A model generated the notes under the pieces. That model did no database searches and was not told where the DNA came from. It saw only the letters and a program-made list of their open reading frames with translations. Made by a program: the position numbers and the translations under genes. Below, one piece after another: positions 1-38,465 of a stretch of 38,465 bases of DNA. The stretch's first letter is position 1, and the number at the start of each line of letters is the position of its first letter. Source of the DNA: Coriobacteriales bacterium (lineage in GTDB: Bacteria > Actinomycetota > Coriobacteriia > Anaerosomatales > JACRBU01); NCBI GenBank assembly GCA_016213085.1, contig JACRBU010000053.1:1-38465 (forward strand), written 5' to 3'.

Positions 1-1
1 C

Positions 2-430
2 GTCGCGTACTCGATCCCGTCACTGGCGATCATGCTGCTCGCGCAGGAGAACGGCGTGCGGGTCGACGATTGGGGCCAGCTCTCCACGCGTCGGCCTGCA
101 TCGGCATGGGCGGCGCTGCTGTTCCTGCTCTCACTGGTCGGTATCCCGCCGCTCGTCGGCTTCTTCGGAAAGTTCTACCTGTTCGCCACGGCCATCCGCG
201 GCGGGTTGCTCGCCGGAGTCGTCGTGGCGGTGATCATGAGCGTCGTGTCCGCGGGCTACTACCTGCGCATCGTGCGCGCCGCGTTCTACGGGCAACCGGC
301 GGAGAGCTCCGCAGCCCCTGATTGCTCCGTCAGCGCGAATGTCGCGCTCACCGCGCTCGCAGTGGCCGTCATCGCGATGGGTCTGGCTGCCGGGCCGCTC
401 GTCGAGTGGGCCGGAACGCTGACCCCCTAA
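2..430 (+). CDS. nuoN: NADH-quinone oxidoreductase subunit N-like, 3' fragment
   Basis: This is the C-terminal part (about 142 residues) of a proton-channel subunit of complex I; the 5' end lies outside the window and the frame is open from base 2. The protein is strongly hydrophobic with at least three membrane segments. The stretch GIPPLVGFFGKFYLF carries the lysine typical of the late transmembrane helix of NuoN, and it is followed by the aromatic YYLRI segment found in NuoN. It is a different gene from the complete nuoN at 4345-5799 and lies on the opposite strand, so the genome probably has a second complex I or antiporter-like cluster to the left. An Mrp-type antiporter subunit is a less likely alternative, because the YYLR segment after the helix favours NuoN. 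Confidence 0.8.
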   Translation, partial: VAYSIPSLAIMLLAQENGVRVDDWGQLSTRRPASAWAALLFLLSLVGIPPLVGFFGKFYLFATAIRGGLLAGVVVAVIMSVVSAGYYLRIVRAAFYGQPAESSAAPDCSVSANVALTALAVAVIAMGLAAGPLVEWAGTLTP

Positions 431-471
431 CGGGCGCGTTTCGTCGGTTTCGCGAGGGCGGGCAACGGCTC

Positions 472-490
472 CGCACTGACGTGCGCTTTT
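472..490 (+). terminator. Possible weak intrinsic terminator after the nuoN-like fragment
   Basis: A 5-bp GC-rich stem (CGCAC at 472-476 with GTGCG at 481-485, loop TGAC) is followed by CTTTT. It starts 42 bases after the nuoN stop and lies upstream of the htrA promoter region. The stem is short, so the call is tentative. Confidence 0.35.
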
Positions 491-531
491 GTGGCGATTC
501 GGTGGAGTCCGCGACCGTGCGTCCAGCGGGG

Positions 532-537
532 TACAAT
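532..537 (+). promoter_or_regulatory. Candidate -10 element for htrA
   Basis: TACAAT matches a sigma-70-type -10 box at 5 of 6 positions and stands out in this GC-rich spacer. It lies 48 bases before the chosen htrA start. No convincing -35 hexamer is visible at 16-18 bases upstream, so this is only a candidate. Confidence 0.35.
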
Positions 538-585
538 CGTTGCTGCTTGGACTGCACACGCAGTCGTACCCCATCGGGAGCCAAC

Positions 586-1935
586 ATGCCGAACGAGCAC
601 TACGAGAGCCGAAGCTCCGATTCACCCTATCAGCCGGTGTCGTACCAGGGCGCCGAGCCGGTCTATCCGCCGGTCCATGGCGGCGAAGGCCACACGCACG
701 CAACCAGGTCCGAAGACCAGCCGCTGCCGGTGTGCGACTACACCACCGACGGCGAGGAGCCGTGTGAGGAGCCAGTCGTCGCGAAGCGCTGGTCGAGTGC
801 GACCGTCATCATCGCCGCGACGAGCGGCGCCCTCGCGGGCGGTCTTCTCGTTGCAACGGTCGCCGCGTTCGCCTTCGGTGTGTTCCCTGGTGTTCGTCCG
901 CTGCTCGCCGGATCGACATCCGAGCCCCAGACGACGCTCCAGCAGCTGACGATCAAGCCCAACGGGCAAGAGACCGTGGCATCGGCGGTGGCCCGTAAGG
1001 TCACGAACTCGGTCGTCAACATCAAGTTCGAGCAGCGCGTGATCGACCCGCTCACCGGTGCCGAAGGGACGCAGGAAGCGGGGAACGGCAGTGGCGTCAT
1101 CATCCGCGAGGACGGCCACATCCTCACCAACTATCACGTTATCCAGGACGCCGCCCGTGTTGTCGTGACCGTCGGCGTCGAAGACAAGGTCGCCAAGGTC
1201 GTCGGCGTCGACCCCTCGACCGACCTCGCGGTCCTCAAGATCGACGGCGGCCCGTATCCAGAGATCGATGTCGGCTCCTCCAAGGAGCTGCAGGTCGGCG
1301 ACTTCGTCCTTGCGGTCGGCAGCCCGTTCGGCCTCGAAAAGACCGTGACCTCGGGCATCGTCTCGGCCCTTCAGCGCACTTCCGACGGCGGCACTCCCAA
1401 CGAGATCACCCGCTACACCAACCTCATTCAGACCGACGCGGCCATCAACCCGGGCAACTCGGGTGGCGCGCTCGTCGACGACCAGGGTCGTTTGGTTGGA
1501 ATCAACACGCTCATCCAGTCGCCAGCAGGCCAGATCGGCGCGCCTCAGTCGGCGGGTATCGGCTTCGCTATCCCGGTCGACTTCGCAAAGCAGATCGCCG
1601 ATCAGCTGATCGCCACCGGCCGCGCCACGCATCCGTATCTCGGCGTCTCGACGCAGACGATCGACGAGACCGCCGCTCAGCAGTTCGGGCTCCCGGTCCA
1701 GCGCGGCGCGCTCGTGCGCTTCGTCCAGCCGAACTCGCCGGCAGAGAAGTCGGGGTTCAAGGTCGACGACATCATCGTGCGCGTCGGTGAATTCGACATC
1801 GGCTCGGTCGACGAGGTCTTCGGCGCGCTGCGCGAGTACAAGGTCGGCGACCAGGTGCCCATCGAGGTCGTCCGCGGTGACACCCGTCGTACGCTTGAGG
1901 TCACGCTTGGCTCAGACGCTGACCGACAGCCCTAG
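586..1935 (+). CDS. htrA: HtrA/DegP-family serine protease, membrane-anchored, one PDZ domain
   Basis: This is an envelope quality-control protease of 449 residues. A hydrophilic N-terminal tail of about 68 residues precedes one membrane anchor (about 69-100), so the catalytic part should face outward. The trypsin-like domain has a complete catalytic triad: H184 in TNYHV, D213 in STDLAVL and S292 in PGNSGGAL. A single PDZ domain follows at about 345-440, beginning near HPYLGV. The frame is open further upstream to 322, but the ATG at 586 has a GGGAG ribosome site five bases before it and gives the usual domain layout. The cytoplasmic tail plus anchor architecture is typical of Gram-positive and actinobacterial HtrA proteins. 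It is followed after three bases by rlmH, so the two are probably co-transcribed. Confidence 0.93.
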   Translation: MPNEHYESRSSDSPYQPVSYQGAEPVYPPVHGGEGHTHATRSEDQPLPVCDYTTDGEEPCEEPVVAKRWSSATVIIAATSGALAGGLLVATVAAFAFGVFPGVRPLLAGSTSEPQTTLQQLTIKPNGQETVASAVARKVTNSVVNIKFEQRVIDPLTGAEGTQEAGNGSGVIIREDGHILTNYHVIQDAARVVVTVGVEDKVAKVVGVDPSTDLAVLKIDGGPYPEIDVGSSKELQVGDFVLAVGSPFGLEKTVTSGIVSALQRTSDGGTPNEITRYTNLIQTDAAINPGNSGGALVDDQGRLVGINTLIQSPAGQIGAPQSAGIGFAIPVDFAKQIADQLIATGRATHPYLGVSTQTIDETAAQQFGLPVQRGALVRFVQPNSPAEKSGFKVDDIIVRVGEFDIGSVDEVFGALREYKVGDQVPIEVVRGDTRRTLEVTLGSDADRQP

Positions 1936-1938
1936 CCC

Positions 1939-2403
1939 GTGAGGATCACCCTCGTCGCGGTCGGCCGACTGAAGGAACGCTGGTTCCGCGACGCAGCTGA
2001 CGAGTACCTCAAGCGGCTTGCTCCGTACGCGTCGGTCAGGGTCGCCGAGATCTCGGATCGTGACCTCACGCATGATGAATCACGAGCGGTGTCCCAGGAG
2101 GGCGTCGACGTGCTTCGCGCGATTCCTGACGGCGCCCGCGTCATCGCCCTCGACATCGGGGGGCGTCAGATGTCGAGCGAGCAGTTCGCCGACCACCTCG
2201 GAGAGCTTGCTCTCCGAGGTGAAAGCGCGGTGACGTTCGTGATCGGCGGCGCCGCGGGGCTCGCCCAGGAGGTTCGGTCTCGCGCCGACGAGTCCATCTC
2301 GCTCGGTCCGATGACCCTCCCGCACCAGCTCGCCCGCGTCGTGCTCCTCGAGCAGCTCTACCGCGCGTTCCGGATCCAGCGGGGTGAGCCGTACCACAGG
2401 TAG
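1939..2403 (+). CDS. rlmH: 23S rRNA (pseudouridine1915-N3)-methyltransferase RlmH
   Basis: A 154-residue SPOUT-class methyltransferase that methylates pseudouridine 1915 in helix 69 of 23S rRNA, using S-adenosylmethionine. The length is typical of the family. The SAM-binding trefoil-knot region is visible in FVIGGAAGL followed by SLGPMTLPHQLARVVLLEQ, and the protein ends in the family signature PYHR. The start is GTG at 1939, three bases after the htrA stop, so translation is probably coupled to htrA. An htrA-rlmH pairing is common in Gram-positive genomes. Confidence 0.95.
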   Translation: MRITLVAVGRLKERWFRDAADEYLKRLAPYASVRVAEISDRDLTHDESRAVSQEGVDVLRAIPDGARVIALDIGGRQMSSEQFADHLGELALRGESAVTFVIGGAAGLAQEVRSRADESISLGPMTLPHQLARVVLLEQLYRAFRIQRGEPYHR

Positions 2404-2508
2404 CTGGCCGAGTCCTCCGCGACCTGTGGCCGTTCGCCGCGACGTCGGCGCCGTCCGCGGGACGACTGCGTGGCCACCACTCCCGACGGGCATGTCCATT
2501 GCTGCTAG

Positions 2509-2531
2509 GGGAGTCCCAACCGTCGACTCCC
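2509..2531 (+). other. Perfect 7-bp inverted repeat upstream of the cysteine-rich gene
   Basis: GGGAGTC at 2509-2515 pairs with GACTCCC at 2525-2531 around a nine-base loop. It lies 18 bases before the ribosome site of the next gene and about 105 bases after the rlmH stop. There is no T-run, so it could be an operator, a leader hairpin or a Rho-type end rather than an intrinsic terminator. Confidence 0.35.
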
Positions 2532-2549
2532 ACTGCCGTTGCCGCTGCG

Positions 2550-2556
2550 AAGGAGG
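2550..2556 (+). promoter_or_regulatory. Ribosome binding site fixing the start of the cysteine-rich gene
   Basis: AAGGAGG is a full Shine-Dalgarno match six bases before the ATG at 2563. It decides between this start and the in-frame ATG at 2539, which has no such site. Confidence 0.75.
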
Positions 2557-2562
2557 CTCGCG

Positions 2563-2841
2563 ATGTCCACGTCGAAGTGCCCGGGTGCAGATATGCGCTT
2601 CATAAGCGCCGACGACGTGCGGTGTTCGCATTGCGGCGCTCTCGTGGAGATGTTCTCCGACGAGCAACGTCGCAAGTGCCCCGAGTGCGGCGGCCGCGTC
2701 ACTCGCGAAGCGATTCCCGCGTGCGCGGCCTGGTGTCCCGCGGCGAGCGCCTGCCTCGGTGCCGACCGGCTCGACGAGCTCATGCGCTCAGGCTTGCTCG
2801 ATGGCATCGAGAAGCCTCTGGGCGCACCGGATATCGAGTAG
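2563..2841 (+). CDS. Small cysteine-rich (zinc-ribbon-like) protein of unknown function
   Basis: A soluble 92-residue protein with nine cysteines. A CSHC pair and a CPEC pair, separated by about 18 residues, look like a zinc ribbon. They are followed by a second cluster, CAAWCPAASACLG (C-x3-C-x6-C), which could bind a metal or an iron-sulfur centre. The first cysteine is near the N-terminus (SKCPG). The start is set by a strong AAGGAGG. The gene converges on the complex I operon and ends 18 bases before the nuoM paralogue's stop. I do not recognise a specific family. Small cysteine-rich proteins with a C-x-x-W-C-x-x-A-x-x-C-x-G end occur in anaerobes, but no role can be assigned here. Confidence 0.75.
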   Translation: MSTSKCPGADMRFISADDVRCSHCGALVEMFSDEQRRKCPECGGRVTREAIPACAAWCPAASACLGADRLDELMRSGLLDGIEKPLGAPDIE

Positions 2842-2863
2842 CTCGGCCGAGGCCTCGCGCTAC
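2838..2863. terminator. GC-rich inverted repeat between convergent stop codons
   Basis: GTAGC at 2838-2842 and GCTAC at 2859-2863 flank the self-complementary CTCGGCCGAG (2842-2851). The repeat spans both TAG stops of the convergent genes and may act as a bidirectional hairpin. No T-run is present and part of the symmetry follows automatically from two facing TAG codons, so confidence is low. Confidence 0.25.
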
Positions 2864-4332
2864 GCACCGAGGATCTTCGCCACGCTCTCGACGCTCGCTT
2901 CCATCACGCCGACCAACACCTGCGGGAAGACGCCGATGCACAGCGTGGCGATGCACAGCGGGAAGATCGCGGCAGCTTCGGTGCGCGTCATATCGGGCAT
3001 GTCCGCCCGAGCCTCGTTGAGCTGACCGAAGACGACCCGCCGCAGCATCCACAGAAGGTAGCCGGCGGTGAGGACGACAGCGAAGGCCGCGATGGCACTG
3101 TAGGTCGTGAACGGCCCAAAGGAACCGGTCACCACCATGAACTCGCCGATGAACCCGCTCATGCCCGGTAGCCCAAGCGATGCGAACGACATGAAGACGA
3201 GCGTTCCCGCAAGGATCGGCGCCACGCGCGCGGTCCCGCCGAACGCCGAGATCTCCCGGGTGTGCGCCCGCTCGTAGTAGGCGCCGACTAGCAGGAACGC
3301 CATACCGGCGATGAGGCCGTGAGAGAACATCTGCACGCTGGCACCGAGAACGCCTGCAGCGGTCCCTGCCGCTATTCCGAGCATCACGTAGCCCATGTGC
3401 GAGACGGAAGAGTACGCGATCAGCTTCTTGAGGTCCGTCTGAACGAGGGCGCACGCGGCGCCGTAGACGATCGAGACCACGCCGAGCAGCGCGATGAGCG
3501 GCACCAGTCTCTCGAAGCCGTCGGGCAGCAGCTGCGGGCCGAAGCGGAGGAAGCCGTAGGACCCCATCTTGAGCAGCACGCCCGCGAGGAGCACGGACAC
3601 GGCGGTCGGCGCTTCGACGTGCGCGTCCGGAAGCCACGTGTGCAGCGGAACCATCGGCACCTTGATGGCGAGCGCGAAGGCGATGGCGGTGAAGATGGCG
3701 GTTTGCGCGGCAAGGCTCAGCCTCGCCGCCTGTGGCGCGAGCGCGATCATATCGAAGGTCTGGGCCCCCGTCGCCAGGAACAGCGAGATGATCCCGCCGA
3801 GCATGGCAAGGCTACCCGCGAGCGTGTAGAGGAAGAACTTGATCGCGGCGTACCTTCGCCGCGGGCCGCCCCAGATGTTGATGAGGAAGAACATCGGGAT
3901 GAGCACGACCTCCCAGAACACGTAGAACAAGATGAGGTCGAGCGCGATGAAGACCCCGATCAGTCCCGCTTCAAGGAGCAGGATCAGCGTGAAGTACTCT
4001 CGGGTGAATTCGCTGATGCGGGCCGAAGCGATGACCGCGAGGAGCGACAGGAATGCGGTCAGGAAGAGCATCGGAAGTGAGAGACCGTCGACCCCCAGGT
4101 GGAACGCCGTCCCAAGACCAGGGACCCAGTCCCGAACGATCTCGAACTGCATGCCTGGATCGGCGGGATTGAAGGAGATCCAGAGCCACGTCGCCATGGC
4201 CAGGACGACACCGGTCACGAGCAGCGCAACGGGTCTGGCGAACTTGCTCCCGGACTGCGGAATCAGCGCGATCGCGACACCGCCGACGAGCGGCAGCAGG
4301 ATCGTCCACGCGAGCACCGTACCCATGGCCAC
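2860..4332 (-). CDS. nuoM: Second NuoM-type proton-channel subunit, last gene of the complex I operon
   Basis: A 490-residue antiporter-like membrane subunit of complex I. It has the conserved residues of the NuoM proton path: the glutamate in FYVFWEVVLIP, the lysine in AIKVPMVPLHTW, the lysine in AGVLLKMGSYG, and the glutamate in SGFIGEF near the end. The region PLHTWLPDAHVEAPTAVS is a typical Proton_antipo_M signature. The GTG at 4332 is chosen because an AAGGAGG lies seven bases before it; an ATG two codons further in is possible but poorly spaced. It lies 12 bases after nuoN, so the operon ends L-M-N-M. Unlike the other nuoM (5803-7269) it keeps the mid-protein lysine. It is most likely a fourth antiporter-like subunit, but a replacement or independent antiporter cannot be excluded. 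Confidence 0.9.
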   Translation of the reverse strand: MAMGTVLAWTILLPLVGGVAIALIPQSGSKFARPVALLVTGVVLAMATWLWISFNPADPGMQFEIVRDWVPGLGTAFHLGVDGLSLPMLFLTAFLSLLAVIASARISEFTREYFTLILLLEAGLIGVFIALDLILFYVFWEVVLIPMFFLINIWGGPRRRYAAIKFFLYTLAGSLAMLGGIISLFLATGAQTFDMIALAPQAARLSLAAQTAIFTAIAFALAIKVPMVPLHTWLPDAHVEAPTAVSVLLAGVLLKMGSYGFLRFGPQLLPDGFERLVPLIALLGVVSIVYGAACALVQTDLKKLIAYSSVSHMGYVMLGIAAGTAAGVLGASVQMFSHGLIAGMAFLLVGAYYERAHTREISAFGGTARVAPILAGTLVFMSFASLGLPGMSGFIGEFMVVTGSFGPFTTYSAIAAFAVVLTAGYLLWMLRRVVFGQLNEARADMPDMTRTEAAAIFPLCIATLCIGVFPQVLVGVMEASVESVAKILGA

Positions 4333-4339
4333 GTCGCTT

Positions 4340-4346
4340 CCTCCTT
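4340..4346 (-). promoter_or_regulatory. Ribosome binding site of the second nuoM
   Basis: AAGGAGG on the minus strand overlaps the TAA stop of nuoN (4345-4347) and sits seven bases before the GTG at 4332. This supports translational coupling and the GTG start rather than the ATG at 4326. Confidence 0.7.
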
Positions 4347-5799
4347 ATCCGCCGAACAGTGCGGACGCCGCCATCTGCGAGGCCCTGAGCACCGGCTCGG
4401 GAAACACCCCGATCGCAAACACGCCGACCGCGCAGACCGACATCGCGAGGCCGGCGCGTGGGGCGACCGAGATCGGGTCGAGCGAGCCTTCGGGCACGTA
4501 GAGCTGCCAGATGACCCGCAGGTAGTAGTAGAGAGCGATGACGCTGTTGACGACGCCGACCGCGACGAGCCAGATAAGCCCGGCCTGCGCTGCGAAGAGG
4601 AAGACGTAGAACTTGGCCATGAAGCCCGCGAGAAGCGGCAGGCCTCCGAGTGAGAGCAGCGCCACCGTGAGCGCGAACGACGCGAGCGGAGCTCGTCTCG
4701 CGAGGCCTGCGTAATCGCTGATCTCGTAGCTTCCGGTCGCGTTCGCGAACACGATCACCGCGGTGAAGGCGAGCAGGTTCGCAAACCCGTACGCCGCGGT
4801 GTAGAAGAGCAGCGACGCGATGCCCATCTCGCTGAGCGCGGCGAGCCCGACCAGCAGGTAGCCGGCCTGTGCGATTCCCGAGTACGCCAGCATCCGCTTG
4901 ATGTTGGTCTGCCGAAGCGCCCCGAGGTTGCCGAGCGTCATCGACAGCGCGGCCATCACGCCGAAGATGAGGTGCCAGTTCAGCGGGATGTCGAGCCCCG
5001 TGACGATGATGCGCAGCGCGAGCGCGAAACCCGCGAACTTCGAACCCACCGAGAGAAACGCCGTCACGGGAGAGGGGGCGCCCTCGTAGACGTCGGGCAC
5101 CCAGTACTGGAACGGCACTGCGGTGATCTTGAAGCCGAAGCCTGTCAGCAGCAGCACGAGGCCGAGCGCGAGCACGGGCGTCAGCCGCTGTTCGGCCAAC
5201 ACCTTGCCGATCTCGGAGATCGTGCTCGTGCCGAGCGCGCCGTAGACCAGCGTCATCCCGTAGAGCAGCACGGCAGTGGACACGAGGACCAGCAGAAGGT
5301 ACTTCAGGGACGCTTCGCTGGAGAGGGGGTCGCGCTTCGCGTAGCCGATGAGCACGATGAGCGGCAGGCTCGTGAGCTGCAGGCAGAGGAAGATCGTGAA
5401 CAGCTCGGCCGCCGAGGCAAGCAGCATGTTGCCGAGGGTGCACCACACGATGAGGGCGAAGAACTCCGCAGACCACTTGCTGAAGCCCGGCAGGGGATCG
5501 ACCGAGATGAGCAGCACGATCATCCCGATGGCGAGAAAGAGCAGCTTGAAGAAGGTCGAGAGCGGGTCGAGGATCACGATGCCCTCGAAGAGCGTCGTCT
5601 GCACTCCCGCGAGACCGATGACAGCGCCTGCCGCGAGGCCCAGGCCTGCGATGGAGAGGTAGGCCAGCCAAGGCCGTGGCGTGTTCGGCGCGTCTGTCGA
5701 CCTGATCCATATGAGGTCGATCACGAGAACGAGCGCCCCGGTCAGCGCCACGATGATCTCGGGCGCGAGGAACGTGAGGGCGACGGTGGGATCAGCCAC
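4345..5799 (-). CDS. nuoN: NADH-quinone oxidoreductase subunit N
   Basis: A 484-residue membrane subunit of complex I, one of the antiporter-like proton channels. Conserved features include GFGFKITAVPFQYWVPDVYEG with its channel lysine, the broken-helix region SKFAGFALA, the RQTNIKRMLAYSGIAQAGY segment, and GFMAKFYVF with the late-helix lysine, followed by ALYYYLRV. The length matches bacterial NuoN. The start is a GTG three bases after the nuoM stop; a GGGAGG lies inside the end of nuoM. It is followed by an additional nuoM rather than ending the operon, which is unusual. A second nuoN-like gene lies on the plus strand at the window's left edge. Confidence 0.95.
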   Translation of the reverse strand: MADPTVALTFLAPEIIVALTGALVLVIDLIWIRSTDAPNTPRPWLAYLSIAGLGLAAGAVIGLAGVQTTLFEGIVILDPLSTFFKLLFLAIGMIVLLISVDPLPGFSKWSAEFFALIVWCTLGNMLLASAAELFTIFLCLQLTSLPLIVLIGYAKRDPLSSEASLKYLLLVLVSTAVLLYGMTLVYGALGTSTISEIGKVLAEQRLTPVLALGLVLLLTGFGFKITAVPFQYWVPDVYEGAPSPVTAFLSVGSKFAGFALALRIIVTGLDIPLNWHLIFGVMAALSMTLGNLGALRQTNIKRMLAYSGIAQAGYLLVGLAALSEMGIASLLFYTAAYGFANLLAFTAVIVFANATGSYEISDYAGLARRAPLASFALTVALLSLGGLPLLAGFMAKFYVFLFAAQAGLIWLVAVGVVNSVIALYYYLRVIWQLYVPEGSLDPISVAPRAGLAMSVCAVGVFAIGVFPEPVLRASQMAASALFGG

Positions 5800-5802
5800 G
5801 GA

Positions 5803-7269
5803 CTAGCCTCCCATCAACTTGGTCAGCAACGGCTCGATGCCTGCGTTGATCGTCTGGTACATCGTCGCCGGGAAGATACCGACGGTCATGATCGTGATCG
5901 CGAGGATGCCCATCGGCGCGAGGCGCACGGGCGAGGGGTCGACGATGCGCTCGACGGCCTGAGAGGGCTCACCGAGCAGGATCTTGCCGAGCATCCGGAT
6001 AAGGTACGCGGCGGTCACGACGACCCCGACGAACGCGATGGCCGCCAGAAGCGGCGAGCGCCCGATGATCCCGACGTACACGAGCAGCTCGGCAACGAAC
6101 CCGCTCGTCGAAGGCAGCCCCATACTTGCCGCCGAAGCGATGACGAATGCGGCCGCGACCAGGGGAGTCCGACTCATGAGGCCAGAGATGTCGGCGATCT
6201 GACGCGTGTGGGACTTCTCGTAGACGTAGCCGATGAGCGCGAAGAACAGGGCCGTCATGATCCCGTGCGCGAACATCTGGAACACCGCGCCCTGCAGGCC
6301 GAACTTGTCGATCATCGCGAAGCCGAGCAGGACGTAGCCCATGTGGCTCACGCTCGAGTAGCCGATCACGTACTTGAGGTCCGTCTGGTTCATCGCGCAG
6401 AGCGCGCCGTACACGACGTTGATCGCGCCGATGATGGCGATGAGGAGCGCCCAGTCCCGAAGCCCTTCGGGGAAGAGCGTCATGCCGAGTCGCAGGACGC
6501 CGTAGGCGCCGATCTTCAGCAGCACGCCCGCGTGCATCATGGAGACGGCGGTCGGGGCGGCGACGTGGCCGTCCGGCGACCACGTGTGCAGCGGCCAGAT
6601 CGGCACGAGCGTTCCGAAGCCTACGAACATCAGCAAGAACACCCACCGCTGGAAACCGGGCGGGAAGTTGGCGCCCGCCCAGATCCGCAGATCGAACGTA
6701 GAGGCCCCGACCTGCCAATACACGAGCGCAAGCGCGATGGTGATAAGAGCGCTGCCCGCGAACAGGAACAGCGTGAGCTTCATCGCCGCGTAGTCCTTGT
6801 GCGTGCTCCCCCAGATCGCGATCAGCAGGTACATCGGCACGACGGCCATCTCGTAGAAGAAGAAGAGCAGGAAGGCGTCGACGGAGACGAACACGCCGAA
6901 CACGCCCGTGACGAGCAGAAGCAGGAGCGCGAAGAACAGCCGGGGTCTCTCGTCGACATTCCACGACACGAGCACGCCCGTGAACATGACAAGCGCCATG
7001 AGGGCGAGCATCGGGACGGATATCCCGTCGACCCCGACGATGTAGGAGATGCCGAGCGAAGGGATCCAGCGCACCGATTCGACGAACTGCACGCCACCCG
7101 CGGCGCGGTCGTACGTCGCCCACACCCACGCCGAGCCGGCAAGGCAGATCGTTGCGGCCACCAGAGCGAGGACGCGCGGCAGCTGCGTTCCCCGGCCGAA
7201 GGCGCCGATGAGGATCGCTGCGGCAAGCGGCGTGAGCGCGACTATGGAGAGCACCGGAAGCGTGTTCAT
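5803..7269 (-). CDS. nuoM: NADH-quinone oxidoreductase subunit M
   Basis: A 488-residue antiporter-like subunit of complex I. The early glutamate is kept in LFFFYEMAVVP, the second lysine in AGVLLKIGAYG, and the late glutamate in SGFVAELL. The region corresponding to the mid-protein channel lysine reads GFGTLVPIWPLHTW: aligned on VP-x-x-PLHTW, the lysine of the other NuoM (AIKVP) is a leucine here. This may alter its proton path, and a second NuoM follows downstream. The ATG at 7269 overlaps the nuoL stop (ATGA); the open frame extends upstream to 7458 only as a shadow over nuoL. The sequence is well diverged from the nuoM at 2860-4332, so this is not a recent tandem duplication. Confidence 0.94.
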   Translation of the reverse strand: MNTLPVLSIVALTPLAAAILIGAFGRGTQLPRVLALVAATICLAGSAWVWATYDRAAGGVQFVESVRWIPSLGISYIVGVDGISVPMLALMALVMFTGVLVSWNVDERPRLFFALLLLLVTGVFGVFVSVDAFLLFFFYEMAVVPMYLLIAIWGSTHKDYAAMKLTLFLFAGSALITIALALVYWQVGASTFDLRIWAGANFPPGFQRWVFLLMFVGFGTLVPIWPLHTWSPDGHVAAPTAVSMMHAGVLLKIGAYGVLRLGMTLFPEGLRDWALLIAIIGAINVVYGALCAMNQTDLKYVIGYSSVSHMGYVLLGFAMIDKFGLQGAVFQMFAHGIMTALFFALIGYVYEKSHTRQIADISGLMSRTPLVAAAFVIASAASMGLPSTSGFVAELLVYVGIIGRSPLLAAIAFVGVVVTAAYLIRMLGKILLGEPSQAVERIVDPSPVRLAPMGILAITIMTVGIFPATMYQTINAGIEPLLTKLMGG

Positions 7270-9185
7270 CGCGCGAACACCACCACGAGCAGCACGACGG
7301 CGACCACGAAGCACATCAGGTAGGTCTGCACGTTGCCGGTGTGGATGCGGCGGACCTCGCCTGCTTCTGTGACCGAGTTGCCCAAGCTGTCCACGGCTCC
7401 GTCCACCCCTTTTCGGTCGAACACGGCGAGGACGGCGCTGATGCGCAGGCCGACCCACCCGACAGCGCGCACGACGCCGTCGACGACCGCATTGTCCGTG
7501 CGGCGGAGTCCCTCAGAGACCCATATCACCGGTCTGATGACGCCGTGGTGGTAGATCTCGTCCATCCAGAACTTCCTCGAGAGAAGCTTGGTGACCACGG
7601 GGGAGCGGAAGTAGCCGTCCGGCTCGAAGAATCCCTTGAGGTAGCTCGACCACGCGAGCGCGATCGCGGCTGTCGCGATGCCGACTGCGACACCCGCTAG
7701 GATCAGGCTCGGCTCGGCAGCCTCATGCTCGCCGAGGAAGCCGGCGAAGGCGTAACCCATGAGCGGAGACCCGACGAGTCCGACCGTCACGGCGAGGCCG
7801 GCCAGGACGACGAGGGGGGCCGTCATGACCCACGGTGACTCGTGCGCGTGGGCGCTCTTGCTCTGAGGTCCCGGCGCGACGAAGAACGCGAGAAGGGTCG
7901 CGCGCCCCATGTAGAAGGCGGTGAGCGCTGCCGTGAACAGCCCGGCGACCAAGAACGCCGTCTGTCCCGAACGCAGGGCGGAGAGCAGGATCTCGTCCTT
8001 GCTCCAGAACCCGGCAAGCGGGGGAATGCCCGCGAGCGAGAGCGCACCGAGGACCCAGGTGGCGGTCGTCCACGGCATCTTGCGCCACAGCCCGCCCATC
8101 TCGTGCAGGTCTTGCGTGTGGGTCGCGTGGATGACGCTTCCCGCGCCGAGGAAGAGCAGCGCCTTGAAGAACGCGTGGGTCATGAGATGGAACATCGCGG
8201 CGACCCAGCTACCGGTACCGAGGGCCAGGAACATGAGTCCCAGCTGCGAGATCGTCGAGTAGGCGAGCACCTTCTTGATGTCGTTCATCGCGAGCGCGAT
8301 CAGTGCGCCCATCACCGCCGTGATGGTCCCGACGGTGCCGACCACCGTGAGCGTCACCGGGCTCGCTTCGAAGAGCGGGAAGGAGCGAGCCACGAGGTAC
8401 ACGCCTGCGGCGACCATCGTCGCTGCGTGGATGAGCGCTGAGCCCGGTGTGGGACCCGCCATCGCGTCGGGCAGCCATACGTGCAGCGGGAACTGGGCGC
8501 TCTTGCCCATCGCGCCCATGAAGAGCAGCAGGGCGCACGCTATGAGCGTCGGACCGGCCCACGCGTGCGTCTCGACCGAATGGAAGACGGTCTCGAACGT
8601 GAATGAGCCGACGGTCAGGAACATGATGACGAGCGCGAGCCCGAAACCGACGTCGCCGAAGCGCGTGACCAGGAAGGCCTTCATGGCTGCGGGCGGCGCC
8701 TTGTCGTCGGCGTACCAGAAACCTATCAGCAGGTACGAGGCGAGTCCCATGACCTCCCAGCACATGTACATGAGTAGCCAGCCATTGGAGAGCACCACGC
8801 CGAGCATGGCTGCGGTGAACAGCGAGATCGCTCCGTAGTACCACCGGAAGCGGTCGTCTTCGGCCATGTATCCGAGCGAGTAGACCTGCACGAGGAGGCT
8901 GACGAAGGCTACGACCACCAGCATCGTCGCGGTCAGCGGGTCCACGAGGATCCCGAAGTCGATCGTGACGGCGCCGAACTTCAGCCACTCTGTCGAGGCT
9001 TGGAACTCCTGCCCGCTCGCGGTGAAGGACGCCAGGTAGAGCGACGCCAGGAAGACGAGCCCCACGGTGGTGATCCCGAGGGCAGGCGCAACCTGTCTCG
9101 GTAGCTTGCGGCCGGTCGCGAGAACTACCGCGAACGCGGCGAGCGGAAGAAGCGGAAGCACCCAGCTGTATGCGGCAAGTTCCAC
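7266..9185 (-). CDS. nuoL: NADH-quinone oxidoreductase subunit L
   Basis: A 639-residue protein, the largest antiporter-like subunit, normally at the tip of the membrane arm. The core reads MYMCWEVMGLASYLLIGFW with its glutamate, then GAMGKSAQFPLHVWLPDAM with the channel lysine, then AGPTPGSALIHAATMVAAG and FHLMTHAFFKALLFLGAGS. GIPPLAGFWSKDEIL marks the late helix. The C-terminal 120 or so residues should form the lateral helix that runs along the arm and its anchor helix; the total length is slightly above the usual 610-630. The start is GTG at 9185, three bases after the nuoK stop. Its stop overlaps the nuoM start. Confidence 0.96.
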   Translation of the reverse strand: MELAAYSWVLPLLPLAAFAVVLATGRKLPRQVAPALGITTVGLVFLASLYLASFTASGQEFQASTEWLKFGAVTIDFGILVDPLTATMLVVVAFVSLLVQVYSLGYMAEDDRFRWYYGAISLFTAAMLGVVLSNGWLLMYMCWEVMGLASYLLIGFWYADDKAPPAAMKAFLVTRFGDVGFGLALVIMFLTVGSFTFETVFHSVETHAWAGPTLIACALLLFMGAMGKSAQFPLHVWLPDAMAGPTPGSALIHAATMVAAGVYLVARSFPLFEASPVTLTVVGTVGTITAVMGALIALAMNDIKKVLAYSTISQLGLMFLALGTGSWVAAMFHLMTHAFFKALLFLGAGSVIHATHTQDLHEMGGLWRKMPWTTATWVLGALSLAGIPPLAGFWSKDEILLSALRSGQTAFLVAGLFTAALTAFYMGRATLLAFFVAPGPQSKSAHAHESPWVMTAPLVVLAGLAVTVGLVGSPLMGYAFAGFLGEHEAAEPSLILAGVAVGIATAAIALAWSSYLKGFFEPDGYFRSPVVTKLLSRKFWMDEIYHHGVIRPVIWVSEGLRRTDNAVVDGVVRAVGWVGLRISAVLAVFDRKGVDGAVDSLGNSVTEAGEVRRIHTGNVQTYLMCFVVAVVLLVVVFAR

Positions 9186-9188
9186 GGG

Positions 9189-9497
9189 CTACCCCTTCAT
9201 CCTGGTGATGCGGTCGATAGCCGAGATGTCGCTGGTCCGGTTGAGCGTGATGAGGAGCGCGAGAGCGAGTCCGACCTCGGCCGCCGCGACGACCATCAGG
9301 AAGATCACGAAGTTGACGCCGACCGCCTCGCGCGGGGCGACATACACGGAGAACGCCGCAAGGTTGATGTTCACGGCGTTGAGGACGAGCTCGACGCAGA
9401 TGACGACGCGCAGCGCGCTCTTGGACGTGAGTACGCCGAAGAGCCCGATGCAGAAGAGCATGGCCGCGAGGATCAGGTAGTGGTTGAGCGTGATCAC
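9189..9497 (-). CDS. nuoK: NADH-quinone oxidoreductase subunit K
   Basis: A 102-residue protein with three membrane helices, of typical NuoK length. It links the quinone site to the antiporter-like subunits. The two conserved buried glutamates are visible in VICVELVLNAVNINL and VVAAAEVGLALAL. The start is the GTG at 9497, which overlaps the TGA of nuoJ (GTGA). The reading frame is open for a further 128 codons upstream, but those codons lie over nuoJ and do not resemble a protein. Confidence 0.95.
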   Translation of the reverse strand: MITLNHYLILAAMLFCIGLFGVLTSKSALRVVICVELVLNAVNINLAAFSVYVAPREAVGVNFVIFLMVVAAAEVGLALALLITLNRTSDISAIDRITRMKG

Positions 9498-10156
9498 TCG
9501 GCACCCCCCGCTTCGGCGGGGACGGAGCCCGGCGACGGTGCGGCGTCTGGCGCGAGCCCCTCGGCGGCCTCTTCCTTCACGTAGGTGGCGGCCGCGGCGG
9601 CGGCCTCGCCGAGCGTCATCGTGCCGGGGACTCGAGCGCCTTCGGGGAGGTCTGAGGGGGTGTCGAGCACATCGTCTTCGCGCGCGAGCACGATGGCGCC
9701 GATGAGCGCGATCGTGAGAACGAGCCCTGCGATCTCGAAGGGCAGCACATAGCGCGAGAAGAGGATCGACGCCAACGACGCTGCGTCGTGCGACTGGCCG
9801 GCGGCTACTCGGAAGTCGGCACGTCCCAACGTTATGGCGAGCACGCCGAAGAACAGCGCGCACACCCCCCCAGCCGTCCACATGGTTCCCTTGCGCGTGC
9901 GGTCGGCGCCCTCAGGGGCCGGGCGCGTCAGTATCAGCACGAAGAGGACCAAAACCGTGATGGCACCTCCGTACACGAACAGTTGCATCGCGGCGAGGAA
10001 CTCGCTGCCGAGGAGCAGATAGAGCGCCGCGATCGCGAAAAGCGTCGCGAACAGCGACATCACGGCGTGTATGAGCCGCGAAGCGAGAACAAGCCCAAGC
10101 GCGCCCGCCACGGCGACGAGCGCGTAGGTGTAGAACATGACGACGTCGCTGCTCAT
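9494..10156 (-). CDS. nuoJ: NADH-quinone oxidoreductase subunit J
   Basis: A 220-residue membrane subunit with five predicted helices. The region QLFVYGGAITVLVLFVLIL matches the conserved third helix, whose pi-bulge and tyrosine take part in coupling. Beyond the last helix, about 55 residues form an alanine-, proline- and glutamate-rich hydrophilic tail that is longer than in most NuoJ proteins and probably extends into solution. The ATG overlaps the nuoI stop (ATGA), and its stop overlaps the nuoK start. Confidence 0.94.
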   Translation of the reverse strand: MSSDVVMFYTYALVAVAGALGLVLASRLIHAVMSLFATLFAIAALYLLLGSEFLAAMQLFVYGGAITVLVLFVLILTRPAPEGADRTRKGTMWTAGGVCALFFGVLAITLGRADFRVAAGQSHDAASLASILFSRYVLPFEIAGLVLTIALIGAIVLAREDDVLDTPSDLPEGARVPGTMTLGEAAAAAATYVKEEAAEGLAPDAAPSPGSVPAEAGGAE

Positions 10157-10587
10157 GCGGGCGACCCCCCTTCGGCCGGTACTCCCGCGGAGGCGCGCTC
10201 ACGCTCGTAGAGCGCCAGGTAGGTCTCGTCCCGGTTCGGGGTGGCGGTCTCGAAGTCGCCGGTGTGCGCGAGCGCGGCTGAGGTGCAGTTCTCGACACAG
10301 ATCCCGCAGTACATGCAGAGTCCGAGGTCGATCACGAAGCGATTGAGTACCCGCCCCGGTCCGTCCTCTCGCTTCTCGGATTCGATCGTTATCGCGCCGA
10401 CCGGGCAGCTCTTCGCGCAGAGCATGCAGCTCTTGCACAGCGGGACGCCGCTTTCGTTGACGGGCATCGTAAACGACATCCGGCTGCGCTCCGGCAGCTC
10501 GCGCTTCCCCCATGGGTAGCTGTCCGTGACGGAGGGACGCAGCACGTGGCGCAACGTCGTGACCATGCCTTTCGCCATGCCGATCAT
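10153..10587 (-). CDS. nuoI: NADH-quinone oxidoreductase subunit I, 2x[4Fe-4S] ferredoxin-type
   Basis: A 144-residue iron-sulfur subunit that passes electrons along the peripheral arm towards NuoB. Two full [4Fe-4S] motifs are present: C51, C54, C57 with C61, and C91, C94, C97 with C101. The N-terminus contains the amphipathic stretch that packs on NuoH. It is slightly shorter than many NuoI proteins. The ATG at 10587 overlaps the nuoH stop, and its stop overlaps the nuoJ start. Confidence 0.95.
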   Translation of the reverse strand: MIGMAKGMVTTLRHVLRPSVTDSYPWGKRELPERSRMSFTMPVNESGVPLCKSCMLCAKSCPVGAITIESEKREDGPGRVLNRFVIDLGLCMYCGICVENCTSAALAHTGDFETATPNRDETYLALYERERASAGVPAEGGSPA

Positions 10588-11711
10588 GCCGTCGCCCCCT
10601 CGGTCTCGGTCGACGCCACCGTCGCTTCGGCAGCGCGGGTGCGGGGGGGAGCATGCCGTTCAACCGCGGCCTCGCGAACCCGGTCGCCCGCGTGCTTGCC
10701 GAGGCGGCTCACGAGCCACACGAGCGCGGCAGCCGCCGCGAATTCGAGGACGGAGAGCACCACCAGGTTCGTGACGATCCCGACGGCCGTGATGAGCACG
10801 TTGAGAAGGGCGGCGGGGAGCAGGAGCTTCCAGCCGATCTCCATGAGCTGGTCGACGCGGACGCGCGGGAAGGTGGCGCGGACCCAGATGATCACGAACA
10901 CGAGCAGGTATGTCTTGAGGAACAGCCACACGATGCCCGGCAGCAGCGGCCCGCTCCATCCGCCGAGGAAGAGCAACACCGTGAGCAGCGACCACGTGAA
11001 GACGTTCATGTACTCGGCGACGAAGAAGAGCGCGAAACGCATCGATGAGTACTCGGTGTTGAAGCCCGCTACCAGCTCGGACTCTGCTTCCGGCATGTCG
11101 AACGGCGTGCGGTTCAACTCTGCGAGCATGCCTACGAAGAACAGGATGAATGCGAACGGCTGCGTGATGACGTTCCACACGCCGGCCTGGGCCTCGACGA
11201 TCTGCTGAAGCCCCATCGAGCCTGCCAGCATGACGACGCCGAGGACGGCGAGGATCATCGGGACTTCGTAACTGATCTGCTGGGCCGCCGCGCGGAAGCC
11301 TCCGATGAGCGAGTACTTGTTGTGCGACGACCAGCCGGCCACGAGGATCCCGACGGGGAAGAGCGCTGCGATCGCGAAGACCATGAAGATGCCGACGTCG
11401 AAGCTCGCGCCCGTGAACGCGGCCACCCATGGCGTCGCCGCGTACACGAGGATCGACGGCGTGAAGGCGATGATCGGCGCGATCAGGTAGAGGATCCGGT
11501 CGGCTCCCGCGGGAACGAGATCTTCCTTGCCGAGCAGCTTCAGCGCATCAGCGAAAGGCTGCAGCGCACCGTGAAAGCCGGTTCGCATCGGCCCCTGGCG
11601 CGACTGCATGTGGCCCATCCACTTCCGTTCGCACCACATGACCACGATCGTGTTGACCAGCACCACCATCACGAGGGCGAGCATTCCGATGAGGGTCTTG
11701 AGCAGCGTCAT
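10584..11711 (-). CDS. nuoH: NADH-quinone oxidoreductase subunit H
   Basis: A 375-residue membrane subunit that forms the quinone entry chamber. Recognisable stretches are MWCERKWMGHMQSRQGPMR near the N-terminus, the central loop region LNRTPFDMPEAESELVAG with its cluster of acidic residues, and FNTEYSSMRFALFF. The C-terminus adds about 40 hydrophilic residues beyond the usual end. The ATG overlaps the nuoCD stop and the TGA overlaps nuoI. Confidence 0.96.
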   Translation of the reverse strand: MTLLKTLIGMLALVMVVLVNTIVVMWCERKWMGHMQSRQGPMRTGFHGALQPFADALKLLGKEDLVPAGADRILYLIAPIIAFTPSILVYAATPWVAAFTGASFDVGIFMVFAIAALFPVGILVAGWSSHNKYSLIGGFRAAAQQISYEVPMILAVLGVVMLAGSMGLQQIVEAQAGVWNVITQPFAFILFFVGMLAELNRTPFDMPEAESELVAGFNTEYSSMRFALFFVAEYMNVFTWSLLTVLLFLGGWSGPLLPGIVWLFLKTYLLVFVIIWVRATFPRVRVDQLMEIGWKLLLPAALLNVLITAVGIVTNLVVLSVLEFAAAAALVWLVSRLGKHAGDRVREAAVERHAPPRTRAAEATVASTETEGATA

Positions 11712-13456
11712 CGGTCGATCTCCCCCATCACGACGTCGACGGAGCCGAGTACGGCGACCACGTCACCGATTCGGCCGCCGTTGAGCAGGGTCGGGGCCGA
11801 ATGGAGGTTGGAGAAGGCGGGGGAGCGGACCTTGAGCCGCCACGGCTGGGCGCTCCCGTCGCTCACAAGGTAGACGCCGAGCTCGCCGCGGGGGCTCTCG
11901 ACGCGCCGATATGCTGCGCCGGGAGGCGGCTTGATCGCTCGCGGCACGTCCGGGTTGACGCATGGTCCTTCCGGCATTCCCTCAAGCGCGGCCAGCGCGA
12001 TGCGTGCCGACTCCCGCATCTCCGCGACGCGGACGGTGTAGCGGTCGAACGTGTCGCCCACCATTGCTGTCGCTACGTTCACCGGTATGCGGTCGTAGGC
12101 GGCGTACGGCTCGTCGCGCCGCAGGTCGATGTCGATTCCCGAGGCGCGGGCCATCGGCCCGGTCACGCAGTGGTCGATGACCGCCTGGGGCGAGAGCAGG
12201 CCGACCCCACGCGTCCGCGCTCGGAAGATCTCGTTGCCGGTGAGCAGCGACTCGCACTCGTCGACCTGCTTGTCGAACGTCTTCAGGTACGCCTTCATCT
12301 CTTCGGCGAGCCCTGCGGGCATGTCAGCTTTGACGCCGCCGGGCCGGAAGTAGTTGAACATCATCCTTGCGCCGGTGATGGCCTCGAAGAAGTCGAGGAT
12401 CTTCTCGCGGTCGATGAACGCGTAGAGGAAGGGCGTCAGGGCACCGGTGTCGAGACCGGCGGCCGCGAACCACGTGTGGTGGCTCGTGATACGCACGAGT
12501 TCGCCCAACATGACGCGCAGGTAGTCCGCCTTCGGCGTGGACTCGATGCCCATGAGCTCCTCGAGCGCAAGGATGTGCGCCAGCTCGGTGTGGAAGCCGG
12601 AGACGTAATCGCTCCGGTCCAGCAGGGCCGTGCACGCTTTGTAGTTGAGAGACTCGCAGAGCTTCTCGATGCATCGGTGCAGGTAGCCGTGGGTCGGCTC
12701 CGAGGCCATGACCTGCTCGCCGTCGAGGGCGAGCCAGAGGTGCAGCACGCCGTGCATGCTGGGATGCTGTGGCCCCATGTTCAGCACGAGACGCTCGGAG
12801 TGCAGTACCGGGTCCCCCGCGAGACGTGCTTCCTCGGAGGGCGAGTTCGGCCGCCGGGTCTCCTCGAACGGGGCATCACCCGGTGACTTCACGGCCTCGA
12901 CGACAGCTTCGGAAGAAACCCCGCCGTTCGTGTCGAAGGCCTTGCGCAGCGGGTGACCCACGAAGTCGTCGCGAAGGACGATCCGCCTCAGGTTCGGGTG
13001 TCCGTCGAAGTGCACGCCGAACAGGTCGTAGACCTCGCGCTCGAGTTGCTCGGCTCCCGCCCAGATGTGGCTGAGTGTGGGCACCGCCAGCGAGCCGTCC
13101 TCGAGAGCGACCCTGACGATGATCGTGGTACCGTCAGCGGCGCGGGTGAGGCCGTAGATCATGTCGAGTCCGGTCTGGGGAAGCTGTTCGCGAGCACCCG
13201 CCGGGGAGGCTGGCGGGGCCGCTTCGGTTTGCTCGCCATCGGCGGGTTTGGGCGGCTGAAGCTCCTCGGCCGTCAGCAGCGTGAGGTGCGTGAATCCGCG
13301 CTGGTCCCTCAGGGTGCGGATCACGTCGATGAGGTCTTCGGGCGACGTCCGTGCGCAGGGGATCTCGCCCGGACCGAGGATGCAGCGGTCGGCGACGCCT
13401 GCGAGCTGCTCGAAGACGGGTGCTATGCGCTCTGCTGCGGCTTCTACCGTCCTCAC
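11708..13456 (-). CDS. nuoCD: Fused NADH-quinone oxidoreductase subunits C and D
   Basis: A 582-residue fusion of the 30-kDa and 49-kDa peripheral-arm subunits. The NuoC part (to about 180) includes the signature [20 protein letters not shown], and residues about 67-95 are a proline/alanine-rich insertion. A linker of about 40 residues leads to the NuoD part, which starts near [17 protein letters not shown]. The quinone-site histidine in that stretch and the tyrosine in DRSDYVSG are both retained, so quinone chemistry is expected. The hydrogenase-type nickel cysteines are absent. The start is the GTG at 13456, overlapping the nuoB TGA; codons further upstream in this frame are a shadow of nuoB. 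Confidence 0.95.
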
Positions 13457-13950
13457 GCCGGTTGCTCCAGTACCAGTCTGTCGGCGGCCGACCGTTCGCC
13501 TTTGCTGTTGCGCTCCATGAGAAGCAGGAGCGAGTTGATGAGTGCTTCGGGTCGAGGCGGGCATCCAGGTACGTAGATGTCGACGGGGACGATCTGGTCG
13601 ACTCCGTTGACGACGTTGTAGCCGGTCGAGAAGGGGCCGCCGCCGATCGCGCACGATCCCATGGCGATGACGTACTTGGGCTCGGCCATCTGCTCGTAGA
13701 GCAGCTTGAGGCGCGGCGCCATCTTGAGGTTGATGGTGCCGGCGACGATCATGCAGTCCGCCTGCCTCGGCGAGTTCCGGAAGAAGATGCCGAAGCGGTC
13801 GGTGTCATAGCGGGCGGACCCGCAGCACATCATCTCGATGGCGCAGCATGCGGTACCGAACGTGAGCGGCCACATCGAGTGGCCGCGAGCCCAGTCCATG
13901 AGCTGCTGAATGGGCGCGATAAGAACGCGCGTCTGGTCGTCTACACCCAC
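13453..13950 (-). CDS. nuoB: NADH-quinone oxidoreductase subunit B (N2 cluster)
   Basis: A 165-residue subunit carrying the last iron-sulfur cluster before quinone. The ligand set is complete: adjacent C35 and C36 in [11 protein letters not shown]100 in [11 protein letters not shown] and C130 in [11 protein letters not shown]. An additional CC pair follows at 42-43. The start is the GTG at 13950, giving a 10-base overlap with the end of nuoA; earlier codons in this frame lie over nuoA and are not protein-like. The position after nuoA is canonical. Confidence 0.95.
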
Positions 13951-14297
13951 TTGAGCACCCCTTTGCGCCACGCGTACGCCAGGCCGAGCACGAGGATGCC
14001 GATGAAGATCGCCATCTGGACCAGGCCGTAGATGCCGAGCTGCCGGATGATCACCGCCCAGGGATAGAGAAAGACGGCCTCGACGTCGAAGACCACGAAG
14101 GCCAGCGCGAAGACGTAGTAGGCCACGCGGAACTTCACCCAGGGCTCGCCGATCGGGCGCTCGCCACATTCGTACGTCACGGACTTGAGTTCACCGGGCC
14201 TCGAGGGCGCCATGAAACGAGGCAACGTGACGAGAGCGAAGCCAAGCAAGGCTCCGATCATCAGGAAACCAGTGAAGATCAGGATCGCATCGAACAT
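13941..14297 (-). CDS. nuoA: NADH-quinone oxidoreductase subunit A, first gene of the complex I operon
   Basis: A 118-residue protein with three membrane helices. Typical NuoA features are the loop segment [19 protein letters not shown] and the acidic helix [15 protein letters not shown]. The ATG at 14297 gives the usual family length; an ATG 14 codons upstream is in frame, but the extra residues do not look like NuoA. The ribosome site is weak (AGGGG about a dozen bases upstream). It is separated from the formate dehydrogenase gene by 181 bases, the largest gap in the minus-strand locus, so nuoA may have its own promoter. Confidence 0.93.
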
Positions 14298-14432
14298 CCG
14301 GCATCCGACCCCTAAGTCAGGCGTACCCCCGAAGAACACCCGTACCGGACAGTTACGCCTATGGGGTGCGGATTCCTGCCCCGGTGCGGGTCACAGGGGG
14401 CGTCCTCGGCGGGCGGACGGTGTCGCGGGGCG

Positions 14433-14470
14433 AGCGGCTGGAAGATTATGGAATCTGAGTTCCAGCCGCT
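14433..14470 (-). terminator. Perfect 11-bp inverted repeat between fdhA and nuoA
   Basis: AGCGGCTGGAA at 14433-14443 is exactly complementary to TTCCAGCCGCT at 14460-14470, with a 16-base spacer that holds a further 4-bp pairing (GATT/AATC). It begins nine bases after the fdhA stop. A transcript would form a very stable hairpin, but no U-run follows, so it could be a Rho-type or partial terminator, an mRNA 3'-end stabiliser, or an operator for nuoA. Confidence 0.55.
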
Positions 14471-14474
14471 ACAA
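14445..14474 (-). promoter_or_regulatory. Promoter-like sequence inside the inverted repeat upstream of nuoA
   Basis: On the minus strand TTGTAG (14469-14474) and CATAAT (14445-14450) are separated by 18 bases. The -10 matches at five of six positions, the -35 at only three. Because the -10 lies in the spacer of the 11-bp inverted repeat, a regulator binding the repeat would block it. It lies about 150 bases before the nuoA start. Confidence 0.3.
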
Positions 14475-14478
14475 GCCG

Positions 14479-17211
14479 CTAGTTCGACGGCGTTTTCACC
14501 TTGGTGATGCGCACGGCCGTGACCTTCAGACCCGGGATCTTCGAGGTGGGGTCGACCGCGCTGCTCGTCACGCGGTTGGCCGGAGCGTCCGCGAAGTGGA
14601 AGGGCATGAAGACGACGCCTCGCTTCGGAGCGTTCTCGCGGCCCACGTGCGCATGCGCGGTCACCGTGCCGTGCTTGCTCGTCATCTCCACGAGATCACC
14701 GTCACAGATGCCAAGCGGTTCTGCGTCGGCTCGGCTCATCTCGATGTAGGGATGGTCCGAGAGCTCGGCGAGGCCCGGCGAGTTGTCCGTCATGGTATTG
14801 GTGTGGAAGTTCCACAGCTGTCGGCCGGTCGTGAGGATGAGTGGGCGCTCTGTATCGACCTGCTCGGGCGACGGCACGTAGTCGACCGCGGCGAAGGCGC
14901 CCTTGCCGCGGGTGAACCGCTCGGCGTGCAGGATCGGTGTTCCCGGGTGGTCGGCGTCTGGACACGGCCATTGCAGACCACCGGTGGCTTCGAGCCGCTC
15001 GTACGTGACACCGCCGTACTGCGGGGTGACCTCGGCCATCTCCCGCATCACCTCGGCGGGGGTCTCGTAGTCCATCTCGAGCCCGATCGCACGCGATAGG
15101 CGCAGGATGATCTCGCCGTCCGCCAGCGCTTCGCCTGGAGCATCGACCGCCTTGCGGACACGCTGGATCCGGCGCTCGGTGTTGGTGAAGGTGCCCTCCT
15201 TCTCGAGGAAGGTCGCGGCGGGGAGGATGACGTCTGCGAAGGCGGCCGTCTCGGTCATGAAGATGTCCTGCACGACGACGAAGTCGAGCGCCTCGAGCGC
15301 CTCGAGGACGTGCGTCTGGTTCGGGTCGGCTACCGCAGGGTTCTCTCCCATGATGTAGAGGGCCTTCAGCTCGCCGGCGACGGCTGCGTCCATCATCTCG
15401 ACCAGCGTGAGGCCGGACTCGGCGGGAAGCTCGTGGTCGGTCTCCCAATAGTCGCAGAAGCGGTCGAGGGTGCCGCGCTCGGTGAGCGGCTGGTAGCCGG
15501 GCAGGCAGTTCGGCAGGCACGCCAGGTCGCAGGCGCCCTGGACGTTGTTCTGGCCGCGAAGCGGGTTCACGCCTGTGCCGGGACGGCCGATGTTGCCGGT
15601 GAGCATCGCGAGATTCGCGATCGCGCGCACCTGTTCGGTTCCCGAGGTGTGCTGGGTGATGCCCATCGAGTAGACGATGGAGGCCTTCCCAGCCGATCCG
15701 TACGCCAGCGCTACCTGGCGGATCTCCTCGGCCGTCACGCCGCAGATCTCGGCCGCGGCGTCCACGTCGTAGTCCTCTATGAGGCGGCGCAGCGCGTCGA
15801 AGCCCTCGGTGCGCTCGGCGATGAATGCGTGGTCGGCGAGCCCTTCGGCGAGGATGATGCTCATCATCGCGTTGAGGAACGCGGTGTTCGTGCCGGGCTT
15901 GATAGCGACCCAGCGCTCAGCGTGGTCCGCGAGACGGACGCGCCTGGGGTCGACCATGATGATCCGCGTGCCGTTCTTGGCGGCCCTCTTGAGTTCGATG
16001 CCGATGATGGGGTGCGCCTCGGCGGTGTTCGAGCCGATGACGAGGGCCACATCGGCCTCGCCGAGGTCGGCGATGGAGTTCGTCATCGCACCGGACCCGA
16101 ATGCGGCGGCCAGACCGGCCACCGTGGAGCTGTGTCAAAGTCGGGCGCAGTGATCGATGTTGTGTGTGCCGATGCCCGCACGCAGCACCTTCTGGAAGAG
16201 GTAGTTCTCCTCGTTGGTGCATTTCGCTGACGCGAGTCCGCCGATGGACTCGGGACCGTGCTCGTCGCGAATGGCGGTGAGGCGCTCGGCGATCTCGGCG
16301 ATCGCTTCGTCCCAGGTGACCTCGACGAGCTCGCCATCACGACGGACCAGTGGTGTGGTCAGACGGTCCGGGCTGTGCGTGTAGCCCCAGCCGTAGCGCC
16401 CCTTGGCGCAGAGGTTGCCGCCGTTGACGCCGCGCTCGAGCGGCGCGGTGACGTCTATGACCTTGCCGTTCTTGGTCGAGACGTCGAGCGTGCACCCCAC
16501 TCCGCAGTATCCGCAGGTGGTCTCGGTGTGCTCGACCTCCCAGATGCGGCCTTTGAACTTCCCGAGCTTGTTGCTGAGTGCTCCCGTCGGGCATGTGGAG
16601 ACGCACTGCCCGCAGAACTCGCAGTAGGCGTCGTGGAGCGGGACGCCGTACGGCGTGTTCGGCAGGGAATCGAAACCTCGGTCGGTGAAGCCGTAGACGT
16701 AGCGGCCTTCGACCTCCGCGCAGATCCGCACGCAGCGGCCGCACATGATGCACTTGGTGAGATCGCGCGCGATGAGGGGGTTCTCGCTCTCGATGAACTC
16801 AACGTGAAGCTCGCCGGAGAACCTCGGCATCTCGACGGCGTGCTCGTATGCCGTGTCCTGCAGACCGCACTGTCCGCTGGACTGGCAGGTGAGGCAGTCG
16901 ACCTTGTGGTCGGAGAGCAGGAGTTCGATGACGGAGCGCCTCAGCTCGAAGAGAGCCTCGCTCTCGGTGGTCACGACCATGCCGTCGGCGACCGTGGTGG
17001 TGCAGGAGGTCGGATAGCCGCGAAGGCCTTCGATCTCGACGATGCACAAGCGGCAACCGCCGTACGGCTTCAGGCGCGGGTCGTAGCAGAGCGTAGGGAT
17101 GTGGATCGAGTTCTCTCGGCAGACCTCGAGCACGGTCTGGCCCGTGCGGGCGGCGATGCGCCGTCCGTCGATGGTGACCGTGAGGGTGGTCGTGTCGAAG
17201 GTCGTGGTCAC
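14479..17211 (-). CDS. fdhA: Selenocysteine formate dehydrogenase, alpha subunit with NuoG-like N-terminus
   Basis: A 910-residue molybdenum/tungsten bis-pterin enzyme interconverting formate and CO2, the first step of the methyl branch. The coding frame contains a TGA at 16135-16137 (codon 359) in the context CARL-U-HSSTVAGL, where formate dehydrogenases carry the metal-binding selenocysteine followed by the catalytic histidine. A SECIS hairpin follows immediately. N-terminal domains are a [2Fe-2S] ferredoxin (C42, C53, C56, C70), a NuoG-type His/Cys cluster (H102, C106, C109, C115) and two [4Fe-4S] motifs (C154-C164, C197-C207). The catalytic domain's own [4Fe-4S] motif is C233, C236, C240, C268. 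The start is a GTG overlapping the stop of the CBS gene (GTGA). Automatic callers would split it into 16135-17211 and 14479-16122. Its partners are the NuoF-like and NuoE-like proteins just upstream, which suggests NAD(P)H- or ferredoxin-linked electron transfer. Confidence 0.93.
16104..16124 (-). promoter_or_regulatory. SECIS element for selenocysteine insertion in fdhA
   Basis: Starting 11 bases after the TGA, the mRNA reads CGGUGGCC-GGUCU-GGCCGCCG: an 8-bp stem (one G-U pair) closed by a GGUCU loop. From memory, the loop and spacing closely match the SECIS of Escherichia coli fdhF. SelB binds such a hairpin to direct selenocysteine at the preceding UGA. The selenocysteine machinery genes themselves are not in the window. 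Confidence 0.88.
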
Positions 17212-17636
17212 TTGCGGCTCCTGCGCAGTACGCGGACTTCGCCTTCGACGAGGACGCAGTCGATAAGCTCCTTGGCGAAAGCGGCGATGTCCGAGACGGA
17301 TACGATGCCGACCGGCTTGCCGTCCTCGATGACGGGCAGTCGGCGCATGGCGAGTTCACGCTGAAGGCGGACCGCACGAAGCAGGTCCCAGTCGGGCTCC
17401 AGCGGAACGAAATCGGTGAACATGATCTCTTTGACGCTGACGGTGTTCGGGTCCGAGCCATCGGCGACGATGGTGTGCGTGATCTGCCGGTCGGTGACGA
17501 TGCCGACGAGGCCCTTGCCGTCGGTGACGACGACCGAGCCCACGCACTCGTCGCGCATCTTGCGCGCGACTTCGGTGATGGTGGCGTCCGCGCTCACGGC
17601 AACGACGCGAGCGGTCATTATGTCTCGGACCTTCAT
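17208..17636 (-). CDS. Two-CBS-domain protein inside the formate dehydrogenase operon
   Basis: A 142-residue soluble protein consisting almost entirely of a tandem CBS pair (a Bateman module). The first repeat runs from VRDIMTARVVAV to GIVTDRQI, the second from VKEIMFTDFVPL to PVGIVSVSDIAAF. Such modules bind adenosine nucleotides or related ligands and regulate partner proteins. The ATG at 17636 is preceded by AGGAGG at five bases. Its stop overlaps the fdhA start, and the nuoF-like gene ends 35 bases upstream. A CBS protein between the diaphorase and catalytic genes is not the usual layout; a regulatory role towards formate dehydrogenase in response to energy state is my inference only. Confidence 0.88.
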   Translation of the reverse strand: MKVRDIMTARVVAVSADATITEVARKMRDECVGSVVVTDGKGLVGIVTDRQITHTIVADGSDPNTVSVKEIMFTDFVPLEPDWDLLRAVRLQRELAMRRLPVIEDGKPVGIVSVSDIAAFAKELIDCVLVEGEVRVLRRSRK

Positions 17637-17671
17637 CTCATCCTCCTGTCGGGCGGCTTGCGGCCGCTCCG

Positions 17672-19495
17672 CTACATACGGCTGATGGCATCGAACGGGC
17701 AACGCGTCTCGCACACGCCGCACTTCACGCAGATGTCCGGATCGATCTCGTGCAGTTCCTTGATCTGGCCGGAGATCGCACTCACCGGGCAGTGCTTCTT
17801 GCAGACGCCGCAGCCCTTGCAGATGTCGGCGTCGATGACGTAGGTGGAGAGCGCCGCGCATGCGGCCGCGCGGCAGCGGCGCTCGTGGATATGCTCTTCG
17901 TACTCGTCGCGGAAGTAGCGCAGCGTCGTGAGCACCGGGTTTGGAGCTCCCTGTCCGAGGCCGCAGAGCGAGGCCTTCTTCGCGACATCGGCCAACCGCT
18001 CGAGCTCTTCGATGTCGCCGTCGCGGCCTTTGCCTTCGGTGATGCGCGTGATGATCTCGAGCATGCGCTTCGTGCCGACCCGGCAGGGGACGCACTTTCC
18101 GCACGACTCGTCCTGCGTGAAGGTGAGGAAGTACCTGGCGAGGTCGACCATGCAGGTCGTGTCGTCGACGACGACCATGCCGCCCGAGCCCATCATCGCG
18201 CCGGCAGCCAGCAGGGTGTCGTACTGGATCTTGGTGTCGAACAGGTGTGCCGGGATGCAGCCTCCCGAAGGACCGCCGATCTGCACGGCCTTGGTGGGCC
18301 TCGCACCCTGGCAGCCGCCGCCGACTTCATCGATGACCTCGTGGATCGTGAGCCCCAGTGGGACCTCCACGAGTCCGCTGTGGCGGATCTTGCCGGTCAG
18401 CGCGAACACCTTCGTGCCCTTGGAGTCGTCTGCGCCGATCGCTGCGAGCGCCTTCGCCCCGTGAGCGACCACCCACGCGACGTTGGCCAGCGTCTCGACG
18501 TTGTTGATGCACGTCGGCTTCGCCCAAAGGCCGGAGGTCGTGGGGAACGGCGGGCGTGGGCGCGGCATGCCGCGGTCGCCCTCGACGGACGCGATCAGCG
18601 CGGTCTCTTCGCCGCACACGAACGCGCCCGCGCCTTCGCGCACTCCGACATGGAACGAGAACTCGGTGTCCATGATGTTGTCGCCGAGGAGCCCGTGAGC
18701 TGCGGCGTCCGCGATCGCCTTCTTCAGACGACGTACCGCGAGCGGGTATTCGGCGCGACAGTAGACGAAGCCCTCGCTCGCGCCGATGGCGTACGCGGCG
18801 ATGGCCATGCCCTCGAGAACCGAGTGCGGGTCGCCCTCGAGCACGCTGCGGTCCATGAAGGCGCCGGGGTCGCCCTCGTCGGCGTTGCAGATCATGTACT
18901 TCTGGTCGCCGACGGATTGCCGTGCGAGTTCCCACTTCATGCCCGTGAGGAAGCCCGCTCCACCTCGGCCACGAAGGCCGGAGGCCTTGATCTCCTCGAT
19001 GAGGCCGTCCGAGGTGAGGTCGGTCAGTGCGTGGCGCAGGCCGCTGTAGCCGCCCGCCCGAAGCGCCTGGTCGATGTCCTCGGGATCGATGACACCGCAG
19101 TTGCGCAACACGATCCGGTGCTGACGGGCGTTGAAGGGGATGTCGGCGTAGCGCGCGATCGGCTCCTCTTCGGGAGTCTCGCGGTAGAGCATCTCGGTCA
19201 CGGGACCGCTGCCGTCGAGGAGCGCCCTGACAACGGCCTCCGCGTGGTCGGGATCGACACCCGGGTAGAAGACGCCCTCGGGTGCGGTGACCACGACGGG
19301 GCCCTGCGCGCACAGGCCGTGGCAACCGGTTCGGGTGACGCGCATGCGGTCGCTCGCACCGGCCTGGGCTATCGCGCTCTCGAGTCGGTCGGCGACGACG
19401 AGCGAGCCGTTGGCGATGCACCCGGTTCCGGTGCACACGCGGATCTCGACGAGCGCCGGCGGCGCGATGACCGTTTCTTCGGGGGGTGTCGTCAT
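17672..19495 (-). CDS. NuoF/HydB-like diaphorase subunit (FMN, Fe-S) of the formate dehydrogenase
   Basis: A 607-residue flavin and iron-sulfur protein. The N-terminal domain is thioredoxin-like with a [2Fe-2S] site (C21, C26, C58, C62). The central NuoF domain has the NAD(P)H/FMN-binding stretches GLRGRGGAGFLTGMKW, CNADEGDPGAFMDRS and GAGAFVCGEETALIASVEG. A NuoF-type [4Fe-4S] site follows in ESCGKCVPCRVG with a distal cysteine. The C-terminus adds two ferredoxin-type [4Fe-4S] motifs, CKGCGVCKKHCP and CVKCGVCETRCP. This layout matches HydB, HndC and the beta subunits of NAD(P)-linked or electron-bifurcating formate dehydrogenases and hydrogenases, not ordinary NuoF. With no hydrogenase nearby and fdhA just downstream, a formate dehydrogenase role is most likely. 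The ATG overlaps the nuoE-like stop. Confidence 0.9.
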   Translation of the reverse strand: MTTPPEETVIAPPALVEIRVCTGTGCIANGSLVVADRLESAIAQAGASDRMRVTRTGCHGLCAQGPVVVTAPEGVFYPGVDPDHAEAVVRALLDGSGPVTEMLYRETPEEEPIARYADIPFNARQHRIVLRNCGVIDPEDIDQALRAGGYSGLRHALTDLTSDGLIEEIKASGLRGRGGAGFLTGMKWELARQSVGDQKYMICNADEGDPGAFMDRSVLEGDPHSVLEGMAIAAYAIGASEGFVYCRAEYPLAVRRLKKAIADAAAHGLLGDNIMDTEFSFHVGVREGAGAFVCGEETALIASVEGDRGMPRPRPPFPTTSGLWAKPTCINNVETLANVAWVVAHGAKALAAIGADDSKGTKVFALTGKIRHSGLVEVPLGLTIHEVIDEVGGGCQGARPTKAVQIGGPSGGCIPAHLFDTKIQYDTLLAAGAMMGSGGMVVVDDTTCMVDLARYFLTFTQDESCGKCVPCRVGTKRMLEIITRITEGKGRDGDIEELERLADVAKKASLCGLGQGAPNPVLTTLRYFRDEYEEHIHERRCRAAACAALSTYVIDADICKGCGVCKKHCPVSAISGQIKELHEIDPDICVKCGVCETRCPFDAISRM

Positions 19496-20010
19496 TCGGG
19501 CACCTCTCGGAGAAGCTTCTTTGCGAGCTTGCGCGCCTTGGTGGCGTCCATCTGTCCGTGTACGTCTTCGCCCGTCACGACGACCGGTGCGAGACCGCAG
19601 CACCCCACGCATGCGACCGCCTCGACGGTGAAGCGCATATCCTCCGAGGTCTTGCCTTCTTCGACCCCGAGTTCGGACGAGATCGCGGAGGTGAGGTCGG
19701 GCGCCCCCGCGACGTGGCAGGCGGTGCCGTGGCAGATCTTGACGATCATCTTGCCGCGCGGCTCGAGGTGGAACTGCGCGTAGAAGGTCGCCACGCCGTA
19801 GACGGATGAGAGGGGTACGCCACGCCTGCGCGCGATCCTCGTGAGGGCGGAGGCGGGGAGGTACCCGTACACCTCCTGGGTCGCCTGGAGGACCGGGATC
19901 AGCGCGCCGTCATCGTGCGCGAAACGCTCGAGGATGGGATCGAGCGCCGTCAGGTCGACGGCTGCTGGATCCGTCTCGGCGGTTGCGCATGTGCACTGGT
20001 GTTGCGTCAA
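19492..20010 (-). CDS. NuoE-like [2Fe-2S] subunit of the formate dehydrogenase
   Basis: A 172-residue thioredoxin-fold protein with the NuoE-type [2Fe-2S] ligands C93, C98, C134 and C138. An N-terminal helical part (PVLQATQEVYGYLP) is typical of NuoE, HydC and HndA. It should pair with the NuoF-like protein whose start it overlaps (ATGA). The start is TTG at 20010, with GAGG about eight bases upstream; no ATG or GTG in frame gives a better fit. The first residues include an extra CTC pair not seen in most NuoE proteins. It lies 11 bases after acsE. Confidence 0.9.
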   Translation of the reverse strand: MTQHQCTCATAETDPAAVDLTALDPILERFAHDDGALIPVLQATQEVYGYLPASALTRIARRRGVPLSSVYGVATFYAQFHLEPRGKMIVKICHGTACHVAGAPDLTSAISSELGVEEGKTSEDMRFTVEAVACVGCCGLAPVVVTGEDVHGQMDATKARKLAKKLLREVPE

Positions 20011-20021
20011 GTTCGGCCTCG

Positions 20022-20849
20022 CTAGTCCAGGTACGAGTGGCAGTAGAGGTCGTTGTTCTCAAGGACCGAGATCGACTTGGCGATCCGGTCGTCGTCGATC
20101 TGCATCGCGGCTGGGTCGGTACGGGCGACCTTCATCTGAAGTTCGTCGTCCGCATCCATGATGGCGGAATCGAGACCTGCCGGTATGAGCAGCGCAAGCA
20201 GCGCGGCCGCCATCGGGCCCTTCACGTGCTCGGGGCACCCGTTGTAGATGTTCGAGAGGCCGACGGTCGTCTTGAGCGGCGGCTCGCTGAGCGCCTTGAA
20301 CATCTGGATGGCCATGAGCGCTTCCATCGCCTGCTGCTGCGCGACGCCGACCGGCAGCAGCAGCGGGTCGAGGTAGAGGCGGTCGAGCGGCACGTCGAAC
20401 TCCATCATGGCGGCCATGATCGTCATCGCCTTCTCGACGCGCTCGTTCGCGTCGCGCGAGACGCCGTGCTCGTCCATCGCGAGGCCGATGATCTCGGCCT
20501 CGTAGGTCTTGGCGAGCGGAAGGAAGGTCTCGAGGCGCGCGCGCTCGGCCGACGTGGAGTTGATCACGGGCTGGAGCTTGCAGACCTTGAGGCCCGCCTC
20601 CATAGCCTCGGGATTCATCGTGTCGAGGCAAAGGCGCGTGTCCGGCACGGCCTCCTGGACCGTGTTGACGACCCACTCCATCATCTCGGGCCCGCCCTTC
20701 GTGGCCGGACCGAGGTTGATGTCGAGGATGTCGGCGCCATGCTCCACCTGCCGCCGCGCCATCTCCTGGACCGGGCCAGCTTCTCGCGCCTTCATGGCCG
20801 GGCCGATGGTCTTGCTCATGACGTTCACTTTTTCGCCGATGACGAGCAT
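20022..20849 (-). CDS. acsE: Methyltetrahydrofolate:corrinoid/iron-sulfur protein methyltransferase
   Basis: A 275-residue TIM-barrel pterin-binding methyltransferase. It transfers the methyl group of 5-methyltetrahydrofolate to the cob(I)amide of AcsC/AcsD. Visible pterin-binding features include ADILDINLGPATKGG, CLDTMNPEAM, PVINSTSAE and VGLSNIYNGCPEHVKG. The length is normal for AcsE and excludes full MetH. The ATG is preceded by AGGAGG at six bases. It is followed by the formate dehydrogenase genes and preceded by cooC. Confidence 0.95.
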   Translation of the reverse strand: MLVIGEKVNVMSKTIGPAMKAREAGPVQEMARRQVEHGADILDINLGPATKGGPEMMEWVVNTVQEAVPDTRLCLDTMNPEAMEAGLKVCKLQPVINSTSAERARLETFLPLAKTYEAEIIGLAMDEHGVSRDANERVEKAMTIMAAMMEFDVPLDRLYLDPLLLPVGVAQQQAMEALMAIQMFKALSEPPLKTTVGLSNIYNGCPEHVKGPMAAALLALLIPAGLDSAIMDADDELQMKVARTDPAAMQIDDDRIAKSISVLENNDLYCHSYLD

Positions 20850-20894
20850 GTATTCCTCCTGGTCTATGTCGGACGTGCGGTCTTGGAACGGTCG

Positions 20895-21677
20895 TTACCG
20901 TGCGCGTACCGTGCGGTCGGAGATCGCCTCCGCCACCGTGCGCAGCGCGTCGGTGAATGCGGGGTCGGTGCCGTAGGGGGAGCGTCCGTCGCGATCCGCA
21001 CGGCGGACTTCGTCGCTCGGCGGGATCGTGCCGAGCAGCGGGATATCGCCGAGCTTCTCGCGTACGAACGCGATGTCGGCGGCGTCCTCGGTCTTGTTGG
21101 CGACGGCGACGACATCGTGAACGCCGATGTCGTGCGCGAGATCGCTCACGTGATGCGCGGTCTGGATCGAGCGCATGCTCGGCTCGACCACGACGATGAA
21201 GAGGTCGACGCTCTCGGCGGTCCCTCGGCCGAGGTGTTCGATGCCAGCCTCCATGTCGAGGATCACGGCGTCGTCGCCATCGACCATCAGATGCCGAAGG
21301 AACGCCTTGAGGAAGGTGCCTTCGGCGCACATGCAGCCTGAGCCGCCGCGGTCGACGGTGCCCATCTTGAGCAGCGTGACCCCGTCGATATCGGTCCCGC
21401 AGAGATCGACCACGTCGTCGACCTCAGGGTTGAGGCGGAACATGCCGCCGCGGCCCGGGCGGGCGCCCGTGCGCTCCTCGATGAGGTCGTCCTGCATCGA
21501 AAGGGGCGTGCACGCGTCGTCTAGCTCCGGCGTCGCGCCGAGAGCGGTCGCGAGGTTGGCGTCCGGGTCCGCGTCGATCGCGATGACACGGCGGCCCTGC
21601 TCGGCCCAAAGCCGAGCGAGGCCGGACGACAGCGTCGTCTTGCCTACGCCCCCCTTGCCCGAGATGGCGAGCTTCAC
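20895..21677 (-). CDS. cooC: CODH/ACS nickel-insertion ATPase, CooC type (intact copy)
   Basis: A 260-residue MinD/ParA-family ATPase that matures the nickel centres of CODH or acetyl-CoA synthase. The deviant Walker A motif GKGGVGKTT is at 8-16, the DADPDANL segment follows at about 35-42, and the dimer-forming nickel-binding C-x-C (C115, C117, in GGSGCMCAEG) is present. ILDMEAGIEHLGRGT supplies the Walker B region. The start is GTG at 21677, overlapping the metF stop (GTGA); codons upstream in this frame lie over metF. It is probably the functional copy, because the paralogue at 32640-33416 has an in-frame stop. Confidence 0.93.
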   Translation of the reverse strand: MKLAISGKGGVGKTTLSSGLARLWAEQGRRVIAIDADPDANLATALGATPELDDACTPLSMQDDLIEERTGARPGRGGMFRLNPEVDDVVDLCGTDIDGVTLLKMGTVDRGGSGCMCAEGTFLKAFLRHLMVDGDDAVILDMEAGIEHLGRGTAESVDLFIVVVEPSMRSIQTAHHVSDLAHDIGVHDVVAVANKTEDAADIAFVREKLGDIPLLGTIPPSDEVRRADRDGRSPYGTDPAFTDALRTVAEAISDRTVRAR

Positions 21678-22558
21678 GCGCTCACCTCCTGGGCGAGGCC
21701 GGCGGCCTCGAGGACCTCGGGAACGAGATGCTCGGCGCCGACCGCCATGATGTGCACGCCGTCGCACACATCGCGGACATCGTTGATGAAGCGCGCGGCG
21801 ATCTCGATGCCGGTGCGCGTGGGGTCTTCGGAGGCCTCGAGTTCGGCGATGAGCGCGTCTGGCACGGTGATGCCGGGGATGTTGCGGTTCATGAACGAGG
21901 CCATGCGGGCCGAACGCAGGACAACGATGCCGGCCAGGACTTTGACGTCGAAGTGCCGCGCGAGTTCCATGAAGGACTTGAAAGACTCGGGATCGTAGAC
22001 CGCCTGCGTCTGGAAGTAACGCGCTCCGGCCTCGATCTTCTTCTCGAACTTGGCGAGCTGCGGCTTGACGGGCACCGCATCGGGCGTGACAACGGCGCCG
22101 ACGTAGAGCTCCGGCGTGCCGTGAAGCTCCTTGCCCGCGAAGTCGGTCCCCTTCGTGAGGGTCTCTATGACCTCGAGCAGCTGCACGGACTCCAGGTCGA
22201 AGACCGCCTTCGCCTCGGGGTGGTCGCCGACGACGACGTGGTCGCCGGTCAGCGCGAGCACGTTGGCGATGCCGAATGACGCGGCGCCGAGTATGTCGGA
22301 CTGGATGGCGAGGCGGTTCCTGTCGCGGCACGTGACCTGGTACACGGGCTCGTGACCCGCGTTGACCAGGTGGACGCACGCGGCGAGTGTGCAAAGCCGC
22401 ATGACCGCGGCCTGGTTGTCGGTGACGTTGAGCGCGTCGACGCGCCCGCGCAGCAGCTCCGCGGTCTCGAGCATCTCGGCGACGTCGGTGCCCTTCGGCG
22501 GGCCGACCTCGGAGGTCACGACGAAGCGGCCGCTCTCGAATGCGTCACGAAGGCTCAT
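21674..22558 (-). CDS. metF: 5,10-methylenetetrahydrofolate reductase
   Basis: A 294-residue TIM-barrel flavoprotein that reduces methylene-tetrahydrofolate to methyl-tetrahydrofolate. Typical features are FVVTSEVGPPKG near the start, DALNVTDNQAA, NVLALTGDH and ARYFQTQAVYD. The length matches the short acetogen-type MetF, which lacks a regulatory domain. The ATG at 22558 overlaps the metV stop (ATGA). With metV and the GltD-MvhD fusion directly upstream it should form a multi-subunit reductase, but the electron donor cannot be read from sequence. Confidence 0.95.
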   Translation of the reverse strand: MSLRDAFESGRFVVTSEVGPPKGTDVAEMLETAELLRGRVDALNVTDNQAAVMRLCTLAACVHLVNAGHEPVYQVTCRDRNRLAIQSDILGAASFGIANVLALTGDHVVVGDHPEAKAVFDLESVQLLEVIETLTKGTDFAGKELHGTPELYVGAVVTPDAVPVKPQLAKFEKKIEAGARYFQTQAVYDPESFKSFMELARHFDVKVLAGIVVLRSARMASFMNRNIPGITVPDALIAELEASEDPTRTGIEIAARFINDVRDVCDGVHIMAVGAEHLVPEVLEAAGLAQEVSA

Positions 22559-23211
22559 CGCGCACCTCCTTCGCCGGACAGGTCGAGCTTGTTGTAGGTC
22601 GTCTTCACCGAGTTGTCCTTTGGCTGGATGATCTCCTTGAAGTCCTCGGGGCGCTCGAGCGTTTCGAGCCGGTCGTAGATCTCGACCCACGCGCACGGGC
22701 GGTCGCCGAGCTCGCACTGACCATTGTTCACGCCACCGCACGGGCCGTTGAGGATGCCCTTGGCACAGCGAGTGACCGGGCAGATGCCTGCGGTCTGGCC
22801 GAGCACGCACTTCCCGCACGCGGAGCACTCGGCGCGCCACGAGGCGAAGCCTTGCGAGGCGCCGATGAAGAGCGTATCGAGCGCGGGATACACGGGCTTG
22901 TCGGCGCTCTCCGAAAGGAGCGCAACGCCGGCACCACAGCCGAGCGAGAGGATGGCGTCGTAGACCCGGTCATCTAGGTGCTCGATGAATTCGGGCTCGC
23001 ACTGGCGCTGCAGAACGCACCCCGAGAATTCGGTGGTCTCGCCCTTGCGGCGCATCGTGAGCTTCAGCAACTCGATGAGCGTGTCGACTTCCTTCTCGCC
23101 ACCGGCCAGAGCGACCGCGGCGCAGGTGTTGCAGCCGACGAGCAGCACGTTGCGGTGGCGCGCGACCATCGAGCAGATCTCTTCGACGGGCTTCTGGCGG
23201 ACGACGATCAT
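22555..23211 (-). CDS. metV: Methylenetetrahydrofolate reductase zinc/Fe-S partner MetV
   Basis: A 218-residue cysteine-rich protein, the known partner of acetogen-type MetF. The C-terminal MTHFR_C-type region reads CSACGKCVLGQTAGICPVTR, followed by CAKGILNGPCGG and CELGDRPCAW. These cysteines are candidates for iron-sulfur or zinc ligands. The N-terminal half has LLVGCNTCAAVALAGG. It overlaps both neighbours by four bases. In other acetogens MetV links MetF to an electron-transfer module; here the only such neighbour is the fusion protein immediately upstream. Confidence 0.92.
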   Translation of the reverse strand: MIVVRQKPVEEICSMVARHRNVLLVGCNTCAAVALAGGEKEVDTLIELLKLTMRRKGETTEFSGCVLQRQCEPEFIEHLDDRVYDAILSLGCGAGVALLSESADKPVYPALDTLFIGASQGFASWRAECSACGKCVLGQTAGICPVTRCAKGILNGPCGGVNNGQCELGDRPCAWVEIYDRLETLERPEDFKEIIQPKDNSVKTTYNKLDLSGEGGAR

Positions 23212-25235
23212 GAGGCAGCACCGCCCTCGGCGACGCCTTCGCCCTGCGCGGCGACTTCAGCGGGCTCTTCACCGCTGACGTCGAAGGCGTCTTCCATGCC
23301 GATCTCGGTGTGGAGCGACTTGATGCGCGCCACGCGGGCGGCGACAAGCGGCATCGCGTTCGGGAAGCGGCACATGTTCTCGTTGCATCCGGAGAACACC
23401 ACTCGATGCGCGCCGGATTGCAGGGCGTCGAGAACCGCGGCTTCGCTCACACGCAGCAGACACGGAACGGAGATGATGCGGGCCTTCTCGCCGATAACGT
23501 CGAGCAGGTCGGGCGTGTAGCCGCAGACGAACGCAAGCGTGGTGTCGAGTTCCGGGTTGAAGAGGCAGCGGTCGACGCGTCGTTGCAGCTCGGCGTCGTT
23601 GCAGCCCTCGAGCTGGATCGCGTGAGCGGGGCACTGCGATGCGCACGCACCGCATGCGTGGCAGAGGTCGGCGTCGAAGTAGAGATAGCCGCCCACCTCC
23701 CCCGAAGGCGCGCCGTGGGGGCACACGCGCATGCAGGTCAGGCACGCGGCGCACTTCTCGCGCGTCAGGCGGGCGCCGGTCGTGCACGACAGACAGCGCT
23801 GCGCCTCGCGGGCAGCCTCGTACTCGGTGTAGCCGAGTTCGACCTCGTCGAAGTTCTTGACGGCGTCGTAGAATTCGACGCGCTCCATCTCGACACGTCG
23901 TCGGGTCTCGAGCTTCTGACCCATCGCGTCGGGAACCTTGCTGAGCACGGCGTGCTCTTCGTCGAGCTCGTCGATGATGTCTGAAACGCCGGTCAGGTCG
24001 CGGTAGATGAGCGCTGCGGCTCGCTTGCCCGCCGCGATCGCGTCGATGACCTTGGTGGGGCCGCTGACGACATCGCCCGCGGCGTAGCAGCGGTCGGAGC
24101 CAGCCGTCAGCGACAGCGGATCGACGTCGATCGCGCCACGCTGGGTGAGCGGCAGGCCGAGGTCGGCGACGTCGGCACCCTGGCCGATAGCGAAGATCAC
24201 CGTGCCGCCGTAGAACTCCTGTACGTTGTCCTCGTTGAAGGTGGGGGAGAAGCGCTTGTCCACGTCGAACACCGACGTGCACCGAGTGACGCGAAGCCCC
24301 ATGACCTTGTCTTCGCCGAGGACCTCGCGAGGCCCCCACGAGCAGTGGATGCGGACTCCCTCGAGTTCGGCCTCTGCGATCTCCTCGTCGGAAGCGGGCA
24401 TCTCCTGCGCGCTCTCGAGGCAGATGAGGTCGACGCGCTTCGCGCCCTGTCGGCGCGCCGTGCGGGCGACATCCATCGCGACGTTGCCGCCGCCGATGAC
24501 GATCACCGACTCCGCTAGCTCGACGTCCTCACCGCACGCGCTGTCGGCGAGGAAGGGAAGGGCCGTCAGCACGCCGGGCAGGTCCGATCCCGGGATCGGC
24601 AGCGGACGGCTCGCCTGCAGGCCGGCGGTCACCAGAACGGCGTCGAACCGCTCGCGCAGCTCGTCCATCGCGATGTCCGTGCCGACCTTGACGCCCGTCT
24701 CGACCTCGATGCCGTACTCGAGGATGTGATCGATGTCGCGGTCGAGCGCCTCGTCGGGCAGACGATAGTTCGGGATGCCGTAGCGCAGCATGCCGCCGAG
24801 CTTCGGCTTGGATTCGAAGATCGTCACCCCGAGGCCCAGTTCGGCCAGGTCGTGCGCTGCGGAGAGCCCTGCAGGGCCGCCGCCGACGATGGCGACGCTC
24901 TCGGGACGGCGGCGCGGCCGAAGCACTGCCGGATACGCGCCGTGGTCCGCGGCGGCCCGCTTGAGCGAGGCGATGGCGACCGGCTGGTCGAGCTGACAGC
25001 GACGGCATCCCTCTTCGCACGGGCGCAGGCACACGCGCCCGCATACGGAAGGCAGCGGATTGCGCTCCAAGACCGTCTCGAGAGCGTCGGTGAACCTGCC
25101 CTCGCCGATGGCCGTGATGTAGCCAGGCACGTTGATGTGTACGGGGCAGGCGGCACGGCACGGCGCGAAGAGCTTGCCGGTCGAGCTGCCCACTTCCTCT
25201 TGTACGCGGGGCGTGTTCATGGCGGATCCGATCAA
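23208..25235 (-). CDS. GltD-like FAD/NAD(P) oxidoreductase fused to 2x[4Fe-4S] and MvhD domains
   Basis: A 675-residue multi-domain redox protein. Residues about 20-100 form the cysteine-rich Fer4_20 domain of glutamate synthase small subunits (CRAACPVHINVPGYI, then several Cys). A Rossmann FAD site follows (VAIVGGGPAGLSAAHDL) and then a dinucleotide site (VIVIGGGNVAMDVARTARR), ending with YAAGDVVSGPTKVIDAIAAG. After these come CAACLTCMRVCP and CHACGACASQCP, two [4Fe-4S] motifs. The last part resembles MvhD/FlpD, with VPCLLRV and GCNENMCRFPNA; only one cysteine of the usual first pair is visible. TTG at 25235 is chosen because GGAG lies six bases before it; ATG at 25220 is the alternative. 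It probably feeds electrons to MetV/MetF, replacing the separate HdrABC-MvhD subunits of Moorella-type clusters (inference). Confidence 0.85.
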   Translation of the reverse strand: MIGSAMNTPRVQEEVGSSTGKLFAPCRAACPVHINVPGYITAIGEGRFTDALETVLERNPLPSVCGRVCLRPCEEGCRRCQLDQPVAIASLKRAAADHGAYPAVLRPRRRPESVAIVGGGPAGLSAAHDLAELGLGVTIFESKPKLGGMLRYGIPNYRLPDEALDRDIDHILEYGIEVETGVKVGTDIAMDELRERFDAVLVTAGLQASRPLPIPGSDLPGVLTALPFLADSACGEDVELAESVIVIGGGNVAMDVARTARRQGAKRVDLICLESAQEMPASDEEIAEAELEGVRIHCSWGPREVLGEDKVMGLRVTRCTSVFDVDKRFSPTFNEDNVQEFYGGTVIFAIGQGADVADLGLPLTQRGAIDVDPLSLTAGSDRCYAAGDVVSGPTKVIDAIAAGKRAAALIYRDLTGVSDIIDELDEEHAVLSKVPDAMGQKLETRRRVEMERVEFYDAVKNFDEVELGYTEYEAAREAQRCLSCTTGARLTREKCAACLTCMRVCPHGAPSGEVGGYLYFDADLCHACGACASQCPAHAIQLEGCNDAELQRRVDRCLFNPELDTTLAFVCGYTPDLLDVIGEKARIISVPCLLRVSEAAVLDALQSGAHRVVFSGCNENMCRFPNAMPLVAARVARIKSLHTEIGMEDAFDVSGEEPAEVAAQGEGVAEGGAAS

Positions 25236-25241
25236 CGTGTA

Positions 25242-25245
25242 CTCC
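25242..25245 (-). promoter_or_regulatory. Ribosome binding site favouring the TTG start of the GltD-MvhD gene
   Basis: GGAG on the minus strand lies six bases before the TTG at 25235. The competing in-frame ATG at 25220 has no recognisable site at a suitable distance. Confidence 0.5.
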
Positions 25246-25246
25246 G

Positions 25247-26590
25247 CTAGCTCGCGCGCTTCTTGACGAAGGCGCCGAGGTCAGCCGCTTCGTACGGTCC
25301 GACGACGACGTTCCAGCCGTCGAGTTCCTCCTTGAGTTCGCCGGAGATCTGCGCGACCGCGCCGGGGATGATGACGTCGCGGTGGGAGACCTTCTCGGCG
25401 ATGCCGGAGTCGTTCACGAACTTCGCGATGCGCTCGGGTACGAACTTGCCGGCTGCCCATGCGGTCAGCACCGAGAGCCCCTCGGACTCGACGATGCCGA
25501 GGTACATCGGCACCTTGGCCGTTTCGATCTCTGAGGAGACGATGAAGTACGTGAGCGAGAAGTTCGTCGTGACGACGAAGGGGGCGTCCGGCCCAGGCGT
25601 GCCGATCTCGTAGATCTTGGCTTCGGCCTGCATCGGGCGCTGGGGGTCGGTGTAGATGTTCTGGCGGGCGACGAGCAGCGGGAGCATCTGCCACGCCTCG
25701 GCGCTCGACAGAACGATGATGGAGCCGTACTTGAGCAGGTCGGCCGTGGCGTAGACCGTCTCGAGCATCTGGTCACCGCCGGAGATCTCGGCTGGGAAGG
25801 TGATCACGGGGTAGCCCAGGGGTGCGAACTTCTGGTTGAGCGCCGCGCGGCGCGCGAAGACGTGGTCGCGAAGCGCCTCGCCCGCGGTCGTCGGGGCGCT
25901 GTCGATCACGAGGTCGGTCAGCCCCGCGTCCGCCGCCTTCTCGGTGAGCGCCGAAAGGGCCTCGAGGCCCTTGGCGCGGATCGCCAGCGGAACACTGTGC
26001 TTCTTGGCGAGCTCGATCATGGCGTCCGCGTTCGACTCCGTGGCAGCGTGCAGCAGCGGCTTGCTGCTCGCAATGGCCCCGAGCGCTGCTTCCGCGTGAG
26101 CCGGGTCCTCGGTGACGAGGACGACGGGCACGTCCGCGGCGGCGACCTTGCTGGCGACCTCGGCGAAGCGAGCGGCATCGCCGGTCGAGCGTACGGCGAG
26201 GAAGCCGCAGCGCAGGCGCTGCTGGACGCGCTCGAAGTCGGCGGCCTTGCACGCGGCGATGGCGGCGTCGATCTCGCCGTCGGACGCGCCCGAGTCGATC
26301 GACGCGCCGAAGGCCGCCGGGTTCACGAACGTCTTGTCGTGGCGGAAGAGCACCGTCTCCTCGCCGACCGTGAACGCCGAATCGCCGACGCCGACGGTCA
26401 CCGCGCGCATGGGCGGCGCGGCGGCCGAGGCGAGCTGCGCCTTGGCTTCGTCGGAGACGTAGGGGCACAGCGTGAGCTCGGCTTGCCCCTGCGCGAGCTT
26501 CATGGCGAAGGCGAGGCACGTCGGGGTGCCGCATTCGCCGCAGTTCGTCTTCGGCAGGAGCTTGAAGATGTCGAGTCCAGTGAGAGCCAT
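25247..26590 (-). CDS. acsC: Corrinoid/iron-sulfur protein large (gamma) subunit
   Basis: A 447-residue protein that holds the corrinoid carrying the methyl group between AcsE and AcsB. The N-terminal [4Fe-4S] domain has C17, C20, C25 and C42 in the arrangement of characterised AcsC proteins. A TIM barrel follows, and the C-terminal B12-binding part includes VTTNFSLTYFIV and the PMYLGIVESEG region. The ATG at 26590 has an AGAGGA-like ribosome site; the open frame upstream overlaps acsB and is not protein-like. It lies 37 bases after acsB. AcsD, its partner, is encoded upstream of acsA rather than next to it. Confidence 0.95.
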   Translation of the reverse strand: MALTGLDIFKLLPKTNCGECGTPTCLAFAMKLAQGQAELTLCPYVSDEAKAQLASAAAPPMRAVTVGVGDSAFTVGEETVLFRHDKTFVNPAAFGASIDSGASDGEIDAAIAACKAADFERVQQRLRCGFLAVRSTGDAARFAEVASKVAAADVPVVLVTEDPAHAEAALGAIASSKPLLHAATESNADAMIELAKKHSVPLAIRAKGLEALSALTEKAADAGLTDLVIDSAPTTAGEALRDHVFARRAALNQKFAPLGYPVITFPAEISGGDQMLETVYATADLLKYGSIIVLSSAEAWQMLPLLVARQNIYTDPQRPMQAEAKIYEIGTPGPDAPFVVTTNFSLTYFIVSSEIETAKVPMYLGIVESEGLSVLTAWAAGKFVPERIAKFVNDSGIAEKVSHRDVIIPGAVAQISGELKEELDGWNVVVGPYEAADLGAFVKKRAS

Positions 26591-26627
26591 CGGTTGTCCT
26601 CTCGCGTACGTGTCAGGTCGGAAGCGT

Positions 26628-28805
26628 CTAGAAGAGCGGGTCCATCGTGAGCGCCGGGTGGCCCTGGGCGGTGAGGAACTCGAGGACCGCGTCCTCGCTC
26701 TCACCGACGGACTCGTCGGCGATCATGTCGAGGAAGTTCGGGATGCCGAGCTCTTCGATGCGGGGCGCGAGCGAGCTGGCCATCGCGTCCTTGAGCTCCT
26801 TGGGCATCCAGACGATGCGGGCGAGTCCACCCTCCGCGGACATGAACTTCTTGGAGGCGATGTAGCCGCGGCCGATGCCCATGAAGCCCGGCGCCTGGAC
26901 GCCGCCGCCGACCATGCCGGCAAGCGTGGAGAACTTCATGCCCGAAGGCGTCATGCCGGCGTACTCGCGGTTGACGATCATGACGCCGTTGCACATCGGC
27001 AGGAGCGCGATGATGGCCATGAAGCAGCCGCAGCTCGTCATCGGGTTTTCCATGAGCGAGTAGCAGGTCATCTGCTGCACGGCGCCGCCTGACTTCTCGG
27101 CGATGAACGAGTTGACGCCGGCCCACTCGCCGGTCGAGGCGTTGATGAGCTCGCCCTTCTCGATCGGCGCGTTCGGGCCGGCAGGGTTGAGCTCGTTGGA
27201 CGCCTTGGCGTCGAGCCAGTTGTATGCGCCGCAGAGGCCGAGTCGCTCGGGGGTCACGACGCAGATGTGCGTCGGGGCGAACGACTGGCAAAGCGTGCAC
27301 GAGTAGAAGACGTCGACGGTGTCGTCGGTGAGGCCGGCCATGCGCTCGTCGCGATGCGCGTAGGACAGGCGCGCCTTGGCGAGCATCTCTTCGACCTTCG
27401 CTTCGTCCGTGTAGACGGTCACCTGGACCTTGTCGACGATCGCGTCGAACTCGTCGAGCAGCTTGGCGTGCAGGATGTCGCCGAGGTGGTGGAACTTGAA
27501 GCCCTTGTCCTTGGCGGCCTTGCTGATGCGCAGCCAGATAAGGTCGCGCTGGCCCATGTGCAGGACGCCTTCGGCGAAGTTGATGAGATGGTGGAACTGA
27601 CGCTCGATGACGGACTCGAAGTCCTGCTGCATCTTGCGTCCGGCGATATCGACGACGATAGCGAGCGGGACGCGCGCACCCTCCTCCAGCTCGTCGATCT
27701 CGGGGCCCACGACCTCGATCTTGTTGTCGGTGACCTCGGTGGCGTCGAGCATGCGGACCCACTCGAATGCGGTCGTCTTCTGGCCGCCCGCCTCGACGAA
27801 CGTGTCCTCCTTGCGGACGCGCTCGCCCTCGAACGCGGGGCCGTAGCTGACCGGCACGGGTACTTCGGCGACCTTGATCTTCAGGCCGCGGACCTCGATC
27901 GCACGCTGCACGAGCTCGTCGCAGGAGACGTTGGAGACGACGTGCTCGTAGGTGCAGACGCCGGTGGGGAGGATCTGCGGGATGTCGCTCGTGGAGATGG
28001 TGGGGAAGCCGTAGGAGATCGCGCCCGCCGCGGTGGCGTACCATTCGTCGGTGACTTCGCCCATCGCGAGGACGAATGCGAAAATCCGCATCTTGTTGTA
28101 CTTGAGGATGCGCTCGAAGTCGCCCGGCTGCACTCCACCGAAAGCCATCGCGGCGCGGGTGGCGAAGCCGAGGGAGTAGATCTGGCTCGAGACCTCGGTG
28201 CCGAAGGGCACGAGGCGAGTGTCCCAGCCGAGCTGCACGCCTTCGGCATCCAGCTGCTCGGCGAAGCTCGTTCCGCCGTCGTGGCCGCCCATGAAGACGT
28301 AGAGCATCTTCTCCTGCATCTCGCGGGCGAGCTTGACGGCGGTCGCGTTGTCCGGAGCGGCGCCGACGACTGCGGCGAAGCCCGGGGCGGAACCGTCGAC
28401 GAACTCGACGCCGCGGGCGCGCATGATGACGTCGTCGGCAGCGCCGAGCCAGATGCCGTCGACGGGCGAGCCGTCGATGTACTTCATGGCCTCGAGGCAC
28501 TCCTCGGCGAAGAGCGTAGCGACGCCGGAGTCCAGCGTCGGGCCGAGGTAGGGGAGCCACAGCTTCTCGCTCGGTACCTCGGGGAGCAGGTCGCGCGCGT
28601 AACTGAGGACCTTGTCCATGTCCGAGAGCTTCTCTACCTTCTCACCGGTCAGACCGTAGATGACTGGCAGGTAGTACGCCGTGTTCGGGAACTCGACCGC
28701 ATGATCGGCCCCGACGGACTCCTTCAGTTCGGCCAGCTTCTTCTCGGCCCGCTCGACCCACGTATGTGCGCCCCGGATGGCAGCGCTCGCGATGATCCTA
28801 GACAC
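26628..28805 (-). CDS. acsB: CO-methylating acetyl-CoA synthase
   Basis: A 725-residue bacterial-type acetyl-CoA synthase. It joins CO from CODH, a methyl group from the corrinoid protein and coenzyme A. All A-cluster ligands are present with the expected spacing: C503, C506, C515 and C525 for the [4Fe-4S] part, and C592-G593-C594 for the distal nickel site. The N-terminal domain that docks CODH is present, so this is the full-length bacterial form and not the short archaeal CdhC. The start is GTG at 28805, overlapping the acsA stop by eight bases, with a GAGGAGGGAG ribosome site inside acsA. Confidence 0.97.
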   Translation of the reverse strand: MSRIIASAAIRGAHTWVERAEKKLAELKESVGADHAVEFPNTAYYLPVIYGLTGEKVEKLSDMDKVLSYARDLLPEVPSEKLWLPYLGPTLDSGVATLFAEECLEAMKYIDGSPVDGIWLGAADDVIMRARGVEFVDGSAPGFAAVVGAAPDNATAVKLAREMQEKMLYVFMGGHDGGTSFAEQLDAEGVQLGWDTRLVPFGTEVSSQIYSLGFATRAAMAFGGVQPGDFERILKYNKMRIFAFVLAMGEVTDEWYATAAGAISYGFPTISTSDIPQILPTGVCTYEHVVSNVSCDELVQRAIEVRGLKIKVAEVPVPVSYGPAFEGERVRKEDTFVEAGGQKTTAFEWVRMLDATEVTDNKIEVVGPEIDELEEGARVPLAIVVDIAGRKMQQDFESVIERQFHHLINFAEGVLHMGQRDLIWLRISKAAKDKGFKFHHLGDILHAKLLDEFDAIVDKVQVTVYTDEAKVEEMLAKARLSYAHRDERMAGLTDDTVDVFYSCTLCQSFAPTHICVVTPERLGLCGAYNWLDAKASNELNPAGPNAPIEKGELINASTGEWAGVNSFIAEKSGGAVQQMTCYSLMENPMTSCGCFMAIIALLPMCNGVMIVNREYAGMTPSGMKFSTLAGMVGGGVQAPGFMGIGRGYIASKKFMSAEGGLARIVWMPKELKDAMASSLAPRIEELGIPNFLDMIADESVGESEDAVLEFLTAQGHPALTMDPLF

Positions 28806-30756
28806 TGATCTCCCTCCTCATATCCATGTCGAAGAGGACGCGCTCCTGAGGCACGTCGATCTTGAGCGCTGCGCGCTTGCTGTCGATGAGGTCGAGCGAC
28901 TTGACGACGATGTCCTGCGGCTCCTCGATGAAGAAGAACCCGGCGCCGTATCGCTCCATCCACGTGTCTTCCATGTACTTCACGACGTGCTCGGAGCCGG
29001 AGACAGGGGATCCGACCCCGCCGAAGATGACACTGGCGCCACTTCCGACCGCGTACGCCGCGATCTCCAGCGCTTTTTCGGAGAACCACTCGGGGCTGAT
29101 GCCGATGGCCGGGAGGTCGTTGATGTCCTCCCCGAGCCCGCCTTCCTGCACGACCTCGGTCAGTATCGTGAGGATGCGCGTGTTGTCGACGCAGGAGCCC
29201 ACGTGCAGGACCGGCGGTATGCCGACCGTCTCGCAGACCTCCTTGAGGCCATCGCCCGCGAACTCCATGGTCTCGGGAGCGAGCAGGCCGTGCTTACCGC
29301 TGGTGATCGCCGCGCAACCGGTGACGACGACGAGCACGTTGTTCGCGATGAGCTCGCGGACGACGTTGACGACGCCGTAGTCCTGGACCACGCGCGGGTT
29401 CGAGCAGCCGACGACCGCGGCCAGACCGCGGATGCGGCCGTTGATGATGTTGTCGTTGAGCGGCCGGAAGCTCGCACGCATCTTGCCGCCAAGCATGTAG
29501 CGGATGTACTCGTGCGAGAAGCCGGCCACGAGCGGCGTCGAAGCGGTCGGGATGTGCGTCTCGCCGCGGTTCGCGTAGTTCTCGACGGCCTGGCGGACGA
29601 TGTCCTTCGCCGCGGCGAGCGGGTGGTGCTCGTCCACCGTGATGTGCATCCCGTTCTCGCCGACCTTGGCCTTCTCCGAGGTGGAGACGAGCAGCGTGTG
29701 GAAGTGCTTCGCCGCTTCTGCCAGGCCCTGGAAGATGCATTGGACGTCGACGACCATCGCCTCGACCGCGCCGGTGAGCACGGCCAGCTCCTGGTGGAGC
29801 ATGTTGCCCGCGGGCGGCACGCCCTGGCGCATGAGCGCCTCGTTGGCGGTGCAGCAGATGCCGGCGATGTTGATGCCCTTGGCACCCATCTTCACGGCGA
29901 GTTCCTTCATCTCCGGCAGCTGGGCCGCCTCGACGATCATCGAGGAAAGCAGCGGCTCGTGGCCGTGGATGAGGATGTTGACTTCGTCGTCCTTCAGAAC
30001 ACCGAGGTTCGCGGCGCTTCGCACCGGCTCGGGCGTGCCGAAGATGATGTCTTGCAGGTCGGTAGCGATCATCGAGCCGCCCCAGCCGGAGCCGAGAGCC
30101 GTGCGTACGGCGGCGTCCATCAGGTTCTCTACGTTCTGGTCATTGCCGGGGGCTGTCTGGTGCAGCGTCTGGACGACCTCGCGGTCGATGCCGCGGGGCG
30201 CGACGCCTAGCTTGCGCCAGAGGTCCTGGCGCTTAGGGACCGCGCGGCCAACGAACGCAAGCTCGCCGGTCTGCTGGCCGAACTGCGCGAGCGCCGCGTC
30301 GGCGACCTCTCCGGCGAGCGTCATGACGTCCTTGCCGGTCGGCTCGATGCCGAAGTAGCCGGCGACCTTGGCGAGCTTGATCTCGTCTTTGATCGTGCCG
30401 CCTTCGATCTCGCCTTCGGCGATCGCCTTCATCATGAGGGCCACGTCGCGGCCGTGGTCGGAGTGGGCCGCGGCGCCCGCCACGACCTGGCGCGCGAAGT
30501 TGCGAGCCGCGATTGTCTCGATGGTCGCGCCGCACACGCCGCGCTTGAACTCCTTGTCCTTGCCGGAGATGCGACACGGGCCCATCGCGCAGAGCTTGCA
30601 GCACGCGCCTTCAGCGCCGATGGGGCAGGGCTTCATCGCCGCCGCGCGAGAGAAGACGGTCGGGATCTCCTCGGCGATGGCGATCTCGAGCATCTCGGCC
30701 GCCGTCGGGTCGATACTGACGGCGTTGATGTCGATCGTCTTGGTGTCGTCGGTCAT
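28798..30756 (-). CDS. acsA: Carbon monoxide dehydrogenase, ACS-associated catalytic subunit
   Basis: A 652-residue nickel-iron CODH that interconverts CO2 and CO for acetyl-CoA synthesis. D-cluster cysteines C44 and C52 and B-cluster cysteines C53, C56, C61 and C75 are visible in the N-terminal part. C-cluster ligands are H266 in HGHEPLL, a cysteine in GICCTANE, C340 in VDVQC, C451 in VGCSNPR, C481 in TGCAAITSG and C522 in GSCVDNTR. The ATG is preceded by GGGAGG at seven bases. It is translationally coupled to acsB. It could also support CO oxidation, but the neighbours point to the acetyl-CoA pathway. Confidence 0.97.
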   Translation of the reverse strand: MTDDTKTIDINAVSIDPTAAEMLEIAIAEEIPTVFSRAAAMKPCPIGAEGACCKLCAMGPCRISGKDKEFKRGVCGATIETIAARNFARQVVAGAAAHSDHGRDVALMMKAIAEGEIEGGTIKDEIKLAKVAGYFGIEPTGKDVMTLAGEVADAALAQFGQQTGELAFVGRAVPKRQDLWRKLGVAPRGIDREVVQTLHQTAPGNDQNVENLMDAAVRTALGSGWGGSMIATDLQDIIFGTPEPVRSAANLGVLKDDEVNILIHGHEPLLSSMIVEAAQLPEMKELAVKMGAKGINIAGICCTANEALMRQGVPPAGNMLHQELAVLTGAVEAMVVDVQCIFQGLAEAAKHFHTLLVSTSEKAKVGENGMHITVDEHHPLAAAKDIVRQAVENYANRGETHIPTASTPLVAGFSHEYIRYMLGGKMRASFRPLNDNIINGRIRGLAAVVGCSNPRVVQDYGVVNVVRELIANNVLVVVTGCAAITSGKHGLLAPETMEFAGDGLKEVCETVGIPPVLHVGSCVDNTRILTILTEVVQEGGLGEDINDLPAIGISPEWFSEKALEIAAYAVGSGASVIFGGVGSPVSGSEHVVKYMEDTWMERYGAGFFFIEEPQDIVVKSLDLIDSKRAALKIDVPQERVLFDMDMRREISV

Positions 30757-30784
30757 CTTGGTACCTCCCTTGGGTCCGGCGCCG

Positions 30785-31732
30785 CTACTGCGAGGCCAGG
30801 CCGTCGATGGCCGTCTTGACGAGACGGACGGCCTCGGGGTGGCGCATCACGAGAACGTCTGCGCCGGACATGACGAGTGAGATCGCCGTGGAGGCCTCCC
30901 ACATGACGCCGCGCTTCGCGGCGTCGCCCCATGCGGGCTCCTCTTCCTCGGTGGCGCGGGCTTCCTTGGCGCGCCACGCTTCGCGGCCGATGGTCACGAT
31001 CATCGGCATCTGGGTCATGCCGTCGTTCTGGTTGAGCGCGGCCAGGCGCAGGCGCTCCATGACGGTGTAGGCGTACTCGAGGCCGTATCCCACCGCGCCG
31101 ACCGAGGGGTCGATCAGGATGCGGTCGGCGTCGAGGCCGAGCTGCGTCATGAGGATGTTGAGCTGCTTGGCCATGTTCACGTCGATCGGGGTCTCGGCGA
31201 TGACGACGTGGCCGTAGCCGAGCGCCGCGGCCGTGATCGGCTTGTAGTTGTCTTCCGTGGCGGGACCGATCGCGAGGCGCTCGTCGGTGACGGTCTCGGC
31301 GACCTTCTTGAGCACCTCGGTGTCCTTCTCGGCGTTGCCCGACCCGTACACGACGACCGGGACGTCGACCGCGTCGACGATCGCGCGCACCGTGGCGGCC
31401 GCGGACTCGGCGGACGCGTCCGCGCCATTGGGGTCGGTCGAGGCGAGGACGACGCAGATCATGTCCGCGCCGTGCTTCTCGACGTTGGCCTTCGCCCAAG
31501 CGACCGGGTCGCCGAGCACGTCGCCGATTGCGTCGGTCAGCGCCTCGGGCCAGCCTTCAGGTGCTGCGTCGAAGACCTCCATCGCGACCTTCGGCTTGTG
31601 CGGCATCGCGCCTTCGAAGAGGTAGAACGGCAGAGACGTCTCGCCTCCGACGACGACCGGGTTCGCGCTGCTTCCAAGGGTTACCTCGCGGATCGCTCCG
31701 CTCGGCGATTCGGTGGGGTTGTTGTAAGCCAC
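30785..31732 (-). CDS. acsD: Corrinoid/iron-sulfur protein small (delta) subunit
   Basis: A 315-residue TIM-barrel protein that pairs with AcsC and helps bind the corrinoid. Recognisable features include FYLFEGAMPHKPKVAMEVFD near the N-terminus, CVVLASTDPNGAD, ILIDPSVGAVGYGLEY and TQMPMIVTIGREAW. The start is GTG at 31732 with GAGGGG about five bases upstream. The gene lies between folD (14 bases) and acsA (28 bases), unlike the common acsCD adjacency. Confidence 0.95.
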   Translation of the reverse strand: MAYNNPTESPSGAIREVTLGSSANPVVVGGETSLPFYLFEGAMPHKPKVAMEVFDAAPEGWPEALTDAIGDVLGDPVAWAKANVEKHGADMICVVLASTDPNGADASAESAAATVRAIVDAVDVPVVVYGSGNAEKDTEVLKKVAETVTDERLAIGPATEDNYKPITAAALGYGHVVIAETPIDVNMAKQLNILMTQLGLDADRILIDPSVGAVGYGLEYAYTVMERLRLAALNQNDGMTQMPMIVTIGREAWRAKEARATEEEEPAWGDAAKRGVMWEASTAISLVMSGADVLVMRHPEAVRLVKTAIDGLASQ

Positions 31733-31746
31733 GTTCGCCCCTCTCT

Positions 31747-32604
31747 CTACTCGAGTCCGGCGGACCGGGCTGCGGACATGACGGTGTTCTCCAGGAGCAT
31801 GGCGATGGTCATGGGGCCGACCCCGCCGGGAACAGGGGTGATCGCTGACGCGCGCTGCTTCGCGGTCTCGAACTCGACGTCGCCGACGAGCCGGCCATCG
31901 TCGAGGCGGTTGATGCCGATGTCGATGACGACGGCGCCCTCCTTGATCCAGTCACCCTTGATCATCTCGGGGCGGCCGACCGCGGCGATGACGACATCGG
32001 CGGCGCCGACGTGGCCGGGGAGGTCCCGCGTGCGGGAGTGGCACATCGTCACGGTCGCGTTCTGCGCCAGACACAGCAGGGCGGCGGGCTTGCCGACGTT
32101 GTTGGAGCGGCCGACGACGCAGACTTCCTTGCCGCTCAGATCGACGCCACTCTCTTCGAGCAGCACCATGACGCCGGCTGGCGTGCACGAGACGAACGTG
32201 TCCTTGCCCACCACGAGGCGGCCGATGGACTCGGGATGGAAGCCGTCGACGTCCTTCTCGGGCACGATCGCTTCGATGACCGCGTCCTCGTCGAGGTGGC
32301 CGGGCAGCGGGAACTGCACGAGGATCCCGTCGATGTCGTCGCGGCCGTTGAGCTCGTGGACGACGGCGAGCAGCTCCTCTTGCGTGGTCGTCTCGGGCAT
32401 CTCGATCTTCTCGGAGTAGATGCCGGTCTCGGCGCAGGCCTTGACCTTGTTGCGCACGTAGACCTGCGAGGCCGGGTCCTCCCCGACGATGACGACGACG
32501 AGTCCCGGGCGCTTGCCCTTCGCCACCATCTCGGCGACGCGCGCGGCGATCTGCTCGCGGCGCTTGGCCGAGATCGCCTTTCCGTCGATGATGCGTGCGG
32601 TCAC
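31747..32604 (-). CDS. folD: Bifunctional methylenetetrahydrofolate dehydrogenase / methenyltetrahydrofolate cyclohydrolase
   Basis: A 285-residue FolD that carries out two methyl-branch steps, from formyl- to methylene-tetrahydrofolate, so no separate cyclohydrolase is needed. Features include the catalytic region [14 protein letters not shown] with its lysine, [23 protein letters not shown], the dinucleotide site [11 protein letters not shown] and the end motif [12 protein letters not shown]. The GTG at 32604 is preceded by AAGGAGG at five bases, which rules out the in-frame ATGs upstream. It lies 35 bases after the broken cooC. Confidence 0.96.
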
Positions 32605-32609
32605 GGAAG

Positions 32610-32616
32610 CCTCCTT
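32610..32616 (-). promoter_or_regulatory. Ribosome binding site fixing the folD start
   Basis: AAGGAGG on the minus strand, five bases before the GTG at 32604. It decides against the ATG codons at the end of the upstream cooC remnant. Confidence 0.75.
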
Positions 32617-32639
32617 GCTGGGTTGTCCGGTCATCGGTG

Positions 32640-33416
32640 TCATGCGGCAGCCCCGGAGAAGACCGGGACGGCCTTGGCGAGCATCGCCCGAACCGCAGCG
32701 AGCGCGGGCGAGTCGTCGGGAAGATCGAAGAGCCCGGTGCCGCGCAGGTCGCACTGGGTCACGCCCTCGTCGGCGGGGACGACGCCGAGGAGCGGCACGC
32801 CCGTCTGTTCGACGGCCTCGGCGAGTGCCGGATCGAGCGGCTCGGTGCCGCGGTTGATGACGAGGTAGCGCGCGCCGATGTCGATCTTGAGTTCGTCGGC
32901 GAGCGTGTTGAGGTTCGCGGCGGTGCGGATGCCGCGGACAGCAGCGTCGGAGACGATGAGCAGCAGGTCGACGTCGCGAGTGGTCCGGCGGGAGAGGTGC
33001 TCGAGGCCCGCTTCGTTGTCCATGACGACGAACTCGTAGCCGCGCTGCAGCCCGTCGATCGCGCCGCGCACGAGGTTGTTCGCGTAGCAGTAGCAGCCCG
33101 CGCCTTCCGGGCGACCCATCGAGAGCAGGTCGAACTCTCGCGACTCGACGACGTAGCGCTGCACGTTGTACTCGAGCCACGCGTCCTTGCTCATGCCGCC
33201 GGGGTTGGCGTCGGGGGCAGCCAGCATCTCCTCGGTGATCTAGCCGACCGAGCGCTCGACCTCGACGCCGAGCGACTCGTGCAGGCAGGCGTTGGGGTCC
33301 GCATCCACGGCGAGCACCGTCTTCGCGCCGAGTTCGCGCAGCGCCCGCACGATGAGCGCGGCGGTCGTGGTCTTGCCGGTCCCGCCCTTGCCGGCGAGTG
33401 CGATCGTGAATGCCAT
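32640..33416 (-). pseudogene. cooC: Second CooC-type ATPase gene interrupted by an in-frame TAG
   Basis: The frame starting at the ATG at 33416 encodes a CooC-like ATPase of 259 codons including the final TGA. Codon 59 is TAG (33240-33242), directly after VEVERSVG and before [10 protein letters not shown]. Before the stop are the intact P-loop GKGGTGKTT and DADPNACL. After it are the C-x-C motif (C108, C110 in [10 protein letters not shown]) and the Walker B-like [16 protein letters not shown]. Apart from this codon the gene looks undamaged, so the lesion is recent, a sequencing or assembly error, or subject to readthrough. TAG ends many other genes here, so a reassigned codon is unlikely. 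The ATG starts one base after the acsV stop. An intact paralogue exists at 20895-21677. Confidence 0.7.
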
Positions 33417-33417
33417 G

Positions 33418-35355
33418 TCAGGTCACCTTCTCGGCGAGGCGCGAAGCGAGAAGCTCCTCGGTCTTCGGGAAGAGCGAGAGATCGGTGTGCGGCAGGAACA
33501 GCGAAGACGTGTACATCTCCATGAAGCCCGCGTTCACCGAAAGCTCGAGGTAGGTCATCGCTTCAGCGACGCGCGAGGTCTTCTCGAGCATCTTGCGCGA
33601 GGCGGCCGCGAGGCGCGCGCCGGAGAGCGAGCTGTTGCCGAGGAACGCGAAGTGCTCGGTGGGAAGCTCGGGGAACATGCCGAGGGCCATCACGCGCTCG
33701 AGGTCGAGATAGTGGCCGAAACCGCCGGCCACGACGATCTCCTCGATGGCATCGAGCGTGAGGTCGAGGCTCTCGACGAGCACGTTGATCCCGGCGAAGA
33801 TCGCAGCCTTCGCGCGCATGAGGTTCTCGATGTCGGTCTCGGTCAGCACGATGTCGCCGCCGGTGCCGCTCTCTTCCGCGTGCACGAGCACGTACTCGTG
33901 ACCGTGCTCGCCCCGGCGGATCCTCGCCGAACCGGTGTCGGTCGTGAATTTGCCGCTGCGGTCGATGGCGCCCGAGAGGAAGAGCTCGGAGACGCCGTCG
34001 ATGAGCCCGCTTCCGCAGATGCCGAGTGGCTTGACGTTGCCGATGGTGATGATCATCGGCTCGAAGGTGTCCGGGTCGATGCGGACGAGCTCGACCGCGC
34101 CCTCGGCGGCCCGCATGCCGTGGGTGATGCCGCCGCCCTCGAACGCGGGACCCGCCGAGCACGAGCAGGCGACGAGGAAGTCCTTGCCGCCGAGCACGAT
34201 CTCGCCGTTGGTGCCGACGTCCACGAAGAGCGTGAGTTTGTCCGACCACGGAATGCCGGCCGCGACCACGCCGGCAACGATGTCGCCGCCGAGCCAGCTC
34301 GCGGGGCAGGGCATCGTGATGAGGTACGTCGAGTGGGTGCCGGGCAGGCCGACGCTACGCGCCTCGATCGGCGGGAACGCGGTTGCCGCAGGCACGTACG
34401 GTGAGGTGCGGATCGCCTCGGGCGTTATGTCGAGCAGCAGGTGCGTCATGACCGTGTTGCCGGCGGCGATGTAGACCACGACATCCTCGATATCGATGCG
34501 GTGCTCTTCGAGCAGCGAGGTCGCAAGGTGCGAGACGGTGCGGGACACGAGATGCTGGAGCTCCTCGAGACCGCCCGGACGCGTCGAGGCGATGATGCGC
34601 GTGATGACGTCTTCACCGCGGTCGACCTGGGCGTTGTACTCGGTGGCCTGTGCGACGGTCTCGCGCGAGGCGAGGTCGACGATGGCGACCTCGATCGTCG
34701 TCGTGCCGATGTCGACCGCCACTGCGAACTGCCGCCCGGTCGTGTCGCCAGGCTGGAAGCCGGTGATGAGGCATTTGTGCGCGTTGATCTCCATGATCGT
34801 CGCCGTCACCGACCAGCCGCCCTCGCGAATCGCGCTCGGCAGCTCGCGGGCCGCTTCGATCGTGACCTCGACGTCCTTAAGATGGTACGCGCGCCTGAGA
34901 GCCGTCTTAACGCGCGAGAGATCGCTTGCGTTGTCGGCGTGGTCCGGCTCCGAGACCTTCACGAATCGCTTGGAGACCGGCGGATGCGCACGCTTGTCCG
35001 GAACGCGTTCAGCCTGCTCGTCGGTGGAGATGACCGGGTTCGGGATCCGGACGGAGCGGGCCCGCGGGGCGGAACCCGGGCGCGACTCCGGCGGGATGCG
35101 CACGACGACATCGCCGGTGACTTCGGCGGTGCAGCCCAGCACGTATCCTTCGGCAACCTGAGCCTCGGTCAGGCGAGCCGAGGGCTTCGCTTTGACGGAA
35201 CCGCGTTCCACGACCATCCGGCACTTCCCGCACGTGCCGTCGCCACCGCACGAAGCGGTCACGCGCACGTCTGCCATCATCGCTGCTCGCAGGAGGTTCT
35301 CGTTCTGCGCGACATCGATGGTGACGCTATCCGGCATGAAGGTCACCTTGGGCAT
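33418..35355 (-). CDS. acsV: Reductive activator of the corrinoid/iron-sulfur protein (RACo-type, ASKHA ATPase)
   Basis: A 645-residue protein that re-reduces the oxidised Co(II) corrinoid of AcsC/AcsD in an ATP-dependent way. The N-terminal [2Fe-2S] ferredoxin has C36, C42, C45 and C75 (CGGDGTCGKC spacing). A linker and middle domain follow to about 205. The C-terminal ASKHA-type ATPase has FAVAVDIGTTTIEVAIVDL, LFVDVGTNGEIVLGG, and the glycine-rich GICGSGLIDGV and EIVVAGGFGHYLDLE segments. Length and layout match RACo proteins of acetogens. The ATG at 35355 has no strong ribosome site. It is 60 bases after fhs and is followed immediately by the broken cooC. Confidence 0.93.
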   Translation of the reverse strand: MPKVTFMPDSVTIDVAQNENLLRAAMMADVRVTASCGGDGTCGKCRMVVERGSVKAKPSARLTEAQVAEGYVLGCTAEVTGDVVVRIPPESRPGSAPRARSVRIPNPVISTDEQAERVPDKRAHPPVSKRFVKVSEPDHADNASDLSRVKTALRRAYHLKDVEVTIEAARELPSAIREGGWSVTATIMEINAHKCLITGFQPGDTTGRQFAVAVDIGTTTIEVAIVDLASRETVAQATEYNAQVDRGEDVITRIIASTRPGGLEELQHLVSRTVSHLATSLLEEHRIDIEDVVVYIAAGNTVMTHLLLDITPEAIRTSPYVPAATAFPPIEARSVGLPGTHSTYLITMPCPASWLGGDIVAGVVAAGIPWSDKLTLFVDVGTNGEIVLGGKDFLVACSCSAGPAFEGGGITHGMRAAEGAVELVRIDPDTFEPMIITIGNVKPLGICGSGLIDGVSELFLSGAIDRSGKFTTDTGSARIRRGEHGHEYVLVHAEESGTGGDIVLTETDIENLMRAKAAIFAGINVLVESLDLTLDAIEEIVVAGGFGHYLDLERVMALGMFPELPTEHFAFLGNSSLSGARLAAASRKMLEKTSRVAEAMTYLELSVNAGFMEMYTSSLFLPHTDLSLFPKTEELLASRLAEKVT

Positions 35356-35415
35356 TGCTAGACCAATCTCAGGCTGTTGCGGATGTTCGGGTGTCAGGGA
35401 GCGGTGCTATCGGGG

Positions 35416-37110
35416 CTAGAACAGGCCGACCACGTTGCCGTGCTCGTCGAGGTCGATCGAGTCGCCGGCGGGGGTCTTGGGCAGTCCGGGCATGGTGCGC
35501 ATGTCGCCACAGAGCGGATAGAGGAATCCCGCGCCGACGCTCGCGCGGATGTCGCGGATCGGGAGACGCCAGCCGGTCGGACGGCCCTTGAGTGTCGGGT
35601 CGTGCGAGAGCGAGAGGTGCGTCTTGGCCATGCACATCGGCAGGTGGTCGTAGCCGAGGTCGGTGTAGAGCTTGATCTTGGCTTCCGCGGCCGGGAGGTA
35701 GTCGACGCCGTCGGCACCGTAGATCTGGGTGGCGATGGCCTCGATCTTCTCCTTGATGGAGGCGCTGTCCGGGTAGAGCAGCTTGAAGTCCTTGGGCATC
35801 TCGCACGCGGCGACGACGGCCTCGGCGAGCTCGACGCCGCCGGCACCACCCTCGGGGTGGACACGCTGCGTGACGGCGAAGTCGGCGCCGGCCTGCATCG
35901 CCTTCTCCCTGATGAACGTGTGCTCGGCCTCGGTGTCGGTCGGGAAGGCGTTCACGCACGCGATGACCGGCACGCCGAACCTCTTCATGTTCTCGATGTG
36001 CTTCTCGAGGTTGACGATTCCCTCGGCGAGGCTCACGAGGTCCTCGGTCTGCAGGCGCTCGTCGAGCGGCTTGCCCGGCGTGACCTCGAACTTGCCCGAC
36101 GCGGCCTTGAGCGCGCGTACGGTGGCGACGATGACGACCGCGTCAGGCTTGAGACCCGAGGCGCGGCACTTGATGTTCATGAACTTCTCAGCGCCCATGT
36201 CCGCGCCGAAGCCGGACTCGGTGACGACGTAGTCGGCGATCTTGAGCGCGATCTCGTCGGCGATGACCGAGTTGTTGCCCTGGGCGATGTTCGCGAACGG
36301 GCCGGCGTGGACGAACACGGCGCCGCCCTCGAGGTTCTGCATGAGGTTCGGCTTGATGGCGTCCTTCATCAGCACCGCCATGGCGCCGGCGCACTTGAGC
36401 TGCTCGGCGGTGACCGGCTCGCCCTTGGTGTTCGTGCCGATGACGATGCGGCCGAGGCGCGCGCGCAGGTCCTTGAGGTCTTTGGCCAGTGCGAGGATGG
36501 CCATGACCTCGCTCGCGACCGAGATGTCGAAGCCGCTCTCGCGCGGCACGCCGTCGAGCTTGGACCCGAGGCCGACGATGACGTTGCGCAGCGCGCGGTC
36601 GTTGAGGTCGACGACGCGGCGCCACGTGATCGAGTGCGGATCGATGTCGAGGTCGTTGCCCTGGTAGATGTGGTTGTCGATGTAGGCGGCGAGCAGGTTG
36701 TTCGCCATGGTCACGGCATGCACGTCGCCGGTCAGGTGCAGGTTGAAGTCCTCCATCGGGATGACCTGCGAGTAGCCGCCGCCCGCCGCGCCGCCCTTGA
36801 TGCCGAACACCGGGCCGAGGGAAGGCTGGCGGATGCAGGTGATGACGTTCTTGCCGATGTGCTTGAGTGCCTGGCCGAGCCCGACGGTCGTGACGGTCTT
36901 ACCCTCGCCGAGGGGCGTGGGGTTGATGGCGGTCACGTCTACGTAACGGCCCTGCGGGCGGTCCTTCAGCGCGTCGAGGACCTCGAGCGAGACCTTCGCC
37001 TTATACGGGCCGTACAGCTCCAGGTGCTCCGGGGCGATACCGATCTCAGCGGCGACGTCGGTGATCGGGCGAAGCGGTGCCTCTTGGGCGATCTGCAGAT
37101 CCGACTTCAT
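35416..37110 (-). CDS. fhs: Formate--tetrahydrofolate ligase
   Basis: A 564-residue ATP-dependent ligase that activates formate to 10-formyltetrahydrofolate. The nucleotide-binding loop TPLGEGKTVTTVGL lies at about 64-78. Other family stretches are RQPSLGPVFGIKGGAAGGGY, LTGDVHAV and the monovalent-cation and folate regions toward the C-terminus, including GDMRTMPGLP near the end. The length is typical. The ATG at 37110 has GGAGGAG just upstream. It is the first gene of the locus, preceded by 259 bases without a gene that should contain the promoter. Confidence 0.97.
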   Translation of the reverse strand: MKSDLQIAQEAPLRPITDVAAEIGIAPEHLELYGPYKAKVSLEVLDALKDRPQGRYVDVTAINPTPLGEGKTVTTVGLGQALKHIGKNVITCIRQPSLGPVFGIKGGAAGGGYSQVIPMEDFNLHLTGDVHAVTMANNLLAAYIDNHIYQGNDLDIDPHSITWRRVVDLNDRALRNVIVGLGSKLDGVPRESGFDISVASEVMAILALAKDLKDLRARLGRIVIGTNTKGEPVTAEQLKCAGAMAVLMKDAIKPNLMQNLEGGAVFVHAGPFANIAQGNNSVIADEIALKIADYVVTESGFGADMGAEKFMNIKCRASGLKPDAVVIVATVRALKAASGKFEVTPGKPLDERLQTEDLVSLAEGIVNLEKHIENMKRFGVPVIACVNAFPTDTEAEHTFIREKAMQAGADFAVTQRVHPEGGAGGVELAEAVVAACEMPKDFKLLYPDSASIKEKIEAIATQIYGADGVDYLPAAEAKIKLYTDLGYDHLPMCMAKTHLSLSHDPTLKGRPTGWRLPIRDIRASVGAGFLYPLCGDMRTMPGLPKTPAGDSIDLDEHGNVVGLF

Positions 37111-37369
37111 GGGCTCCTCCGGCTTTCAGGTCAGGGGGTCCAGGGCGACGTTCCGGCTGGTGCATCACCGCGAGCGAGACATCCACGAACCATGCTCGGG
37201 GTACGGCAAGACTAGAGCCGTGCACCAAAGAAGTGATGCGACCGGCGGCGAACGGCCTCCTGGTTCGGCTAGTGGGCTTTCGCGCGGTGTGAATGACTGG
37301 AAGTAAATGGTAACACCCGAAAAGCCGAGGTAGCGGCGTTTGTGCTTGTGGAACGTGGAGCACTCTCGG
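37111..37369 (-). other. Leader/promoter region upstream of fhs
   Basis: This 259-base gap separates trxB from fhs and must hold the start of the long minus-strand locus. I find no convincing -35/-10 pair. TACCAT preceded by TG (minus strand, around 37307-37315) is a weak extended -10 candidate. Part of the region (37140-37300) could be a long 5' leader, but no riboswitch class was recognisable by eye. Confidence 0.4.
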
Positions 37370-37371
37370 CT
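37320..37371 (-). terminator. Possible terminator after the thioredoxin-reductase-like gene
   Basis: On the minus strand AGCCGAG (37371-37365), beginning at the gene's stop codon, can pair with CTCGGCT (37329-37323), which is followed by TTTTC. The loop of 35 bases is long, so an intrinsic terminator is only possible. Confidence 0.3.
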
Positions 37372-38305
37372 AACTGCGCTTGAGGTCTCGCCAGACGGCC
37401 ATCGCGGCCCGCGCACCCTGCCCGGCGGCGATGATGATCTGCTTGCCGAAGTCGTCCGTGACGTCGCCCGCGGCGTAGATCCCAAGCGTCGAAGTCGCGC
37501 CTCGCTTGTCGACCACGATCTCGCCCGCGTCGTTGAGCTCGACGAGTCCGGTCGCGAACTCCTCGGCCTTGATCGAGCCCATCTCGATGAAGACGCCGCT
37601 GGCTTCAATCGTCCGCTCCTCGGCGGTCGCTTCGTCCGACACAACGAGTCCGGTGACGTGCTCCTCACCTTCGATGCGCAGGGGTGAAACGCCTGCCTCG
37701 ACGGTCACGTTCTCGTGCTCTTCGAGCTTCGCGAGTACGGGCGCTGGCGCCCCGATGGGCTTGCGGTTCACGAGCGTGACCGGCTCCGCGCCAAGTTCGG
37801 CGAGTTGGAGGGCCGCGTCGGCAGCTGACTCGCCCGGTCCGATGACGACGACCGGCTTGCCGACGAAGAACGCCGCATCGCAGGTAGCGCAGTACGAGAC
37901 CCCGCGCCCGACCATCTCCTCCTCGCCGGGGATCGCGAGGCGCGCGGGCGCTTTCCCACTTGCGATGATGACAGTGCGAGCCGAAAGCTGCAGCCCTTCG
38001 CGGCTGAAGACGTCGAATCCGTGCTCGACCGGCACGATCGCGTTGACGAGATTGCCCTCGAAGCAGTCGACGTCGAATTGCCGAACGTGCTCGCGGAAGC
38101 GCTCCAGGAGCTCAGGCCCGCTGATGAGCGTGAAGCCGATGAAGTTCTCGATCTTGTGGGCGCGCGTGAGCTGTCCTCCCATCGCGCCAAAGACGACGGC
38201 TGTCTGAAGGCCCTGGCGCGCGGCGTATACGGCGGCCGCGAGGCCGGCGGGTCCGGCTCCGATGATAGTGACGTCGTAGAGGTCGCGCGGCTGTGGGTTG
38301 GGCAT
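37370..38305 (-). CDS. Thioredoxin-reductase-like FAD-dependent disulfide oxidoreductase
   Basis: A 311-residue flavoprotein of the low-molecular-weight thioredoxin reductase family. The FAD Rossmann motif is VTIIGAGPAGLAAAVYAAR, the redox-active disulfide is C139-A-T-C142, and the second FAD region reads GIYAAGDVTDDFGKQIIIAA. The second dinucleotide domain keeps a glycine pattern (VVVIGPGESAADAAL), but the usual NADPH-phosphate motif HRR-x3-R is replaced by VNRKPIGAPAP. The donor might therefore not be NADPH; ferredoxin- or F420-linked members of this family are known. The ATG at 38305 starts close to the FAD motif as in the family; the frame is open to 38389. It is the only minus-strand gene upstream of the acetyl-CoA locus in the window. 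Confidence 0.85.
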   Translation of the reverse strand: MPNPQPRDLYDVTIIGAGPAGLAAAVYAARQGLQTAVVFGAMGGQLTRAHKIENFIGFTLISGPELLERFREHVRQFDVDCFEGNLVNAIVPVEHGFDVFSREGLQLSARTVIIASGKAPARLAIPGEEEMVGRGVSYCATCDAAFFVGKPVVVIGPGESAADAALQLAELGAEPVTLVNRKPIGAPAPVLAKLEEHENVTVEAGVSPLRIEGEEHVTGLVVSDEATAEERTIEASGVFIEMGSIKAEEFATGLVELNDAGEIVVDKRGATSTLGIYAAGDVTDDFGKQIIIAAGQGARAAMAVWRDLKRS

Positions 38306-38465
38306 GGGTGGGGCGTCCCTTCGCGAGGCGAGGCGGGCGACGGTTCGGGGGCCGCAGTCGTTGCGGCGCCAGGGGAGAAGATGCCCCAAGTCGAGGGTCG
38401 AGGCCTTACGGCGTTACTGAGGGGGGGGGCGTGGGGGCTCGGACCGCGATCGTTCGACAGTGGTC

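Follow-up and report, generated by a model that had tools for sequence, protein, structure and literature searches.

Reductases built on MetV and MetF have been sorted into classes 1S, 2S, 3S, 6S and X (PMC8515935) and into types I–IV (PMC8760232), and neither scheme includes the arrangement described below. In the type IV complex of Moorella thermoacetica a GltD domain interrupts the TrxR-like domain of HdrA (PMC9430772), and this HdrA is reported to oxidise NADH (PMC8760232); the same donor has been proposed for archaeal HdrA proteins that contain GltD (PMC12054007). Pulldowns in S. ovata showed binding of MvhD to MetF and HdrA, and of MetV to the same two proteins (PMC9430772). An X-type, NuoEFG-linked MetVF is predicted in deltaproteobacteria and Chloroflexi (PMC8515935). 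Outside these reductases, the GltD homologue NfnB bifurcates at its FAD, with an Arg hydrogen-bonded to FAD N5 and a Glu ligand on the FAD-proximal cluster, whereas the FAD of StnC is non-bifurcating, has a Lys ligand on the cluster beside it, and keeps the Arg (R239) without contact to N5 (PMC10482914).

The window analysed here is a 38,465-nucleotide stretch of a Coriobacteriales bacterium (GCA_016213085.1, contig JACRBU010000053.1). It contains a Wood-Ljungdahl operon with the order fhs, acsV, folD, acsD, CODH, acsB, acsC, GFM, metV, metF and cooC, followed by NuoE/NuoF-like genes, a selenocysteine formate dehydrogenase and complex I genes. The genes at and around the fused gene, here termed GFM, are:

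25247..26590, minus strand: acsC, corrinoid protein gamma subunit, directly upstream of GFM (PF03599, 1.8e-85; NF003195 above its cut-off)
23208..25235, minus strand: GFM, a fused GltD core, ferredoxin with two [4Fe-4S] motifs and MvhD/FlpD part, 675 aa (open reading frame with Pfam and NCBIfam matches; AF2 model)
22555..23211, minus strand: metV, DUF5981/MTHFR_C (PF12225, 2.3e-33), its start overlapping the GFM stop
21674..22558, minus strand: metF, MTHFR (PF02219, 4.8e-36), its start overlapping the metV stop
20895..21677, minus strand: cooC/acsF-like P-loop maturation ATPase directly downstream of metF (PF01656, 3.6e-18), kept in relatives

GFM is a single 675-codon frame read on the minus strand from 25235 down to 23208, starting at a TTG codon with GGAG upstream, and an alternative ATG lies 15 nt inside. 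The two overlaps noted in the first-pass annotation of this DNA, between the GFM stop and the metV start and between the metV stop and the metF start, are both of the ATGA type. An ordinary glutamate synthase small subunit is ruled out by the MvhD fusion and the acsC and metV neighbours, and no GltB large-subunit partner adjoins GFM at this locus. A pseudogene or a fusion artefact of one assembly is ruled out by recurrence of the fusion in 72 sequences. A 'gltD' is drawn in actinobacterial CODH/ACS clusters by Merino et al., who name it in a figure legend (PMC7325909), and GFM very probably belongs to one family with this gene, the genomes being related; the portions of that article's text consulted, and the other literature searched, gave no interpretation of it, either as an MvhD fusion or in a role with MetVF.

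The formate dehydrogenase of the operon (14479-17211, minus strand) has a TGA at 16135-16137 as its sole frame break, located within HCARL-U-HSS, a canonical selenocysteine site. Directly downstream of it and of the NuoE/F-like genes is a complex I-type set (2860-13654, minus strand) with a NuoCD fusion, H, I, J, K, L and three more antiporter-like subunits. An Rfam search of the window gave no match. Elsewhere in the same genome there is a second metV-metF pair (L185 8598-11694, contig C176) followed by a dihydrolipoamide dehydrogenase-like gene, an order resembling the two-subunit arrangement of C. ljungdahlii. Contig C116 (L073 8171-10957) encodes a 928-aa GltD-like protein within a second complex I-type operon (NuoB, D, H and L nearby); this protein may feed electrons into complex I as a GltD module, and the same family is present in sister genomes (L072).

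Within GFM the following parts are recognised, from the N-terminus onwards:

24942..25166, minus strand: Fer4_20 N-terminal part, residues 24-98 (Pfam, 1e-21), with ligands C26, C30, C69, C73, C77 and K92
24027..24899, minus strand: two-Rossmann core for FAD and NAD(P), residues 113-403 (Pyr_redox_2, 4.5e-29)
24414..24422, minus strand: NAD(P)-specificity motif Cys-Leu-Glu, residues 272-274 (alignment), predicting NADH
23784..23795, minus strand: RCLSC cysteines 481 and 484 (two-piece profile alignment to 4ylf_B and 5jca_L)
23601..23777, minus strand: two [4Fe-4S] ferredoxin motifs, residues 487-545, with the Fer4 pair at about 490-541 (Pfam, NCBIfam and profile), like the C-terminus of HdrA
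23289..23555, minus strand: MvhD/FlpD-like domain, residues 561-649, with Pfam FlpD at 583-649 (PF02662, 9.7e-14)

The NCBIfam model PRK12771, a GltD-like NAD(P)-binding subfamily, spans residues 22-542 below its cut-off, and the HdrA2 model covers only residues 487-649. A profile search matches the MvhD/FlpD-like domain to MvhD (5odc_D) at 2.9e-20, and its four family cysteines (C571, C592, C617 and C622) form a predicted [2Fe-2S] site. Throughout 72 fused homologues the GltD and ferredoxin parts keep every one of their 15 Fe-S cysteines, the eight of the ferredoxin included, and the conservation of Fe-S cysteines across this set excludes a chance origin of the fusion. The FlpD cysteines 571, 592, 617 and 622 are found in 72, 65, 70 and 63 of the 72, and the [2Fe-2S] site may thus be altered in some lineages (C622 is absent in nine and C592 in seven). 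The single chain with Fer4_20, FAD and NAD(P) sites, two [4Fe-4S] motifs and an MvhD-like C-terminus that the first-pass annotation described is borne out by the Pfam matches and the invariant cysteines. The fourth MvhD cysteine is lost in one lineage (L042, L043, L044, L049 and L079; e.g. SEDDGH in its place), in which the metV linkage is kept. In L077 and L047 (G234, contig C63) an in-frame TAA lies between the ferredoxin and FlpD parts, reflecting either a split gene or an assembly error.

The AlphaFold (AF2) model of GFM (pLDDT 83.9, pTM 0.82) has its best PDB fold matches in subunit A of NfnABC (NfnA) and in StnC, ahead of NfnB. In a comparison using a profile of 24 relatives, NfnB-type structures match in two pieces; the RCLxC segment lies on the C-terminal side of the GltD core in GFM, as in StnC, but is N-terminal in NfnB. 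By the DPD/NfnB ligand pattern, C481, C484, C26 and C77 would presumably make one cluster, and the FAD-proximal one would be held by C30, C69, C73 and residue 92. Of the 72 fused homologues, 71 have Lys at this last position, which aligns with StnC K170 (8oh5_C), whereas the NfnB-type structures 4ylf_B and 5jca_L have Glu there. R158, invariant among the 72, corresponds to StnC R239 and NfnB R201. StnC and NfnA of the Stn (NfnABC) transhydrogenase thus share with GFM the permuted GltD core, the Lys-ligated FAD-proximal cluster (predicted in GFM) and the best fold match; they differ in having a NuoG/FdhF-like C-terminal part rather than Fer4-FlpD, an NADPH motif (YRR) and the bifurcating StnAB as partner.

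Positions 272-274 take only two states in the GFM family, Cys-Leu-Glu (CLE) or YRR, and the window protein has CLE. Rossmann sites for NAD(H) typically carry an acidic residue at that position, and in alignments YRR is the state in the NADP(H)-binding structures of NfnB, StnC and NfnA. The CLE motif therefore leads to a prediction of NADH, which we regard as the likely donor, narrowing the use of NAD(P)H suggested earlier for this protein. About a quarter of the metV-linked copies carry YRR, and these should be NADPH-linked. A Bacillota GltD-HdrA with a 1487-aa open frame carries CLE and resembles the published M. thermoacetica HdrA in architecture and approximate length (PMC9430772). In six relatives forming one actinobacterial family (L046, L050, L051, L054, L059 and L062) GFM has CLE, while its Wood-Ljungdahl operon also encodes a formate dehydrogenase with a GltD insertion, which has the NADPH-like YRR.

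The GFM locus and the type IV ('6S') HdrABC-MvhD-MetVF system of M. thermoacetica have in common the adjacent MetVF core, MvhD, a GltD domain (within HdrA in Moorella) as likely NADH site, and the C-terminal ferredoxin part of HdrA, but GFM joins GltD, ferredoxin and MvhD in one 675-aa chain. The TrxR-like flavin core of HdrA, with its bifurcation E/K residues, is absent from GFM, in which Pfam and NCBIfam recognise the GltD Pyr_redox_2 domain as the only one, and no HdrB or HdrC is present among the window genes scanned, the CCG domains of this genome being on other contigs (C111 and C42). The earlier contrast with separate HdrABC and MvhD in Moorella was overstated in that M. thermoacetica HdrA already has a GltD domain (PMC9430772). 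Many Desulfobacterota and Chloroflexota operons encode a GltD-HdrA fusion (about 1370-1610 aa) followed by separate MvhD, metV and metF, which is the Moorella design. Since Moorella HdrA itself carries a GltD domain, GFM appears to be a condensed form of the Moorella-type reductase, and a putative new variant of the MetVF type. The type III ('3S') RnfC2-MetVF of A. woodii similarly has one extra NADH-oxidising Fe-S flavoprotein and is predicted, as here, to be non-bifurcating, but uses an RnfC-type FMN protein in place of GltD-ferredoxin-MvhD; no RnfC domain is found in GFM or the neighbouring genes scanned. The X-type also joins MetVF to an alternative NAD(P)H module, but one of NuoEFG homologues; upstream of metVF in the window there is no NuoEFG, the NuoE/NuoF-like genes lying downstream between cooC and the formate dehydrogenase.

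Among 397 genomes of the phylum, 35 carry the fusion, counting copies truncated at the end of a contig, and in all 31 with enough sequence metV adjoins the fused gene and the order acsC-GFM-metV-metF is kept. A scan of public genomes, its query built from metV-linked copies and hence biased to linkage, finds the fused gene upstream of metV in Coriobacteriia, other Actinomycetota, Dehalococcoidia, Anaerolineae, Planctomycetota, Nitrospirota, Thermodesulfobacteriota/delta-type lineages, Armatimonadota-like, Bacillota and other genomes, so that the same domain order does recur beside metVF in Chloroflexota and four further phyla (Planctomycetota, Nitrospirota, Thermodesulfobacteriota and Bacillota), a search that the first-pass annotation had proposed. 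Over 45 loci the median gap between GFM and metV is 1 bp, 20 overlap, and ATGA overlaps recur in distant phyla. In a Candidatus Brocadia (anammox) genome (L098 4618-7627) the fused gene is 250 bp upstream of metV, with metF 1.7 kb further. No clear copy of the full fusion was found in plasmid and viral collections.

Less biased samples queried with the window protein (301 Chloroflexota, 300 Bacillota and 297 Thermodesulfobacteriota genomes) yielded 4, 13 and 8 fusion carriers, of which 3, 4 and 5 are metV-linked (12 of 25). The strict metV linkage suggested by the first samples is therefore overturned. Homologues lying mostly away from metVF would have refuted the first-pass proposal, and this is only partly the case: they make up 13 of the 25 in these three other phyla, yet 12 of these 13 genomes encode MetV elsewhere. 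The MetVF proteins of fused-type loci are scattered over several clades of a quick-method tree with long branches (12 label changes, at least four of them forced by starred branches), and a single MetVF partner lineage is unsupported. As far as quick trees with long branches go, they show that the fused form apparently arose or disappeared repeatedly, or was transferred among lineages.

Our preferred reading, with a probability of roughly 0.6, is that GFM is the NADH-oxidising electron-input subunit of a predicted three-component, non-bifurcating methylenetetrahydrofolate reductase, GFM-MetV-MetF. An electron-input role for MetVF, as proposed in the first-pass annotation, is very likely because of the conserved and often overlapping synteny with metV across phyla. 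NADH would give a hydride to the FAD of the GltD core, from which electrons would leave singly through the N-terminal [4Fe-4S] pair, the FAD-proximal cluster probably being lysine-ligated as in StnC, and would then pass through the two C-terminal [4Fe-4S] clusters to the MvhD-type [2Fe-2S] cluster, in an order that we infer from that of the domains. The MvhD domain would dock on MetV in a putative complex, the Fe-S clusters of MetV would reduce the MetF flavin, and this would reduce methylene-THF to methyl-THF for CODH/ACS. GFM-MetVF would thus retain the GltD input, MvhD and the ferredoxin that ends HdrA. Without HdrBC and the bifurcating flavin core of HdrA, it is expected to act simply as an NADH:methylene-THF oxidoreductase, comparable in function to the RnfC2 type of A. 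woodii but assembled from other components.

The unlinked copies bear on how general this module may be. Those of Bacillota lie near dnaG/PPDK or regulators, and one fused GltD-ferredoxin-FlpD gene (L307 6877-10704, the same locus as L099) is directly beside an aldehyde:ferredoxin oxidoreductase, for which its product is a possible NADH module. Since 9 of the 13 Bacillota copies, this one among them, are unlinked, such a domain order is not specific to MetVF. Six Bacillota genomes have metVF in a CODH/ACS cluster that lacks an adjoining electron module (L326-L329, L332 and L333) and an unlinked fused copy elsewhere (L304, L305, L308, L311, L312 and L249), and in a quick tree these copies group in a clade adjacent to the linked ones of this phylum. 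GFM could conceivably be a general, exchangeable NADH-input module for MetVF, working from a distant locus in some acetogens, with the unlinked Bacillota copies as the long-missing NADH donor for 'two-subunit' MetVF, but we consider this doubtful.

It is unlikely that GFM is a general NADH:ferredoxin-type oxidoreductase merely sharing the operon, with MetVF taking electrons from ferredoxin like the purified two-subunit enzymes. Type II MetVF does use reduced ferredoxin in vitro (PMC8515935), and the unlinked copies in Bacillota and elsewhere, with the one beside the aldehyde oxidoreductase, would fit; however, metV overlaps of the ATGA type occur repeatedly in phyla far apart, HdrA-type operons place this same MvhD part beside metV, and MetV is encoded in 28 of the 29 genomes that have the fused protein.

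Bifurcation had been raised as a possibility in the first-pass annotation. The GltD FAD would split NADH electrons, with the MvhD path leading to methylene-THF and the N-terminal clusters to ferredoxin, much as the homologue NfnB bifurcates at this FAD (PMC10482914); R158 is invariant, two separate Fe-S branches leave the FAD region, and NADH (-320 mV) to methylene-THF (-200 mV) leaves spare energy (values cited in PMC13391211). Yet the R158 equivalent in StnC makes no N5 contact, the closest folds are StnC and NfnA rather than NfnB, and the absence of the HdrA flavin core and HdrBC, together with a FAD-proximal Lys as in non-bifurcating StnC instead of the NfnB Glu (PMC10482914), makes bifurcation improbable and its absence, on present sequence evidence, probable. 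Very unlikely is a complex running in reverse in vivo, oxidising methyl-THF with electrons passed to NAD+ (acetate or methyl-group oxidation), for although the operon also has complex I-type and formate dehydrogenase genes and the host is an uncultured Coriobacteriia relative that may run its metabolism in either direction, methyl-THF to NAD+ is about +23 kJ/mol (PMC13391211) and a non-bifurcating NAD+ route is unfavourable.

The electron donor of methylene-THF reduction, and with it the energy balance of this step, is debated in acetogen bioenergetics; on H2+CO2, reduced ferredoxin gives a negative ATP yield and NADH a positive one (PMC8760232). Production of the single-chain, three-gene GFM-MetVF system is much less demanding than that of the Moorella-type complex, which has six subunits and resisted intact purification, and the questions of donor and bifurcation are therefore directly testable. 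GFM combines in one chain three electron-carrying parts that are distributed over several proteins in Moorella, and in many phyla it adjoins the enzyme making the methyl group for acetyl-CoA carbon fixation, covering many uncultured carbon fixers and an anammox genome, Candidatus Brocadia, with the same gene by metV.
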